Virus record (IMG/VR): IMGVR_UViG_3300031758_000049
Coordinates: 1-64,000 of that record
Strand: one strand, 5' to 3'
From: a virus
Length of the DNA stretch: 64,000 nucleotides
The notes beneath the pieces are model-generated. The model saw nothing but the letters and a program-made list of their open reading frames with translations, searched no databases and was not told the DNA's origin. This document shows, in pieces, positions 1 through 64,000 of the stretch (the first letter of the stretch is position 1; every line of letters begins with the position of its first letter). The position numbers and the translations under genes are program-made.

Positions 1-169
1 AAGGTCTCATCCTAAGAGCTGGCTAGATCAACAAAGACTTATACACTGGTTCCTATGTGATATGTATAATATCACCCCAGGCTACATACAACCAACACCA
101 ATTGCTGAACCTCAAACAGAAGAACCTAATCAACAAGAAATCGAATTTAGTTCAGAAGCTCAAGTGTAA
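1..169 (+). CDS. C-terminal end of an unidentified plus-strand protein (partial)
   Basis: An open frame enters from the left edge (codons begin at base 2) and ends with TAA at 167-169, giving 55 visible residues from RSHPKSWLDQ to SSEAQV. The tail is rich in Gln, Glu and Pro (EPQTEEPNQQEIEF), which suggests a disordered acidic C-terminus. It is the only gene on the plus strand here and converges on the late gene block, with a shared terminator in between. In crAss-like phages the strand opposite the virion genes usually carries replication and early genes, so this may be the last gene of that block. Too little is visible to name it. Confidence 0.6.
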   Translation, partial: RSHPKSWLDQQRLIHWFLCDMYNITPGYIQPTPIAEPQTEEPNQQEIEFSSEAQV

Positions 170-179
170 TTAAGTTAAA

Positions 180-218
180 AAGAAAGAGAGGGTTTATTCC
201 CTCTCTTCTTTTTTTTCC
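180..218. terminator. Bidirectional intrinsic terminator between convergent gene blocks
   Basis: A perfect 9-bp stem (184-192 with 199-207, core GAGAGGG/CCCTCTC) closes a 6-base loop. It is followed by a T-rich tract on both strands (TTCTTTTTTTT on plus, TTTCTTTTT on minus). It lies between the plus-strand stop at 169 and the minus-strand stop at 242, as expected for a terminator serving both converging transcripts. Confidence 0.85.
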
Positions 219-241
219 AAAGCTTGTAAATTTCTTTATTG

Positions 242-3200
242 TTATTTTTCACCACTTTTCTCACTTTGATTTTCATCTTCATCTTTCTTTTTACCACCAC
301 CCGGATTCATCTGAGGATTATTCTTAATTGATCTCCAAGGTTCAACAGTACCACCAGTAAATCCTATTGTTTTCATTAGTGTTGTAATAAACTTAGATCC
401 TCCTTCTTGTTGCCATCTATATGCACCAGCATCTTTCGCGTAGGTACCTTTTGAGCTACCTGTCATATCATAATAAGCAAACTCTAACATCTCCATATAT
501 GATTTAAGAGTAGCACCAAATCCTATTGAACTAGCATCGGTAAGGGTACCATAATATTGATTTAATCCCATACCTGGCCAAGGAACAAAAGCTTGTGCTT
601 CGGCTTTAACACCTAAAGCTAACATCAATCCTTGTGTCTCTAACCATCCACCTACTTTAAATGGATGATCAGGATCATCTTCAGTAAGACCTAGTAATGG
701 CATAGCACCACTCTTTTGTCTAAGCTTTTCAAATCTCTCCTCATCTTCTGGATCCCATCCAAATAGAGGCCCTAGTAATATTGAGATAGCTATAATTCCA
801 CCAATCTCAGTAACCCACTTAGCCCAAGCTCCTCTTTCTTCAGGTGTCATATAGTGCCAATATTCTCCACCTGTTCTAGCAATACGATAAACAGATCGGA
901 TACTACTAGTATAGAAACCTGTATCTAGATCATTAAGACCATAGTTCATCCTACCACGTATTTGTCCTCCTTGGCTACTATATCCCCAACGATTGATTAA
1001 CATAGGAGTAAAATATCTCTTTAAGAAAGAGATCATACGATAAGCAAGGTAACGCTGAGCTTCTGGTTGATCAAATTGACCATAGGCACCATTAAGCTTA
1101 ACCTTCACAGTATTGATCTGGTTACGCATCTCTTTAAAGTAGATATTGTTTATTTTGATTTTTTTACCTTCGTAAAGATCTTCTTCTTCATATAATCTCT
1201 TAATAGCATCCTCTGGCATATTGAATTTTTTAGCAAGTGAAGAAAGTGTATCTCCTTCTTGAACTAAATATTCAGTAGGCTTATTTGCATATCTAATATC
1301 TATACCATCTTTAAGAGCAAGTTTATTATCTTTAAGCTGCCAAGCTTCCATATAACTAACTTCTTTACCCGCCATCATAATCTTTCTCTTGTATAACATA
1401 GATGATCCCAATTGCATTTGAGCCTCATCTTCAGTCCACTTTCTAAAATTATATAACCAAGTCATACTAGCTACATCTTCAGTAAAGTTTCTAGACATAG
1501 ACTCTGGTAACTTTTGTTCAGCTCTATCAGAAACAATATCAAAGCTATCTGCAATTTGCATATTCAAAGGCTTAACTCCACGTTTATATATCTCTGATGA
1601 AACTTGCATCATAGTTTTAAAACCCCATCCTTCACCTCTAAGAAGACTCATCCTATCTACATATTGTCCACCAGATGATTCAATCATAGATTGATATTTA
1701 GCACTAAAAACATTCTTTAAAGCTGATGGAATATTCAAAGCAAAAAAAGCAAAAGAAGCTCTTCCTAATACTAGATTAGCTAAATTTTGCATCCAAGGAA
1801 TATCCTTACTCCAACCAGCAGTTGTTTTACCTTCAAACTCTCTTTCAATAAAATTATTTACAGCGCTTTTTCTAACATAATAACCTTTCTTTTTTATATA
1901 GGTCATCATTCCTCTATTAAGAAAATTCCACTTATCTAATTTAGTGGTATCATCAAGCATGTTTTTTGGATCATTAAGTGTTTGTCTTAAAGCTTTAGCA
2001 ATAGGACTAATCTCAATTAATTTTTTTTGTCTTTCTGCAGAAAACATATATCTATTAATAGACTCATTAAGATCTGTAGATACATCATCAATATTAAGAT
2101 CATATAAACCTGTAATAGGAACACTAATTACATCATTGCTAAACATATCAGCTCTAACTAACATCTTAGTATCATCCCAACCATATTGAGAACCATATTC
2201 ATCTTTAGCTCTTCTAAAGAAATCTCTAGCTCTTTCCATTATAATTGAAAGAAAAGGTAGATTACCTTGAGCAGCTAATTTAGAAAGTTGTTTTATACTT
2301 CTAGTCTTAAGTAACTCTGCATTATTTTTTCTATAACGTGGAACATCTAAATAAAGACGACTTTTATAACCTAATCCCTCTTGATTTTTTATATGATGTT
2401 CTTTCATCTTTTCAAGAACAGCAAAATGCGCAGGATCTTCTTTTTGTAATCTTAAATAATCTTCATTGATATATGGACTATTTGGAACATCTTCTCTTGG
2501 TAACCAGTTTCTCATATTATCCACTGTTTTACCAATTATTCTTTCTGTTCTATATTGAGATTTTACAACACTCTTATAATATTTATAAGCTGGTAATCCA
2601 GGTAATGTTTCTGACTCTCCATTAGAATTTACAAAAGTATGTTTATCATAATAATTTTCATCAACTGGTTTATTTATATTCCAAATATAAATTCTTTCCC
2701 AAACTTTTTTTGTTTCCCCTAAATCTTTATCATAGACTTCTTTTTGTATATGGTTTTTTAAAAACCAATCTTTAAATTGTTGTCCTTCCGGAGTATTTTG
2801 ATTAATTAAATTATTAACTATATACTCTTCTAAAACTAAATTAGCTGTAGCACTATTTATATTTCTTCCTTCTAATAATGGTTGAAGTATATTAGTATCA
2901 AGTTTACTTAAATGATTATTAAAAATAGCTGTATAATAAGAAGTAGCATCTTTCTTTTTAAAATCTCTAAGTTTAGCAAATAAAGCGTATAAAGTTTGTT
3001 TATCAAAGAAACTTAATCCATCTTTTTTCTTTTCTAAAAGAGCTTTCATATCAGCTTTTTCATCAGCATCTAATACACCACCTTCATTAATGATATCAAA
3101 TAGATAAGAAAGATATTTAGATTCTTTTTTAGTTAAACCATTGATACCATCAAATTCTTCTTGAGCTTTAATCATTTTCTCTTGTTGCCCTTTAATAAAA

Positions 3201-6200
3201 GAAGCAGCATCTGGAGTAAAATTAGTACCATTTATTTGTCCACTTTCATCTCTATTACCAGATGTTAAATCAGTAATATCACTCATGATCTGAGCAATAG
3301 TAACTTTTTTTCTTTCTGCATCAGGTAACTTAGCTAAGATCTCAGCAACAGCAGCAGTCCAAATTTTTATTTGCTCATAAAATTCTGGTTTAACAACTAC
3401 ACGAGTATTTTTTCTTATCCACTCGCTACGTCTTAATTTAAATTCATCAGAACCTGGAACAAGCTTTTCAATATCTATAAGTTCTTGTTCAAATTGAGCT
3501 AATGTATTTTCAAATAATCCACGAATTAATTTAGATTCTCTAAAAGATTTACCTGTAGCTGGATCAATATCTGCAGCACGATATTCTTTTAATCTTTTTG
3601 CAATTAATAAAGCTTCACCTGTTTTACGATTACCATTAAGATCAATCTCAGAAAATAATTGATTATAATCTTGCCATAATAAATCTAATTTTTCAGCAAT
3701 TTTAATTTCTTCAAGTTGATTTATAGCTAAACGATTTAATTTAGTAATCTCATCCATTACTTTTTCTATCTCATAAGCTGCAGCTCTACCTAAAGGATCT
3801 TCTAATAATCTTTCACGTAAATAAACTTTTTGATCATACTCTTGATAAAAATAATCTCGCATTAATTTTTTTCTAGAAGCAATAGCATCAGAAAGTTTTT
3901 TCTTATTTTCATCAGTACCATTTTCTATATAATCTCTTTGAGCATTATCTATATCTCTACGCTTTCTATCTAATTCAATTTTCCAATTTTTATGTAAACT
4001 CATCAAAGTCCAAACTGGTTTTTCTTCCCATTCTTTTGTATCCGGATTTACTCTACCTATAAGTTCTGGTCTTCCTATTTTATCAATAAGACCTGTTGGA
4101 TTAGAAGGATTATAACCAGCTGCTGTTAATAGACCACTCATATCTGCAGCATAATTATTCATCTTATCCATAGCATTAGCTATAGCATCCGACATAGCAT
4201 CTTTAACAAAAGTTGCAAAACCACCTATTACAGGATCGGTATTAAAAGTATATCCTTCGAAGAAAGAGTTCCAAACATTAGCATCGCGATATGTACCCTT
4301 AAGCGCCATCTCAATTTTATATTTTGTAATCTGGGCACCATTCATCGATAACAATCTTAAACCTTCAAGCTCTTTAAGTTCTTGTGTTCCTAAAGTACCT
4401 TTTCTATTAAGATCTTCGAGTGTTGTATGTCTCTCGTGTTCTGCTTTTGTCATACCATAGTACTCTTTATAGTACATATTTTGTATTTTATCAGAAGCAA
4501 CCTTACCCGGTTTATTTAAACTTTCAAAAATTTTACTATACTTCTCAGCTAGTTTTTCTGCCATTGGTAATAACTGAGCATATAAAACATCTTTAGATCC
4601 TTCTTGATAAAATTCTCCAGTTAATGTTTTAGCTTTTCTAATTGAACCATCAAGACTAGATATTAAACTTTCTAATGCGGAATCAGATGGTATCCTTGCT
4701 CCATCTGCAGCTTCTCTTAATTGATCAACAAATTTTTTCCAATCTGAAAGAAGATAATCATAATAAAAAGCTTTTTGAAGATTATCAATATTATCCATAT
4801 CTGATCTCAAACTTTCTAAATGCTTCTCTATTGTCTTAAGCATTTTATCCATCCTTAAAAGAGAAGCCATGAAAGCTTCAACATGAGCTTTGGTATATTC
4901 GATAGCATTCTTTTTATCAAGAAGCATATCCTCCATAGGCTTAGCAAACTTTACTAAGTTACGCTTAATCTCATTAAGATCTCCTCGCTTAAATTCATCA
5001 GCTAATAGGTTAGCTATCTCAGCATAATTCCCACTTCTCATTACTGTCTCAATTTGTTTTAGAGCTGTATCATGAGCAAGAACTGTTAATGCTATCTTAT
5101 CTGATTGTTTTAGCTTCATTAAATCTGTAAGAATCTCATCACGCGATTTATTATAAGCTACAAAATCTTCTTCCGTTAAACTATCTTCTACAATCTCAAA
5201 CTTGGTACCACCCTTAAGCATTTCAGATAATTCTCTCAAAGTTGTATTTTCATTTAAGCTGGATATTTTTATTGGAGATTTAGCATCAGCTTTAGATCCA
5301 AATACTTTTCTAATAAATTGCTTTATTTGGTATAATAGATTTTTAATAAAGTTTGAGAATCCTGAACTAGGAACTAAGTTGTTTCTATTTATATCTGCAA
5401 TAGCAGTAAGAGCTTGTACTAATACTTCTTCTTTAAAATAGATACTACCTTCTTCTACATTATAATTATTTTTTACAAAATCTATAATAAGTTGTCCTTC
5501 TGGAGTAGATGCTAAAGTTTGATAAAGTTTTTCAAATAATTGTGGATTAGCTTTAGCTATACTTCTAAGGAAAGGATGAGAGAACTCGTGGAATACATCA
5601 TTTAGATTAAGGTTTGTTCCAACTAAATAAACAGTATCGCCAACGAAAAAAGCTTTTTTACTTGGATCCCACTCTTCATTTCTATCAGCAAGTAAAGCAG
5701 CAGCTTGTTCTTCTGTTATAAATTGATATTTAAATTTTTCACCATCTACTACTAATTGTTCTGATAATTGAGTAGCTAAAGCTGTTAGTGCCCCTACTGC
5801 ATTAGCATTATTAGTATCTAATGGAGTAATGGTCATCTCCTGCTCATTAATTTTAAAAAAATCTTCTACTAAAGGATTTGATACACTTTCTTTAATAATA
5901 GTTTGTGGTTCATTAACAAACTCTTTAAATCCTTCTATATCTTGTTTACCACCTAATTCATGTAAGTTCTTTGAAGTAGTTGCATATACTACACCTGATT
6001 CTCTAGCTCTACCTTTGTCTACACCTTTTAACACAGAATCTTGTGTTTCATTTTCTATAGATTTAGTATTCATTTCTCCTACATTCTTTACATTAGCTGT
6101 ATTAATCAAGAATGTATTAACTATACCTTCACCAGATTTAGCAACAAATCCCTTATCGAAGGCATATTCTTTAGCATAAGATAGTTTTTCTGTGAAAAAT

Positions 6201-7123
6201 CCTCTTGTATTAAATTGTGTTCTTCCTTTTTCACTACCTCTATATACTATGGTATTTTGAGGAAATATAGAATCAAGATATTGAGAGTAGAGTTGTAGAG
6301 CTTGTTGTTTTTGTTGTGGGGTTACTTTAGATAGTTCTTTTTCTACTAAATTTTCAGGCAACTCACTTATTCCTTCTTCTGTACTTGCTTGAGCTAAACT
6401 TAATTGTGAAAATATAAAATCTAAAAGCCTTTGTTTTTCTTTGCCTTTAAATATATTTCTTAATTCTTTGTCTGTTAGTTCATGCTCATATTTTAAATAT
6501 GATTCTATTACTTTAGGATTATAGTTTTCAGAATTTGGGTTAGCCGTAGGATTTTTACTTATAAAATCAATAACAGATTTATATACATCTATTTGTTTAT
6601 TAGATAATCCTTTTGTTGTAACAAGTTCAAATTTAATATTGTCGTCTATTTTTTGAAATTGTTTTAACTTATCTTCTGCTTCTTTTTTTATAAAATAAAT
6701 ATCAGATTGAATATCTTCATTTGTGGAATTTACAAAATAAGCATCTTTAAATTCTTCTACATACTTTTTAAGTTTTTCTACTACATCTTGAATATTTTCA
6801 GAGTTGCCTATTTTAGTTTTAAAATCTTGAATTTTTAATTTATTAATGTTTGCAATAAACCCTAAAGCTTCATATACAACATTAGCTAATTCAGGATTAG
6901 AATCAAATAGTTCTGGTACTCCTGGTTTTACTTCTTGAATAGAAGATTCAATAACTTTTTCAGAAGTAGTAGTTATACCTCTTTTAATAAGTTTTTCTAA
7001 AACTACTTTAGGATCTCTAATATTATAATCACTTTCTATGAAGTCTCTAAAAGCTTCAAATTCTCCTACGGTGGCTACAAGATCTTTCCACTCAGTTGTG
7101 TTTTTATTTGGGCAAACTAACAT
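242..7123 (-). CDS. Giant virion cargo protein with ART-like, zincin, LysM and membrane segments
   Basis: 2293 residues, the last gene of the late block. Around residues 289-400 a VYRG motif (Y294-R295-G296) followed by GFFTEK and AKEYA resembles ADP-ribosyltransferase domains of phage polyvalent proteins; the catalytic Glu is not obvious. Residues 512-516 are HEFSH, with a later EEVLVQAL segment that could supply the third zinc ligand of a gluzincin metalloprotease. Most of the middle is long charged helix. Near residue 1950 a LysM domain begins (YLVQEGDTLSSLAKKF, ending GKKIKIN). Near 2105 a hydrophobic stretch (GGIIAISILLGPLFGW) looks like a membrane helix. The upstream neighbour is the RNA polymerase polyprotein, 3 bases away. 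I infer an ejected protein that may help cross the cell envelope. Homology to crAss-like cargo proteins is likely; each domain call is by eye. Confidence 0.8.
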   Translation of the reverse strand: MLVCPNKNTTEWKDLVATVGEFEAFRDFIESDYNIRDPKVVLEKLIKRGITTTSEKVIESSIQEVKPGVPELFDSNPELANVVYEALGFIANINKLKIQDFKTKIGNSENIQDVVEKLKKYVEEFKDAYFVNSTNEDIQSDIYFIKKEAEDKLKQFQKIDDNIKFELVTTKGLSNKQIDVYKSVIDFISKNPTANPNSENYNPKVIESYLKYEHELTDKELRNIFKGKEKQRLLDFIFSQLSLAQASTEEGISELPENLVEKELSKVTPQQKQQALQLYSQYLDSIFPQNTIVYRGSEKGRTQFNTRGFFTEKLSYAKEYAFDKGFVAKSGEGIVNTFLINTANVKNVGEMNTKSIENETQDSVLKGVDKGRARESGVVYATTSKNLHELGGKQDIEGFKEFVNEPQTIIKESVSNPLVEDFFKINEQEMTITPLDTNNANAVGALTALATQLSEQLVVDGEKFKYQFITEEQAAALLADRNEEWDPSKKAFFVGDTVYLVGTNLNLNDVFHEFSHPFLRSIAKANPQLFEKLYQTLASTPEGQLIIDFVKNNYNVEEGSIYFKEEVLVQALTAIADINRNNLVPSSGFSNFIKNLLYQIKQFIRKVFGSKADAKSPIKISSLNENTTLRELSEMLKGGTKFEIVEDSLTEEDFVAYNKSRDEILTDLMKLKQSDKIALTVLAHDTALKQIETVMRSGNYAEIANLLADEFKRGDLNEIKRNLVKFAKPMEDMLLDKKNAIEYTKAHVEAFMASLLRMDKMLKTIEKHLESLRSDMDNIDNLQKAFYYDYLLSDWKKFVDQLREAADGARIPSDSALESLISSLDGSIRKAKTLTGEFYQEGSKDVLYAQLLPMAEKLAEKYSKIFESLNKPGKVASDKIQNMYYKEYYGMTKAEHERHTTLEDLNRKGTLGTQELKELEGLRLLSMNGAQITKYKIEMALKGTYRDANVWNSFFEGYTFNTDPVIGGFATFVKDAMSDAIANAMDKMNNYAADMSGLLTAAGYNPSNPTGLIDKIGRPELIGRVNPDTKEWEEKPVWTLMSLHKNWKIELDRKRRDIDNAQRDYIENGTDENKKKLSDAIASRKKLMRDYFYQEYDQKVYLRERLLEDPLGRAAAYEIEKVMDEITKLNRLAINQLEEIKIAEKLDLLWQDYNQLFSEIDLNGNRKTGEALLIAKRLKEYRAADIDPATGKSFRESKLIRGLFENTLAQFEQELIDIEKLVPGSDEFKLRRSEWIRKNTRVVVKPEFYEQIKIWTAAVAEILAKLPDAERKKVTIAQIMSDITDLTSGNRDESGQINGTNFTPDAASFIKGQQEKMIKAQEEFDGINGLTKKESKYLSYLFDIINEGGVLDADEKADMKALLEKKKDGLSFFDKQTLYALFAKLRDFKKKDATSYYTAIFNNHLSKLDTNILQPLLEGRNINSATANLVLEEYIVNNLINQNTPEGQQFKDWFLKNHIQKEVYDKDLGETKKVWERIYIWNINKPVDENYYDKHTFVNSNGESETLPGLPAYKYYKSVVKSQYRTERIIGKTVDNMRNWLPREDVPNSPYINEDYLRLQKEDPAHFAVLEKMKEHHIKNQEGLGYKSRLYLDVPRYRKNNAELLKTRSIKQLSKLAAQGNLPFLSIIMERARDFFRRAKDEYGSQYGWDDTKMLVRADMFSNDVISVPITGLYDLNIDDVSTDLNESINRYMFSAERQKKLIEISPIAKALRQTLNDPKNMLDDTTKLDKWNFLNRGMMTYIKKKGYYVRKSAVNNFIEREFEGKTTAGWSKDIPWMQNLANLVLGRASFAFFALNIPSALKNVFSAKYQSMIESSGGQYVDRMSLLRGEGWGFKTMMQVSSEIYKRGVKPLNMQIADSFDIVSDRAEQKLPESMSRNFTEDVASMTWLYNFRKWTEDEAQMQLGSSMLYKRKIMMAGKEVSYMEAWQLKDNKLALKDGIDIRYANKPTEYLVQEGDTLSSLAKKFNMPEDAIKRLYEEEDLYEGKKIKINNIYFKEMRNQINTVKVKLNGAYGQFDQPEAQRYLAYRMISFLKRYFTPMLINRWGYSSQGGQIRGRMNYGLNDLDTGFYTSSIRSVYRIARTGGEYWHYMTPEERGAWAKWVTEIGGIIAISILLGPLFGWDPEDEERFEKLRQKSGAMPLLGLTEDDPDHPFKVGGWLETQGLMLALGVKAEAQAFVPWPGMGLNQYYGTLTDASSIGFGATLKSYMEMLEFAYYDMTGSSKGTYAKDAGAYRWQQEGGSKFITTLMKTIGFTGGTVEPWRSIKNNPQMNPGGGKKKDEDENQSEKSGEK

Positions 7124-7126
7124 ATC

Positions 7127-10100
7127 TTATGAATAACAATGTGACATTAAATCTCTAACCATTTCATCACTAATAGATTTACTTTCTTTTTGTTTAGCTC
7201 CTATTACTAATTTTCCAATGGGTGTAATATCGTAATTTCTATTAACGTAGCCAAATTTCTCAAATAAAACTTGAGAAGCATATTCGTAAGTTTTTTGTCC
7301 TAATTTTTTTTCTACTATAGAACTATAAGTATTCTTACCTAAAGAATTAGATTCTTCTAATTGATAACCCATTTGTTCTTGTAAAAATCCAGATGATGGA
7401 AAAACTATTTCTTTTCCTTCTTCATTTTGAAGACGAAGTAATTCTTTTACTTGAGCATCAAAATCTATTTTAAAATTAGGATTAACATCACCATCAACAT
7501 CTTTAATAAAAGTAGTTTCTGTAAGATTATATTGATTATAAGTATTCAATCCAAAAGCATTAGATTGCCCTTGATTTCTAAATAACCTATCTGATGTTCC
7601 CTGTTTAGGTATAGATCTATCAAGACCTTTCTCATTATTATAAACAAAAATCTTATCAGGATTAGCTTCTAATAACTCGCGCATATATTTAACTTTTCTA
7701 GGATTATAGCTTTCATCAGTTTCTTTATCATCTCTTTTAAGTAGTTTATATGTATCAAGTATACTTGCTCCACTAGGTTGTTTATAAAAAATATCTTCAG
7801 TTTCTCTTAATCCAAATCTTTGATTTTTATCTTGTAAACCTCTAATTTGTTTTTCTATTTCTACTTTATCAAGATTTTTTCTAGAACTTTTTAAAAGACG
7901 ATCTAAAGTAATTTCAGTAATATAATAATCTTCAAACTTATTTTTATTTTTATTTAAGATTGAATTTTGCTGAGACCACTTATAATAATAAACATCTAAT
8001 AAAAGATCACTCATATTTTCAACATATTTTTGAGCAGGTTTTTCAATTAATCTTAGATATAAATCATAAGGCATTAATCTAGTAAAAGAAGATCTAGTTT
8101 TAGTATTAGAACCTGATTGTAATGTTCCAATAATAGGTAAACTAGTAAAGAAATCACTTATATATTTATTAGCTTCAGGATCTCCAGGAACTTTTACCAC
8201 GGTAGGATCTGCTAGATCTCTAATATTTTTATAATAAGAATTAACTTTTTCTGAATCATCTAAGTTATCTTGTAATTGTATATTAGAATAAAGTTTACCG
8301 GCAGATATTGTAGATAAAGGATTAAGAACTTGTAATACAGGATATGTTTGTAAAAGATCTTTATACTGAGATTTTATATAACCTAATTTATCTGCAGCTG
8401 TTTTATTCCCTGTAAATAATTTTGTATTATTAAATATATTATCTAAAGCTTTATCTCTTAAGAAACTTTCAAAAGCAATTTTACTTATTCTTTTTTTATA
8501 CGCATCTTCACTTTCTTCTCCTTTTGGATTTTTTTCAAAAGCATCATTAAGAGCTTCTTTGTATTCTATATTATCTTTAACATTATCTGTATTCTTATAT
8601 AGATTTCTAAGATATTCTCTCTCTACTACAAAGTGATGATATTCGCTTAAAGAACTAAAAGTTCCAACACTAACTGGTGCTAATCCTAATTCTTTATAAG
8701 TGCTATTTTCATTACCTAAATAAGAAGCATTGTTATATTGATTATCTAAACTTTTTTTATCAATAAACATTTTTCCATCTTTAAAGAAAGCTCCAATACT
8801 TAGAACACTAACTCCTTCTTTTTGTTGTTTTTTAGTAAGATTTTCTTGTTCTGTTTCTCCTTTTTCACTTATTTCAACTATGTTTCCTTTATATCCATCT
8901 AAAGTTCTTAAATCAAATTGTTTAAGTTCATTTTGAAATATATATGGTACAAGATTATTTCTCAAAGAAAGAATAGCTTTTTCCATCATATTTTCTCCAA
9001 AATTCTCTTCAACATAATTTTTAAAGTCTTGATCACCCATCTTACCACTTAACCATTTATTAAATACTTCATTAGTTCGAAGTGGTAATAATTTTTCCCA
9101 AATCTGTGTTTGAAATTCTTGTATATAGAAACTTGATATAGGAGAATCTGTAATAAGTTTATCTATCATCTTTGATGGGAATCGATCTTCTTTTGAAAGA
9201 GCATCAATCATAACCATTCTATTTTGTGCCTCATAGATACTAGCATCTTTTTTAGTGTCAAAATTCATATTCTTTTTAACATTAGTAAGAGCAGATCCCA
9301 TCTGTTCTATCTGTAAGAAATGTAAAAATATAGCTTTTTGATATTCATCATTAAACAATAATTTATTAGTATCTTCTCCATTTTTTTCAGCAGCAGAATA
9401 TTTTTGAATATTCTCTTCCATCTTTTTAGTATCAATATCATTATCACCAAAAACTCTATTTATAATTTCAGCACTAGTATTAGCGACATTAACATTACCA
9501 TAGATCGCATTTAATTTTTTTTCACGTACTTCATCATTTATAATATCATTTGCTGCAGCAATTTGAGAACCAAAATCTGCATCTTGTGAAAAGTATTTAT
9601 CAATGATCATTTTCTTTGCTGCAAAACCTGGATATTTAGTATCAACATCAGTAATAACATCTGATACACTACTTTGAGCGGTCTTCTTTAATCTTATATA
9701 TTCTCTTACCATAGGTTGAGAAACCATATAAATAGCATTCTCTATTGAGACACCCGCTTGAATCATAAACAAAAGTGTAGGAGAAAGATCCTTGTTACCT
9801 TGAATATCAAAAATCCAAGCATCTTTTGCAACGTCCACCCAACCATTCATCATTTGAGAGATAATATCTGAAACTCTATTTAAATCATTATTATCGTATA
9901 AATGCGATAAAGAAATAACATCTTGACCATTTATATTAAGAGTATTATGTTTAAACTTTAATGTTTGTCTAATTGTAGTTTTATTTTTACCATTAAATGA
10001 TTTTACAGTAGCATAAGCATTCATATAAGCTCCAATTCTATTCAATAGAATATTGAAAGTATTATCTACAGCTCCAATACCTAAAGTCTCTTTACCAATC

Positions 10101-13100
10101 TGATTATACTGTTGCTTAGAAATATTATAAAGTATTTCCAATACTCTAGTTCCTTCCATCACATTAGGATTCTCATTTAATAAAGCTTGATCTTCTTTAG
10201 ATAAAGTAGTAATATCACCAGCTGTTTTCTGCATCTGATCATAATCTTTAACTAAAGGTGCAAGTTTAGTAGCAATTGGTTGAACTGTATCAGTACTATT
10301 AGGTGTAATAAGATTAACAAAGTTTTCCGGCAATGCTAAAATATCTTTTATATTCCAAATAAGATCATTCTCTAATCCTTCTATAGAATTATCTCCAGTA
10401 GGATAAACTACACTTACTTCACTAGTTTCTTCTAGAATACGAAGTGTATTTAAATCTTCTTCGGTAAGAGTATATGCGCCACCAGATCCTTTTTCAAAAT
10501 CAAGTAGCATATTAATATTATCTCTACTAAAATCTAAAGTTGGATTTTTTTCACCAAGTTCTCTTAATAAAGCATTAGTAATTTTAGCTTTATTTATTTT
10601 GGTTTTTATATTAGGCATCATCACTGTAAGCTTATCGATATCGAAGTCAGCTCCTGATTTAGCTACAATCTCTGTTGGAGGTATAATAATATTACCTGCT
10701 TCCTCTGGTAAGAATTCGTATACTTCCATAAACTCCATAGAATTTAATCCTTGTACTGGAATACGAACACCAACCATAGTAATCATCTTACGATGATTTT
10801 CTTTATTTAACCACTCTTCATTTTTAATCATGGAATTAAGTCTTGTTCTAGATGATTCTAGATTAAGAACTTTTTTACCATTAACAATATCATAAACAGC
10901 TATAGTTTGACCATCATTATGATTAAGATTAAGTAGAGATAAAAACTTTCCTTGTAAAGCAACTTTCACTTTCATTGCTTTAGTAATTCCATCTTTTCCT
11001 TTTCTATAAGTAGGAAGATCATCTGTTCCCCACTTTTCTAACTCTTCTTCAGTAGCACCTCTTGCTGCATCCCAAGCTTCATTATTTTCATAACCAGCAG
11101 TAGATACTTGGATTAAAGCTTCACCATTAATTTTTTGTTTGATCAATCTATTTACTACAATAGAATTAAGTAACTTTTCAATCTTATCTGCAGACAAAGA
11201 AAATGAAGCATCTGTTTTAAGCTTTGTACCACCATCAACTACATCTAAGAAATCTATTTCATGATCTCCTAAATTTTGTCTTTCTAATTCAGCTTTAACA
11301 AATCTAACTAAGTTCTCTATTGTACCAACTGGTTTACCATTCACCATCTTCCAACCCATCTCTTCTAAAAGTTGATCTCTTTTAAGCTCGGTAAGTTTCT
11401 TTAATTTATTCTCATATGTTTTATAGATCTTATACTTAGGAGATGCGGCCATCTTAGCATCTTCTGTTGTAATAGCATCCCAAGCTTCAATTCTTTTTTC
11501 ACGAGATAAATTTCTTCCAAAATCAATTGGCACACCATTCTCTACTAAACCATCTTCAATAAGTTTTCTAAGCTGAGTAGAAAAAGTTACTTTCTTTTTA
11601 AACTTAGGTGCTATCTCTAACTGATTCTTTAAATAGTTTACATAAATAGGATTGATTGTAAATGGTTCCTCACTAATATTACGCTTATTATCTGCGTAAA
11701 AAAGATCAAAAGTTTGTTTGCCATTCTCTCCAAACTTTTCAGCACTTGTAATATTACTAATCTTTGATCCGGATTCAAATGTTACATAATCCACTTGCTC
11801 TCGAACCATCTTATCGTGGAGCTTTTGAATTCTTTTATCTTTAATTACAGTAGGAATAAGTGGTACTAAAGAAAACTTGTGCATAGCTGTAAGCTGTACA
11901 TCAGAATTAATCTTTTGTCCTATTGCAGCTTTACCAGATAATCTGTTACCAAGAGGTCCCCAGTATTGTAACTTTTGTGGAGGAAAAAAGAAAGCTATAT
12001 CAGCACTAGAAACTTGTTCACCTTTTACTATTTTTTGATATAAATTTTCTTGTGAATCTGACCACTTACCTTCTAAGTTTAATAGCATTCTATATGAATC
12101 AAAAGTTACCCAACCTTGACCATCTCCTTCTTTCATATCAGTATATGCTGTAATTAATCCACCCTTAATTGGTTTTTCTAGAGTACCAACTTTATTATTT
12201 TTTTCATCGTAACCAAAAACTTTTTTCTCAGCTTCTCGTTGATTTCCACCATTTCTTTTTAATTGTTCAGCAATTAAGTCTTTAGAATAATCTTCTATAT
12301 AAACAGATCTTTGAACACTATCTTGTACAATTGCTGTATTAAGAGTTCCATCATAATATCTATTAGTTTGTCCTATTGATTTAGCATATGTATCACCACC
12401 ATTAAGAATATTATTTACATAATCCATTGCAGCTTTATCAGTTCTATAAAGTGTACCAGTAGAACTTGAACCAGCATTTCTCTTATGAAATTCTTCCTTA
12501 GCCATATTATATTGAGCAAGGTTTCCATAAACTAATTTGATACTTTCAGTATTATGTATCCAAGAATTAATTACAAAAGATCTTAAAGCTACTTTATTAA
12601 AATCAGTATTTCTAAGTATATCTTTTCCTGTTTGTGAAAGACCTAATCCTTCAGTATAATTAGCTGTAACATGATCTTTTATTTTTTTAATAATATCACC
12701 ACTTATAAGTTTAACACCACTTCTTCTAACAGGAAACTTTTTACTTACAGCTTCAATTTGATTATTAAAATAATTTTGAATATCTTTTCCAATTTCAACT
12801 TTTAATTCAAAACCTTCTGGAGTATTTAAGTATTCTGTTAAACTATTTTTATCTAGTTGCTTAAGTATTTTTACTTTAGTTTCTGGAGATAAAACACCTT
12901 GAAATGTTACAAAAGAAGATCCTTTTTCTATATAATTAAAATCAGTATTACCAATTGCTTTAAACATATCCTTCTTTTTTTCCGGATCAGTTTCTTTTCT
13001 AGCATCTTCTACTGCTTGTTTAATATTTCTAAACTTTTTTATTCGCTTAAATTCTGAATTTAAAGTTGGAAAAATATATTTATTAATAGCATTCTTTGTT

Positions 13101-16100
13101 CCTAAACTTGTAACAAAATCTGCAGTATCAACATATAAATATTTATTTCTATTATTAATATTCTTTTTATCTAAAGAAGTAGTAAAGAAACTAAAAGATG
13201 TTCCTTTATCTGAGTGACGCATTAACTCAAAATTTCCATTCATCAAACCAGTATGAAAATCTGCTACTAGTTTTGTTAAAGGATCTGAATTAAATAAAGA
13301 AGTAGATTTCTTTTCATCATAAACATCATCTTTATTAAATGCTACTCCACTAAGATTTTTTAATTGTACTTCTACATATCCAGATTTAGTTTTTTCATCT
13401 TTTATTCTTTCACCATATTTTGTACTATTTTTATTAAGATCAAATAAAGAATTTAATAAAATAGAAGACTCAGCATCTGGATTTTTATCTACATCTAAAT
13501 TACTCATCCATGGAAGACTAATTAAAACTTTATATGCAGGTATAATAACTTTGCCGTTAGCATCTTTTACATCTTGTACTTGATTAAGTGTATTCTTTAA
13601 AACAGTAAGAAAATTATTTAATGTTAAATCAAATTGAGTATTACCTTCTGCATTTGTAACTTGATTAGTTCCCCATTTATCAGAATACTCAGCTTGAATT
13701 TCAGCTAAGTTATCAAATCTTGTTCCTTCTCCTGATGTTTTATAACCTATATCTACTAAAAATTTTTTTTCAGTTCCTACTTTACGTCTATTACCTTGAG
13801 AATCTATTTCAAATTTATCTTTCCAAACATATTGTTTATCTTCACCTATTTCATATATTTCTTTAAATAATTGAGATGGAGCATATATAGTATATTTAGG
13901 TTTTCCTATAAGAGGTTCTTCTTTATATTTAGCATTAGATAAAGCTTTAATAATATTATAAATTCTTTTAGCTGTATCTAAAGAATTTTTAGAAGAAACT
14001 TCTTTAAGAATATCTTCATTATTTGTATCAAAATCTATACCTATTGCTTTAAAAAACTCAAATTCTTTTCCTTTTATATTATCTTTAAAATCTTCTAAAA
14101 TCTTATCTAATAAAAGATAATTTTGTCCAAGAGAATCTTTACCGATATAATCACCTTTATCTTTCATTCTAAAAGCATAATCCCAATTTTTTTTAATTGT
14201 ATTTATACTAGTGGTAGCTTTAGTAGGTCTAGCTGTAAATTCCCAATTATCAAAATTTAATTCTTTAACCTCACCTTTACTCTCTGTTTTAGTTGTTATA
14301 TTAACTTTAGTATATACTAAACCAACTCTAGATAAATTAAAAGTTTGCCAAAAATTAGTCCATAATCTAAACTCTGCTGATCCCGCAGTTTTTATTGGAC
14401 CAAGTTTATTTAATAATTGTTTAAATGGAAGATTAGGTTTTGACTTTGCAAGATCACTTAAGATCGCGTACATGTTCTCAGCATCTTGATTATTTTCTAA
14501 TTTCTTAGATAGAATATTCCAAGTAACATCAAAATCTTGAAGCTTAGGTACACCTATCTTAAGCTTAACACCTTGTTTAGTTTCTATTTCAACTTCAGTT
14601 CCTTCTACATATATAGTATTACCTTTAGCATCTACCTCATGTAAACTATTCATCATAATAAGGATATCTTCTGATGCTAATTCTTTAGATGATTTTTCAT
14701 TACCACCTACACTTCCTAAACCATCTCTTCCAATTAAAAATAAATCTTCTTCATTAAGCGCATCTTCACTAAAGAAAAGTTCTTTTTCTTGTTTAGTAAA
14801 TAATCTACTTTTAGCAGTATGAAACGCAATAACATTTTGAAATCTACCCTCCTTATCTATCTTATTATTTTTAAGATTATTTATATCTCCAAAGTTATTA
14901 TAAGTCCAACTTAAAGTATCAATTATTTTTTTTCTATTAGCACGAATAATTTCACTACTTTCATTTTGTTGTAATAATACAAGTCCATCATGAATAGCTT
15001 TAATCATTTCTTGAGCATAACCATAAGCTAACTTTCTACCTTCTGCTGTTTTTAATAATGTTGCGGTATATTTATATGAAAGTTCTGCTGTAGATTCTAC
15101 AAAAGTTTCTCCTCTAGCTTCAGCTTGAAGTCTAGCATTAGCAATATATTTTTTTCTTTTTCCTTCAGAAACTCTATCAACATATTGAGATAAAAAAGAA
15201 TCAACCATATTTAAGATATAGTTTTTAGTATCTATATCGTCAACAGGTTTATCAGTATTTCTTGTAGCTAAAATCTCTCCTTTACTAAGCTTATCATATT
15301 GAGCATTGCTTTGAGAGAAAGTATACTCACTAAGATTACCTACACGAAGTTTTTCATATAAGTCATGAATAGTGCTTAAGCTTTCTGTACCATTAGCTAT
15401 TTGTTCTCTTGTAAGATTTCCAAATAACCATTCTAATATATCAGCAATAAACTTAAAAATTTTATTTCTAACAGGAGCTTTACCAGCAATCTTCTTACCT
15501 CCAGATAACATATAATTTCTAAAATCTTCAGCTAAATATTCTTCTAGTTGTTTTGGTTTAGCATCTTTAAATAAAGTATAGTTTCCTTTATAATCTGTAA
15601 AACCACCAGATTTTTTTCCTACTTCTTTATAAAGATTTTCTTTCTGTTCTTTAGTTAAAAACATCTGAGTAAACCCGTGCCATGCTTCGTGATACAAATC
15701 AGAGTAATCAGCACCTTGATATAGTGTAATACCATCTAATGTCCAATTAGCAATTGATGTTGGATTTTTAGTATTAACAGCATTGAATAAAACATAGAGC
15801 GGAATTTTACTAGACATAGGATGGTTTTCCCACCACTTTTTAGCTGCTTCTATTTGTTCTACTGTAGCTTTTTGATCAATAAGTTTTAAAGCTTTAAGTT
15901 TATCAAAATTATTAATTGCATCATCAATAATATTAAGAGCTTGATCAATAGAATTAGTATTTTGTTGATCAGGTGTAGTAGGTAAAGTAATATCAGCTTT
16001 AGTATCTACAGAAACACTAGTAGATGGTTGTGTAGATAAATAAGCATCATTGAGAGCTTGAATAAACCAGTTTTGTCCACCTGTTTCCCAAACAGTATTT

Positions 16101-19100
16101 TGTTTAGTTGGTTGATGTGTAGAAGATAATATCCAAGCTGAACCTCCTTGTTTAGTTATTTCTAAAACTAATCTGGGATGTTGTTCTAATTTAGCTTTTA
16201 TCAAATCTACCATTAGTTTATAATTATTACTATTTTCTTTAGTAGGTTTTGTTTTAGCTTCAGAATTATCTTTTAATTTTTGATAAGCTTGTTCAACATC
16301 TTTAAAGTTTGAATCTCTTACTTCTCCATTTTTATCTAACCATTGAAAATATATAGGATAAGATTGTTTAATATTACCTTTTGATTTAGCTAACTCTGTA
16401 GGATTAGTGAGTGCCGCTGCTAAACCTTTAGCATTAGAAGATATTTCTACACCTTTATTAACACTAGTAGATGGTTGAGTAGTTTTGGTAGGAGATACCC
16501 ATCTAGAATAACCATTAAGTTTTTCTTCAGTATAACCCTTTTTTTGTAAATAATCTGCAACTAATTGATCTGACAAATTACCTTTTGCATATTGATTACC
16601 AATTCTAAAAGATGCACCTGCTTCTATAGCCTTATCTAATAAAGGTTTATATTTTTCACTAAGTGTTTTTCTAATAGCTTGTGCTTCAACAGTTTTATCA
16701 ACACCTCCTCTACCAAAGTTACCACTTCCTGATACCATTATAGTATCACCAGCTGTATACACTCCTGTATTAGCTTTAGTACCCCAAGCTTTAGCATATT
16801 TATCTGTAGAAGATACATTACCTTCTTTCATTATTGTACCAAATCCAATAAACTGAGTAGATTCAGATGCCATCTGAATATCTTTAGCAGCATTACCAAA
16901 CATATCAGAAGGTTTAATTCCTGCTTCTACTAATGGATTAACACTAGTAGATGGTTGAGTAGTAATTAATTTATCAAAGTTTTTATGAAACACAATATTA
17001 TTTGGTATAGGTCCAGCAGCACTAAACATATCTGCCATTTCTTGACCTGTATAACCATTAAGATTGCTTTTAGAGTAATCAGGTATTAAAAATTCTTTAT
17101 TTGTATTTTCTTTAGCAACTGAATATAGCTCTTTTATGTTTTCAATTATTTGTTCTTTTGAAACACTCTTTTCTCCTGCTTTTTTATATGTTATACCTGT
17201 GCTAGGTTCAACAAATCCAGCTTTAAGATTCTTAGTTACAAGTGCATAAGATTGACCTTGCATCCCTCTTCCTTGTCCATACTTTGCACCAAATAAATCT
17301 TTAGCATCTTTAGCAGCACCAGCACCATGTCTTCCTTCAGGATTACTTCCAAATACAAATATTTGATTAAGTGTCAACTTAGTTACTTTCCCAGAGTATG
17401 TTTTTCTAGTAGCAGGTTTAACACTAGTAGATGGTTGAGCTGATGTAGATTCAGCTGGCTTATATATTTTATTTAATTCACCCTCAGCATACTCATAAGT
17501 ATAAAAAGCATTAAGAGATGGAATCTCTCCACTCTCATTTAACTCAAAAGGTATTGTAAAATTTTTCTTTATATAGTTATTATATGAAGCATTACGATCA
17601 ATTGTAAATATTGTATTGTTTCCTTCTTTAGAAAGAGTTAAACCAGGATAAGTAGCATTTTGATATTTAGCATTAATATGATGTATAGGATAACCTATTC
17701 TATAATACTTTTTATTTTCTGTATTATAAAAAACATATCCTTTTTTAAATTGATCTCTAACTTTATCAATAGTTCCTTCAATTATATTTTTCATGTCAAC
17801 ATCATTAAGATCTTTTTCTAAGATCTCAGCTTGAGGAGCAAGCGTAGTAAAATATTCTCGAACTAATTTTTCAGCACTTTTTCTTTTTTCAAGAAGAGCA
17901 GCTTCTTCAACTGAAGTATAATTTTTATTTTTTAATCTATAAATTTCTTGTCCTCCTATTTTAACAGTATACCCACCATCTTCATTAACAAACATATCTA
18001 AACCTTCAGTTCTAGTAAATATATAATTTTGTAATAATTCTTTTCTAGTTTCAGCAGTAATAGCTTTTGAAACTCCTTTATCTTTACTTATACCTTTATC
18101 AAATAATATAGAAACAATTGTATCTGTTAATCCTTCAACTTGACTAATATCAGGACGAGTTATTTCAACATCATAAGAACCTGTAGCATCAGTGTTAGTA
18201 TAAGTGTATCCAGAATTTTCGCTATCACTTTTTACAGCATAAATAGTAAAATCTCTATTACCTATTGTTAAATTCTCAAGAGGTGTTTTGACACTCATAT
18301 CTTTTTTTACAGCTCCCATTGAACCACCATTTATAACAGTCTTAACTATTAAATTTGGATTAGCTTTAAGAGCTTGTCTAATATCATATATAATTTGAAG
18401 TTGATCAAGTATTGTTTTTTCAGCTTGAGCTTTAGCATTTTTTTCACTAAGCCCTGGATTAAGCTTCATTAATTTTTGTTTTAAAAGATCTACTCTTTTT
18501 ACATCATCTAAAGCATTTAGATTAGCACTTTTGTATAAAGAAACTTTACCATCTTTTACTTGAGTTGAATAAATATTTCTAAATTTATGATAAGATAATT
18601 TACCATTTTCATCAAATTGACCTTCTTCATTAAACTTAACTGGAATACCATCTACATCAGTTAAAACAAACACTGGTTCACCAGCATCGTAAATAAACTT
18701 TTTATCATTGCTACCTCCTATTGTAGGATCTTCTTTAAAATCATCTCTACTTAATTTACTAGAACTCATTACTGTTAAGTATACACCTTTCTTTCCATTA
18801 TAAGGAATAGTAATTTGAGAACTATCAAAATTAGTTCCTGGTCTTTGTAATAATTTTAAAACACCTCTTTTAACTTTATAATAAAATCTATATAAAGGAT
18901 TCGCTTTATAATAATCTGGAGATTTAGGATTATCTATATTTATAGTTTCTCTATCTTGATCCGCTTGAACAGTATCTTTACCTTGATATTCTTCAGTAGC
19001 AGTTACCATATTATTATTTGTGGTATCAGCTGGTTCATCTTCTTCGTTAACTTTAATATCGCTACCTTCAAATAATGTCATCTGTATACCCGCTGTACTG

Positions 19101-19501
19101 TTATCTCTAGATTCAGCAGCTGCAGCATTAAGTTCTTTAAGTTCTTCAACAGGATTATTTTTCAAACCTAACATTTCTTCTAATGAAGAAAAATCAGGTT
19201 CTGATTTACTAATATTATTTACAAGTTTTATAAATTTATTAAAATCTATATCTTTAATAGTATCATAAACTGAAGGTTCTAATGCTTGAATACGATTTAA
19301 AAATATAGTTCCTATTGCAACATGATTAATAGCATTAGCATGTTTATCTTCAGGAGTACCAGTAGTATTATCATATACTTTTCTATAGATATCTTTAGTA
19401 AAAGATTCTAATGTAAAACCTTCTGGAGCTAGAGATAACTTTTTAAAGATATATTTTCGGAAAGGTTTATAAGATTCATTATTAGCTAAATTACAAATCA
19501 T
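7127..19501 (-). CDS. Virion RNA polymerase polyprotein with zincin and ADP-ribose-type cassettes
   Basis: 4124 residues, the largest gene. Residues 2952-2956 are DFDID in the context SGADFDIDKL, preceded by VGVRIPVQG. This is the DxDxD metal-binding motif of the double-psi-barrel RNA polymerase of crAss-like phages, which is packed in the virion and ejected to transcribe early genes. Residues 1271-1275 are HEAWH followed by EEYLAEDFR, a zincin metalloprotease signature that might process the polyprotein or act on the host. Between residues 695 and 1158 sit three extra domains separated by TQPSTSV linkers: a macro-like domain with FVFGSNPEGRHGAGAA, a phage domain of unknown role with ANTGVYTAGDTIMVSGSG, and a NADAR-like domain with DVEQAYQKLK, EQHPRL and GGQNWFIQAL. 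The N-terminal 690 residues and the region after 3000 are unassigned. Polymerase identity is firm; cassette roles are inferred. Confidence 0.9.
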   Translation of the reverse strand: MICNLANNESYKPFRKYIFKKLSLAPEGFTLESFTKDIYRKVYDNTTGTPEDKHANAINHVAIGTIFLNRIQALEPSVYDTIKDIDFNKFIKLVNNISKSEPDFSSLEEMLGLKNNPVEELKELNAAAAESRDNSTAGIQMTLFEGSDIKVNEEDEPADTTNNNMVTATEEYQGKDTVQADQDRETINIDNPKSPDYYKANPLYRFYYKVKRGVLKLLQRPGTNFDSSQITIPYNGKKGVYLTVMSSSKLSRDDFKEDPTIGGSNDKKFIYDAGEPVFVLTDVDGIPVKFNEEGQFDENGKLSYHKFRNIYSTQVKDGKVSLYKSANLNALDDVKRVDLLKQKLMKLNPGLSEKNAKAQAEKTILDQLQIIYDIRQALKANPNLIVKTVINGGSMGAVKKDMSVKTPLENLTIGNRDFTIYAVKSDSENSGYTYTNTDATGSYDVEITRPDISQVEGLTDTIVSILFDKGISKDKGVSKAITAETRKELLQNYIFTRTEGLDMFVNEDGGYTVKIGGQEIYRLKNKNYTSVEEAALLEKRKSAEKLVREYFTTLAPQAEILEKDLNDVDMKNIIEGTIDKVRDQFKKGYVFYNTENKKYYRIGYPIHHINAKYQNATYPGLTLSKEGNNTIFTIDRNASYNNYIKKNFTIPFELNESGEIPSLNAFYTYEYAEGELNKIYKPAESTSAQPSTSVKPATRKTYSGKVTKLTLNQIFVFGSNPEGRHGAGAAKDAKDLFGAKYGQGRGMQGQSYALVTKNLKAGFVEPSTGITYKKAGEKSVSKEQIIENIKELYSVAKENTNKEFLIPDYSKSNLNGYTGQEMADMFSAAGPIPNNIVFHKNFDKLITTQPSTSVNPLVEAGIKPSDMFGNAAKDIQMASESTQFIGFGTIMKEGNVSSTDKYAKAWGTKANTGVYTAGDTIMVSGSGNFGRGGVDKTVEAQAIRKTLSEKYKPLLDKAIEAGASFRIGNQYAKGNLSDQLVADYLQKKGYTEEKLNGYSRWVSPTKTTQPSTSVNKGVEISSNAKGLAAALTNPTELAKSKGNIKQSYPIYFQWLDKNGEVRDSNFKDVEQAYQKLKDNSEAKTKPTKENSNNYKLMVDLIKAKLEQHPRLVLEITKQGGSAWILSSTHQPTKQNTVWETGGQNWFIQALNDAYLSTQPSTSVSVDTKADITLPTTPDQQNTNSIDQALNIIDDAINNFDKLKALKLIDQKATVEQIEAAKKWWENHPMSSKIPLYVLFNAVNTKNPTSIANWTLDGITLYQGADYSDLYHEAWHGFTQMFLTKEQKENLYKEVGKKSGGFTDYKGNYTLFKDAKPKQLEEYLAEDFRNYMLSGGKKIAGKAPVRNKIFKFIADILEWLFGNLTREQIANGTESLSTIHDLYEKLRVGNLSEYTFSQSNAQYDKLSKGEILATRNTDKPVDDIDTKNYILNMVDSFLSQYVDRVSEGKRKKYIANARLQAEARGETFVESTAELSYKYTATLLKTAEGRKLAYGYAQEMIKAIHDGLVLLQQNESSEIIRANRKKIIDTLSWTYNNFGDINNLKNNKIDKEGRFQNVIAFHTAKSRLFTKQEKELFFSEDALNEEDLFLIGRDGLGSVGGNEKSSKELASEDILIMMNSLHEVDAKGNTIYVEGTEVEIETKQGVKLKIGVPKLQDFDVTWNILSKKLENNQDAENMYAILSDLAKSKPNLPFKQLLNKLGPIKTAGSAEFRLWTNFWQTFNLSRVGLVYTKVNITTKTESKGEVKELNFDNWEFTARPTKATTSINTIKKNWDYAFRMKDKGDYIGKDSLGQNYLLLDKILEDFKDNIKGKEFEFFKAIGIDFDTNNEDILKEVSSKNSLDTAKRIYNIIKALSNAKYKEEPLIGKPKYTIYAPSQLFKEIYEIGEDKQYVWKDKFEIDSQGNRRKVGTEKKFLVDIGYKTSGEGTRFDNLAEIQAEYSDKWGTNQVTNAEGNTQFDLTLNNFLTVLKNTLNQVQDVKDANGKVIIPAYKVLISLPWMSNLDVDKNPDAESSILLNSLFDLNKNSTKYGERIKDEKTKSGYVEVQLKNLSGVAFNKDDVYDEKKSTSLFNSDPLTKLVADFHTGLMNGNFELMRHSDKGTSFSFFTTSLDKKNINNRNKYLYVDTADFVTSLGTKNAINKYIFPTLNSEFKRIKKFRNIKQAVEDARKETDPEKKKDMFKAIGNTDFNYIEKGSSFVTFQGVLSPETKVKILKQLDKNSLTEYLNTPEGFELKVEIGKDIQNYFNNQIEAVSKKFPVRRSGVKLISGDIIKKIKDHVTANYTEGLGLSQTGKDILRNTDFNKVALRSFVINSWIHNTESIKLVYGNLAQYNMAKEEFHKRNAGSSSTGTLYRTDKAAMDYVNNILNGGDTYAKSIGQTNRYYDGTLNTAIVQDSVQRSVYIEDYSKDLIAEQLKRNGGNQREAEKKVFGYDEKNNKVGTLEKPIKGGLITAYTDMKEGDGQGWVTFDSYRMLLNLEGKWSDSQENLYQKIVKGEQVSSADIAFFFPPQKLQYWGPLGNRLSGKAAIGQKINSDVQLTAMHKFSLVPLIPTVIKDKRIQKLHDKMVREQVDYVTFESGSKISNITSAEKFGENGKQTFDLFYADNKRNISEEPFTINPIYVNYLKNQLEIAPKFKKKVTFSTQLRKLIEDGLVENGVPIDFGRNLSREKRIEAWDAITTEDAKMAASPKYKIYKTYENKLKKLTELKRDQLLEEMGWKMVNGKPVGTIENLVRFVKAELERQNLGDHEIDFLDVVDGGTKLKTDASFSLSADKIEKLLNSIVVNRLIKQKINGEALIQVSTAGYENNEAWDAARGATEEELEKWGTDDLPTYRKGKDGITKAMKVKVALQGKFLSLLNLNHNDGQTIAVYDIVNGKKVLNLESSRTRLNSMIKNEEWLNKENHRKMITMVGVRIPVQGLNSMEFMEVYEFLPEEAGNIIIPPTEIVAKSGADFDIDKLTVMMPNIKTKINKAKITNALLRELGEKNPTLDFSRDNINMLLDFEKGSGGAYTLTEEDLNTLRILEETSEVSVVYPTGDNSIEGLENDLIWNIKDILALPENFVNLITPNSTDTVQPIATKLAPLVKDYDQMQKTAGDITTLSKEDQALLNENPNVMEGTRVLEILYNISKQQYNQIGKETLGIGAVDNTFNILLNRIGAYMNAYATVKSFNGKNKTTIRQTLKFKHNTLNINGQDVISLSHLYDNNDLNRVSDIISQMMNGWVDVAKDAWIFDIQGNKDLSPTLLFMIQAGVSIENAIYMVSQPMVREYIRLKKTAQSSVSDVITDVDTKYPGFAAKKMIIDKYFSQDADFGSQIAAANDIINDEVREKKLNAIYGNVNVANTSAEIINRVFGDNDIDTKKMEENIQKYSAAEKNGEDTNKLLFNDEYQKAIFLHFLQIEQMGSALTNVKKNMNFDTKKDASIYEAQNRMVMIDALSKEDRFPSKMIDKLITDSPISSFYIQEFQTQIWEKLLPLRTNEVFNKWLSGKMGDQDFKNYVEENFGENMMEKAILSLRNNLVPYIFQNELKQFDLRTLDGYKGNIVEISEKGETEQENLTKKQQKEGVSVLSIGAFFKDGKMFIDKKSLDNQYNNASYLGNENSTYKELGLAPVSVGTFSSLSEYHHFVVEREYLRNLYKNTDNVKDNIEYKEALNDAFEKNPKGEESEDAYKKRISKIAFESFLRDKALDNIFNNTKLFTGNKTAADKLGYIKSQYKDLLQTYPVLQVLNPLSTISAGKLYSNIQLQDNLDDSEKVNSYYKNIRDLADPTVVKVPGDPEANKYISDFFTSLPIIGTLQSGSNTKTRSSFTRLMPYDLYLRLIEKPAQKYVENMSDLLLDVYYYKWSQQNSILNKNKNKFEDYYITEITLDRLLKSSRKNLDKVEIEKQIRGLQDKNQRFGLRETEDIFYKQPSGASILDTYKLLKRDDKETDESYNPRKVKYMRELLEANPDKIFVYNNEKGLDRSIPKQGTSDRLFRNQGQSNAFGLNTYNQYNLTETTFIKDVDGDVNPNFKIDFDAQVKELLRLQNEEGKEIVFPSSGFLQEQMGYQLEESNSLGKNTYSSIVEKKLGQKTYEYASQVLFEKFGYVNRNYDITPIGKLVIGAKQKESKSISDEMVRDLMSHCYS
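16014..16033 (-). repeat. Linker repeat copy 4 (encodes TQPSTSV)
   Basis: In-frame copy of the repeat ACACTAGTAGATGGTTG (plus-strand reading), encoding TQPSTSV at about residues 1157-1164 of the polymerase polyprotein. It closes the NADAR-like cassette and precedes the zincin region. It lies 447 bp from copy 3 and diverges after the core (TGTAG instead of AGTAG). Confidence 0.9.
16461..16482 (-). repeat. Linker repeat copy 3 (encodes TQPSTSV)
   Basis: A 22-base copy identical to copy 2, in frame, at about residues 1007-1014 of the polymerase polyprotein. It separates the unassigned middle cassette from the NADAR-like cassette. It is exactly 480 bp from copy 2. Confidence 0.95.
16941..16962 (-). 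repeat. Linker repeat copy 2 (encodes TQPSTSV)
   Basis: A 22-base copy identical to copy 3, in frame, at about residues 847-854. It separates the macro-like cassette from the middle cassette. It is exactly 480 bp from copy 1. Different codons could encode the same peptide, so the DNA identity exceeds what protein constraint requires. Confidence 0.95.
17421..17440 (-). repeat. Linker repeat copy 1 (encodes AQPSTSV)
   Basis: First copy of the linker, at about residues 688-694 of the polymerase polyprotein (AQPSTSVKP). It marks the entry into the cassette region. It shares the 18-base core ACACTAGTAGATGGTTGA with the next two copies. Confidence 0.95.
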
Positions 19502-19519
19502 GTCTTTATAGTTTTTTAA

Positions 19520-22500
19520 TTAAAAAATGGAAAGTTGACTACCCGGTAAACACTGATCTAAGGTATCAAGAAAATCCTTTTCTAGATCAACTATTTCTTG
19601 AGATTCTACTTCTTTAAATTCATTTTGTAAATCTTCATCAGAAACTAATGTTCTAGCACTAGTAACATTCTCTTTTGTAGATTCAACATCTTCTTGTGAA
19701 GTTACCGGTATACCTGTGACTTCTTCTATACCTGGTTGATCTTTATACATAACATATCTTTTATTTGGTTCTCTTTGATCTTTATCAAATTGTTTTTTGT
19801 TAATCCAAAATTCAACTTGAGAAGCACCATCTTCTATTTTTCCTGTAGTTTGTACTTTAATACCATTATTATTTATTTCAATTACTTTTACTAATTGATT
19901 GTTATCTAATCTAATAAACTCATTAACAATCATTTTATCTAAAGCAATATTAGCACTAAGTGATTTTTTCTTAGACTCAATTCCTCTTTCTATTGCATTT
20001 ATATCTAAAACACCTGGAGTACGATTAATAATATCTGAAACTCTATTTTGTACAGCAGCAAGGTCAGTTAAATATTCAGCTTCATTAATATCTTTTATAA
20101 TAGATGCCATTAATTCAACCTTAGTAAGTAATTCTTTTTCGCGTTTAATTTGTTTTTGCAATTCTTCTTCTGCAGCTATAGCTTCTAGTTTTTCTTTCTT
20201 AGTATATCCTTCTACTAATAATGCTTCAGCTTGTTGCTGATTCATACTATCAATATCAGAATAATTATAACCTTTAGTAAGAAGTCTTTCTTTAGTTCTT
20301 TTATTAACTGGTGTTGTATCAACAGTAGTAACAGGAGCTTTTTCTAAAGCAGCTAGTTCTGTATCATATTTAGCGTTGATTAATTTTTCAGCCTCCTCTC
20401 TAGTTTTAACTTGAATAGATACATCAGTTAACGCATTATTGTTTTTTAATATTTCATAATATTCTTTTTCTTCAGCTTCAGTTCTCATAGCTGAGTCTGT
20501 AGGAAGCTGTTTAAAATTATATCCTTCTTTATAATAAGGAGCTGTAAACAAAGTTTCATTAGGTCTTTGTTTAATAGCATTTAGACTTTCTTTTCTTCTT
20601 TTTTCTATATCAGCTCTCTTAGCTTCTATATCAGAAACAGGAGTAGTAGTAGGAGTAGTTATTGTAGTTGATGGAGTAATACCTTTCTTTCTATTGTGAG
20701 CACTAATAATATTACTTGCTGATGTAGAGTCAAGATATCTTTTGAATCCTTCAGTTTCAATAAGCTCTGACTCTGGACGCTGATCATAAAGTGGATCGTA
20801 TACAGAATCTGGAGCTACAACTTGTCTCTCACTATTAATTCTTTTGTAATCAGCAACAAGTTCTTTTAAAACACCTGCTGCAGCAAGTTCGTTAATAGTA
20901 CTATCTTTAGATATACCACCTGGAACATTTGTCCCAGCTTGAGTTGCTGCTTTGTATTTAGCTTCTTGAGCTAAACTATCTTCAGTAACTCCTTCTATTT
21001 TATCAATATGTTTAGTAACGACATATACTACTTCATCTAAAAGAGTATTATCTTTTGATATACCTAAAATCTTTGCAAAGAATTGACTAAGCATATCTAA
21101 TAGTTCTTGCCACGCAGATTTACCGGTAGTTTGATAATCAATAGTTTTTAACCACGTTGCAAAGCGATCATTAGTAAGAGCTTCCGCTACAAAATCTTCT
21201 TGATTTCTTAAACCATAAAATTCAAAATCAACTTTATCTCCAAATAAAGTAGCATTCGCTGGTCTATTCTTTTTAAATTCTTCTTTAGCTGCTTCAAATA
21301 ATTTAGCAACATCATTTTTAAAAGCAAGATTTTTTGACATATCATAAGCTGTAATATCCTTAATAACTGTATTAAGAATAATTGCTTCAATAGGTAATGA
21401 AAAGTTTTTTGTAATTCCAAAATCAGAAGATGAATATCTAGGATCTACACTCATTCCCATTTTTCCTTCATCGGTATATAATGCTTTATTTGGACGTGAA
21501 AGTTTTTCAAATTTTATTTCACTATTAGCTTTAACAATAGTAAGTAATCTTCTAGCTAAAGCTTTTTCTTTATAAGTAGAATAAGGACTATCAACTATCT
21601 TTTTTAAAACATCTAATGTTTTAATTGAAGTTATAGTTTTCATCTCAGGATCAAATCCCCAATATGCAGCATGCTCAGCTAAAGTTCTTTTATCTTCTCC
21701 TTTTTCCCTATTCTCTATATTATAATTGATAGTCTCACTAATAAATGGAATTGCTTCAACAATTGGTTTATTTTCAAATTGCTTACCAGATGTTTGTTCA
21801 TATTTTTCAAATAAATCTAAGATCTGTCTATATTTTTCAGAATCAAAAGATACTGGTGTTATACTATCTTTAGCTTTAGGAATATTAAAAAATATAGATG
21901 GAACACGATTATTTAAAACATCTTGCATTCCTCTCTCATCTAAAAAAACTTTCATCTCATAAAGCTGATTGAATAAATCATTCATCTTTCTTAATCTTAA
22001 AAATCTTTCATAAGAATTTTTTAATAAAGTTTTTCGAGATTTATCTATATCAGCAATAACATTTCTTAATCTTTCAGTATATACTCTAAAATAATTAGGA
22101 TTTAAAAGAGTTTGAATAGTTTCACCTAAAAATTTAGAATCTTGTTTTAATAAATAAATATCTCGGAAATCAGCAAATGATTTTTCAATAGCTCTATCTG
22201 TTACATTATCATTGTTATTTACTTTAGCTGAGTATTTCATCCACTGTGAATATGCATTGAATAATCTTTCTGTTGCATATGTCATAGCATCTTTTTCCTC
22301 TTTGCCTTCCGGTTGACTAACAATATCAAGATCTTTTAACTTTCCAATTTTTTCACCTTTACTATTATATGCATCACCTTTTTTTACATAAGATACTTTA
22401 TGCTCTTTTCCTTTTTTATTTTTAACTACAGTACCTTCATCTATTCTAGCTGCTTTATCAGCATCTTCTATTTCTTTTACTTGAGTACCTAATTCTCTAC

Positions 22501-25024
22501 TAGGTTCTAATTTTTGAGCTACTGTAATACCTTCTATTGCACTTTGTAATTCTTCTAGATATTCTAATCTTTCTTCAAGTGATTGAATCTTTGATTTATT
22601 ATCAGGATCTTTTTCAATTGTTTTATAACCTTCTAATAATTTTTTTGTAATAGCTATTTCATCGACCATCAATTGAGGAGAAGTAGCTAACATTAAATCT
22701 GAAGCTGATGTTTTAGCTAACTCACTATTTGAAACTAAATTATTAGTAAGACTATCTACTCTCTGAAGAGTTCTATAGAAAGAATAATTTTGTAATACAA
22801 AATCTCTTTTAGCCATCTTGTGAGCAATAGCTCCTTGCATCATGGCTTCATATAATTTAGGATCTTTTTTTCCATCAACTGTACTAGGATGAAAAGGACC
22901 ATCACCTATTTCTCTTTCTGCAGTCTCGTATAATTTTTTTAATTGTTCAGATTTCTTAATCATGTTATCAAGTCTATTTTGATAAAATGTATATGAATCT
23001 TCAGCTATAGATTTATCTACTGGACCAAAAGCTTCTTCTAAAGCTTCTTTATTAAGACCTTTAAGATCTTTAAATTGATCTACAAGAATATCTAATTTAC
23101 CACTTTCAAGTAAAGTCATAAAGTGATTTCCTTCTGTCTCATCTGTTATATCACCAAAAGCTTTTTTATCACCAGCCATATTAGCTTGTTGAGCTTCAGC
23201 ATTACCGTTTAATTGAACCACCGCATTTTCATTAATAGAATCATAATACTTTTCACCCATAGTAAAATAATTCATAGCATCTACTACTTTATCGGTATGC
23301 TCTTGTTGTAGAGCCATATTTTTATCATACTCAGCTCTATTTGTAAGTTTATAAAATTGTTTAGGTAAATAATTAAAAGCAATTTTTTGTGGAATCTGTA
23401 CCATAGATCCCATTAAAAATCCAGATGCAAAAGTTTCTAAATTAGGATTACCAATATTTTTTGCAAACTCTCCCCACACAGATCTAGATCCAGAAAGAGC
23501 AGGATGCGTAAATCTAGCAGAATAATAATCTACCATTGTCTTTTGAACAGCATCTTGATATACCTCTTGTAAACCTTCTGCTAAATTTTCTTTAGTATAA
23601 AGAGCAAATTTACCAACAGTATTTCTTAAAAGATTTTTAGGTTTATATGTAGTAGGATTAAATATATTTTTAAAACTTTGTAGTGCTCCTTCTTCAACAG
23701 TAGTCCAAGCTTTTACACCAGCTTTTTTCCAAGCTTCATTAAAAGCCAATCGTCCACTTAATCCTGTTCTTAATTCCTCTCTAAATACAGCAGCAGGTTT
23801 AAATCCTTTAAGAGCTGTTTCAAAAACTATTTGATTTGAAATATAAAGAGCTGGTAAATTCCAAAGATATGTTTCTCTACCAGCATTAGCTGCTTCACTG
23901 TAAATTGCCGACATCTCTTTATCATTAGGAAGTCTACCGTTTTTATCATAGAATCCATCAATCAATTGATCTCTTACCATGAGTTCTGCACTACCACCTT
24001 CTAAAGATGCTTCAGATAAAACTGCAGCTACAGCTCGACTATCTCGGTAAAAAGCGCCAAATCCTTTTGAAGCTTTTGCCATATTAAAAACAAGATCTCC
24101 TTTTTTACCAGCAGCAATGATATCATTAGCTATAAAACTTCCTGTTTGAGGTATTAAAGTTTTACCAGCACGTTTAAGAGTTCCTTTAGCATAACTATAA
24201 ATATCTTTCATCTTATCAGGACTCTTCATCCAATCATAAGCTTTATTTACTTTTGCTCTAAATTTTTCTATACTAAGTGCATCTATAACATCATCTATTT
24301 TTTTACCAGTTCTTGTTAAAGCAACTTCACCAAGAGCTCCACCAGAAAGAGCTGTTGCTCCCCAAAGAGCTATTTCTTCTGCAGCAAATTCACCAAGAAT
24401 ACCAAAAGTGTATCCAGAATCTACTGTCATATTATTTATAAAAGATCCTACTCCAGATCTACTATCGGCACCAATTGCGTGCCATCTTTCCATCTCTTTT
24501 GCTGCTACAAGATCTGATGATTTACCATCCCAAGCATTCCAAGGTAACATATCTGTAAACCCTGTTTTAAATAGTTCCCAAGATGCACCGGCACTTCTTT
24601 TAAAATAATCCCACCATGTAGCATTCTCATTATATAGTGCTTCATTATCTCTATATAAAGAAAAGCCTTGTTCTTTAAACACTCTAGGTACTGCTGCATA
24701 TCTTGCAAAGTTTGCTCCATCAGAATCAGCATTATAAGTTTTTAACTTACCATATTGATATGGATTACGAGCCCATTGATTTGCTGTTGCTAAACTATTA
24801 TTACTTTGCTCTATTAAACTATTAGAATCAGTTAATGCATTAGTCTGAGTAGGTATCATATTTGTTGCTGATACACCAACTGGATATCTTGGAGGAGGTT
24901 GTGGTAAATCAATATCAATAGACTCTTTAAGAAGAGGATTCATTACACCACCTGCAACAGATGCTGCAAGATTTGCTGGATCTGGAAGAGATAAATTAAT
25001 ATCTTCTGAAATTACATCTGCCAT
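19520..25024 (-). CDS. Giant virion cargo protein with a degenerate zincin domain
   Basis: 1834 residues, 18 bases upstream of the polymerase polyprotein. The N-terminus is Pro-rich (LPQPPPRYP), followed by a hydrophobic, Ala/Gly-rich segment (EEIALWGATALSGGALGEVAL) and long charged helical regions. Around residues 1210-1330 the sequence follows the pattern of zincin domains in phage polyvalent proteins: a hydrophobic helix, then YGLRNQEDFVAEALTN with the usual third-ligand Glu, then an amphipathic WQELLDMLSQFFAKILG. However, the place where HExxH should lie reads NTVIK (1218-1222), so zinc ligands and catalytic Glu appear lost. After a Thr-rich linker (STTITTPTTTP) the C-terminal third is Lys/Glu-rich and probably coiled coil. 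I infer an ejected cargo protein; the domain reading is by eye. Confidence 0.8.
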   Translation of the reverse strand: MADVISEDINLSLPDPANLAASVAGGVMNPLLKESIDIDLPQPPPRYPVGVSATNMIPTQTNALTDSNSLIEQSNNSLATANQWARNPYQYGKLKTYNADSDGANFARYAAVPRVFKEQGFSLYRDNEALYNENATWWDYFKRSAGASWELFKTGFTDMLPWNAWDGKSSDLVAAKEMERWHAIGADSRSGVGSFINNMTVDSGYTFGILGEFAAEEIALWGATALSGGALGEVALTRTGKKIDDVIDALSIEKFRAKVNKAYDWMKSPDKMKDIYSYAKGTLKRAGKTLIPQTGSFIANDIIAAGKKGDLVFNMAKASKGFGAFYRDSRAVAAVLSEASLEGGSAELMVRDQLIDGFYDKNGRLPNDKEMSAIYSEAANAGRETYLWNLPALYISNQIVFETALKGFKPAAVFREELRTGLSGRLAFNEAWKKAGVKAWTTVEEGALQSFKNIFNPTTYKPKNLLRNTVGKFALYTKENLAEGLQEVYQDAVQKTMVDYYSARFTHPALSGSRSVWGEFAKNIGNPNLETFASGFLMGSMVQIPQKIAFNYLPKQFYKLTNRAEYDKNMALQQEHTDKVVDAMNYFTMGEKYYDSINENAVVQLNGNAEAQQANMAGDKKAFGDITDETEGNHFMTLLESGKLDILVDQFKDLKGLNKEALEEAFGPVDKSIAEDSYTFYQNRLDNMIKKSEQLKKLYETAEREIGDGPFHPSTVDGKKDPKLYEAMMQGAIAHKMAKRDFVLQNYSFYRTLQRVDSLTNNLVSNSELAKTSASDLMLATSPQLMVDEIAITKKLLEGYKTIEKDPDNKSKIQSLEERLEYLEELQSAIEGITVAQKLEPSRELGTQVKEIEDADKAARIDEGTVVKNKKGKEHKVSYVKKGDAYNSKGEKIGKLKDLDIVSQPEGKEEKDAMTYATERLFNAYSQWMKYSAKVNNNDNVTDRAIEKSFADFRDIYLLKQDSKFLGETIQTLLNPNYFRVYTERLRNVIADIDKSRKTLLKNSYERFLRLRKMNDLFNQLYEMKVFLDERGMQDVLNNRVPSIFFNIPKAKDSITPVSFDSEKYRQILDLFEKYEQTSGKQFENKPIVEAIPFISETINYNIENREKGEDKRTLAEHAAYWGFDPEMKTITSIKTLDVLKKIVDSPYSTYKEKALARRLLTIVKANSEIKFEKLSRPNKALYTDEGKMGMSVDPRYSSSDFGITKNFSLPIEAIILNTVIKDITAYDMSKNLAFKNDVAKLFEAAKEEFKKNRPANATLFGDKVDFEFYGLRNQEDFVAEALTNDRFATWLKTIDYQTTGKSAWQELLDMLSQFFAKILGISKDNTLLDEVVYVVTKHIDKIEGVTEDSLAQEAKYKAATQAGTNVPGGISKDSTINELAAAGVLKELVADYKRINSERQVVAPDSVYDPLYDQRPESELIETEGFKRYLDSTSASNIISAHNRKKGITPSTTITTPTTTPVSDIEAKRADIEKRRKESLNAIKQRPNETLFTAPYYKEGYNFKQLPTDSAMRTEAEEKEYYEILKNNNALTDVSIQVKTREEAEKLINAKYDTELAALEKAPVTTVDTTPVNKRTKERLLTKGYNYSDIDSMNQQQAEALLVEGYTKKEKLEAIAAEEELQKQIKREKELLTKVELMASIIKDINEAEYLTDLAAVQNRVSDIINRTPGVLDINAIERGIESKKKSLSANIALDKMIVNEFIRLDNNQLVKVIEINNNGIKVQTTGKIEDGASQVEFWINKKQFDKDQREPNKRYVMYKDQPGIEEVTGIPVTSQEDVESTKENVTSARTLVSDEDLQNEFKEVESQEIVDLEKDFLDTLDQCLPGSQLSIF

Positions 25025-25035
25025 CTCTCTTTAGT

Positions 25036-28000
25036 TTATTGATTTAATTTTTTTTTAAAATTTGGATCTTGTCTATTTTTACGAGCTTGTTCTTCAAGAA
25101 TTCTTATTTGTTCATTTTTTAAAGCTGTAAAATCTACATCTTTTCCTATACCTGTTTTTGGTGTACCATAAACCGGTATTATATTACCTGGATTATTAGG
25201 ATCAGGTACAAAAAATGTTACCTGTGCAGTATATGTATAATTATTAGGTTGACTAGGATCAGGAATAACTTTTGTAAATTCAACTATTCCACCATCATTC
25301 ACTGGATAAGAAGTTTTTGGTAAACCTCTCATAGCAATATCATCATTATTACCTGTAGTTTTAGCTCTAATATCTTCTGGTAAAAATGTATCTGGCATAA
25401 GAAATATTAATTTATTTTTACCCCACTCTTTAGTAAATAAATTACGACCTTCTTTATTACTTGTTGCACGAGCATTAATATATGATTGAGGAACTCTTAT
25501 CTCAACAGCTGTCATTCCTTTTTCTCCAAAAGCAACATTAGGAGCTATTTTTATATCTAAATTTAAAGCATCATCTTTTGTTGCAAGTTTTGGATCTTGA
25601 AGCTGTCTTCTCAAATCATTATTAATTTGATTATATTGTTCTTCATAAAATTCACCATTTTCTTCATAAGATGTCATAAAAGCTTCTTTATCATGAAACC
25701 CTCCATATCTTGCTATTTTTAATTCTCCTTGTGACTTAGCATTATTAATAGCTTTAATTAAACTTAAAGCTTCTAAATTTGCAGTAGGTTCTGCAGGACT
25801 AAACTTCATTTCAAAAACTGCAGAAGCATAACTAGTACTTCTATCTGAGTAATCTTGATAATCTGGATCCATCCAAGAATTAGCTTTTTCAGCATAAGCA
25901 GATAACCAAGATTTTTTAGTATCTTCATTATTATAAACTTTAAGAACATCAAAAGCTATTTTATCTTTAACTGTTCCCAATTTATATGGTTTAATTTCAG
26001 TTTCTATAAACTCATCCATAGAACCTGTAAATCCTTCTTTTATTGCTCTTAAAGGATTTTGAATCTCTGAAAGATTCTTTTTTCCTGGCTTAAGGATAAA
26101 TAAATTTTCAAGACCACCTGTCCAACTAATATTTTTTATTTTACTTTTACGCCAATCTTTATAAAGATTATTAATTTCTGAATCAGGATTATTATATAAA
26201 GTTGGATCAGCTTGAGCTTTTTCAAAAGCTATTAATCTTTGATTAATTATTCCATCTTTATCATCAATAGGTGTCCACTTTCCAGTATTTTTTCCTAAGA
26301 AAATTTTATTAACTTCATCTAAAGCAGTGTTAGTTCTTTTATAAACTAATCTTCCACCTTCTGCAGTAAGTTGATTTAATAAAGGATTATCTTTAATAGC
26401 TTCTGCTCTTTTATCCGCAAAATCAGATATAACTTTTCCTCTTGCTGTTTTATAAAAACTTGATAATAAACTAGTCCAATTATCTATAGTATGAGCAGCA
26501 GGTGTATTTAAAGAACCTTCTGTAAATGGAGAATTAATAGGATTATAAGTTCCATATTTTGCAGCTTTAACTAATTCTGGAATAAGATTTACAAAAGGAA
26601 GATTTTTATTTTGCGCTTTAAAAATACTTGTTGCAACTTTATTATTTTCATTTTGAAGATTCTTCATTCCTTCTTGAGCCTGTGTAGTTTCTTGAATATT
26701 TTTTTCAATTGCTCCAAGGTTTTCTAAATAAGCAGGATCACTAGTAATATTAGAAAAAGCTGTGCTATAAAAAGTACTATATTGACCTTTTCCAGAAGCT
26801 TTTATTTTACTAGGTCTAGAAAATTTTGAAAGTGCTTTATATACTATATCAGGATTTGATTTATATGCTTGTTCTACTTTAGTCATTGCTTCTGGATCTC
26901 CATTAAGAAATCCTTTAACTACTTTATTCCAATCTGATGGTTTTATACTTTTATCAGTTAAATAAAGGACTTGTCCTAATGTTCTTTGAATATCAGGTTT
27001 TTGTAATGCTTCAGCACTATTTTGATAATAATTTTTAAAATGAGTAAAAATAAAATCATTAGCACTAGCTTTATAATTTACACTTTCTTCATCTAATGCT
27101 TTAGATTTTGCAAGATTAGTTTTAGTAGCTAAATCTGGAACTAATTCACCTGTTTGTGCACCTGCTACTTTAGGAAGAAATGTAACATCTTCTGATCCTC
27201 CTCCTAAATATTCTCTAGCTAAACTTTTTCTTTGTTCTGTAGTAACACCTCCTTCAATTCCTGCTTTTTCTCTTTCGAGCCACGCTTCTTTCATAGCTTT
27301 TCTACCCGGCACATATTCAATAGGATTACCACTTTCATCATATTTTACATAACCTTCTTCCATTATAGCTTTTTGCTCATTGTAAGCTCTCTCACTTGCG
27401 GCTAATTGTTTAGCATCTACATCATAGCTAACCTCAGTAGTAAGATTAGCATAAGCAGAAGAAGCATTAATAGATTCTCTCTCCAACATTTGAAGACCCA
27501 TCATCTTATCAAAATTAGAAAGATAAAGATTGATGTTATTCGCGTTAATATTCATATTGCTAAGAGTATTCTCAGCATTAGTATAAATATCTTTTACTTT
27601 ATTAATAGATTCTACTTCATCTTTATAACCGCTTAATTGACGCAACCAATCATTTTCATCACCTTGGATTCCTTGTTCTGCAGCATTCTTCTCAGCCATT
27701 GTAAGTTTAGCTTGTGCTGCATCTGAATCTTCATCAGCTTGTTTTTTACCATCTTTTACTTGATTATTAATAGCAGTATAGAATTGCTCCATATAAGCTA
27801 AGCTTGCTTCTTCTTCACTATTATATTCTCCAATCTTAGCATTAACCCAAGCTTTTCTTGTATTATATGCTAATGCTTCAAAGTATTTTGTATACTTAGG
27901 ATCACTTCCAAATACAGATAAAAAATGTTTTGCTAAAGGTTGGATCATTGCCTCACCATTTTTTATATGAGTTATATATCCAGGTGCTTTTGAAAAATCA

Positions 28001-28578
28001 TCATACTTAATTTCAAATCCCATATCCTTTGCCCACTTCATCGCATCTTTTTGGAAATTTTGATAAGGAACATATTCTACATCTCCAAAATTTCTAGCAT
28101 CTTCATCAGTAGCATTTTTAAATTCTTGAGCTTTATAATCGAGATATTGATCTCCACCTTCCCACCATCCACCACCACACTTTTCTGGATCAGTACAAAG
28201 TTTAAAAGCAGCTCCTCTTTCTTTTTGATTTCTATAATTACGAGTCCAGGTCATATCTTTAACTATATCCTGATCATCATATAATGCTTTAAAAACTTGT
28301 TGAGCTGAATCTACATTTTGCTGTAAAGAAAGATCTACTCCGGACATCTTATGGATATCCTGTTGAATCATCTTAAAAAAATTATCTCTATTACTTATAT
28401 TTTTATCACGTAACATTGGCGAATTAAGCATTGTTCCGTAAACATTACTTAACTGTTTATGTGCCGCATCGTAACGACTTTGTTTTGTTTGAAGAATATT
28501 TCCAAGAAAATTTAGATCCGGTTGGAAAGGTTGGATCTGTGGAAGATAATCGGTTACACCTTGTATATAAGTTGCCAT
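25036..28578 (-). CDS. Large virion cargo protein of the crAss-like late block
   Basis: 1180 residues beginning MATYIQGVTDYLPQIQPFQP, a start typical of the conserved crAss-like proteins encoded between the tail and polymerase genes. It is mainly polar and charged helix, with long stretches rich in Lys, Glu, Asn and Gln. A small Cys/Gly patch (CTDPEKCGGGWWEGG) lies near residue 130. No catalytic motif or membrane segment is evident. It starts after a 67-base AT-rich gap with a promoter-like element, the longest gap inside the cargo block, so its transcript may be separately boosted. Its position between two other cargo genes makes a packaged, ejected role likely, but no specific function can be given. 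Confidence 0.8.
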   Translation of the reverse strand: MATYIQGVTDYLPQIQPFQPDLNFLGNILQTKQSRYDAAHKQLSNVYGTMLNSPMLRDKNISNRDNFFKMIQQDIHKMSGVDLSLQQNVDSAQQVFKALYDDQDIVKDMTWTRNYRNQKERGAAFKLCTDPEKCGGGWWEGGDQYLDYKAQEFKNATDEDARNFGDVEYVPYQNFQKDAMKWAKDMGFEIKYDDFSKAPGYITHIKNGEAMIQPLAKHFLSVFGSDPKYTKYFEALAYNTRKAWVNAKIGEYNSEEEASLAYMEQFYTAINNQVKDGKKQADEDSDAAQAKLTMAEKNAAEQGIQGDENDWLRQLSGYKDEVESINKVKDIYTNAENTLSNMNINANNINLYLSNFDKMMGLQMLERESINASSAYANLTTEVSYDVDAKQLAASERAYNEQKAIMEEGYVKYDESGNPIEYVPGRKAMKEAWLEREKAGIEGGVTTEQRKSLAREYLGGGSEDVTFLPKVAGAQTGELVPDLATKTNLAKSKALDEESVNYKASANDFIFTHFKNYYQNSAEALQKPDIQRTLGQVLYLTDKSIKPSDWNKVVKGFLNGDPEAMTKVEQAYKSNPDIVYKALSKFSRPSKIKASGKGQYSTFYSTAFSNITSDPAYLENLGAIEKNIQETTQAQEGMKNLQNENNKVATSIFKAQNKNLPFVNLIPELVKAAKYGTYNPINSPFTEGSLNTPAAHTIDNWTSLLSSFYKTARGKVISDFADKRAEAIKDNPLLNQLTAEGGRLVYKRTNTALDEVNKIFLGKNTGKWTPIDDKDGIINQRLIAFEKAQADPTLYNNPDSEINNLYKDWRKSKIKNISWTGGLENLFILKPGKKNLSEIQNPLRAIKEGFTGSMDEFIETEIKPYKLGTVKDKIAFDVLKVYNNEDTKKSWLSAYAEKANSWMDPDYQDYSDRSTSYASAVFEMKFSPAEPTANLEALSLIKAINNAKSQGELKIARYGGFHDKEAFMTSYEENGEFYEEQYNQINNDLRRQLQDPKLATKDDALNLDIKIAPNVAFGEKGMTAVEIRVPQSYINARATSNKEGRNLFTKEWGKNKLIFLMPDTFLPEDIRAKTTGNNDDIAMRGLPKTSYPVNDGGIVEFTKVIPDPSQPNNYTYTAQVTFFVPDPNNPGNIIPVYGTPKTGIGKDVDFTALKNEQIRILEEQARKNRQDPNFKKKLNQ

Positions 28579-28645
28579 AATTTATGTTGTAAATTTATCC
28601 AAAAATATTATAAGTTTATTACACTTATAAAGTTTATTTAAAATA
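28579..28645 (-). promoter_or_regulatory. Candidate promoter/operator before the 1180-residue cargo gene
   Basis: A 67-base AT-rich gap. On the minus strand TTTATAAGTGTAA (28619-28631) is followed by TATTTTTG (28600-28607), which fits the Bacteroidota -7 consensus TAnnTTTG, and then TAAATTTA. A perfect dyad TTATAAG-N9-CTTATAA spans 28608-28630. The same two words occur in the gap upstream of the scaffold candidate. I see no clear -33 element, so the call is tentative. Confidence 0.4.
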
Positions 28646-31252
28646 TTATACTTCCTCTTGCTGAGCATATGGTCCAGCATTAAAGTTCATAGTAGTATTA
28701 AGATCTTTTAAGTATTGACTATTGTTACTAGCTGTAGTACCTCTATCTCCAGTCAATAACTTATAGATTGTAGCGTCATCTACACCTGGAAGTTTACTCT
28801 TAAGAGTATTAAATTGAGTAGCCATATCTGCTGGATTGTATTCTGGAGTAACTGGTTTACCATTAGTAAAACTAACAAGACCACCTTTTCTTGGATCAGT
28901 TTTATATTGATCGTAAACTAAGTTTAGATTAGCCGCATTAACAGCATTAGTAATTGCATCAATATATCCTTGTCTTATATTTTGACGAGCTAAAGCTTTA
29001 CTATTATCAAACTGTTGATTAGCTATTGTATTCTTATCAAAAAGAGCTGTCTTTAAAGCAGCTTTCTGTTGAGCAGCTTGATTTAAAATTTGAGCTTTTT
29101 GCATCTCAAATTGATTCTGAACACCAACATTAAGATTATTATATTTTCCTAATACATCAGCAGCAGCAGCACCAGCTTGTCCAGTAACACCAGATAATCT
29201 AGATGATAAAGCTTGAGGACCTGCAAAGGTTGCAAGACTATTCATAGCCATAGCTGATTGCTCACCTATCTTTGCTAGTTCTCTTTCGGGACTATAAAAA
29301 GTAGGCTCCCCAGTAAAAGTACCCGGAGTAGCTTGCCAAGCCATATACTTTTTTAATCTTGCAGCATCACCAAGAGCACCTGCTATTTTAATTAAATCTT
29401 GTTTAAAAATAGGAGCTTCTCCAGATTGTGAAACATACTGAGGATCTTTTACAGTAACATCTTCTTCAATCTCTGTATCTTCCTCTGCAACTAATCCTTC
29501 TCCAATAATATCATCTCCAGCTATACCAGCTATTTCACCTGCAGTAGTATTAGTATATACTCCATCTGCTTTAGAAAAGTTTTGTTTTTCTTTACCTCCA
29601 AATTTTTCATCACTTGCTCCTAATTGATCTTGAATAAAAGGTTTTATAAGTTCTTTAGTTTCTTCATCTTTTATAGTACCCGCATCTCTATCTTTTAATA
29701 ACTCGGTAAAGCCTATATAAGATAATTGTTGAATACCAACTTCTTTATTTCTAGCAGCTTTTTCTTGAGGAAGTGGTAGTCCCGCTTTTGCAAATGCTTC
29801 ATCTAAAGTTTTATATGGAACATCTTTACACTTACTATTACTAAGTAATTTACCACTTTCAGTATCAAAACATTCATATACTTTTTTTAATTCTTCTTTG
29901 TTTACATTAAATAATTTAGCTGTTTTTAGATTTCTTTCATTAAGCTCAATAAACTTTTTAGCAAGTTCTTCTTCAGTCATGTTCTCAATATCAGCTCTTG
30001 TAAAACCAGGTTGCTTACCAAGATATCCTTGATCTTTACCAAATTCTTTATCTTTATCATATGCCTCTAACATTTTTTGTTTTAATGCTGCAGCTACTTT
30101 AGGATTAGAAAATCTATCTTTAATTAGCTTTATTTGTTGATCAAGTAATTCTTGATCATTTTTTGCATTAAGATATTTTCCTTTATTAACTTGATAATAT
30201 TTACCATCTTTATCTTTAGTATAAACAGGCTTATCACCAGATTCAGCAAAAGCTTTATCTCTAGCTTTTATATAATCATTTTTTGTTTTATATTCTGGAT
30301 TAGTTTGATCAATGATTATAGCATCTGCGGGTATGTTTTGTTTCTTAACTATTTTTTTAGTTTTAACAGTTCTAGTACCACCACTAGTTGTTTGAGTAGT
30401 ACCTTGCGTATTAGTACCTGGTCGACCATATCCTATAATTCTCCCTTGAGCATTTATAATCTCAATCATATTAGTAGACGGATTATATCTATAAGCAACA
30501 CCGCCTCTTCTAACAGCTCTTCCAAATTGAGCTTTAGGTAGTCCAACTTGTTTACCATATTTTGCTGTATCCTCTACTTCTTCTCCCTCTTCTTCAGGTT
30601 CAGCTTCAGTTTGAGTAAAGAACTCTTCAGGATTCATGTTCATCATATCAACATATGGCTGAGATATTTTTGGTATACCTTGAGGAAATCCTTTTAATGA
30701 TTCTTGAGCTAAACCAAGCTTAGCCATCTTAAGACTAATATTAGCAAGCATCATCTCCGCTGTTTTCCTTTGCATTTTATCACTATCTGGATCTGCTAGA
30801 ACTGCTCTATACTTATTCATATCCGGAAGCTTTTTGGCTATATCAGCTGGTACAACACCTTTCTTTAATTGCTTTTTATTTGTAATACCAAACTCATTTA
30901 AGATTTCAGAACCTTTTAAAGCCATCTCTCTAGCTGCTGAAAAAATAAAACTATCTTCTGGAAGATTAAGTTTTGTTCCATTATTATAATGTTTTTTTCC
31001 ACCAATTTTATGACCACTTGGTAAACCTGATCCATCAAGATTAGCTACTACATATTCTCCTAATTCAGCTTCAAGATTAGGTTTTGCTTTACGATCTTCA
31101 GTTAAAGTATTACGAGTACTAATAGGCTTCTTAGAATTTTGAGCTAGAAGCGCTGGCCAATTTAAAGTTTTAGCATTAGAAGAACCTTTTACTTCCATAC
31201 CCTCTGCTGCCTTTGGTAACTTTGGGTAACTTATTATTCTAACTTTTTTCAT
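28646..31252 (-). CDS. Virion cargo protein with LPKAQFG/RGG motifs and C-terminal helices
   Basis: 868 residues. The N-terminus (MKKVRIISYPKLPKAAEGM) and the block KLNLPEDSFIFSAAREM belong to a crAss-like cargo type I have seen before. After an acidic stretch (EAEPEEEGEEVEDTAKYG) comes LPKAQFGRAVRRGG, related to the aromatic/basic-GG motifs repeated in the next upstream gene. A Gly/Thr-rich linker and a Lys-rich helical middle follow. The C-terminal 230 residues are Ala/Gln-rich amphipathic helix (QNQFEMQKAQILNQAAQQK), resembling phage internal or pilot proteins. The gene lies 2 bases after the 1574-residue cargo gene. Function beyond cargo or ejection is unknown. Confidence 0.75.
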   Translation of the reverse strand: MKKVRIISYPKLPKAAEGMEVKGSSNAKTLNWPALLAQNSKKPISTRNTLTEDRKAKPNLEAELGEYVVANLDGSGLPSGHKIGGKKHYNNGTKLNLPEDSFIFSAAREMALKGSEILNEFGITNKKQLKKGVVPADIAKKLPDMNKYRAVLADPDSDKMQRKTAEMMLANISLKMAKLGLAQESLKGFPQGIPKISQPYVDMMNMNPEEFFTQTEAEPEEEGEEVEDTAKYGKQVGLPKAQFGRAVRRGGVAYRYNPSTNMIEIINAQGRIIGYGRPGTNTQGTTQTTSGGTRTVKTKKIVKKQNIPADAIIIDQTNPEYKTKNDYIKARDKAFAESGDKPVYTKDKDGKYYQVNKGKYLNAKNDQELLDQQIKLIKDRFSNPKVAAALKQKMLEAYDKDKEFGKDQGYLGKQPGFTRADIENMTEEELAKKFIELNERNLKTAKLFNVNKEELKKVYECFDTESGKLLSNSKCKDVPYKTLDEAFAKAGLPLPQEKAARNKEVGIQQLSYIGFTELLKDRDAGTIKDEETKELIKPFIQDQLGASDEKFGGKEKQNFSKADGVYTNTTAGEIAGIAGDDIIGEGLVAEEDTEIEEDVTVKDPQYVSQSGEAPIFKQDLIKIAGALGDAARLKKYMAWQATPGTFTGEPTFYSPERELAKIGEQSAMAMNSLATFAGPQALSSRLSGVTGQAGAAAADVLGKYNNLNVGVQNQFEMQKAQILNQAAQQKAALKTALFDKNTIANQQFDNSKALARQNIRQGYIDAITNAVNAANLNLVYDQYKTDPRKGGLVSFTNGKPVTPEYNPADMATQFNTLKSKLPGVDDATIYKLLTGDRGTTASNNSQYLKDLNTTMNFNAGPYAQQEEV

Positions 31253-31254
31253 AA

Positions 31255-34200
31255 TTATTCAAATATTTCTAATGTTCCACCCATAGCCATGAAGTTATTA
31301 ATATCTTCTTCAGTCATATAAATATATTCTGCATCTTGACCTTGTCCACCATATTTACTTTGTTGTATTCCTGGATTAATATTAGCATCCATAAAAGATT
31401 GTATACCTGTAGTTTTAGCACCTTCTCTGTATGGATCAAACCTATGTTCATTAATAGTATTTTTACCTAGATCATATGGTTGATCTTTTACAAAAGTAGC
31501 ATCAGCTCCTTGTAAACCAGCTAACATTGCTTGAGAAGCTTTACGCTGTTGAGCATTATTTAAAACACCAGTAAGACCTTGCATAATAGCTTCAGTAGCA
31601 TAAGGATTAAAAATACTAGGTCCTCTTTCAGTGATTACCAATTTATCAGCTCTATTAACACCACCTGGAAAGAATCTTTTTAATCCTTGATTATTAAATC
31701 CTCCACCATATTTTTGATTTGGCATAACAGCATTTTCTTCTGCTGCTTGTTCTAAAGAAGGATCAATATTAAAATTTAAAGGTTCATCAGCTGCAGTACT
31801 TACTGGATAAGGATTATATACTGTTGGAACAGTAGAAGCTGCATTACTTAAACCTAAAAAATTAGGTCTTTTTGCTGCTTCTATTTTTTGTAATTTTTTT
31901 TCTATTTCTCTTTTTTGTTGTTCTTTTTCTGCTTTTAGTTTCCATCCTGGACCTAAATATTCTGCTGTATTCCAAGAAGCATCATATACTGGTTCTTGTT
32001 TTGGGAATACTGAATAATCTATAGTAACAGGTAAATCATAATCAGCAGAATTTTTTTCACGACCTGAAATACTTGAACTACTTCCGCTATCAGCACCAGG
32101 TCTTTTAGTAATTTTAAGTTTTTTTACACGAGGACCTAATCCTAATGCATCACGTAATAAACCTTTCTTTTCTGAATACTCAAGATCAAATCCCATATCA
32201 GCATATTCTTTTTTCATTGCTGCTTGTTGCTCTGGAGTAAGATTACTCATATTAGGATATCCTGTTCCTTGATTTATATTTGAAAATATAGGATTTGAAC
32301 TATTTCCTCTAACTCTAAAATTATATCTATAACCTCCATATCCATCAGATCCAATACCTCTTCTAGATACTGGATAAAGATTTCCAGCTTGTGTTCCTTG
32401 ATTAATATCACTCATTTTAATGATATTTTCTTTAACACCCATAGCTACTAAATCATCATAAGACATATCTTTATTTAAAGCTACACCCATTTTTTCTTCT
32501 AGTGCACTTCTTAATTTTGATTGTCTATCTTTTTGTTCCCACTCATCAGCCCATGTCCATTCACCTCCTGGTGCGTATGACGGATATCCACCATAAGCAA
32601 ATCCACCGGGACTATTCCAATCAAAGTTTCCTGCACTTGGATTAACTTCAACTTCAGTTCCTTTATAAGGTGTTTCTGTAGAAACATTAGGACCTGTGCC
32701 TGTATATTGATCACTTACTATTTTTTCTTTTTCTTGTGGTTTATCAAAAACATTACCCAATGGTTCAGAAATATCTAAACCAAGTTGTGGTATACCTGAT
32801 TTTAAACCAGCCATTGAATCATCTGCCATAGTTTGATAAACATTCATCTTTTTTTGTATATAAGGATCTTTCTCATATACTGGTTTTGCTTGATCAAAAT
32901 ATCCACCTTCATTAAAATAGTTTTTTATCCGCGGCATCATCTGTTGTTTTACCTTTTGAGCTTCTTCTCTAGCAATAGCTTTCATAGCATTACTTTGTAA
33001 AAATTTCAAAAGATTATTTTTTTTATTTCCTATTTGAGCATCTATAGAATTCATATCTTGAGGAGCACTAGAACTAGGTCCTCCTGTTTCATATTTAGAT
33101 TCCCAAGGAAATCCACTAAAGAAATATTCAGCAGTAGGTTGTTGTGGAAAAGCTATTCCATTTGTCATACCACCTCTCATATACTGAGGTTGAAAAGGAT
33201 AACCACTAAAGAACATATCCGCAGGTGGTTGTTGTGGATATGCCTCTGCAGGTGACATCCCACCTTGACGATAGAATCCTACAGGACTATTAGGTACAAA
33301 ACCTCTAGCATAAAACTCAGCAGCGGTTGGTTGTTGAGGAAATGCAATTTCTTTATCAGTTAACTTTTTCATATTAGTATTATTTGTTGACCCACCTTCT
33401 GCAAAAGGCTTGTAATATTTTTTACCCTTTGGACCAAATAGCGTCTCATTTCTTTTAAACAACTCGTTGATACTTGATTGTATATTTTTGTTTGTAAATT
33501 TACTATTTATTTTTAATTTTTTTGAGCCACCTTTTTTCATATAATCTTCTTCATTAAAATTTAAATCTTTAAATCCACCACCGTATTTTTCTTCTTGTAA
33601 AGCTTCAGCACCTAATACTCCAGCTCCTATTGTTGTTGGAATTAATCCAGGAGCTTCATTCATTAATCTTGCTAATTCTTTATATTTCCAAGGAGGTGTA
33701 AATTTTAAAAGTCTAGTTCCTTCTTTAAAATTTTTACCAGTAGAACTTAATTGAGTAAGAGCATCTAATCTAGCTTTAGCAAGCATCCAAGGAGTTATTG
33801 TTTGATAATCATCTTTAATAATACCTCTATTTAATAGTCTATTTCTAAGTTCTTCTTCAAAAGGATAAGCTTCATTTGTTAAACTTCTACCACCAGCATT
33901 TTCAAAATAATCTAAATCACCTTTTGATTGACGTGTAAGAGCTAGTCGCCAAGCTTTATCTGCAAGATTTTTAGATTTTATCATTTCTAATAAATCATAA
34001 TCTATTGGCATTTTTCCTTTTTGAATACTATGTCCTATTTCATGACGAGCTACACCTTTATTTGTTTCAAATCCACTTCCAAGTGCAATAGTTCCTGGTT
34101 CAAAATTTGGATTAAGAAAGTCTCCATATTGATCATCAAGATTAGTAATAGTACTATTTATAGGAAATAAATCAGGTGGTGCTTCAACATTTTTTATATC

Positions 34201-35979
34201 AAAAACTTGTTTTCTACTAAAATGAGCATTTTGATTAGGCATAAAATGCTCAACCATAGCTTTATTTTTTAAAATTTTTGGATCTGTTTCTGAAATTGTA
34301 GCCAGAGCTCTAGCCTGATTATATTCAGTTGCTGCATTTATTTCATTTATTCTTGTTTGTACTAACCAATCTAATTGTCTATCATTTAAAGTAGGGTCTG
34401 CTTTTGCAAATTGATTCTTTAATCTTTTTTGACCTTCTGGAGATAACAATCTATTTACAAATTTTTCACCTTCTTTACGTATTGTATTATCAGCAGTTTT
34501 TATACTTTTAACTAAATTTTTAACATCATATCCTTTTTTAAATATTGCTCCTGCTGGAATAATATCCGCAATATCTAATACTTCATCTAATCCTTCTCCA
34601 TAATTTACTCCTGTTAGTGGATTAATTCCTGAGAATCCTTGACCACTTCCTAAAGAATAATCTAATGCAGCAATACCAGATCCTAAAATATCAGCACCTG
34701 TTTGATATAAACCTTCAAGTGTTCCTATTGGATCAGATACTCTTCTTTGAATTGCAGATAAAGGACTTGTTTCATAAATAAAACGTGCTAAACCTGATGC
34801 GGCACCTAACAAAGATTCATCCTCATTTTTTTTATAATAATCTTTTCCAAAACCTGCTTTACTTCTAATACTTCTACCTATAGAACCAGAATCAGTTATA
34901 AGTCTTTTTTCTTCTTTAGTAAGACTATCCCAATTAGGGTATCTTTGAGAACCACTTCTTTGCCACTGTGGAGTTCCATAACCAATTCCTGGATCAATAT
35001 CTTCTTCTCCATAAGCTGGTCTAAAAGAGTTTCTATCTACAGAAGGACTTGTCTCTAATACATAAGCTAATTCTTCTGGAGTCAATACTGCATTAGTTGC
35101 TGTTGAAGTAACTGTAGCTTCAGGTAACATGTTTGGTGCTTCAAATACATCACCTACTTGTCTATAAAGATTAGCATAATATTTTCTATATTCATCACTA
35201 TCTGTATTTAAAGTTTTAACTCCTTCTGGTGTATCTACTTGAACATATGTACCAGACTCTGATTGCATACCCTTTTGAGCAATAGGAATAAATCCACCTC
35301 TTTTTTGTTTAGAAATATATCTCATTCTCTGAAGCTCTGGATCATAAACAAGATCAAAATTATTATAGGATTCCGGATTAAGATAATGTTGATTAGCTTC
35401 CATCCATGCTGTACTACCTGGAGCAACTCCTTCTCCTGGTTGATAATTTTTAAGCCAAACACCAGTATTAGGATTAACACTAAATCCATGATACGAATCA
35501 TCATATTCATTAAGTGTCCAATCGGGATTGTTTTTTAAAGCCTCTTCAAAATTACTAGGTTTACCTAAAGCATCCCACATCCCGTAATGATCATACTGAT
35601 TAGGATCTCCATAAGTCCAATCTTCACGAGCTTGTCTATTCTCAGGAGCAGTAATATTATATGCTAAAAAAGCTTCCCAATCTTCTGGTGGAGTAGGACC
35701 TCCTAACTGTCTTTTCATTGGATATTCTGTAACACTAGAACCTGGAAAAAAATACTCTGCTCCTGGATACATCATCTGTGTATTACCTAGATTATCTTTT
35801 CCACGTAAAGGATAAGAAATTCCTTCCATAGTAATTGGAGTCCCAAATTGATTACCTAAAATCTTAGTAATCTGTCCAGTATATTTATATTGGCCATCCT
35901 GAGAAACAATAGCGTCTTTAGGCTTAGCAAGTTTCTTAGCCGTAGATTTAACTTTTAACTCTTTACTATTATAGCCCAT
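31255..35979 (-). CDS. Virion cargo protein with HEIGH zincin motif and many GG motifs
   Basis: 1574 residues. Residues 646-650 are HEIGH within GVARHEIGHSIQ, the HExxH signature of zincin metalloproteases; a later NEAYPFEEELRNRLL could give the third ligand. At least fifteen Gly-Gly sites follow an aromatic or basic residue (QLGGP, KRGGF, KYGGG, KKGGS, RQGGM, MRGGM, KYGGQ). Residues about 876-968 hold three imperfect repeats of roughly 30 residues, each with PQQP, an FFSG-like block and a closing GG. The C-terminal part contains a Lys/Glu-rich helix. It directly follows the muzzle-type gene with a TAATG stop/start overlap, suggesting translational coupling. By position it matches the first crAss-like cargo protein. 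Protease activity is inferred from the motif only. Confidence 0.75.
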   Translation of the reverse strand: MGYNSKELKVKSTAKKLAKPKDAIVSQDGQYKYTGQITKILGNQFGTPITMEGISYPLRGKDNLGNTQMMYPGAEYFFPGSSVTEYPMKRQLGGPTPPEDWEAFLAYNITAPENRQAREDWTYGDPNQYDHYGMWDALGKPSNFEEALKNNPDWTLNEYDDSYHGFSVNPNTGVWLKNYQPGEGVAPGSTAWMEANQHYLNPESYNNFDLVYDPELQRMRYISKQKRGGFIPIAQKGMQSESGTYVQVDTPEGVKTLNTDSDEYRKYYANLYRQVGDVFEAPNMLPEATVTSTATNAVLTPEELAYVLETSPSVDRNSFRPAYGEEDIDPGIGYGTPQWQRSGSQRYPNWDSLTKEEKRLITDSGSIGRSIRSKAGFGKDYYKKNEDESLLGAASGLARFIYETSPLSAIQRRVSDPIGTLEGLYQTGADILGSGIAALDYSLGSGQGFSGINPLTGVNYGEGLDEVLDIADIIPAGAIFKKGYDVKNLVKSIKTADNTIRKEGEKFVNRLLSPEGQKRLKNQFAKADPTLNDRQLDWLVQTRINEINAATEYNQARALATISETDPKILKNKAMVEHFMPNQNAHFSRKQVFDIKNVEAPPDLFPINSTITNLDDQYGDFLNPNFEPGTIALGSGFETNKGVARHEIGHSIQKGKMPIDYDLLEMIKSKNLADKAWRLALTRQSKGDLDYFENAGGRSLTNEAYPFEEELRNRLLNRGIIKDDYQTITPWMLAKARLDALTQLSSTGKNFKEGTRLLKFTPPWKYKELARLMNEAPGLIPTTIGAGVLGAEALQEEKYGGGFKDLNFNEEDYMKKGGSKKLKINSKFTNKNIQSSINELFKRNETLFGPKGKKYYKPFAEGGSTNNTNMKKLTDKEIAFPQQPTAAEFYARGFVPNSPVGFYRQGGMSPAEAYPQQPPADMFFSGYPFQPQYMRGGMTNGIAFPQQPTAEYFFSGFPWESKYETGGPSSSAPQDMNSIDAQIGNKKNNLLKFLQSNAMKAIAREEAQKVKQQMMPRIKNYFNEGGYFDQAKPVYEKDPYIQKKMNVYQTMADDSMAGLKSGIPQLGLDISEPLGNVFDKPQEKEKIVSDQYTGTGPNVSTETPYKGTEVEVNPSAGNFDWNSPGGFAYGGYPSYAPGGEWTWADEWEQKDRQSKLRSALEEKMGVALNKDMSYDDLVAMGVKENIIKMSDINQGTQAGNLYPVSRRGIGSDGYGGYRYNFRVRGNSSNPIFSNINQGTGYPNMSNLTPEQQAAMKKEYADMGFDLEYSEKKGLLRDALGLGPRVKKLKITKRPGADSGSSSSISGREKNSADYDLPVTIDYSVFPKQEPVYDASWNTAEYLGPGWKLKAEKEQQKREIEKKLQKIEAAKRPNFLGLSNAASTVPTVYNPYPVSTAADEPLNFNIDPSLEQAAEENAVMPNQKYGGGFNNQGLKRFFPGGVNRADKLVITERGPSIFNPYATEAIMQGLTGVLNNAQQRKASQAMLAGLQGADATFVKDQPYDLGKNTINEHRFDPYREGAKTTGIQSFMDANINPGIQQSKYGGQGQDAEYIYMTEEDINNFMAMGGTLEIFE
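33080..33352 (-). repeat. Three in-frame repeats encoding PQQP...FFSG...GG units
   Basis: Within the 1574-residue cargo gene, residues about 876-968 contain three imperfect units of roughly 30 residues. Each starts with (I/E)A(F/Y)PQQP, continues with a Phe/Tyr-rich core (FYARGF, FFSGYPF, FFSGFPW), and ends in a Gly-Gly motif (RQGG, MRGG, ETGG). The DNA copies differ, so the duplication is not recent or is under protein-level selection. Confidence 0.8.
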
Positions 35980-38900
35980 TATCGTGGTGAATATAAGTTT
36001 TTATTTGTAGCTACCATAAATAGCATCTTTCTATTTCCGCTAATATTTCTACGTAAAAATACATAATTAGAATAGTGTCTAAACTTCTTCCGCTCTAATT
36101 CATTTTTATTATAGTTCAAATTATTAGGATTTAAAGTTCTAATATAACCATTTACAGCGGTATTCCAAATTAATCTTTCAGCAAAAGTACCAACCATTGA
36201 TATCGGAGGATAAGGAGATCCAATAGGAAACTCTCCTCTCGAGTCAGTAATATCCCAGAATTGATTAAACCTAAATTTATTCTCCTCTTTAGAAAAAAGT
36301 ATCTGAATATTATTAGGAGTTATCTGTGGATACTGAATAATCAATGGAGCATTATTCTTTGGAGTAAGATTAAGTTTTAATAAACCGGAACACTGCTCAG
36401 TATTATAAATCACAGCATCATCAAAGTTGAAATCTAAAACATGGAATCTATCATAACAATTATCACCGTATCTAAATACTTCCATCATATACTCAATACT
36501 GCGCAATGTATTTATTGTTACACCAGTATTCACAACATACTCAATCTCAAAAGGAAAGTTATCACCATAATAGTTACAATACAAATCACAACGCTTATTG
36601 TGTATCCACATTCCATTAGCAAAGTTCGGATCGGTAGTAGTATTCTTTATAGAGATGAAGGTGTTCTTACCAGGGATAAAGAGATTAGGATGCCAATCGT
36701 GCCAACTAACCCAACTCTCAGTTTTAATATCATAAGACACAGTCCATGAAGCATCCTCAAAATAAGTAGGATCACCAAGCTTAACAGGAAGAAACTGATT
36801 AACCAAGAAGTTGTCCTTGTCCACATATGTTAAAGTAGTGCCATCAGGAAGATCTCGCTTCTTGACAAAATCTCTCTTGGTAAAATATACTATCATCGAC
36901 TCATTGTCATAGACCGATTGACACCCGATACCAATCACTGGGTTATCTATTAATTCAAAGTTAGGAAACTCTAGTACTAGTTGATATGGAAGGTAAGCTG
37001 CAAACCACCACTTAAGATCTTTCAGTGTTATCTCTTCTATACCATTCTGCATCTTAAATATCTTACCTTGATTCTGGGATACCCAAAAAATACCAGCTGG
37101 GGTATTACTTATACTTAATCCATCTTGACAAGATCCATACTCATATGGTCTATCTGAGCTAACTATGTTTTGTTGTGGTTGTGAAAATAATCCACCATCC
37201 CCTATTGTAAGTTTTGTTCCCGCATCAGTTTGAAGTTGATCTACTCCTAAGAACTGAACAGGACTCTCATTGTAAAAGAATATCATCACCCCATTTTTAT
37301 TAATAGGCTTGATAGATACTGGTCTAGATAAAAACTTCTTGTAATTGTTTACAAGGAAGAATAGCCAGTTATCTCTTTTACTTTCTAGTTGTGCCGGTAA
37401 TGAATAAATAATTTGATTAGGATCATAAACATAACAGTTCTCTGCTATTTCCGCATTATAATCTCGAGGTTGAGTATTACCCCAAGAAATATAATTTATA
37501 TAGCTACTAGCTATACTTAAGCTTCTATCGTATTTAAAGTAATTACCGGACTTAATAATATTAGTGTCAAATATTGTTTTAACATCTAAAATTGGATAAT
37601 GCTTTTGTGTATCTAATTCTCCCCAATCACGAAGAGCAATATTGATATCAGTCTCTACATAGAAGTCTCTGATCCCTGAATTAAAAAGATAGAAGTAACT
37701 ATAGGCTACACCAAATCTTAATTTTGCTCCTAATGGACCAGTAAATATTCCACAACTAGGACCATCAAGATTATATAACCCACTAGGTAATGCTGCAGCA
37801 AAATTAAAAGTTCCTGCCATAAGTTGATCAATAAGTCCTGTAAAGAAATTTGACATCTCATATTTTTGACTATCTAACCAATAACGAGGAAATGGTAACA
37901 TTCGATGAGCAAGATAATTATATTCAAATCCATCTGGCTCATCATATAACCACTCATAGAAAAAGAAGAAAGTATTTTTTTCTGTATATCGACCTATATA
38001 AATATCACCATTAAATAATTGATTACTAGTTAATCTTCCCGTTACAACTGTAGGATCATATACTACAGGACAAACTGAAACTGGAACTTGTATAATAGAA
38101 TCTATTTGGCCATATTGATTTCTTATTCTTTGTTTATATCCTACATAAAAACAAGATGAATTAGTTTTAAAAGATGATTTAGTAGGATCTTTTAATACAT
38201 CAACACCATTTGTTATATCATCTGTATCACTAAGATCAGCAACATCACTTGCTTTTTGTCTTGTATTATCTCCAGTTGGAAATGGAAAATCACCATTAAT
38301 TTCTATACTAACATGTGTAGTTCGATATAAATTATTAATAGTAAAATCAGATGAGAAATCTGTTAATTGAGGACCAGTATATTGTTGATTTAAAATTTGT
38401 TTTCTTCTACTATTAGGTCCTGGAGGAGGTACTGCAAAATCATATAAACAATGAGAATTATATTTAAGAGCATAATCTCTAAATCTTATCATAGCTCGTA
38501 TAAGATCTAAAGTAACATCTGCTGATTGAGTAATATTATAAATAGTTTGAAAGGCTCCTTGAGCAAATGCTAATATACCATTTTGATAATCTAAATCACC
38601 AAAATCAGTTTCATATTCTCTATATGGAGAATCTGATAAAAAATTAGCAAAAGCTGGTATTGTAGCTGTACTAACTCCTGAATTAAATATAAAATTTGAA
38701 GATTGACCAATTAAGTTAGCAACAAAAGTTGCAGCTGTAGCACCTAGAGTTGTACTATTAGCTGTATCAACAGCTGCTTGATAAGTTGCTGCTGCAGTTC
38801 TACCTGCTGTCCAAATTGGTACTAAAAGTGGTTGAAGTAAATCAGAAAGTCCTGCTGTTGCTACTTCTACTCCTCCTGTTACTACTCCTGGTATATTACC

Positions 38901-41132
38901 ACCTTTCCATGTGTATCTTCTTTCACCATTTGTTTTCTTTGTTCCAAGAGCAATACCTAATACAGTTGATAATACTATACCATTATTAGAAAGTAATTTA
39001 AGCTTAGGATGTTTTTCAGAAAACTCAAATTTACCTAAAGCAGTTCCTCTAAACTCTTCATATATTTTTAATTCTTTACCTGAAAGATAAGGTTTAAAAA
39101 AGTTTGTATCTGGAGAGTGAAAAGAAAAAATATCTTTTCTAAAAGTTTGTTGAGCATTATAATCAACTTCACCACCTGCTCCAAAAAGACAAGGAGTATT
39201 TCTAGTTTTTGTAGTTGAAAGAAAAGGATCTGGTCTAACATCATTATATGGATAGTTAGGATATAATCCTAATCTAGAACCGGGATAAGTGAAATTTTCT
39301 ATTTGGTATTCGCCCATATTATTGATGATACCTTTCGCCAACACGCTGCGATTCCCCTGCCGAGTACCACGAAGAATCTCGAAACCAATAATACCACTAA
39401 TAGTATTTCCATCGTTATCTTTAGGTTGTATAATGTTTTCAAACTTTACTCCCATAATTCTAATAGCAGCCTCACCATTAAAATAAGGAGAGTTAGTATT
39501 AAAATGATTAGCACTACCATCTGAAAAAGTGTTAGATGCATCATTTATAAAATTATCTGGAAATCTATGATGTCTAATTTTTTCTCCACATAAATCATAA
39601 TCATCAATTTGAGTACCACTATAAGGAATAATTGGTACAGGTACTACTGGACAAGATGAACTAGGATTTAAAGATGACCAACAATGTGCACTTGCATTCC
39701 ACATATCAGGATTATTATCCGGATACTCTTCTGTAGATTCCCAATAACCCATATATCCACTAGCTACTTCTACTCCACCATCAGAAAGTACAGTAGGTGT
39801 AAAAGGTAATTCATGAGTAGCTGTATTTTGTACTAACCATGTAAAATTAAATCCAGCCTCATCTGGTAAAGCATCTGTATTTTGAATTGCTGTTTCATCA
39901 TAACCTAATGTAGCAAAATTTAAATGAGGTCTACCAGGAATATGATAAGAGGAAGATTTATCTCCTGTATCATAAACCCATCTAATAAAAAATGAATAAA
40001 CTTCATCTCTCATGTAACCAGTATTAGATCCACCATTTACATAATAAGAAGCAGGATATTCTACAGCTGTCCACTTAGTTACAATTTGATTAGCTAAAGG
40101 TTGATAGTTAAAATCAAATTTACTTCTTGGACCAACTCTTAACAAATAATCACTAGCATTAAATATTCCATCACTTTTTTCATAAACAATAGATCTTAAA
40201 GAAACATCTGATAAAGGAACTATTGGCCATGTATCTCTTATAGCATCTAAAGTAATTAAATTTTGTCGAGTACTATAAGTACCAACTTTTCTTGCTACTG
40301 TTTGCTGATTAATTATTGATATAAGTACAAGTTCAAATTCTTCAAAATTTACTCTATCAATAGATTCAACTATTATATCAATTGATCCCGCAATATTATC
40401 ATGTTCAAATAAAGGTTGCTGATTAGAAGGCATAAAATAATCAGTTAACTTTTGACCGTTTACTGAATAAGCTATTGAAACTATATAAGTTCCATTAAGT
40501 AAACTTCCTCCACCAGCTCCTTTTGAAACTTTTACACAAGGAGGAGTCATTAAAGAAGCTAATCTTATTTTATCACAATTTAAATCTGGAGTATCTACAC
40601 ATGTGATACAACCAATAGGATCATAACCTGAAGGTGCTGTAGCAATATTAACACCTAACTCATCGGTACAAATTTGAATATAAGGAATATCATTGATATC
40701 TAATATCCTATCTGGATTTAAAGAATCAGCCCAATATAATTTATAAGAACAATCTGAAGTATATCTTGAGACTCCTTTAATGAGATTAGCTCTATTAAAA
40801 TTTAAGCATTTATCATTAACAATTTTTCTATATTCACATGTGCTCTCTTTAAAGAATCCGATCTCCGAATCCACATCATCTGTAGAATATATTGCCCATT
40901 CATCAGCTGTAAGATGTACTACACCAATAATAGGATAAGGAGCTTTATTACAAAAAAGATTTCCTGGTTCATTACCTATCTTTCCAATATCTCCTGTTAC
41001 AGAATTTGTAATAGCATTTCTAGCATGGGTCCACGAATTAGGATCTAAGTTAGAACTTGCAGTATCCTCATTTAAACTTTTATTAAGTTGTTTAGGATCT
41101 TGAGACGAGGTATTTTGATAGTTATTTGCCAT
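35979..41132 (-). CDS. Tail muzzle-type protein (large crAss-like tail tip component)
   Basis: 1717 residues starting MANNYQNTSSQDPKQLNKSL. The early blocks PNSWTHARNAITNSVTGD, IGNEPGNLFC and LYWADSLNPDR are typical of the large tail protein conserved in crAss-like phages, shown structurally to form the muzzle at the distal end of the podovirus tail. The protein is beta-rich, with frequent Tyr, Asn and Pro, and has no catalytic motif that I recognise. A Gly/Ala-rich helical segment lies near residues 750-850. It overlaps the upstream ring-type gene and the downstream cargo gene by one base each (TAATG), so the three may be translated in sequence. Identification rests on size, position and remembered sequence blocks. 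Confidence 0.85.
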   Translation of the reverse strand: MANNYQNTSSQDPKQLNKSLNEDTASSNLDPNSWTHARNAITNSVTGDIGKIGNEPGNLFCNKAPYPIIGVVHLTADEWAIYSTDDVDSEIGFFKESTCEYRKIVNDKCLNFNRANLIKGVSRYTSDCSYKLYWADSLNPDRILDINDIPYIQICTDELGVNIATAPSGYDPIGCITCVDTPDLNCDKIRLASLMTPPCVKVSKGAGGGSLLNGTYIVSIAYSVNGQKLTDYFMPSNQQPLFEHDNIAGSIDIIVESIDRVNFEEFELVLISIINQQTVARKVGTYSTRQNLITLDAIRDTWPIVPLSDVSLRSIVYEKSDGIFNASDYLLRVGPRSKFDFNYQPLANQIVTKWTAVEYPASYYVNGGSNTGYMRDEVYSFFIRWVYDTGDKSSSYHIPGRPHLNFATLGYDETAIQNTDALPDEAGFNFTWLVQNTATHELPFTPTVLSDGGVEVASGYMGYWESTEEYPDNNPDMWNASAHCWSSLNPSSSCPVVPVPIIPYSGTQIDDYDLCGEKIRHHRFPDNFINDASNTFSDGSANHFNTNSPYFNGEAAIRIMGVKFENIIQPKDNDGNTISGIIGFEILRGTRQGNRSVLAKGIINNMGEYQIENFTYPGSRLGLYPNYPYNDVRPDPFLSTTKTRNTPCLFGAGGEVDYNAQQTFRKDIFSFHSPDTNFFKPYLSGKELKIYEEFRGTALGKFEFSEKHPKLKLLSNNGIVLSTVLGIALGTKKTNGERRYTWKGGNIPGVVTGGVEVATAGLSDLLQPLLVPIWTAGRTAAATYQAAVDTANSTTLGATAATFVANLIGQSSNFIFNSGVSTATIPAFANFLSDSPYREYETDFGDLDYQNGILAFAQGAFQTIYNITQSADVTLDLIRAMIRFRDYALKYNSHCLYDFAVPPPGPNSRRKQILNQQYTGPQLTDFSSDFTINNLYRTTHVSIEINGDFPFPTGDNTRQKASDVADLSDTDDITNGVDVLKDPTKSSFKTNSSCFYVGYKQRIRNQYGQIDSIIQVPVSVCPVVYDPTVVTGRLTSNQLFNGDIYIGRYTEKNTFFFFYEWLYDEPDGFEYNYLAHRMLPFPRYWLDSQKYEMSNFFTGLIDQLMAGTFNFAAALPSGLYNLDGPSCGIFTGPLGAKLRFGVAYSYFYLFNSGIRDFYVETDINIALRDWGELDTQKHYPILDVKTIFDTNIIKSGNYFKYDRSLSIASSYINYISWGNTQPRDYNAEIAENCYVYDPNQIIYSLPAQLESKRDNWLFFLVNNYKKFLSRPVSIKPINKNGVMIFFYNESPVQFLGVDQLQTDAGTKLTIGDGGLFSQPQQNIVSSDRPYEYGSCQDGLSISNTPAGIFWVSQNQGKIFKMQNGIEEITLKDLKWWFAAYLPYQLVLEFPNFELIDNPVIGIGCQSVYDNESMIVYFTKRDFVKKRDLPDGTTLTYVDKDNFLVNQFLPVKLGDPTYFEDASWTVSYDIKTESWVSWHDWHPNLFIPGKNTFISIKNTTTDPNFANGMWIHNKRCDLYCNYYGDNFPFEIEYVVNTGVTINTLRSIEYMMEVFRYGDNCYDRFHVLDFNFDDAVIYNTEQCSGLLKLNLTPKNNAPLIIQYPQITPNNIQILFSKEENKFRFNQFWDITDSRGEFPIGSPYPPISMVGTFAERLIWNTAVNGYIRTLNPNNLNYNKNELERKKFRHYSNYVFLRRNISGNRKMLFMVATNKNLYSPR

Positions 41133-42169
41133 TATACACTTCTGCTAAATGTTCGATAATCATTTCTAAATTGAGGAAAACTCTTAAACATGTCATAGTA
41201 CTTAGCATATTGAGCTCTTCTATTCATTTCCCAAACTTGTCTAAACTCTGAAAAATTAGGAGTATTAACAATAGATAATGCAGAATTTCTAGCAGCTCTA
41301 TATCTTTGCTCAATAAGCTGTAATTTATTCATAGCTCTTTCATCATCATTCATAATAAGGTTCTCAACAATTCTTTGCTTTAAACCATATTCATAATACT
41401 CATTGAGCATGTCATGATCTGGAACAAGTAAATTCCCATCATCATCTTCTAACATCCCTTGATAATTGATATATACTTTTCCGCAATCAAAACTTGTATA
41501 AAGATAATTATCTTTTATCCAAGCTTTTTCTGGAGTGTTCCAATATAAATTAGGACAATCACAATCAATAGACTGAGCATTATTTATAATTCTTATTTGA
41601 AATAATCTTTTATATGTTCTAGTTTCACCACTATTTACAATTTGAACAAGTTCATATTTTTCATTTTTGCAATTAAGAAAAACTCTAGGTTTTATACAAG
41701 GATCACCATAATATCCTGAAGGATTTGTAGTATTTAATCCTGCGCTACAAGCAGCAGGTGTAACACAACTACAACTTGAAACAACCTGTTGGCAAGTAGA
41801 ACAATTTACAGGACCATTAGTACAAGGATTAGGATTAGGATTTGTTTCTTGATAAGGAGTAATAAAAGGTCTCTCTTCAATCCATGTTCCTTGAGGTGTT
41901 CCTTGATTAACTGTAAACTCATCACAAATTAAAGCAAAGTTTAAAACATAAAAGTCATCAGGTAATTTTACTCTTCCTTTTTCTACTTCTAATATTGCTT
42001 CTTTAGTTTGAAATATCCTTAATCCTAAATCGTAATTTATTCTTTTAGCAACTTTAATTAGTTGTTGATTTAATATGAAACCTTCTAAATTGAGTGTTTC
42101 AAAATCAGATTGAACCTCTGAAATAAGTTGATCAAAGGTTTTATATTTAAGTGTATAATTATAACTCAT
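41132..42169 (-). CDS. Tail ring/hub-type protein with a cysteine-rich insertion
   Basis: 345 residues. The N-terminal part (KTFDQLISEVQSDFETLNLEG, then KLPDDFYVLNFAL) has the layout of crAss-like ring/adaptor proteins: helical start, then a KLPDDF strand block. The C-terminal half is helical (MLNEYYEYGLKQRIVENLIMNDDER). Between residues 116 and 141 an insertion has six Cys within 26 residues (CTNGPVNCSTCQ, CSCVTPAAC), unlike the rest of the protein, and further Cys appear at CDCPN. It sits between another ring-type gene and the muzzle gene and shares 1-base TAATG overlaps with both. I infer a structural ring or hub in the tail; the exact ring is not assignable. Confidence 0.7.
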   Translation of the reverse strand: MSYNYTLKYKTFDQLISEVQSDFETLNLEGFILNQQLIKVAKRINYDLGLRIFQTKEAILEVEKGRVKLPDDFYVLNFALICDEFTVNQGTPQGTWIEERPFITPYQETNPNPNPCTNGPVNCSTCQQVVSSCSCVTPAACSAGLNTTNPSGYYGDPCIKPRVFLNCKNEKYELVQIVNSGETRTYKRLFQIRIINNAQSIDCDCPNLYWNTPEKAWIKDNYLYTSFDCGKVYINYQGMLEDDDGNLLVPDHDMLNEYYEYGLKQRIVENLIMNDDERAMNKLQLIEQRYRAARNSALSIVNTPNFSEFRQVWEMNRRAQYAKYYDMFKSFPQFRNDYRTFSRSV

Positions 42170-42840
42170 TATCTAAAAATATTTTGGCTATCATCAGCCC
42201 CATCAGCAGGGATTTGACCAGCAGTTAAAAGTTCTTTTATCGCGTATTGCTCAATCTCAGAAAAAAGAAAATCTGGAATTCTAAAAAAAGTATCTTGAAT
42301 TAAAGTACAAGGTTCAGCATCTGCTTTAAGATAACTAACATCACCATCAAATAAAGCTTCAATTCTAACAGCATCCCAATCTATATTTGGAAAATAAAGA
42401 TGACCATCTATATACCAAAAATATTTACTCTTATTATATTTAAAATTTGTACTATTAGATAATGAAACATATGTACTTGGATAAGTAGAAATCATTTCTA
42501 TAGATGAATCAATAGAAGTAACATTTCTAATTAAAGGACCATAAGAACCTTCTAATGGTGGTGGTATCTTTTCCTTTGTTCGCATAATTCTACACTTAGA
42601 TTTTATACCACTACAACAAGCTTCTACCTTATCAATTTCAATAAGCTCAACACAAGGAAGAACTTCAAAGAGTGATTGATATTTCATAATTTGTTTTAAA
42701 TCATCTTGACGCTTCAATAAAGTTTTACTGTATTTCAAGATAATACTATAGATAAAACGATCAGTTAAAAAAGGATCTTCTTTAACCGCTTTGAGTACAT
42801 TGCGCACTCTAGATATACTGTCGCCTATTGTAGTTGCCAT
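42169..42840 (-). CDS. Ring/adaptor-type tail protein
   Basis: 223 residues. The N-terminus (GDSISRVRNVLKAVKEDPFLTDRFIYSIILKYSKTLLKRQDDL) is helical, followed by a beta region with Cys pairs (CVELIEIDKVEACCSGIKSKC) and a conserved-looking YFWYIDGHLYFPNIDWDAVR block. The C-terminus (SEIEQYAIKELLTAGQIPADGADDSQNI) again is helical. This mixed fold and the location just before the second ring-type gene and the muzzle gene match connector/ring proteins below the portal in crAss-like phages. It overlaps its downstream neighbour by one base. The precise ring identity is uncertain. Confidence 0.65.
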   Translation of the reverse strand: MATTIGDSISRVRNVLKAVKEDPFLTDRFIYSIILKYSKTLLKRQDDLKQIMKYQSLFEVLPCVELIEIDKVEACCSGIKSKCRIMRTKEKIPPPLEGSYGPLIRNVTSIDSSIEMISTYPSTYVSLSNSTNFKYNKSKYFWYIDGHLYFPNIDWDAVRIEALFDGDVSYLKADAEPCTLIQDTFFRIPDFLFSEIEQYAIKELLTAGQIPADGADDSQNIFR

Positions 42841-42841
42841 A

Positions 42842-43423
42842 TTAATCTAAATCAAATTCATTATAATTTTTTGAATATTCCATCTTTTTAGAAACTTTAA
42901 ACTTTCTACTTTGATGCTTAAAGAAAGAAGATACTTTTGCAAAATTATCTACAACAATATAGTTAGGCCATTCCTCTCTATAAACTTCAGAAAGTTTTAA
43001 TTTAAATTTTCTTGAAGCTTTAAAAGTCCACAACTTTCGATGAGTGTAATGATACTTACTTGCAAAATTGGTATAAAATATTTTAGCAAGATAACCATCA
43101 GAAGCTAAATTCCTATTTACTACACATTGACCAAGCTCTGTAGATTTTTTAAAATCAATATTTAATTTATTAGGACTCTTACATGATCCAACAAAAACAT
43201 AACCTAAACCTTCTGGAAATTCAACACCATCTCTGTTTTCAATTACTCCCATCCAAAGTTTTTCATTAAAATTATCTATTATAGCAGTAAACTCTACACG
43301 TGTAAGATTAGAATATTCAGGATATTTTTTTATAAAATTATCAAAAAACTTTTCAGTTAAAAACTTGTGACGACTAGCTCTAAATCGTGGACCCTTTTTA
43401 TTTGGTGGATTGAAGATTCTCAT
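42842..43423 (-). CDS. Conserved basic protein, unknown function
   Basis: 193 residues with many Lys and Arg plus aromatic residues. Blocks such as RASRHKFLTEKFFDNFIKKYP, ENRDGVEFPEGLGYVFVGSC and FASKYHYTHRKLWTFKASRKF look strongly conserved and crAss-like, but I cannot name a family. The first gene after an intrinsic terminator, it opens the operon that runs through ring, muzzle and cargo genes; the following gene begins one base after its stop. Its charge would suit nucleic-acid binding or virion assembly, which is speculation. It has no signal peptide or membrane segment. Confidence 0.7.
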   Translation of the reverse strand: MRIFNPPNKKGPRFRASRHKFLTEKFFDNFIKKYPEYSNLTRVEFTAIIDNFNEKLWMGVIENRDGVEFPEGLGYVFVGSCKSPNKLNIDFKKSTELGQCVVNRNLASDGYLAKIFYTNFASKYHYTHRKLWTFKASRKFKLKLSEVYREEWPNYIVVDNFAKVSSFFKHQSRKFKVSKKMEYSKNYNEFDLD

Positions 43424-43479
43424 AACTATAGAAATATAAGAAAAATTTTTGAAAGTTTAAAGATAAAGATTTAAAGTTT
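43424..43479 (-). promoter_or_regulatory. AT-rich leader with a weak promoter-like element
   Basis: Between the terminator and the start codon at 43423 the minus strand is almost pure A/T, with TATATTTC close to the Bacteroidota -7 consensus TAnnTTTG. Transcription of the ring-muzzle-cargo block needs a start here if the upstream terminator is efficient. No -33 element is evident. Confidence 0.25.
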
Positions 43480-43515
43480 ATAAAACACAAAAGGCTCAGG
43501 AAATCCCGAGCCCCT
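43480..43515 (-). terminator. Intrinsic terminator after the fibre gene cluster
   Basis: On the minus strand GGCTCGGG, loop ATTT, CCTGAGCC (43493-43512) forms a GC-rich 8-bp stem with one mismatch, followed by TTTTGTGTTTT. It lies 43 bases past the stop of the last cysteine-rich fibre gene, so it ends that transcript. Confidence 0.85.
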
Positions 43516-43554
43516 TGCTGTCAGCCACAGTAAACCAACTTAACCATGACATTT

Positions 43555-44241
43555 TTATGCGCAAGGTGATACAATCGCAGTAATAGTTACTAATGGATCA
43601 CTTACTTGAACAGTGCCTGTGGAAGCACAAATGGTATTTGGAGGACCTGGTACAATATTAATAGGTCCTACTAATGCACCAGTACAATCAAAATATTGAT
43701 AAGTTTGAGCATCAGTATCAGTGTTATCTATTTCATAAGTAGTACAATCACATAGACAACTATCTGTTCCACCTGTTATAGTAAACTCTGCATTTATAGG
43801 AGAAGTTGCTGCATCTACACATACTTGAATAGAATCACCTAATGCAACTGCTGGTATATTGACAACAGTAGATGTACAATCTGTAATTACAAAAGGAGCA
43901 CAAGGTCCTCCTGGTGCAACTGGATTATCACATAAAAAATTATAATTTAAACATTGATAATTTGTAGGTGCAACAATTGCTACCCAAGATACTCTTCCAG
44001 CAAGTGAACTTGCTTCTTCACAACAAGGTTGTACATATCCATAATAAATATCTGGTGTACAATCTTCAGGATTAACTACAAGTAAAATAGTTTCAGAACA
44101 AGCAACACCAATACCTAGTGTACAGTTTACAATTACAGTAGTAAATGGACCTAGAGGATTATTTTTTGAATAAACAACTCTATGACATCCATCAGCATAT
44201 TGAGATGTAAAATTAATTGTGAGTATAGCATTAGCAGACAT
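43555..44241 (-). CDS. Cysteine-rich fibre/adhesin-type protein
   Basis: 228 residues with about 20 Cys, spread as pairs (PCCEEAS, CLCDCTTY). It is beta-rich with many Thr, Val and Pro and has no obvious signal peptide. The C-terminal 65 residues (CDCTTYEIDN, YQYFDCTG, then TICASTGTV) follow a pattern also present twice near the C-terminus of the 796-residue fibre protein: C-x-C-x-Y, then Y-x-D/N-C, then a C about 20 residues later. This suggests a shared small domain. It is the last gene of a four-gene fibre cluster and is followed by a terminator. I infer a virion surface protein; attachment site and ligand are unknown. Confidence 0.7.
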   Translation of the reverse strand: MSANAILTINFTSQYADGCHRVVYSKNNPLGPFTTVIVNCTLGIGVACSETILLVVNPEDCTPDIYYGYVQPCCEEASSLAGRVSWVAIVAPTNYQCLNYNFLCDNPVAPGGPCAPFVITDCTSTVVNIPAVALGDSIQVCVDAATSPINAEFTITGGTDSCLCDCTTYEIDNTDTDAQTYQYFDCTGALVGPINIVPGPPNTICASTGTVQVSDPLVTITAIVSPCA

Positions 44242-44245
44242 AATA

Positions 44246-44794
44246 TTAGTTTAATGTTGTTATAATTAATGAAACTGATCTACAACTTTCTTTACCAGAA
44301 ATGGTATATGTTACATATACATAGTAAGGAGTATTAGGAGTAAGACCTGTAATAGTATATGTAGGTGATGTATTAGCAGTAATTGGTCCAGAGTTACTCC
44401 AGCTCATTCCAGCTACAGTAGTATAGTATACAGTATATGAACTAACTAAAGGAACAGGTGTCCATACTACATTAATTGTAGAGCTAGTTACAGCTGTTGA
44501 TTTTAATCCATAGATATACGGAAGATCAAAATCACAAGAGCCATATATTGTTGCAACTAATTTTTGTAGGGTATCACAAAGTCTTTCTCCTTGAAGAACA
44601 GAAAAAGTTAAATCATCTGCATCTGTTATATATACATAAGAATCATTATTATGAATAATACAACAATCACTAAAAGTCTCAGCACAAGGTTCTGGATTAG
44701 GACAAGGTGGTAGACAATTTAAATTAGTTGTTAAAGCTACATCTTCACATCCACAAAGACTAGTTACACATTTACATTTTACACAATTGCTCAT
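44246..44794 (-). CDS. Cysteine-rich fibre protein with a fibronectin type III-like domain
   Basis: 182 residues. The first 50 residues are Cys-rich (CVKCKCVTSLCGCED, CLPPCPNPEPC, DCC). Residues about 55-90 hold a short TFSVLQGERLCDTLQKLVATIYG segment that resembles a passage in the neighbouring 491-residue protein (GDSISDVTFKLATELCEVL). The C-terminal 90 residues show fibronectin type III features: VSSYTVYYTTVAG, YTITGLTPNTPYYVYVTYT. Such domains are common in phage surface proteins and may bind carbohydrates. It lies 4 bases before the next fibre gene. Role as a fibre or attachment protein is inferred. Confidence 0.75.
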   Translation of the reverse strand: MSNCVKCKCVTSLCGCEDVALTTNLNCLPPCPNPEPCAETFSDCCIIHNNDSYVYITDADDLTFSVLQGERLCDTLQKLVATIYGSCDFDLPYIYGLKSTAVTSSTINVVWTPVPLVSSYTVYYTTVAGMSWSNSGPITANTSPTYTITGLTPNTPYYVYVTYTISGKESCRSVSLIITTLN

Positions 44795-44805
44795 AATTTT
44801 TTATT

Positions 44806-46281
44806 TTATATAAATCCTATTGAACCACTAACAGCTGTTGGAGGAGTACAAGGAGCTAATGGAGTTGCTAATAATACCCATGGACAATCATATGTACTAG
44901 TTCCAGTAGTAACTGTTACTAAAACTCTATAACTTGTACCAGAAGTTAAACCAGTAAAAGATCCAGTAATTGCTGTAGGGCCTACAAGGAATATTGAATT
45001 ATTTTGTAATAAAGTTATTCCAGCAGCATCATATAACTTAACATCATATGTAGCAGATCCAGTAGGTACTGTACCAGTATAATTAATTTCTGTATAAGTT
45101 GGAGTATAAATAATAGTAGGACAATTAGTACTATTTAAAATATGATTTAAATAATATTGACAAGTTTGACCTAATGATACATTAGTTAAACATAAAGTTG
45201 CAGTAATAGTAAGATTATCTAATATATTAAGACCAGTTGTATCATAAGATAATCCACCTGGAGTATTCAAATTACCAATAACATTTCCTGTTCTAACTAT
45301 AAAATTACCACTCTGATCAGAAATAGTAAAAGTTGTAACACCTGGAGCACACTCTAAAAATCCTAATGGTATAACACCATTAAAAGTAATATGTAAAGTT
45401 GTAGCACTTAAATAAGAAGACATTGTAACTTGAATATCTTGACATCCTTCATTACAACAAGTAAGTTTAATATTAGTTACAGCAGCTCTTAAATCACATA
45501 TAGTTAACCAAAGATTAGTTATAGATTGAGATAAATTAGAAACTGTATTGTTCCACCCAAGAATAGTTCCCATTACTCCAGGACCACTTAATTGAGGTTG
45601 ATTATTAAGGTCTGGACATTGAGCTGAAATAGCAGTTAATATTTGACTTGGATTTCCTGTAGCTCCTTGTAAATTACAAAAAGCTGTTTCAAGAGCTTGA
45701 AGAATAATTTCAATTGAAATAGGAGTTGTACTAGTAATAACACAAGCAGGAACAAAAGATGGAAGTACAAGTACAGGATCAGGTTCATTTTCTAAAGCTG
45801 TGATTCTAATTCCGTAATTTTGTAAAGTTTGATTAATAATCGTTATTTGATTAAGTAATCCACAAATCTTATTTCCTATTGCTTGAATATAATCTACAAG
45901 TTGCATCGTAGTAACAGTATCCCCAGTTCCATTAGTATAATAAAAACATGGAGCAATTGGAACTATACAATCTGGACAATTTATTGGACTTCTTGTTGGT
46001 GATGTAGTATTTTCAAGAGCACATACTTTAGTTATGATAAGTTGAAGAAGAGCATGAAAATCTGCTGGTCCACAATTATTAGGATCAAAACAATCTAAAT
46101 CAAGAGTAGAAATATCAAGTTGACGTAATACTTCACAAAGTTCAGTTGCAAGTTTAAAAGTAACATCACTTATAGAGTCTCCTTTACACAATTTAATACA
46201 AGGAATATCCGGACCTTGCCAGATTACACAATTTGATGATATTGGATTGCAGCCTTGGTTGTCAATATTTAGAGGTTTCAT
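44806..46281 (-). CDS. Fibre protein, cysteine-rich, with C-terminal FN3-like domain
   Basis: 491 residues. The N-terminal block (SSNCVIWQGPDIPCIKLCKGDSISDV) is a pattern known from crAss-like and related Bacteroidota phage fibre proteins and may anchor the fibre to the virion. The middle has heptad-like helices (LLNQITIINQTLQNYGIRITALENE; VSNLSQSITNLWLTICDLRAAVTNI), suggesting a trimeric coiled coil. The C-terminal 200 residues are beta-rich, ending in a fibronectin type III-like unit (TYTEINYTGTVPTGSATYDVKLYD, GLTSGTSYRVLVTV). More than 25 Cys occur. It could be a head fibre or tail fibre; position does not decide this. Confidence 0.75.
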   Translation of the reverse strand: MKPLNIDNQGCNPISSNCVIWQGPDIPCIKLCKGDSISDVTFKLATELCEVLRQLDISTLDLDCFDPNNCGPADFHALLQLIITKVCALENTTSPTRSPINCPDCIVPIAPCFYYTNGTGDTVTTMQLVDYIQAIGNKICGLLNQITIINQTLQNYGIRITALENEPDPVLVLPSFVPACVITSTTPISIEIILQALETAFCNLQGATGNPSQILTAISAQCPDLNNQPQLSGPGVMGTILGWNNTVSNLSQSITNLWLTICDLRAAVTNIKLTCCNEGCQDIQVTMSSYLSATTLHITFNGVIPLGFLECAPGVTTFTISDQSGNFIVRTGNVIGNLNTPGGLSYDTTGLNILDNLTITATLCLTNVSLGQTCQYYLNHILNSTNCPTIIYTPTYTEINYTGTVPTGSATYDVKLYDAAGITLLQNNSIFLVGPTAITGSFTGLTSGTSYRVLVTVTTGTSTYDCPWVLLATPLAPCTPPTAVSGSIGFI

Positions 46282-46328
46282 CTTAATTTCTTTATATTAA
46301 TATACAAAATATTTTAATCATTAACAAT

Positions 46329-48719
46329 TTATTTAGAGCACTCGGGACTACTGCAATCTCCAATATTTGCTACAGTACCTGTTCCAGATATAATTGTAAC
46401 TGTGTTTTCAATAGCACAAATATATGTAGGATTTAATACTGTTTGTTCAACATAGTCATTATCACAATTATAATAAGAAATATAAACTCCAAATTTTGAT
46501 GGCTCAATTGCATAACAAAAACAACTAATAACACAATCGGTATTTGTTGTACAAGGTGTTTCTGAATTTATAATTAAAAACTGAGAATTAACTGGAGCAC
46601 AAACTGGTTCAATAGCAGATTGAGAACAAACATATTCTGTAGTATTTTCTGCAACTGTTATTGTTGTAGCACAACCTTCACAATCTATATATCTAAAAGT
46701 TATTGTATTTACAATAGCTTGAATGGAATAACAAGTACAAACAATTGGACCGGGTATAATAAAATTAGGATCTAAAATTGATTTAAGATCTAATAAATCT
46801 TTTTTAATTTCCCACTTAGCCATATCATGATCACAACAAATTGTTACACCATATCTATTAATAGCCATTTCATCAAACACTTGTTCGGCAAAATTACAAC
46901 TTATCTTTTCAGTATATTGAGTAGAACATCCGGGTGTATTATAACCAGGTTTAACCATTCTACTTCTAAGTTGTACTGGAGTTGGGAGTGGAGTTGGATT
47001 ACATTCTGCACAAGTAGTAAAAGATTCTAAAATAGGTGAAGGTAATAAGTTTACTCCTGGACACTCAATACTTAAAGTTACAATGTAGCAAATATCAGGA
47101 CATCCTTGTAAAGTAACAATTAAACCTTCATAATCTACCACCGAAGGATCATTTGTTACAAAGAAATTATTTGAATCTGAACAATCTGTTAATGTATAAC
47201 AATTAGGCGCTATTCCTAAACATTCATCACAAGTTGGAAAAGGTGTAGAAACATTTAAAAGTGTAATAGCTTCTCCACAATCTGGTGATTCTGATATTAC
47301 AAAACATCTACATTGATCTAGTACTGGAAAATTTACACAAGGAAAATTATCGGTACAATTTGTACAATCTGTATAAAGAGTTCCCCCAGAAAGATTTATA
47401 AAACCTACATAAGATCCTCCTATTTGTAGTTCTTTTTCTACATACCAACACTTGTTTCCAAGAGCTGGAATACTAACTACTGATCCTTGATATGATCCAA
47501 AATTGTTTTGAATAGTAATAATATCTAAAGGATCACAACAATTTGTAAGAGTAAATTCTTGATTACCTTGATCTAAAGGATCTATAAAAATTGGTATTCC
47601 ATTACCTATACCACCAGGTAACGCTGGGATATCTTCTGGACATATTTTTATAGTTTGTCCTATATAAGCTGAAAGATCATTAGTAACATAAAGAGTTTGA
47701 ACTGGAGAATCTGGATCACAATCTGCAGCTTCTAATGCAAAACAAACTTCTTGATAGTTAGTCCAAATTGCATAAGTTGTTTTAGTTGTAGATACTTCTG
47801 ATAATACTCCTGTAAAAGAACCATCAAAAGTTTGATATACATTTACTGCACTTGCAAAAAAACCTTGATTTACTAAATAAAAGTGTTCAGCAAAAATAGC
47901 TGGAGATCCTGGATTCAAATTAGTTACTATTAACCAAGTAAGTCCACCATCTATTGATTTAAGTCTATTATCTTCAGCACCTGTTGCCCATAAATTTAAA
48001 TCATCAGTCCATGTTAAATGTATACCAGATTTAGCCCAAACCCATTTTTGAGTAAAAGTTAAACCTCCATTAACTGATACATATATATAAAAAATTCCTA
48101 GAGCAACAATAGTTTGTTGATTAGTTGAAATATGAATACCAGTAATAGAATTACTTGGTGTTCCACTTATAGGTGATGTTGAATTAAGATGAGTCCAACT
48201 TAAACCACCGTTAGTTGTTTTATAAACATTATCGTCAATAGTTCCTACAACACCTACTAAAGGACTAATAAAGTGAATTGAAGTTAAATCTTCACTTGGT
48301 ATTTGTGTAGTAACATTAAAAGTAAGACCACCATCAGTACTCTTTAATACAATCCCATTTGGACCACATATAAAAATATTATTTATATCTACTACACTTA
48401 CTTCTTGCCAAACATCAACAGCTGGAGATAATGAAAGACTAGTATAATTTCCAGCTGGTTTTGTCCAAGTAACTCCAGCATTATAAGAAACATAAATACC
48501 TAATTCTTTACCACCACCTGTACAACTTAAAGTTACTACACCAACAACAAAAACAATATCTGCGTTACTTGGAACAGTTTCAACATCTAAAAGAGTAACA
48601 TTACAAGCTTCTGGAAATGTATTTGAAACACTTACATCTATCCAAGAACCTGTAAGATTATCTAATCTTCTTACTGAAGCATCATTACCAACCGCATATG
48701 TTTTTGATTGAATAGCCAT
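46329..48719 (-). CDS. Fibre/receptor-binding protein with Asp-box propeller and Cys-rich repeats
   Basis: 796 residues. Residues 1-330 hold five Asp-box motifs at 78-85, 127-134, 168-175, 215-222 and 255-262 (STDGGLTF, TTNGGLSW, SVNGGLTF, SIDGGLTW), the mark of sialidase/Ycf48-type beta-propellers that often bind glycans. Residues about 330-580 contain Cys-rich units with CY-x-LT-x-C and VTND patterns. The last 130 residues carry two copies of a C-x-C-Y ... Y-x-D/N-C domain (CTCYSIQ, YIDCEG; CFCYAIE, YYNCDN) shared with the 228-residue fibre protein. No sialidase active-site set was recognised. It follows a zinc-ribbon miniprotein by 3 bases. Host-receptor binding is inferred. Confidence 0.75.
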   Translation of the reverse strand: MAIQSKTYAVGNDASVRRLDNLTGSWIDVSVSNTFPEACNVTLLDVETVPSNADIVFVVGVVTLSCTGGGKELGIYVSYNAGVTWTKPAGNYTSLSLSPAVDVWQEVSVVDINNIFICGPNGIVLKSTDGGLTFNVTTQIPSEDLTSIHFISPLVGVVGTIDDNVYKTTNGGLSWTHLNSTSPISGTPSNSITGIHISTNQQTIVALGIFYIYVSVNGGLTFTQKWVWAKSGIHLTWTDDLNLWATGAEDNRLKSIDGGLTWLIVTNLNPGSPAIFAEHFYLVNQGFFASAVNVYQTFDGSFTGVLSEVSTTKTTYAIWTNYQEVCFALEAADCDPDSPVQTLYVTNDLSAYIGQTIKICPEDIPALPGGIGNGIPIFIDPLDQGNQEFTLTNCCDPLDIITIQNNFGSYQGSVVSIPALGNKCWYVEKELQIGGSYVGFINLSGGTLYTDCTNCTDNFPCVNFPVLDQCRCFVISESPDCGEAITLLNVSTPFPTCDECLGIAPNCYTLTDCSDSNNFFVTNDPSVVDYEGLIVTLQGCPDICYIVTLSIECPGVNLLPSPILESFTTCAECNPTPLPTPVQLRSRMVKPGYNTPGCSTQYTEKISCNFAEQVFDEMAINRYGVTICCDHDMAKWEIKKDLLDLKSILDPNFIIPGPIVCTCYSIQAIVNTITFRYIDCEGCATTITVAENTTEYVCSQSAIEPVCAPVNSQFLIINSETPCTTNTDCVISCFCYAIEPSKFGVYISYYNCDNDYVEQTVLNPTYICAIENTVTIISGTGTVANIGDCSSPECSK

Positions 48720-48722
48720 TGT

Positions 48723-48911
48723 TTATGGTTTTTGTGGTGGAGTATAACTAACATTAACATTAGTTGGTTGTGTATTTGTAGGTTGAACTGTTTTGATCTT
48801 AAGCTCATAAGCTCCTATACATCTTGTACAAACAGTTGCACCATTTGAGGCTTTTACAATTTTAGCTCCAGCGCAGCCTACACATGGAGTTTTACAATTA
48901 GGACACTGCAT
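48723..48911 (-). CDS. Zinc-ribbon miniprotein
   Basis: 62 residues. C3-x2-C6, C10-x2-C13 and C28-x2-C31 form three Cys pairs in the first half (CPNCKTPCVGCAG, CTRC), typical of a zinc ribbon/knuckle. The C-terminal half is a Thr/Asn/Pro-rich tail (QPTNTQPTNVNVSYTPPQKP), probably disordered. It lies within the tail/fibre cluster, 3 bases before the propeller fibre gene and 19 bases after the 184-residue gene. A similar Cys-rich miniprotein occurs near fibre genes in other crAss-like phages as I remember it. Role unknown; structural or regulatory roles are both possible. Confidence 0.75.
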   Translation of the reverse strand: MQCPNCKTPCVGCAGAKIVKASNGATVCTRCIGAYELKIKTVQPTNTQPTNVNVSYTPPQKP

Positions 48912-48930
48912 ATTTGTTGGTTTTAATTAT

Positions 48931-49485
48931 TTATCTGCAAGAATAACAATCCATTTTATCTAAAAGTTTTACCGCATAATTATAAAGCTGCATTCCTTTT
49001 GTAGGCTCATGACAAAATTCTACTTTTGCTTTAGCCGCATCTAAATACATCTTTATCATTCTCAAAGAATTAAGTTTATCTTTTACTTCAACTGGTGGAT
49101 CACAAGCTGCAACATCAAGATCACAAAGAAGACCGTTATATTTATTTAAAGCAGATGTTATACGCAAATGATTATACTCTACATAAACTAAATCATTTGG
49201 TGAAACACTATATCTAATAATGTAAATCCCATCCGGAAGATCTACATAAGTAGTTCCACACCCAGTAGATTGAACTCCAAGATCACAAGCTGTTAAGTTA
49301 AGTGTAAATCCAGGTTGAAAGCTTTGTTCTGTAAAATTAGCAGGAGTAGAGAATCCCGGTAAAGTTATCTGTAATAAAGGACACTTTACAAGAATTTGAC
49401 TATTATAAACACTAGTATCAATAAGTCTTAAAATTGACTTATTCATTGTATCTGGTGCTTCAAGACTTAATACATGTTGACTCAT
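48931..49485 (-). CDS. Conserved tail-connector-type protein
   Basis: 184 residues. A beta-rich N-terminal domain (ILVKCPLLQITLPGFSTPANF, LPDGIYIIRYSVSPNDLVYVEYNHLRIT) is followed by a helical C-terminus (VKDKLNSLRMIKMYLDAAKAKVEFC, GMQLYNYAVKLLDKMDC). This two-part layout with the phrase LPDGIY-IRYSVSPND is one I associate with conserved crAss-like structural proteins of the neck or tail. It is the first gene after a terminator and leads into the fibre cluster. It could be a ring protein or a fibre adaptor. Confidence 0.65.
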   Translation of the reverse strand: MSQHVLSLEAPDTMNKSILRLIDTSVYNSQILVKCPLLQITLPGFSTPANFTEQSFQPGFTLNLTACDLGVQSTGCGTTYVDLPDGIYIIRYSVSPNDLVYVEYNHLRITSALNKYNGLLCDLDVAACDPPVEVKDKLNSLRMIKMYLDAAKAKVEFCHEPTKGMQLYNYAVKLLDKMDCYSCR

Positions 49486-49506
49486 TGCTAATTATATTAA
49501 TGTGAT

Positions 49507-49552
49507 TATAAAAAAAGAGGAGAAGAAGTTACCCTCCTTCTCCCTTTTTTTT
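49507..49552. terminator. Intrinsic terminator (bidirectional-looking) after the 532-residue virion gene
   Basis: A 7-bp stem GGAGAAG/CTTCTCC (49519-49525 with 49537-49543) with an 11-base loop. On the minus strand it is followed by a run of seven T (CTCTTTTTTTATAATC), and on the plus strand by eight T. It lies downstream of the stop at 49571, so it ends the transcript of the 532-residue gene. Confidence 0.8.
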
Positions 49553-49570
49553 CTAGTTAAGTACTAGTAA

Positions 49571-51169
49571 TTATAGTATTACTGGTTGAATTGGAGGAAC
49601 AGTACATTCACCACAAGAAAATTCTTCAATTCCTTCGCATGGGGCAAAATTACCTAACCAAGTTCCAATAAAAGTTTCTAATGCAGCATTAGCATTATCA
49701 GTAATAATCTCTAACATATACTGATCATTATCAAATACTCCAGATGGATTATTGAAACGAGGTACATTATGTTGAATATAATAACGAGTATAAAGCGCAT
49801 TTCTATCAATCGCATTTAAGATATCATCTCCTTGAGTGATCTCTCTAATACGGATATCACTGTGGAAGAAGTTCTGTAAATAAGATTCAGATAAGATAAA
49901 GTCACGAAGAACTTGTTCTCCAAAACCATTACCTTGTAAACCTGGACACTCTTCAACAACACAAAGTCCTTCAAAAATACAAGGATCTCCTGTATAATCA
50001 ACTAAAGAAGCAAGGATTTTAACCGGCTCTTTTTCAAAGAAATCTGTTACTTGGAAAGAACAGTTACCAAATCTAGTCTCTACATAAGCTCCAAATAAAC
50101 GAAGACCAGCGCACTCACCATTTACATGTCCTGGAGAAACATAATTACTCCACCATTGAGTAGCATTTACAGCTACACCATCTGGATCTACAGTAGTTCC
50201 TGGAGCAAACCATGCAACACCTGATTCATCATAAACTACAGCAAAAACAAAATCTTTAAGATATGCTGTTGTTGTAATTTGTTCAGCCCACTGAATAAAT
50301 ACTGTAGTAGAATCTACAGCAGTTGGTGTAGGACCAGAACAACATCCTGTGTAAGCAGAAACTGTTTGATAAGCATTATGATTTAAAGCGCGTAAAGCAG
50401 GAGAACCTTTTACATCTACACGTAAATAATATGTTTCATCACATAAGAATTCTCTACAGCAATTAGCAGCTAAAGTAACTGAAGTTACTTCAAAATCAGG
50501 TTGAGTACCAGCTCCAACAGTTGGAAGAGGATTAACTAAAGTAAGAATATCACCATTAGTATATCCAGTTCCACCATTAACTAATGTAACTAAAATTACA
50601 TTACCACCAGAAACAACTACAGTAACAATTGCTCCAGTACCAGTACCACCAGCAGTAATAAGATTATCATAAGTACCATCAACAATAGATGCACCTGCTG
50701 TATTAGTAATAATACTAGCTATACGATCATCTGTATAAGGAGTATTTCCAATTGAGATAGCAGTTTGTTGTGGTTCACAAGAGTCAACGCGATAAACTCT
50801 ACTAACATATTTAGGATTAATAATCTTAGATTTGTTAGTTTCTTTATAACCTCCATGAAAAGGACCAATTTTATCATCACGTAGTAACGAAGTACTAGCT
50901 AAGATAAGTGGACAACCTGGAGTAACAGTAGCCGAATTGACACTTGTAAAACTTCTAGGATCAAAGAAACCATAATACCCAATTACAGGTAAAGTTCCAC
51001 TGTTAGATGAAAGTTGTGTTAAAGTAACACTAGGTACACTAGCTGTAGTAATGAATCCATCTGTTGAATAAGGATTTCCAATACTTTGGGCAGCACCTGT
51101 ACTTGCAAGATTTCTAGTAACACCAGTTCCTAGAAAGCGCTTTGTAAAAGCATGATTGAAATAAGACAT
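49571..51169 (-). CDS. Conserved crAss-like virion structural protein
   Basis: 532 residues beginning MSYFNHAFTKRFLGT. Blocks such as GYYGFFDPRSFTSV, DDKIGPFHGGYKETNKSKIINPKYVS and YYIQHNVPRFNNPSG are of a type conserved in the crAss-like virion block, probably a capsid-associated (auxiliary) or tail protein. Residues about 160-232 look like an insertion: ITAGGTGTGAIVTVVVSGG, then LVNGGTGYTNGDILTLVN, a Gly-rich beta unit common in phage fibres. It is flanked by a 73-base AT-rich gap with a promoter-like element and by a strong terminator, so it may be expressed as a single-gene unit at high level. Exact virion position is unresolved. Confidence 0.75.
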   Translation of the reverse strand: MSYFNHAFTKRFLGTGVTRNLASTGAAQSIGNPYSTDGFITTASVPSVTLTQLSSNSGTLPVIGYYGFFDPRSFTSVNSATVTPGCPLILASTSLLRDDKIGPFHGGYKETNKSKIINPKYVSRVYRVDSCEPQQTAISIGNTPYTDDRIASIITNTAGASIVDGTYDNLITAGGTGTGAIVTVVVSGGNVILVTLVNGGTGYTNGDILTLVNPLPTVGAGTQPDFEVTSVTLAANCCREFLCDETYYLRVDVKGSPALRALNHNAYQTVSAYTGCCSGPTPTAVDSTTVFIQWAEQITTTAYLKDFVFAVVYDESGVAWFAPGTTVDPDGVAVNATQWWSNYVSPGHVNGECAGLRLFGAYVETRFGNCSFQVTDFFEKEPVKILASLVDYTGDPCIFEGLCVVEECPGLQGNGFGEQVLRDFILSESYLQNFFHSDIRIREITQGDDILNAIDRNALYTRYYIQHNVPRFNNPSGVFDNDQYMLEIITDNANAALETFIGTWLGNFAPCEGIEEFSCGECTVPPIQPVIL

Positions 51170-51242
51170 AATTTAGTTTTTAAGGGTTATACAAATATAG
51201 TTTATAATATAATTAATTTTTTTATTCAAAGCAAATTTTTTT
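51170..51242 (-). promoter_or_regulatory. Candidate promoter upstream of the 532-residue virion gene
   Basis: A 73-base AT-rich gap. On the minus strand TATATTTG (51192-51199) matches the Bacteroidota -7 consensus TAnnTTTG and lies 22 bases before the start codon. TTTG words occur upstream, but the nearer one is 27 bases away, longer than the usual spacing of about 20. Together with the terminator at 49507-49552 this could frame a one-gene unit. Confidence 0.4.
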
Positions 51243-51947
51243 TTAGTTATTTGTTTCAACAGATTGATCAGCTCTTAACATTTGGTTAATTGACTCAATA
51301 TCACCAGCAAGAATAGAAACTGCTTCATCTATAAATAATTCTACAATATCATCTTTAAACTCACATTCAACATCTACAGTACTAACTGTTTGAGTATATG
51401 GATCTACACAATTTAATATTTGAATCCTTACAGGTTGTCTATAATAATGTAAAATTGTATCTGTTACAGTAAAGTCATTATTAGTATAGACTCTAAATCT
51501 GTTATTAGTAAAAGTAGCAAAAGTCTCAGCCCATTCAAAACTTGGTTTTTTATTGACATCTCGAAGAAGCTCATCTACATTGGCTTCTTCAGCTAAATAA
51601 ATAACCATCCTTCTAGGTTTATCGCAGCAATCATTTGTTGCATATACTGATATTCTTTTATATTCAAAGTAATCATCTGGTATATCTGGAGATTCAAAAT
51701 ATAAAGATTTATTAGTTAAAGTTACAGGAACTTGTATTAATAACTTTTGAAGATCATCTATTCTTCTTTTTGATTGTTCATCTCCTTCTTGTTTGGCATT
51801 AGTACCATGAAGATTTCTACGGCACCACTCTACTTGACCTTTATTAAAAGCTTCGACAACTTGCCAGCACTCTATGTTATCATAGTCATTGCTAGCAAGT
51901 TTATTAAGTCGTTGCCTAATCTTAAGTTGTATAGTAGCGTTATTCAT
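51243..51947 (-). CDS. Tail adaptor/ring protein (P22 gp4-like type)
   Basis: 234 residues. The N-terminal helical part (IQLKIRQRLNKLASNDYDNIECWQVVEAFNKGQVEWCRR) and the following beta part (ESPDIPDDYFEYKRISVYA, then HYYRQPVRIQILNC) match the layout of head-to-tail adaptor proteins placed below the portal, as in the P22 gp4 family found in crAss-like phages. The C-terminal helix (DDIVELFIDEAVSILAGDIESIN) is also typical. It follows the last of the small basic genes by 2 bases. Assignment as a ring/adaptor is by layout and position; which ring cannot be told. Confidence 0.75.
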   Translation of the reverse strand: MNNATIQLKIRQRLNKLASNDYDNIECWQVVEAFNKGQVEWCRRNLHGTNAKQEGDEQSKRRIDDLQKLLIQVPVTLTNKSLYFESPDIPDDYFEYKRISVYATNDCCDKPRRMVIYLAEEANVDELLRDVNKKPSFEWAETFATFTNNRFRVYTNNDFTVTDTILHYYRQPVRIQILNCVDPYTQTVSTVDVECEFKDDIVELFIDEAVSILAGDIESINQMLRADQSVETNN

Positions 51948-51949
51948 AT

Positions 51950-52135
51950 TTATTTTTTATTCATCTTTCTAAGAGTCTTAGCTAAATTAGCTTGACGCTT
52001 TGTTGTAGTACTAGCTTTAGATCCTTTTTTTGTAACTTTATTAGCAAAAGCTGCGGTTGACATACCCGCTTTTTTAGCTTTAGCTTTAAAAGCACCAGGA
52101 TTTTTAATAGCTCCTTGAATCCAATTCTTTGCCAT
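51950..52135 (-). CDS. Small basic protein, MAKNWIQGAIKxPGAFKAKAKKAG type
   Basis: 61 residues, strongly basic. It begins MAKNWIQGAIKNPGAF and ends RQANLAKTLRKMNKK, a pattern widespread in phages of many groups (MAK-W-x-AIKxPGA... LAxTLRK). Function is not established to my knowledge. It is the last of the small basic genes and sits 2 bases before the ring/adaptor gene. Its charge would fit nucleic-acid or capsid-interior binding, which is inference. Confidence 0.8.
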   Translation of the reverse strand: MAKNWIQGAIKNPGAFKAKAKKAGMSTAAFANKVTKKGSKASTTTKRQANLAKTLRKMNKK

Positions 52136-52137
52136 GA

Positions 52138-52494
52138 TTACTTCTTTTTTTTGTAAATCATTTTTGCTTTATTAGCTGCTCCACCTTTTTTATACATACC
52201 TCCACCATATTTTTGTGTAACAGTAGGAGTAGCAGCAGCTTTTTTCTTAGCCGCATTTGCTCTTGCTATTTCTGCATCGGCTTTAGCTTGATCTCTTTTA
52301 GTTTGATTAGTAAAAGCTTCATCTATTTCTTTAGAAAATTGAGGATATTTACTTTTTGATTTTTTAACACTATCTTCAGTCCATCTTGCTTGTGTACCAG
52401 TACCTACAAATGTTTTATTTTTATCACCTGTAATTGCCATACCATAATTAGCTTTAGCAAGTTTTTTACTTTTACTCTTTATTATTTTTCTCAT
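52138..52494 (-). CDS. Small basic protein with C-terminal KYGGG and KKGG motifs
   Basis: 118 residues from the ATG at 52494. An in-frame ATG at 52521 would add nine residues but overlaps the previous gene by 11 bases, so I prefer the shorter form. The middle (FVGTGTQARWTEDSVKKSKSKYPQFSKEIDEAF) looks helical, followed by an Ala/Lys helix (ARANAAKKKAAA). The end is QKYGGGMYKKGGAANKAKMIYKKKK. The KYGGG and KKGG motifs recur in neighbouring small genes and in the giant cargo protein encoded at 31255-35979. Function unknown. Confidence 0.65.
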   Translation of the reverse strand: MRKIIKSKSKKLAKANYGMAITGDKNKTFVGTGTQARWTEDSVKKSKSKYPQFSKEIDEAFTNQTKRDQAKADAEIARANAAKKKAAATPTVTQKYGGGMYKKGGAANKAKMIYKKKK

Positions 52495-52510
52495 AACTAT
52501 TTTTTTAGAC

Positions 52511-52693
52511 TTAACATCCACCTTTTTTCATCTTAGATGTTGCTCCACCTTTTCTATACATAGTTTTACTTTTTTTAGATCCACCTTTTGCCATCATAGA
52601 ACTAGACATATCAGATCCTGATCCATAAACACCCATACCCATTTTAGCTTTTTTTAAAGAACCACCTTTTGCCATCATTTTTTTTGCTTTCAT
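52511..52693 (-). CDS. Tiny KGG-repeat basic protein
   Basis: 60 residues made almost only of Lys, Gly, Met and Ser. Four Gly-Gly motifs recur: MAKGGSLKK, MAKGGSKKS, YRKGGATSK and KKGGC at the very end. It is low-complexity and probably disordered, with no recognisable fold. Its motif is shared with other genes of the cluster and with cargo proteins, which is the main clue to a role in the virion. Start ATG at 52693; the neighbouring genes lie 16 bases on either side. Confidence 0.65.
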   Translation of the reverse strand: MKAKKMMAKGGSLKKAKMGMGVYGSGSDMSSSMMAKGGSKKSKTMYRKGGATSKMKKGGC

Positions 52694-52709
52694 AATTTAT
52701 TTTTTAAAG

Positions 52710-52991
52710 TTAACAATTCCACTTTCTTAAAGACTTATTAATCCTACTATTAGGATCATTAGCTGTCTTTGAACTTGTAAGCTTTTTTTTCATCCCACTC
52801 ATTCTAGAACAAAAGCTTTTTCTTCTTTTAGCAGCTTTGCTATCGGGATCAAGTTTAGATGGTTTAGTAGTAACAGCAGTCTGTAACTTACTACCAGGAT
52901 TAGCTGCTCTATATGAAGCTACTCCTTTAGCATTAAGTCCTCCTTTAGGATCTTTACCCGCTTTACGTTGCCAAGCAGCTGTCTTTGCCAT
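52710..52991 (-). CDS. DUF6321-like small basic protein
   Basis: 93 residues. The blocks AWQRKAGKDPKGGLNAKGVASYRAANPG, KRRKSFCSRMSGMKKKL and NDPNSRINKSLRKWNC match, from memory, a phage-associated domain of unknown function (DUF6321) found in many unrelated phages. Two Cys (in SFCSRM and KWNC) and many Lys/Arg are conserved there. The whole protein is this domain, so it is full length. Role is unknown; the abundance of basic residues and the late-gene location suggest a virion or DNA-packaging accessory. The DUF name should be confirmed by a profile search. Confidence 0.75.
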   Translation of the reverse strand: MAKTAAWQRKAGKDPKGGLNAKGVASYRAANPGSKLQTAVTTKPSKLDPDSKAAKRRKSFCSRMSGMKKKLTSSKTANDPNSRINKSLRKWNC

Positions 52992-52992
52992 A

Positions 52993-53157
52993 TTACTTTT
53001 TCTTAGCTTTTATAATACCACCTTTTTTCTTGTAACCCATATTGTTTCTTACTTCTGTAGGAAGTTTAGCCAATCCTGGATTTTTAGATGGATTTACAGC
53101 TTTTAAATTTGATCCACCCATGGCCATCTTTTTAACTTTTTTACCTTTAGCTTTCAT
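52993..53157 (-). CDS. Small basic KKGG protein, 54 residues
   Basis: A gene too short for most callers, read from ATG at 53157 to TAA at 52993-52995. It starts MKAKGKKVKKMAMGGSN, has a middle NPSKNPGLAKLPTEVRNNMGY and ends KKKGGIIKAKKK. It fills the gap between its neighbours exactly (1 base to the next ATG), has its own start and the MGG/KKGG motifs of the cluster, and so is very probably real. Function unknown. Confidence 0.75.
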   Translation of the reverse strand: MKAKGKKVKKMAMGGSNLKAVNPSKNPGLAKLPTEVRNNMGYKKKGGIIKAKKK

Positions 53158-53170
53158 AGATATTATTATA

Positions 53171-53401
53171 TTATTTTTTCTTTTTAGTATTATAAGGATT
53201 ATCCTTATGCCATTTTTTAGTAGCTGCTAATCCTTGTTTTATAGTTTTAGCTCCTGCTTTCTTAGTTAAATTTATAGTATCCCACTTACCTTTATCTTTA
53301 TTGGAATGATTTACCATGATATCACCAGGTTTACCTTTACCTATTTTATTAGTTTTTTTGTAAACCTTATGTTTTATACTATCTATAGTAACTATAGCCA
53401 T
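53171..53401 (-). CDS. Small basic protein, unknown
   Basis: 76 residues, starting MAIVTIDSIKHKVYKKTNKIGKGKPGD. The middle DIMVNHSNKDKGKWDTINLTKKAGAKTIKQGLAATKKWH suggests a small folded unit rather than pure low complexity, and the end is NTKKKK. Its ATG overlaps the stop of the upstream 48-residue gene (TAATG). No family recognised. It belongs to the basic small-gene cluster. Confidence 0.7.
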   Translation of the reverse strand: MAIVTIDSIKHKVYKKTNKIGKGKPGDIMVNHSNKDKGKWDTINLTKKAGAKTIKQGLAATKKWHKDNPYNTKKKK

Positions 53402-53547
53402 TACTTTTTCTTTTTTTTCATTAATTTTTTTTCACGAGCTTCTTCTTTTTTACTTTCAGTTTTCTCATGTTTTTTCATAGCAGCTTTTGTAGTATATCTT
53501 TCCTCTGCTTTTGTCCCTTTATATTCAATGATTTTTTTCTTTGCCAT
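53401..53547 (-). CDS. Small basic helical protein, 48 residues
   Basis: Read from ATG at 53547 to TAA at 53401-53403. It starts MAKKKIIEYKGTKAEERYTTKAAMKKHEK and ends REKKLMKKKKK, a highly charged and probably helical peptide. It fills the gap between the 74- and 76-residue genes, lies 2 bases from the former's stop, and overlaps the latter's ATG by one base, which supports it as a true gene. Function unknown. Confidence 0.75.
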   Translation of the reverse strand: MAKKKIIEYKGTKAEERYTTKAAMKKHEKTESKKEEAREKKLMKKKKK

Positions 53548-53549
53548 AA

Positions 53550-53774
53550 TTATTTAATTTTACCTGATGCAATATTACTATATTCTTTAGCTTTTTTAGA
53601 AGCCATGTTTTTTACATCAGCCATAAGCTTCTTATCATTTTGAATTTCTTTAGCTCTTTGTAATGTGTTCATAGCAGATTCTATTTCCCACTTTCTCATC
53701 TCTGCTTTGCCACCCATTCCAATAGAAACTACAGTAGATGATTTTGCTTTTGATGTTGGTTTTTTCTTAGTCAT
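53550..53774 (-). CDS. Small basic protein with helical core
   Basis: 74 residues. After a Lys/Ser-rich start (MTKKKPTSKAKSSTVVSIGMGGKAEMRKW) it has a well-formed helical segment (EIESAMNTLQRAKEIQNDKKLMADVKNMASKKAKEY). The phrase MRKWEIESAMNTLQRAKEIQNDKKLM is like a small phage protein I have seen repeatedly near capsid genes, but it has no established function. It contains one MGG motif. Confidence 0.75.
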   Translation of the reverse strand: MTKKKPTSKAKSSTVVSIGMGGKAEMRKWEIESAMNTLQRAKEIQNDKKLMADVKNMASKKAKEYSNIASGKIK

Positions 53775-53785
53775 AAGTTAATTTT

Positions 53786-54223
53786 TTAAATAGTATAGAT
53801 TTCATAATAAATATAAAAAACACCTTCCCATTGATCAGCGCCTGCTGTTGCTGGACTAGCATTATATATTTCAACACCTAAACCATTTGGTATCAATACA
53901 CCATTAGCAAGAAGATAAGGAATAGCTTTATCATCAACTGCTGGTTTATAATAAGGTGTAAGTTGTACATAGATATTATCCTTATTAGCCTGGGTCAAAT
54001 TAAGGCTAGGATTATTAATATAGATTTGTGCAACACTTCCAAAACTTGGAACTGGGCCACCAAGGACTTCTATATTATCTAATTCAATAATACCTTTAAG
54101 GGTATTTACTTCTACAACAGTGCTAACTGTTAGATCATGATTATAAAAAGCAGTTCTTTGAATAAGATCACCACCTAATTGCCAGTTGCGAGTTTTTTTT
54201 ATTTTGTATTCAGGATATCCCAT
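53786..54223 (-). CDS. Beta-rich small virion protein (decoration/fibre candidate)
   Basis: 145 residues, and the one non-basic member of this cluster. It starts MGYPEYKIKKTRNWQLGGDLIQR and continues with alternating hydrophobic strands (LTVSTVVEVNTLKGIIELDNIEVLGG, NIYVQLTPYYK) and ends GVFYIYYEIYTI. Such all-beta, Tyr-rich composition is usual for capsid decoration or fibre proteins. It is set among small basic genes about 3 kb downstream of the major capsid gene. No family was recognised, so the virion role is inferred. Confidence 0.6.
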   Translation of the reverse strand: MGYPEYKIKKTRNWQLGGDLIQRTAFYNHDLTVSTVVEVNTLKGIIELDNIEVLGGPVPSFGSVAQIYINNPSLNLTQANKDNIYVQLTPYYKPAVDDKAIPYLLANGVLIPNGLGVEIYNASPATAGADQWEGVFYIYYEIYTI

Positions 54224-54259
54224 AAAAATTAGTTTTTTGTTTAGTATAATATAGTAAAA

Positions 54260-54526
54260 TTATCGATGCGCTTTAGTTTTTTGCTTTATATTTTTTGGTT
54301 GTGATACAAATTGTTTACCTTTTCTATTACCTTCAGCTTTGGCTTTATTAGTAGCAGCCTTCTCTCCAGATGATAAAGAACTCCAAGCAGATTCAGGTAA
54401 ATATCTTTTTTTACCTTTAGACTTCACCTCTTTAAAAGAACCTTTCTTTTTATTAGCATAGGTTCCAGATGTCATCCACTTTTGAGCTGACCAATCTCTT
54501 AAACTTTGCTGAGGATCTTTAGCCAT
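54260..54526 (-). CDS. Small basic protein resembling the C-terminal part of DUF5872
   Basis: 88 residues. DWSAQKWMTSGTYANKKKG, KRYLPESAWSSLSSGEKAATNKAKAEG and KGKQFVSQPKNI match the pattern 'KW ... RYLP..A...L...E...TN..K ... GKQFV.QP' that I recall as the second half of DUF5872-type proteins of phages and large viruses. The first half of that pattern appears in a separate gene at 54704-54892. The ATG overlaps the stop of the 58-residue gene (TAATG). Function unknown. Confidence 0.75.
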   Translation of the reverse strand: MAKDPQQSLRDWSAQKWMTSGTYANKKKGSFKEVKSKGKKRYLPESAWSSLSSGEKAATNKAKAEGNRKGKQFVSQPKNIKQKTKAHR

Positions 54527-54702
54527 TACTTTTTACCTTTAATTTTAGCTTGAACAGTTTTACTAAGATCTTTTAAATGAAAAAGATAAATACTTGAAGC
54601 GCTATGTTTTTTGCCACTCATTAGATTTCCCTTGCTATCTTTATGAACTCCGGATCCTTTGTAAAGAGTTCCATCTTTTTTATAATGTGGTACGCCTTTC
54701 AT
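54526..54702 (-). CDS. Small basic protein, 58 residues
   Basis: I take the ATG at 54702 as the start, giving MKGVPHYKKDGTLYKGSGVHKDSKGNLM. A longer open frame upstream would run through the neighbouring gene at 54704-54892 and is rejected. The repeated YKKDG/YKGSG and the end LSKTVQAKIKGKK show a small basic protein of the type HYKKDGTLYKG, which occurs near capsid genes in other phages. Function unknown. It sits between the two DUF5872-like halves. Confidence 0.75.
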   Translation of the reverse strand: MKGVPHYKKDGTLYKGSGVHKDSKGNLMSGKKHSASSIYLFHLKDLSKTVQAKIKGKK

Positions 54703-54703
54703 A

Positions 54704-54892
54704 TTACTTCTTAGTTTTATATCCTCCACCTTTTGACTTATACTCTTTAGCAAGTAGTTGAGCCTTTCTTGCGCTCCACTCACCAGGATCACCACCTTTA
54801 GTACCAGCTTTAATCTTATTAAATAAAGACTTTCTCATACCCGCTTTGGTATATACTCCTGCTTGGTTTACTTTGCTTTTAGTTTTTGCCAT
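54704..54892 (-). CDS. Small basic protein resembling the N-terminal part of DUF5872
   Basis: 62 residues. AGVYTKAGMRKSLFNKIKAGTKGGDPGEWSARKAQLLAKEYKSKGGGYK carries the motif 'KGG-PG-WSARKAQLL-KEYK-GGGY', which I recall as the first half of DUF5872-type proteins. It may bind nucleic acid, but that is untested as far as I know. Its ATG overlaps the end of the 115-residue gene by 14 bases. The second half of the family occurs 180 bases downstream as a separate gene. Confidence 0.8.
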   Translation of the reverse strand: MAKTKSKVNQAGVYTKAGMRKSLFNKIKAGTKGGDPGEWSARKAQLLAKEYKSKGGGYKTKK

Positions 54893-55226
54893 TACTTTTT
54901 TTTAGTTTTAATTCTTTAGCTTGATCTTTAGGGTTATTTATTATAATTGTTTTATAAGTTTCAAACATTTTTTTTCTTGCTTCATCAAGATAAGGATTAG
55001 TAGAATTAAAAGTTTGTTTTGGTTCAACTTTAGTAGTATCAGATTCGCCTCCTTGATAATATCTAATAATTTTAGCACTACGAGTATCCTCATTCATACG
55101 ACTTTTTTTAGAAGCCTCAATTTTTTTAGAGGCTCCTACATATCCCATATGACTTCCAAAATTACTTGTTGCAATTGATGTTTCTATTTTTTTACGATCT
55201 TTTGCATATTTATCTTTTCTTGGCAT
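54879..55226 (-). CDS. Small basic protein, unknown (possible homopolymer frameshift at its end)
   Basis: 115 residues starting MPRKDKYAKDRKKIETSIATSNFGSHMGYVGASKKIEASKKSRMNED. It includes RYYQGGESDTTKVEPKQTF and a C-terminal helix (YLDEARKKMFETYKTIIINNP). The last residues KLKKSNGKN are read across a run of eight A; one more A would give the ending KLKKK-stop used by its neighbours, right before the next ATG. That would also remove most of the overlap. Function unknown. Confidence 0.7.
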   Translation of the reverse strand: MPRKDKYAKDRKKIETSIATSNFGSHMGYVGASKKIEASKKSRMNEDTRSAKIIRYYQGGESDTTKVEPKQTFNSTNPYLDEARKKMFETYKTIIINNPKDQAKELKLKKSNGKN

Positions 55227-55228
55227 AA

Positions 55229-55393
55229 TTACTTCTTTTTAGGCACATTGCAAGCTGCAGTATTTAAACCACCTTTATAACGTGTTGGATTAGTAACTAC
55301 TTCACAACATGCTGCTATATTCATTCCTCCTTTATACTGAGTTGGTTTTGTAACTACTTCAGGATACTTGTTTAAAGACTTAATTGTTTTCAT
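55229..55393 (-). CDS. 54-residue protein made of two cysteine-bearing repeats
   Basis: Read from ATG at 55393 to TAA at 55229-55231, filling the gap between two larger genes with 2 bases on each side. It consists of two near-identical units, EVVTKPTQYKGGMNIAAC and EVVTNPTRYKGGLNTAAC, after a short MKTIKSLNKYP start, and ends NVPKKK. Each unit has a YKGG motif and a Cys. No family recognised. The exact fit between neighbours, intact repeat and shared GG motif support it as real. Confidence 0.75.
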   Translation of the reverse strand: MKTIKSLNKYPEVVTKPTQYKGGMNIAACCEVVTNPTRYKGGLNTAACNVPKKK

Positions 55394-55395
55394 AT

Positions 55396-56181
55396 TTATT
55401 TCTTTTTAGATTTAACTGAACCACCTTTTTTATATGAACCAGTCTTAACTACTTGATTTTTATTTCCACCAACAACAAATGAATTTGCTCCAGTATTAGA
55501 AGTATTATTTTTAGTAGTAGTATTTCTACTATTATTAGTATTAGTATTTCTAACATTAGTAGAGTTAGTATTTCTAACATTAGTAGAATTAGTATTTCTA
55601 CTACTATTAGTATTTCTTCCACTACTTTGATCTACTTTAGTATTAGTAGTTTTATTATTAGAATTAGTTGTTTTTTTATTACCCATTGAAGTACCAACAG
55701 ATTTAACAGTTTGTTTTGTAGTTGGTCCACCTTTTAACATTTTTCTCATAGTTTTCATATATTTTTGATTTTTAAGTTTTTGTCCACCAAATTTTCGATT
55801 TTCTATAGCACTCATATTTCCGCTTCCACCTGTAACTGTAGAATTATTTCCATAATTACTAGTATTACCTTCATTAATAGTACGATTAGCACTAGAACTA
55901 CCACCAGTTCCACCTGCACCTCCTGTACCACCAGCTCCTCCAGTTGCTCCAGCTGAAGAACCTGAAGTAGTACTAATATTAGTATTACTATTATTAGTAG
56001 ATGTTGAAGTAGATCTAAGTTTAGATCTACCTGTTCCAATAGCTATAGATAGATTTTCAGCCTTAGATCTTTTCATATCTGCAGCATTTTCATATCCTAA
56101 AGCTTTTGCTTTTTCTGTTTTAGCTTTAGCTCTTCTAATAGCTCTTGGACCTATTAATTTATACTTATTATAACGTGCCAT
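55396..56181 (-). CDS. Low-complexity Asn/Ser/Thr/Gly-rich basic protein
   Basis: 261 residues. The first 60 residues are basic and helical (RAIRRAKAKTEKAKALGYENAADMKRSKAEN). Then come Ser/Thr/Asn-rich linkers and a Gly stretch (GGAGGTGGAGGTGG), a short basic helical island (GGQKLKNQKYMKTMRKMLKGG), and further Asn/Thr repeats with RNTNSTNV repeated. The end is GSYKKGGSVKSKKK, with the KKGG motif of the cluster. It is probably disordered with basic binding patches. It follows the 338-residue gene by 6 bases. Function unknown; a capsid-interior or scaffold-like tether is one possibility. Confidence 0.65.
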   Translation of the reverse strand: MARYNKYKLIGPRAIRRAKAKTEKAKALGYENAADMKRSKAENLSIAIGTGRSKLRSTSTSTNNSNTNISTTSGSSAGATGGAGGTGGAGGTGGSSSANRTINEGNTSNYGNNSTVTGGSGNMSAIENRKFGGQKLKNQKYMKTMRKMLKGGPTTKQTVKSVGTSMGNKKTTNSNNKTTNTKVDQSSGRNTNSSRNTNSTNVRNTNSTNVRNTNTNNSRNTTTKNNTSNTGANSFVVGGNKNQVVKTGSYKKGGSVKSKKK

Positions 56182-56187
56182 ATATTT

Positions 56188-57204
56188 TTATTTTTTCCAA
56201 TGTACTTCAACTTTTTGTAATAAATCTTCTAGAATCTTATCATTTAAAGGATTCTTTAAAAACTCTAAACACTCTGCAGTATTTCTACCCATAATAGTTT
56301 GTGTAGACATATGATAAATCATACCATCTGATTTAGGCGCCAATAACTTATAAAAATTAGCATCTTTAATTAAAGCTCTAAGTTTTAAAGTTTCTACATC
56401 TTGACTAGCTGTATCTAAAAAATACTCAGCTGCTCTACGCTCACTTCTCTCTACACCTTCTCCATTAATAAATGTATCTAAATTATCATAGATAACATCA
56501 ACTGGAGTTGATCTTTTATATTGAGAACTATTGCCATCTACAACTTTAGCTACATACATAAGCTTAGAAACTTGCTTTTTATACATATGCTCAAGTTCAG
56601 CAAGAGCCTTATTACGCAATTTTTTAAGTTCTGTTTTAGTAGCAATTGTATTAATCGCTTTATCTAAATAAAACTTTGGAGCAACTGGTTTATTTTTAGC
56701 ATCATCATAACTCTTTGCTACAATAGAAAATCCACCAGCATTGATTGCGTAAAATCTAATTAGATCATGAGGATTATTTTCTGGATCTAAAGGAACAGGT
56801 TTGTTACCACAACGAACTTTAATCGTAGACCAAAAATCATCATTATCCGGTCTTAGTAATTTTACTTTATTCCAAAAATCAATATCAGTTGGATCTATAA
56901 TATTAGTTGCTAGTTCAGCTTCTAGTTTTGCTACAACTTTATTAATATCTAAAATTACAGCTTCTCTTCTCTCTTTATCTGGAATCAATTTAACTTCTGG
57001 AGCATAAGGATTAAGACCTGTTACATATCTCTTGATTCCATTAAGCTCTATACAAGCTAATTCTTCTTCATGAAATACTCCATCAAATAAAGAGATCCCA
57101 TAATTCTGAAGACCTAGATTATCTACATCAGGGTCAAAGAACGGTTTAATCGAAATTTTTCCTTGATCTGAGATCGTAGGAAGTTCTGTAAGTGTTACTT
57201 TCAT
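56188..57204 (-). CDS. Conserved protein downstream of the major capsid gene, unknown
   Basis: 338 residues. Blocks such as LTELPTISDQGKISIKPFFDPDVDNLGL, GLNPYAPEVKLIPDKERREAVI and RAAEYFLDTASQDVETLKLRALI look conserved in crAss-like phages at this position. The N-terminal half is mixed beta/helical, and the second half mostly helical, with a MSTQTIMGRNTAECLEFLKNP end. No catalytic motif, signal or membrane segment is seen. It is separated from the capsid gene by a 135-base gap with RNA-like structure. A role in capsid maturation or structure is inferred from position only. Confidence 0.7.
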   Translation of the reverse strand: MKVTLTELPTISDQGKISIKPFFDPDVDNLGLQNYGISLFDGVFHEEELACIELNGIKRYVTGLNPYAPEVKLIPDKERREAVILDINKVVAKLEAELATNIIDPTDIDFWNKVKLLRPDNDDFWSTIKVRCGNKPVPLDPENNPHDLIRFYAINAGGFSIVAKSYDDAKNKPVAPKFYLDKAINTIATKTELKKLRNKALAELEHMYKKQVSKLMYVAKVVDGNSSQYKRSTPVDVIYDNLDTFINGEGVERSERRAAEYFLDTASQDVETLKLRALIKDANFYKLLAPKSDGMIYHMSTQTIMGRNTAECLEFLKNPLNDKILEDLLQKVEVHWKK

Positions 57205-57231
57205 TTTATGTTGGTTTAAGGTTAGCTTTTT

Positions 57232-57288
57232 GCACTTGGACCAGGATCGAACCAGTCGTGTCTCTTATTTCAAAACACTATCCAAGCA
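57232..57288 (-). other. D-armless tRNA-like fold (possible tRNA remnant)
   Basis: On the minus strand TGCTTGG (57282-57288) can pair with CCAAGTG (57233-57239) as an acceptor-like stem. An arm ACTGG-TTCGATC-CTGGT (57240-57256) has the canonical TTCGA T-loop. Between them a 7-bp stem GTGTTTT/GAGACAC (57258-57278) closes a 7-base loop GAAATAA. No D-arm fits (only 3 bases are left). No T33 and usual anticodon frame was found for the long stem; a shifted loop TTGAAAT would show a Phe GAA anticodon but a poor stem. It is either a degenerate tRNA, a tRNA mimic, or a piece of tRNA 3' end used as an attachment site. Confidence 0.4.
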
Positions 57289-57290
57289 AG

Positions 57291-57334
57291 GCACCAATAT
57301 GCGGAAGGAAACATGAATAACCTTCCGCTGGCGC
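57291..57334 (-). terminator. Composite hairpin downstream of the major capsid gene
   Basis: On the minus strand GCGCCA, GCGGAAGG, a 12-base loop, CCTTCCGC, ATAT, TGGTGC forms an 8-bp perfect inner stem and a 6-bp outer stem with one G-U pair. It begins 5 bases after the capsid stop codon. There is no T-tract after it, so it may be a weak terminator, an RNase barrier that stabilises the capsid mRNA, or a processing site next to the tRNA-like fold. Confidence 0.6.
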
Positions 57335-57339
57335 TAATA

Positions 57340-58965
57340 TTAGAATGATCCTCCCGTGATTGGGTTTCTCATAACTATCTTCAATACCTTAGTTGGGTCT
57401 TTTACCCAAATAGCTGGCATTGTTTGTGTCATATAAACACGGTATCCATTGAACTGTCCATTAGATTGGAACCCTTGAGTTCTTCCCATGTAGTCCATAG
57501 TACCGTTTTGATACCACCACTTCAATTGATTATCCCAAGATAATTTCAATAAGAAGATATTATCATTTCCTGTATCAGTAATATCAAAGATAATAAAGCT
57601 ATAAGAAGATAATGGGTTACCATCGATAATTGGATTTTCAATATCATTTGTATGGATATTGTCAAAAGCTGGGTTCAATACAAACTTAACATTTGCTAAG
57701 AATGGAATAACGTAGCTAGTATAAGCAAATCCAAATCCTAAATCCATACCCTGGCCAGAGATAGCTCCGATACCACTGTTTTGAGCAGCTTGGATTACTA
57801 AACCAGAATTAGAAGCTTCACGCTTAATAGCTTCATTAACAAGGCGCATACCACCCATACCAGTCTGAACAATAAGCTGACGCTTAGGATCTGGACCTTG
57901 GAATTCAACACGACCTGCGTAGAAATTATAAAGCTCAGCGCGGAATAGTTCAAGAGAGAAATTAGACTTATTATAAACCTTTTTGAAAGAGTTATCTAAT
58001 TGTTTCCAAAGACCCACTGACATACGGATATCATCTGGACCATCTTGCTTGATACGTCCACCGTGTCCCCACATTAAGTAAGTCTCGATATCTGTAGCAA
58101 TTTTAGTAAGATGTGCTGCTTCCATAGAAGTAACAAATGTTCTGCTCAATGTTCCATTAGCAACAGCGCGCTTTACATAATCTTTACCCATAGTAGCAAC
58201 CATGTCTTCAATCTTAGAAATTGACGGATCCATAGATTTGTCAAAGTTTCTCCAGATTTCAGTTACAGGAACTGTACCATCAGCATTCATACCACCACGA
58301 GTCATCATATCTGCGCGAGATGAAATAGAGTAGTGAACATGTGCTTCAGATCCACCTACGAAATTGTAAAATTCGCGGTATCCAGAACGTGTAGTAATAT
58401 CAGAGAATCTTTCTCCATACTCACCACGAGCAGAACCTTTACGGAAAATCTTAGTTTGACCTTCTAAGTATTTATTATCTAAATACTTGTAGTTATCATT
58501 GTTTACAAGTTGAACAGTGTAGATATAACCATCACTAGCTGGAAGAATATCATCCACAGTAATGTACATCTCTGCACCATTATACTTGTCATAAGTGATG
58601 ATATCTCCATGACCAAACTCACGCTTGTTGATTTTGATTCTGAAAGTTGTACCATCTATACCTTTAGTAGTATTATCTGGTTCGATATCTTCGATGATAT
58701 AAGGAAGATCCTGAGATACAGGAGTCTGCCACTTATACTCACCTCTAGCGTTATCTACCATGATAACATTTTTGCCACCAAAACTTGACATCTGATAGAG
58801 TGGCATCTCTACCTTCTGGGTCATTGCCCAGATGTCTACTGGACCCATATCCATAGGTTCAGCGTCTTTTAACATGTTGACTAAGTGGTAAGAATCTACG
58901 TGAGAAGAAGCTTCATACTTCGTGTCACGCAAGAATATACCATTGTTTAAAACTGGAGTGCTCAT
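57340..58965 (-). CDS. Major capsid protein (HK97 fold, crAss-like)
   Basis: 541 residues, starting MSTPVLNNGIFLRDTKYEASSHVDSYH. The sequence blocks QKVEMPLYQMSSFGGKNVIMVDNARGEY, EFGHGDIITYDKYNGAEMY and GQTKIFRKGSARGEYGERFSD are typical of crAss-like major capsid proteins, with an E-loop-like N-terminal region and a mixed A/P-domain core. It lies 28 bases after the scaffold candidate and forms the icosahedral shell. Its codon choice is somewhat more G/C at third positions than the surrounding small genes, as expected of a highly expressed gene. Identification is by position, length and remembered blocks; no protease site for a delta domain is evident. Confidence 0.9.
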   Translation of the reverse strand: MSTPVLNNGIFLRDTKYEASSHVDSYHLVNMLKDAEPMDMGPVDIWAMTQKVEMPLYQMSSFGGKNVIMVDNARGEYKWQTPVSQDLPYIIEDIEPDNTTKGIDGTTFRIKINKREFGHGDIITYDKYNGAEMYITVDDILPASDGYIYTVQLVNNDNYKYLDNKYLEGQTKIFRKGSARGEYGERFSDITTRSGYREFYNFVGGSEAHVHYSISSRADMMTRGGMNADGTVPVTEIWRNFDKSMDPSISKIEDMVATMGKDYVKRAVANGTLSRTFVTSMEAAHLTKIATDIETYLMWGHGGRIKQDGPDDIRMSVGLWKQLDNSFKKVYNKSNFSLELFRAELYNFYAGRVEFQGPDPKRQLIVQTGMGGMRLVNEAIKREASNSGLVIQAAQNSGIGAISGQGMDLGFGFAYTSYVIPFLANVKFVLNPAFDNIHTNDIENPIIDGNPLSSYSFIIFDITDTGNDNIFLLKLSWDNQLKWWYQNGTMDYMGRTQGFQSNGQFNGYRVYMTQTMPAIWVKDPTKVLKIVMRNPITGGSF

Positions 58966-58993
58966 TGTGTTGTTATTTATTTAGTTATTAATA

Positions 58994-60277
58994 TTATCTT
59001 TTAAAAAATCCACCTGTTGGTCTTTGAATTCCACTACGAGTTCTAGTAGATGCTCTTTGATCAGCATCAATATCAGATCCCACGGAAGAACCAATTTTAT
59101 TTTTTTCTTCTGTTTTAAGTAATCTAACTGTTTTCTCTATAGTACTTTTTGAACCATTTTCTTTAACCTTATTTCTATAGCCATCAGGATCTGCTAATAA
59201 CCATAATGCTTCTGCTACAAGAGCATGATTAGGTTCTACAAATTGATACTTTTCTAATAAGTGTCCTAAGAGATTTGTTTGTTTACCTGAAACAGAAGGA
59301 TAGTTTGCTTGTACTAGACCACTATACAATAAACCTTGTGTTTTTTTATCAAGTTTTAAACCATTAATTTCAGCTGGTTCTAATACTTGATATATATTTT
59401 CCATATATGCTTGAGCATGTTGCTGTTGTTGTTTACGCAATTGCTCTTGTCTAGCAAGTTGTTGTGCAACTACTTGCTCTTGCATAGCATCCAATTTTGG
59501 TTTGAATTTTTTAGCTTTAGACTCTAATTCATCTCGATCTCTCCAGCCAATAATCTCTTCTTCAATTTCATCTGGTGTCCAATCTGGATTTGTAGCATTA
59601 AGATATGATCTAACAATTTGTTCTTGATCACTTTCTTCTGAAGGATCAAGTTGTCGAACTTCTTCTACTTGAGCTAGAGTTCTAAATAAACCTTTCAAAT
59701 CTTTCCCTCCATCAGCAATATACTTTGCAGCATATTGCATCTCTTCAGGAAGAGAATCAAAAAATTCTATTGGAACTTGTTGACGTATTTTATTTTCTTT
59801 CTCTTTAAAATTAGCTGTAAAAAGTTCTTCAAAATCTTTAACTGAGTATTTAGTAAGATCCTCATCTTCTCCCTTTTCATTTTGAAAAGGAACAATTTGA
59901 TTAGTTTCAATAAGCCTTTGAGCAAGTTCTAACATAGCATCTTTACTCATCTTAGGTCTTCCACCTGGCTTATCTGGATCTGCAGTTATTTGATTTAAAA
60001 TCTCTTCTTCATCTTCCTTAGTTAATTTTTCTGGAAGAGAATCATCTTTCTTAAAATTTGTTTTTACATCCGGTGATGATGAATCATCCTCATCATCTTT
60101 TTCAAGGAACGAAAGATCTACTTTTTTATTAGTGAAAATATTAGGTTTTTCAACCTGTTTTTTCTCACCTTCTGGAACCATAACACTCTCTGCGCCAGGG
60201 GTTCCTAATAGTTGATCTAAATCGGCAATATCCACTGTTTTAACAGTGGTTGTGCCTTCTTCTTTTTTATCTGACAT
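58994..60277 (-). CDS. Putative capsid scaffolding protein
   Basis: 427 residues between portal and major capsid genes, the usual place of a scaffold. The N-terminal 170 residues are acidic and probably disordered (EKDDEDDSSSPDV, LTKEDEEEILNQITAD). The middle is helical, with a Gln-rich coiled coil (QEQVVAQQLARQEQLRKQQQQHAQAY). The C-terminus is basic (STRTRSGIQRPTGGFFKR), like scaffold ends that bind capsid protein. No protease motif is seen. It follows a 113-base gap that has promoter-like words and a dyad, so a new transcript may start here. Role is inferred from position and composition. Confidence 0.7.
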   Translation of the reverse strand: MSDKKEEGTTTVKTVDIADLDQLLGTPGAESVMVPEGEKKQVEKPNIFTNKKVDLSFLEKDDEDDSSSPDVKTNFKKDDSLPEKLTKEDEEEILNQITADPDKPGGRPKMSKDAMLELAQRLIETNQIVPFQNEKGEDEDLTKYSVKDFEELFTANFKEKENKIRQQVPIEFFDSLPEEMQYAAKYIADGGKDLKGLFRTLAQVEEVRQLDPSEESDQEQIVRSYLNATNPDWTPDEIEEEIIGWRDRDELESKAKKFKPKLDAMQEQVVAQQLARQEQLRKQQQQHAQAYMENIYQVLEPAEINGLKLDKKTQGLLYSGLVQANYPSVSGKQTNLLGHLLEKYQFVEPNHALVAEALWLLADPDGYRNKVKENGSKSTIEKTVRLLKTEEKNKIGSSVGSDIDADQRASTRTRSGIQRPTGGFFKR

Positions 60278-60357
60278 GTTGGTTGGTTTTTATGATCTGA
60301 CAATTAAATTTACTCAAAAATATAAAATCTAAACTTAATAAATTTACACTTATAAAC
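60278..60357 (-). promoter_or_regulatory. Candidate promoter upstream of the scaffold and capsid genes
   Basis: AT-rich gap. On the minus strand TTTATAAGTGTAA (60344-60356) is followed by TATTTTTG (60315-60322), matching the Bacteroidota -7 form TAnnTTTG, then TAAATTTA. The same words occur at 28579-28645, where their spacing is ten bases shorter. A start here would raise scaffold and capsid expression. Confidence 0.4.
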
Positions 60358-60393
60358 TAATAGTGAAACATTTGTTAAATTATATCACTATTA
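60358..60393 (-). promoter_or_regulatory. AT-rich 9-bp dyad overlapping the portal stop codon
   Basis: TAATAGTGA (60358-60366) and TCACTATTA (60385-60393) are perfect inverted copies with an 18-base spacer. On the minus strand the first arm includes the portal TAA. It is too A/T-rich and lacks a T-tract to be a standard terminator; it could be an operator or an mRNA end structure. Confidence 0.4.
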
Positions 60394-63165
60394 AGATTTT
60401 TTCTTAGGTGTTTTTTCTTTTTTTCCTACATCATATTTGTTCTTATTTTCTTTTGCAATTTGATAATCTACATTCTTTAAAAGCATTTGTTGACTGAGCT
60501 TCTGTTTTTCTAAGTCTATTTTCTGTTGACTATGTTGATTTCTAGATACTTCCTTCTCACGATTAAGATTCATTGTAGCATCAAATTCTTCAGTTTTTCG
60601 CATGTTACTCATTACATCTTGGAAATCACTCATCTTATTCTCATTAAGATCTTGCATCGCTCCATAACCTGCTGATTTAATCTCAGCTACAAGTATATCT
60701 TTACGTCTATTTTTCTCAGCTTCAAGAACTTCATGATCAAGTTCCATCTGCTTTTCTTTAGTACGCTGTTCAGCTTCCATTTGCTTCATCTTCTCTTCAT
60801 GAGCCATCTGTTCTTGACGTTGACCTTTAGATTTTTCTTCTACAGATTTTAAAGTATGTGTAAGTTCTGCTAAAGATTCAGATTGAATAACGGCACCTAG
60901 ATCATAAATAGAGGCTCCAGCTGTATTATTTTGCATAGCTAGTTGCTTCATTTGTTCTAAGATAGATCTATGATTAGCTTTAGTTGTACAATAAACATTT
61001 ATATCACGAAGCAATAAATCAGTACCATTGATTTCAAAATTTACTTTCTCATCTTTAGTCGTCATATACTGTAACCTTAAAGAAGGTTTAGTAGATTGAT
61101 AATATTGCGCAAGATCTGTTCTCATCTGGTGAACTCTTGGCATCAGATAATCTGAGTGTTGAATAAAATACATCTCTGTTTGAGCATAAGATCCAGCAAC
61201 AGCTTGTTCTATCCCGGTAGCAGTATCCGATTGACCTATCTGTTGTCCAAGTCTTTGTGGAGTAACACCAATATTTTCAAAACATTGTTGCTTAAAGTAA
61301 TTAGCTAATTGAATCCTAGATAATAATCTATTAGTCTGAGAAAGATCTAGTTGTTGGAAATGCTGGAAAGCTAAAGGATTTTCAGTATTAGTTATAGTTG
61401 TATCCAACGGTAACATCTGAAAATTCTTCATTGCAACATAAGCCTTGGCTAAGTTGTTCTTTCCCCAATCTTCACCCAAAGAGTGACGAGGTAAAGCATT
61501 CTGATCTAATAATACTACTGTTCCAAGTTCATCAACTAAGATATCTGCTATCTGATTGTTTACTATATTGTACCCAATCTGATAAGGTTTCATAAGATCT
61601 ACTAAAGCTGTTGATCTAGTATTACGATCAGAGAAAACAGAACCTTCTACTGGAAGTTTACAACCATATAAAGTATTATCACCTTTAAATTGGAATTTAA
61701 GTGGTCCCACTTTATTTTGATCAATACCTAGATAAATAGGATTTACTCCACCAGGATTATTAGCTCCCCAGAAAGTAGGTCGATTAGGACCAATCTTTAC
61801 ACCACCCCAAACTTGATTAATCCATATCCAATCAATATGTTCTCCAAAGATTAAAGTATCTTTAGTCTTATTTTTAAATAACTGAGTATTATAAATAGGT
61901 TTATCTGTTATCTCATAGCTTTCATCAATAATATCAGTGATTGTTTCACCTGTATCATTAATTTTAGTTAGATGTCCCACTTTACGCTGAGATTTCCAAT
62001 AATTAGTAGTGACTCTTAGCATATAAGCCATTCCCTCATCATAGTAATCTTCAGATTGACCCATAATCCAATTTACAATATCACCTCCATTATAATCGTA
62101 ATTATCCCACATAGAAGTAAATTGTCTATAAGCAAGACCGGGCATATTAGTATTCCAATCATGACTCTTAGTAGCATCATAATAAGATCCATCATTTTGA
62201 TAGCCCTGATTAGCATAACCTGCAGAACGTACAGGGTATATAGCTTCAAGTGATTCCAATTGATCATTTGTCATTAGATAACCGTATTTATCTATAACAT
62301 CGGCTACGGTCATCATTTCTATTTTACCGACCCAATTACCTTGACTAATATATCTTACTTCAGGAGATTTGTGATAAAAAGTTAAAACTGGATTCCAAAG
62401 TTCTACATCATAATCATCTTCATACATCTTAAAGTGCCAAAACTCTCTATCTGTAATAAGACTATCTCTAAAACCTCTTTCCTCAAGTTCATCTAATTTA
62501 AATCTTTCATCATCTACTCTATGTTGGTGAATTGCCCAATCTTCACATAAACTTCTATAATCTTTATTAAAGAAATTTTGAATCTCAGGTAATGTTTTTA
62601 AATTTTCAGGAGCTAATTGTTGTTGCATTTGCTCTTGTAATTCAGGATCATTAGGATCTGCACCCTGAGATATCATATTAGCTATAAGCTTCTGTTGAGC
62701 ATCTTGCATCAAAACTGATTCAATAGCATTCATCTTTAACTGCAACATCTCATTGTAAGAGTTTTCATCAACAGCTCTAAAAGTAATTTTGTTATTTCTT
62801 TTAGCAAATTCACTAGTTAAAACATTTATCACATTTGGAATAATAGGATAAAATTTAAGTTCTAAAGCTGTATCATCTTGTTTTACAAGAACTTCAACAA
62901 GATCTCTCATCTCATTATCTTGTTCAACTATGTAATCATTTCTATCAATAATACCTTTAGCAAGCTTATAGTTTTTCATCAACCTTTGAGCATTGCGTCT
63001 AATTTGCTTAAGCCCCTCCCATTCTAACCAATCCATATTCCAAGCTATCCACTCTTCATCTTTTTCTTTTCTAGGTAAAAATTGAATAGGTTGTGTAATG
63101 GAACCCATACGGTTATACTCCGTTTTGGCTCCACTCTTTAATTGCATCGCATTTAAAATCTTCAT
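60391..63165 (-). CDS. Portal protein (crAss-like)
   Basis: 924 residues, directly after the terminase gene (1 base between stop and ATG). The N-terminal region (RNAQRLMKNYKLAKGIIDRNDYI), the long alpha/beta core with many Trp and Tyr, and the stretch IEQAVAGSYAQTEMYF are typical of crAss-like portals that form the 12-subunit DNA entry channel. The last 200 residues form a long charged helix (HEEKMKQMEAEQRTKEKQMELDHEVLE), the barrel and crown part, and then a basic tail (KKEKTPKKKS). It is longer than most podophage portals, as is usual for this group. It acts with TerL in packaging and with the ring proteins in the neck. Confidence 0.9.
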   Translation of the reverse strand: MKILNAMQLKSGAKTEYNRMGSITQPIQFLPRKEKDEEWIAWNMDWLEWEGLKQIRRNAQRLMKNYKLAKGIIDRNDYIVEQDNEMRDLVEVLVKQDDTALELKFYPIIPNVINVLTSEFAKRNNKITFRAVDENSYNEMLQLKMNAIESVLMQDAQQKLIANMISQGADPNDPELQEQMQQQLAPENLKTLPEIQNFFNKDYRSLCEDWAIHQHRVDDERFKLDELEERGFRDSLITDREFWHFKMYEDDYDVELWNPVLTFYHKSPEVRYISQGNWVGKIEMMTVADVIDKYGYLMTNDQLESLEAIYPVRSAGYANQGYQNDGSYYDATKSHDWNTNMPGLAYRQFTSMWDNYDYNGGDIVNWIMGQSEDYYDEGMAYMLRVTTNYWKSQRKVGHLTKINDTGETITDIIDESYEITDKPIYNTQLFKNKTKDTLIFGEHIDWIWINQVWGGVKIGPNRPTFWGANNPGGVNPIYLGIDQNKVGPLKFQFKGDNTLYGCKLPVEGSVFSDRNTRSTALVDLMKPYQIGYNIVNNQIADILVDELGTVVLLDQNALPRHSLGEDWGKNNLAKAYVAMKNFQMLPLDTTITNTENPLAFQHFQQLDLSQTNRLLSRIQLANYFKQQCFENIGVTPQRLGQQIGQSDTATGIEQAVAGSYAQTEMYFIQHSDYLMPRVHQMRTDLAQYYQSTKPSLRLQYMTTKDEKVNFEINGTDLLLRDINVYCTTKANHRSILEQMKQLAMQNNTAGASIYDLGAVIQSESLAELTHTLKSVEEKSKGQRQEQMAHEEKMKQMEAEQRTKEKQMELDHEVLEAEKNRRKDILVAEIKSAGYGAMQDLNENKMSDFQDVMSNMRKTEEFDATMNLNREKEVSRNQHSQQKIDLEKQKLSQQMLLKNVDYQIAKENKNKYDVGKKEKTPKKKS

Positions 63166-63166
63166 G

Positions 63167-64000
63167 TTACTTTATATTTTTAAACATGTTTTTTGGTGGT
63201 CTTATAGAACTAATTTTGCTATTATTTCCAATATGTCTAAAGGCATTATTGCTTAATTTAAACAAATTATCTGACTTTTGCAAATGCTTAGTATCCTTAT
63301 ATTCCACACGTTTTTTATAACCTCTATTAGCTTGTTGTACTTTAGCAAAAGCAACAAGTGCTGCCAAAGATACTAATCTATCGACATTGACACCATCTTC
63401 ATAAGCTTCCATTTCAACCATAGCCATAACATCTGGGATCCTTTCAATACCATAGACTCTTTTTACTATGGTACCATCTTCCTTAGTTTCGACATCTATT
63501 TCTTCTTTTAAAAACTCAATTAAATAACTAAGCATATGACTTTTAAATAAAGTCCCAGTATTCTTCCAGCCATATTCTTGAAACACATTAGCATTAGCAC
63601 CTAGATCTTTAAGAAAAAGAATTTGATTTTTAGGTACAAGATACTTTTGTAATTTCTTAGAAATCATATGTCTAATAAAATGACTTATGTTATTTTCAAC
63701 TAGTGTCCAAGCATTATACCACTCGATAAGTAATTCTAATCTCTCATGGGTTTTATTGATATCATCAAATCGACCACACCAACTAGCAACAATTTTATCT
63801 TGTTCTACAAAAGTTTCTGTTTTTTCATTATGAACTCTAGTTACTTCTACTGGATTTTTATAAATATAAATAGAACAAAGTGATTCTGAAGTAGTTGTTT
63901 TACCTTCACCAACAGGGTCAATAGAAGCAAAATAAGTTCCCCATGAAGCTCCAGTATCTGGTTTTTCCCAAACAACAATAGTTCCTGTTTTATCTTCAGT
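63167..64000 (-). CDS. terL: Terminase large subunit, C-terminal nuclease part (cut by the window edge)
   Basis: The frame is open from the right window edge to TAA at 63167-63169 (277 visible residues); the ATG at 63667 is internal, so the gene starts outside. The visible part is the RNase H-fold nuclease that cuts the packaged concatemer. Acidic ligands are seen in order: D28 in YFASIDPVGEGKTT, E102 in AWTLVENN and D207 in NVDRLVSLAALVAF (numbered from the window edge). The ATPase domain, with Walker motifs, lies outside. The portal gene follows 1 base after the stop, the usual order. No intron or intein is visible in this part. Confidence 0.9.
   Translation of the reverse strand, partial: TEDKTGTIVVWEKPDTGASWGTYFASIDPVGEGKTTTSESLCSIYIYKNPVEVTRVHNEKTETFVEQDKIVASWCGRFDDINKTHERLELLIEWYNAWTLVENNISHFIRHMISKKLQKYLVPKNQILFLKDLGANANVFQEYGWKNTGTLFKSHMLSYLIEFLKEEIDVETKEDGTIVKRVYGIERIPDVMAMVEMEAYEDGVNVDRLVSLAALVAFAKVQQANRGYKKRVEYKDTKHLQKSDNLFKLSNNAFRHIGNNSKISSIRPPKNMFKNIK

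Follow-up and report, generated by a model that had tools for sequence, protein, structure and literature searches.

Linker-joined domain cassettes in the RNA polymerase of a crAss-like phage, a probable exchangeable counter-defense payload

What are small domains doing in a row inside the RNA polymerase of a phage, and why does the same short piece of DNA recur between them? The locus that raises this question lies in a 64,000-nucleotide stretch of viral DNA, positions 1 to 64,000 of IMG/VR record IMGVR_UViG_3300031758_000049, referred to in its entirety as the window. The window is crAss-like and contains muzzle, portal, and major head protein families. By its DFDID motif and its homology to phi14:2 g066, the 4124-amino-acid product of the ORF that carries the domains is assigned as the catalytic subunit of a Crassvirales-type RNA polymerase (RNAP).

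7127..19501, minus strand: crAss-like catalytic RNA polymerase subunit, 4124 amino acids, carrier of the cassettes; the ORF is open throughout
10634..10648, minus strand: DFDID catalytic (DxDxD) motif, residues 2952 to 2956

Residues 2501 to 3500 of this protein resemble phage records that include the phi14:2 "Catalytic RNA polymerase subunit" and the crAss002 "putative RNAP catalytic subunit." The cassettes were masked, and 87 cassette-bearing ORFs, with the sister record counted and near-identical contigs kept separately, were compared to the seven giant proteins of the window. The 4124-amino-acid protein was the best match for 54 of them, the next gene for 9, and another for 1, and 23 had no match (E of 1e-5). 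The motif, the homology to g066, and these best matches uphold the polymerase identity that a first-pass annotation had given to the polyprotein.

That annotation had described three domains separated by TQPSTSV linkers. The domains and every motif quoted for them were found in the polymerase ORF, but there are four linker copies rather than three, with AQPSTSV in the first and TQPSTSV in the remainder. Segments of approximately residues 700 to 849, 855 to 1006, and 1015 to 1157 are bounded by QPSTSV at residues 689, 849, 1009, and 1158.

17420..17437, minus strand: linker copy 1 (conserved DNA core, QPSTSV)
16955..17404, minus strand: D1, residues 700 to 849, macrodomain of the A1S_2505 phage family with a TARG1/DarG-like fold
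17231..17233, minus strand: codon of Lys757 (D1 Lys58), aligned by MAFFT with TARG1 Lys84
16940..16957, minus strand: linker copy 2 (conserved DNA core, QPSTSV)
16484..16939, minus strand: D2, residues 855 to 1006, Rossmann-like alpha/beta domain (AF2 model)
16460..16477, minus strand: linker copy 3 (conserved DNA core, QPSTSV)
16031..16459, minus strand: D3, residues 1015 to 1157, divergent NADAR-like domain (by hhalign)
16013..16030, minus strand: linker copy 4 (conserved DNA core, QPSTSV)

All four linkers contain the same DNA, CAACCATCTACTAGTGTT, at spacings of 480, 480, and 447. When up to 3 mismatches to the linker DNA were allowed, the window gave 4 matches compared to 0.06 expected, and none of 100 shuffles reached 4. 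The cassettes are approximately 145 to 155 amino acids long in the window and reach approximately 320 in relatives.

The macro-like character proposed for D1 is supported at the level of fold. D1 scored 98 bits against NCBIfam NF049995 (cut-off, 45), and its AF2 model (pLDDT, 96.6) matched TARG1 (2l8r; VIA Z of 11.6, rmsd of 2.7, 124 aligned) and DarG (5m3e; VIA Z of 10.1), with a best Foldseek E of 7.8e-4. Designed serine hydrolases were rejected as relatives; they gave VIA Z values of 9.4 to 10.5, but macrodomains ranked first. A search of PDB sequences with the D1 profile returned helical repeats and chance rows only. In TARG1, both Lys84 and Asp125 are catalytic, the latter resolving a lysyl intermediate. 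D1 has the catalytic lysine position in common with TARG1 and DarG macrodomains, and in the sequence alignment that position is Lys in 54 of the 59 D1 family members. The position of Asp125, in contrast, is occupied by Asn in 54 members, D1 included, by Ser in 3, and by Ala in 2. Because of this Asn, D1 is classed as a macrodomain and not as a TARG1, with putative ADP-ribose hydrolysis.

D2 was folded separately from D1, since a joint MAFFT alignment had merged the two domains. Its AF2 model (pLDDT, 89.0; pTM, 0.86) describes a Rossmann-like alpha/beta domain of no assigned family, with no significant match in PDB or BFVD (best Foldseek E of 0.28 and 0.017, respectively). SAM methyltransferases headed the VIA rows at Z values of 5.4 or less, which we read as a common Rossmann arrangement and not as a sign of a methyltransferase. 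As for SLOG, the best 50 rows of either structure comparison named no SLOG protein, and hhalign gave Prob 10 and E of 0.003 to one SLOG-like cassette family and Prob 0.2 to another.

The NADAR assignment of D3 is supported in a weaker form, D3 being a probable divergent relative. Compared to canonical NADAR cassettes, D3 gave an hhalign Prob of 82 and E of 1e-5, and its profile placed YbiA on top in PDB, with an E of 0.057 that is by itself not significant. Library HMMs (Pfam and NCBIfam, NADAR included) gave no significant match to D3. Weak library matches to LisH, DUF2773, slp, and ispG fell under the cut-offs and were dismissed. Glu55, in an E..YQ..K motif, is invariant in all 33 sequences and aligns with a Glu that is invariant in 6 of 6 canonical NADAR cassettes, and the invariant His114 and Glu124 are candidates for the last-strand E/D/H residue of NADARs. 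The D3-like domain of linker locus L152 matched a single phage record (E of 3e-3). One of the three domains, and probably two, belong to ADP-ribose-handling families; D2, which the first-pass annotation had also left unassigned, showed no link to ADP-ribose.

Other linker loci carry cassettes of the AlkB, SLOG, NADAR, helicase, and ART families as well as unknown ones. Among 52 linker-bearing ORFs compared, the polymerase was the best match for 25, and the others were cut pieces or other giant ORFs. PADLOC gave scattered matches on 63 linker regions, with 1 to 4 members per model (PsyrA models in 2, ShosA in 1). Two further features lie downstream of the window's array.

15677..15691, minus strand: HEAWH (HExxH) directly after the cassettes, a possible zincin-like peptidase domain by motif only
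5909..6934, minus strand: cassette-related N-terminal region (residues ~64 to 405) of the downstream 2293-amino-acid ORF, ART-like by motif only

The N-terminal region of the downstream ORF is 65.5% identical over 177 amino acids to locus L161 and matches cassettes of other phages more weakly; it has no Pfam ART match. An HEFSH motif follows this cassette-like region, and neither the HEAWH nor the HEFSH protein has a Pfam peptidase match.

We consider the best explanation of the whole, at a probability of roughly 0.7, to be that the virion RNAP is a carrier of exchangeable, linker-flanked effector cassettes that are ejected into the host and serve counter-defense. The subunit would carry small effector domains as in-frame cassettes, in this phage a macrodomain, the Rossmann-like D2, and the NADAR-like D3. 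Since they belong to the RNAP polypeptide, they would be expected to enter the virion, to leave it together with the genome, and to act ahead of phage gene expression. Ejection of the window's RNAP is extrapolated from literature on crAss001 and phi14:2; the accessible text on crAss001 describes its RNAP proteins as virion cargo that is thought to be ejected (PMC10172136). Once inside, the cassettes would most likely strip ADP-ribose off nucleic acid or destroy NAD- or ADP-ribose-derived defense signals, and a role against DarT is one option among several.

Of these substrates, soluble NAD- or ADP-ribose-derived immune signals (Thoeris-like or other), rather than ADP-ribosylated DNA, have a little less than an even chance of being the true target. 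Phage macro, NADAR, and SLOG domains have been argued, in the portions of Iyer et al. 2022 available to us (PMC9503650), to act more often on soluble ADP-ribose signals, and a SLOG-family cassette, cpYpsA, is present in 5 of the 63 linker regions. Results with tested NADARs, as given in the accessible part of PMC11125620, point both ways: these proteins, one phage NADAR among them, removed ADP-ribose from guanosine in DNA in vitro, yet the phage NADAR that was active on DNA did not rescue cells from DarT1. The closest folds of D1 include those of TARG1 and DarG, proteins that strip DNA of ADP-ribose, and this speaks against a purely soluble target.

Location within the RNAP could also mean that the domains serve the polymerase itself, in structure or regulation, and are not injected counter-defense enzymes, a reading with which their covalent attachment and the missing TARG1 catalytic residue of D1 agree. 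We regard it as unlikely, given that the cassettes are swapped and, in relatives, can precede or follow the catalytic motif, that the D1 family recurs as standalone proteins (30 of 62 non-redundant members are in closed ORFs of less than 260 amino acids), and that the neighboring cassettes belong to the families named above.

Exchange of such effector cassettes bears on the linker itself, which is conserved as DNA and not merely as peptide, a point that the first-pass annotation overlooked. It is a 23-nt block, CTACTCAAYCATCTACTAGTGTT, with an 18-nt core, usually encoding (T/S/P/A)TQ(P/S)STSV. The 18-mer was in an open frame as Q(P/S)STSV in 62 of 62 IMG/VR stretches, with at least 2 copies in 17; the 21-nt exact form was found in 0 stretches of bacterial and archaeal genomes. 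Conservation reaches 5 nt beyond the search pattern, with a wobble T in 71/76 and 74/76 cases, whereas codon position 1 at -6 is variable. The linker loci were picked by exact match, a bias that a synonym-tolerant scan with the Gln and serine codon classes fixed lessens and does not fully remove. Among the matches listed, which cover 80 of 101 stretches and may include several from one contig, RNAP- or cassette-related ORFs had 63 canonical and 4 variant codon forms, compared to 2 canonical and 26 variant in other ORFs; the "related" label rests partly on segments from canonical-linker loci. Codon usage would predict 4.4% canonical for the QPSTSV form. Wobble identity at the two flanking codons was 166/172, compared to 1320/2111 when fourfold sites of the neighboring cassettes were counted for the same pairs. 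In cassettes that are approximately 90% identical, fourfold sites are largely shared too (0.89), and recent pairs are therefore uninformative on this point.

Conservation of the peptide only, as a flexible spacer or a phage peptidase cleavage site with no role for the DNA, is improbable. It would fit the HEAWH and HEFSH motifs, and according to the accessible text on polyvalent proteins, zincin-like peptidases are frequent in these and have been proposed to carry out their processing (PMC5512222). Selection on the peptide, however, does not account for wobble bases conserved to about the same degree as codon positions 1 and 2, the residue two before Gln being variable, for the 63 canonical forms among 67 listed related matches, or for breakpoints that sit at the linker. 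The linker may still have a peptide role alongside that of its DNA.

These breakpoints demonstrate that the linkers mark horizontal exchange of cassettes across dozens of phage contigs. Among 3046 inter-locus linker pairs, similarity was found on one side only in 170 and on both sides in 7. D2 is 88 to 89% identical to copies in loci L023, L024, and L025 and D3 is 83 to 85% identical to copies in L029 and L030, whereas the RNAPs of L023, L024, L026, L029, and L030 are only 24 to 35% identical to that of the window (L030 over only 423 columns). Compared to L023, DNA identity for D2 is 79 to 98% between the linkers, 25 to 42% before them, and 33 to 58% after them, the 58% block containing the second linker. 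We can set aside chimeric assembly or chance repetition as the origin of the arrays: the linker-bearing set consists of metagenomic contigs only, but an identical array is present in a second, 107-kb record (possibly from the same sample), the 62 stretches fall under many metagenome numbers, and the cultured Kolpuevirus "frurule" has D1's macrodomain family, without the linker, inside its annotated RNA polymerase.

Recombination at the linker, presumably driven by homology of its DNA, would allow related phages to swap, add, and lose cassettes with the reading frame intact. The linker is not needed for fusion, since the same domains occur in many relatives that lack its exact form. The 107-kb sister record, which may be a fragment, contained neither a tyrosine recombinase (PF00589) nor RecT (PF03837); HNH_3 was found in 1 of 3 records and ERF in 0 of 3, and the sister record had neither. 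In integron gene cassettes and phage boundary sequences, short common DNA at module borders permits exchange. The window linker is likewise a conserved short DNA at module borders that coincides with breakpoints, but it separates in-frame domains within a single protein, and a tyrosine recombinase was not found in the one record searched. It is tentatively proposed, at rather less than even odds, that the 23-nt linker is a dedicated, self-preserving recombination or endonuclease target and the RNAP an integron-like platform, drawing on a shared pool of in-frame ejectable cassettes for a custom anti-defense payload before the first phage transcript.

The array makes the virion RNAP a polyvalent protein whose cassettes are exchangeable. 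At least two conflict-type domains, macro and NADAR-like, are present in one polypeptide, with other families in relatives. Polyvalent proteins are described, in the accessible text of Iyer et al. 2017 (PMC5512222), as giant, with several unrelated conflict domains, early deployment, and common zincin-like peptidases, and the N4 virion RNAP, in fusion with other domains, is among them. The window differs in its Crassvirales-type carrier, its macro and NADAR-type set, and its near-invariant DNA joints at swap points; the words "linker" and "shuffl" are absent from that text. Iyer et al. 2022 (PMC9503650), in its accessible portions, covers the same domain families (macro, NADAR, SLOG, and DUF4326), reports SLOG fused to macro and to NADAR domains, and proposes packaging into virions. 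Its systems are typically standalone proteins outside RNA-virus polyproteins, whereas those of the window are cassettes within an RNAP, and "crAss" is absent from its main text. The crAss-like virion RNAPs (phi14:2 g066 and crAss001 gp47/49/50; PMC10172136 and PMC7886860) have a DxDxD catalytic protein like that of the window; the accessible text of these papers makes no mention of exchangeable effector cassettes, and "NADAR" and "macro" are absent from that of PMC7886860. No description of cassettes joined by linker DNA in a phage RNAP was found in the literature searched, most subscription papers lying outside it.

If true, the proposed arrangement explains how crAss-like phages are armed at time zero of infection, with a payload updated by swapping domains, not genes. 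The "frurule" macrodomain makes part of this idea testable in a cultured phage. Because the 18-nt pattern retrieved 62 viral stretches with cassettes of many families, the linker is a search key and thereby a route to new counter-defense enzymes, whose substrates could lead on to unknown defenses.

The window comes from a crAss-like phage: Pfam identified the crassvirus muzzle protein (PF25731) in it, and PHROGs the families of the portal and of the major head protein. Its polymerase gene and the start of the next gene contain the following features:

7127-19501, minus strand: polymerase ORF, 4124 aa
Residue 2952 of this ORF: catalytic motif DFDID, within SGADFDIDK
5576-6934, in gene 242-7123: cassette-related start of the next gene, with VYRG.., ..LGGKQDIEGFKEF, then HEFSH

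Polymerase residues 2501-3500 matched 89 phage records, and the 40 matches listed were to crAss-like phages, to Bacteroides and Flavobacterium phages, and to Cellulophaga phi14:2. The phi14:2 match is g066, "Catalytic RNA polymerase subunit", with 45.8% identity in the region of the motif (6% of the query); crAss002 is listed with its "putative RNAP catalytic subunit". When seven window proteins were compared with 87 cassette-bearing IMG/VR ORFs, the polymerase, its cassettes masked, was the best match for 54 of them, in a set that counts the 107-kb sister record and in which near-identical contigs were not collapsed; identities were 21-45%, the sister record apart. Of the remaining ORFs, 9 were best matched by the next gene, 1 by another gene, and 23 by none. 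The next gene has the same order as the polymerase gene, a cassette followed by HExxH, and its 2293-aa product carries a LysM domain at residues 1952-1977 (25.5 bits; Pfam cut-off, 20.9). In the polymerase, a HEAWH motif comes after the cassettes; zincin-like peptidases, thought to process them, are described as often carried by polyvalent proteins (PMC5512222).

The first-pass annotation had described three domains with TQPSTSV linkers in the polymerase. The three segments (D1, D2, and D3) are present in residues 689-1163, but they are bounded by four copies of QPSTSV. The four copies share CAACCATCTACTAGTGTT exactly in their DNA, at spacings of 480, 480, and 447 nt, and the chance that all would share every codon, given the peptide and the codon usage of this ORF, was 3.4e-6. 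The array in the sister record is identical. An exact scan for CAAYCATCTACTAGTGTT across 2.9 million viral contigs found it in 62 stretches, 17 of which had at least two copies, and in all 62 it fell within a reading frame open for 201 codons or more and read Q[PS]STSV. Because an exact scan selects on DNA, a synonym-tolerant pattern was also run, with CAA and two serine codon classes fixed, and 80 of its 101 matching stretches were analysed. RNAP- or cassette-related ORFs gave 63 canonical linkers versus 4 synonymous variants and other ORFs gave 2 canonical versus 26 non-canonical, counts that allow several matches per contig and a "related" label taken partly from segments of canonical-linker loci; codon usage predicted a canonical share of 4.4% for the QPSTSV form. 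In a set of 76 non-redundant linkers taken from 53 loci, conservation extended from -5 to +17 and was at background level beyond about +20. Outside the search pattern, wobble T was found in 74/76 at -1 and 71/76 at -4, and the base at -6, a first codon position, varied freely (A37, C18, T14, G7). When related cassette sides were compared (107 pairs), these two wobble bases were identical in 166 of 172 cases and fourfold sites within cassettes in 1320 of 2111, with fourfold agreement itself reaching 0.89 in pairs near 90% protein identity. By these comparisons, the linker is conserved as DNA. Among the species genomes of bacteria and archaea (84,980 in all), none had an exact match to the 21-nt form. 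A palindrome, ACTAGT, lies within the 23-nt linker block. In relatives that carry the same domains (L029, L031, L046, and others), the spacers are often of a loose TQPT type, possibly decayed linkers.

We compared 60 aa on each side of 79 linkers from 57 loci, using a score threshold of 60 (the top of 3000 shuffles was 57). Among 3046 inter-locus pairs, 2869 showed no similarity on either flank, 170 were similar on a single flank, and 7 were similar on both. Between window D2 and phage locus L023, the DNA between the two linkers was 79-98% identical, that before the first linker 25-42%, and that after the second 33-58%, the 58% block including the second linker itself. The D2 protein was 88-89% identical to those of L023, L024, and L025, and L026 carries the L025 version; the masked polymerases of L023, L024, and L026 were 28-35% identical (46-57% in the best 150-column stretch). 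Likewise, D3 was 83-85% identical to its counterparts in L029 and L030, the polymerases of which were 24-26% identical (L030 over 423 columns only). By these sequence comparisons, the linker marks exchange points. The cassettes also change place relative to the catalytic motif: those of the window are N-terminal to it, as are D2 domains without exact linkers in L006 and L007, and linkers follow the DxDxD motif in 30 of the 31 other linker-bearing ORFs with the motif and precede it in L062. One 4403-aa ORF (L055) has NADAR-like and macro cassettes far apart, one on each side of the motif.

The cassette repertoire was scanned in 63 of 64 linker regions (L068 excluded), each extended by at most 260 aa ahead of its first linker and 320 aa past its last. 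Pfam matches included 2OG-Fe(II) oxygenase (14), DUF7831 (13), cpYpsA SLOG (5), PIF1 (3), ART-PolyVal (2), and NADAR, AAA_33, and Zeta_toxin (1 each), and NCBIfam matches were to AlkB (10) and A1S_2505 (4). In two loci (L090:2713-3312 and L043:2597-3145), the middle that usually lies between the conserved KEGV..LGSKQDIEGF cassette ends is replaced by a P-loop kinase-like core, so that cores too may be swapped within conserved ends.

D1 matched NCBIfam A1S_2505_Nterm (98 bits; cut-off, 45) and phrog_2072, neither of which states an activity. As the first-pass annotation had proposed, D1 is macrodomain-like: in its AF2 model (59 sequences; pLDDT 96.6), macrodomains were the first Foldseek matches (VEEV, E 7.8e-4; TARG1, E 8.3e-4), and VIA aligned 124 residues each with TARG1 (Z 11.6, rmsd 2.7) and DarG (Z 10.1, rmsd 3.0). 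On this model, D1 is a macrodomain. In the sequence alignment, Lys58 (polyprotein 757; Lys in 54/59) aligns with TARG1 Lys84, Asn116 (Asn in 54/59) occupies the TARG1 Asp125 position, and the corresponding DarG lysine, Lys80, is reported to be required, with the DarG mechanism described as unclear (PMC9967889), so D1 may still be catalytic. D1 is also a standalone protein, since 30 of 62 non-redundant family members, drawn from the best 80 of 557 relatives, are closed ORFs of <260 aa. The family occurs without a linker within the annotated putative RNA polymerase of Kolpuevirus "frurule" (OQ198718, about 9001-9603), a crAss-like phage isolate whose host is Bacteroides cellulosilyticus, and a giant protein of gut crAss-like phage cr50_1 (MT774375, 5401-8271) has the macrodomain and then, by motif, an SF1/RecD-like helicase.

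D3 gave no significant match to HMM libraries; a likeness to NADAR proteins, noted earlier, was seen in profile comparisons. The top PDB match of a 33-sequence profile was the NADAR protein YbiA (E 0.057), with E..YQ..K and M...K..QH..L in register, and hhalign matched D3 to six canonical NADAR cassettes (Prob 82, E 1e-5) that themselves match YbiA (7.9e-13) and 8bau; D3 is here called NADAR-like. The D2 model (22 sequences; pLDDT 89.0) has a predicted Rossmann-like order of elements. D2 had no significant structural match: in the PDB its best scores were E 0.28 with Foldseek and Z 5.4 with VIA, and in BFVD E 0.017. Its profile scored Prob 10, E 0.003, against one SLOG-like cassette family.

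D1 and D3 point to either destruction of ADP-ribose-derived signals or removal of ADP-ribose from DNA. Signal destruction in phages is favoured by Iyer et al. 2022 (PMC9503650), and a phage NADAR active on DNA in vitro is reported not to have rescued cells from DarT1 (PMC11125620). Clearing of DNA is suggested by the resemblance of D1 to TARG1 and DarG and by the in vitro activity reported for the NADARs tested (PMC11125620). The payload would probably be used at once after ejection. RNAP-associated gp47, gp49, and gp50 are virion cargo of crAss001 and are believed to be partly unfolded when they are ejected (PMC10172136), from which we infer by analogy that the window polymerase is ejected with the genome.

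The repeated linker would most likely supply short homology for recombination between related phages in mixed infection, and exchange there would keep frame and spacer whatever the cassette. Searches of the sister record for a tyrosine recombinase, RecT, HNH_3, and ERF gave no match. The window polymerase shares the multidomain conflict architecture of polyvalent proteins and by analogy may work like them, with delivery predicted. We found no description in the open-licence literature of exchangeable cassettes joined by linker DNA in a phage RNAP. What appears new is a crAss-like RNAP that carries macro and NADAR-like domains as its set and, most of all, a linker conserved as DNA that would serve as the exchange point.
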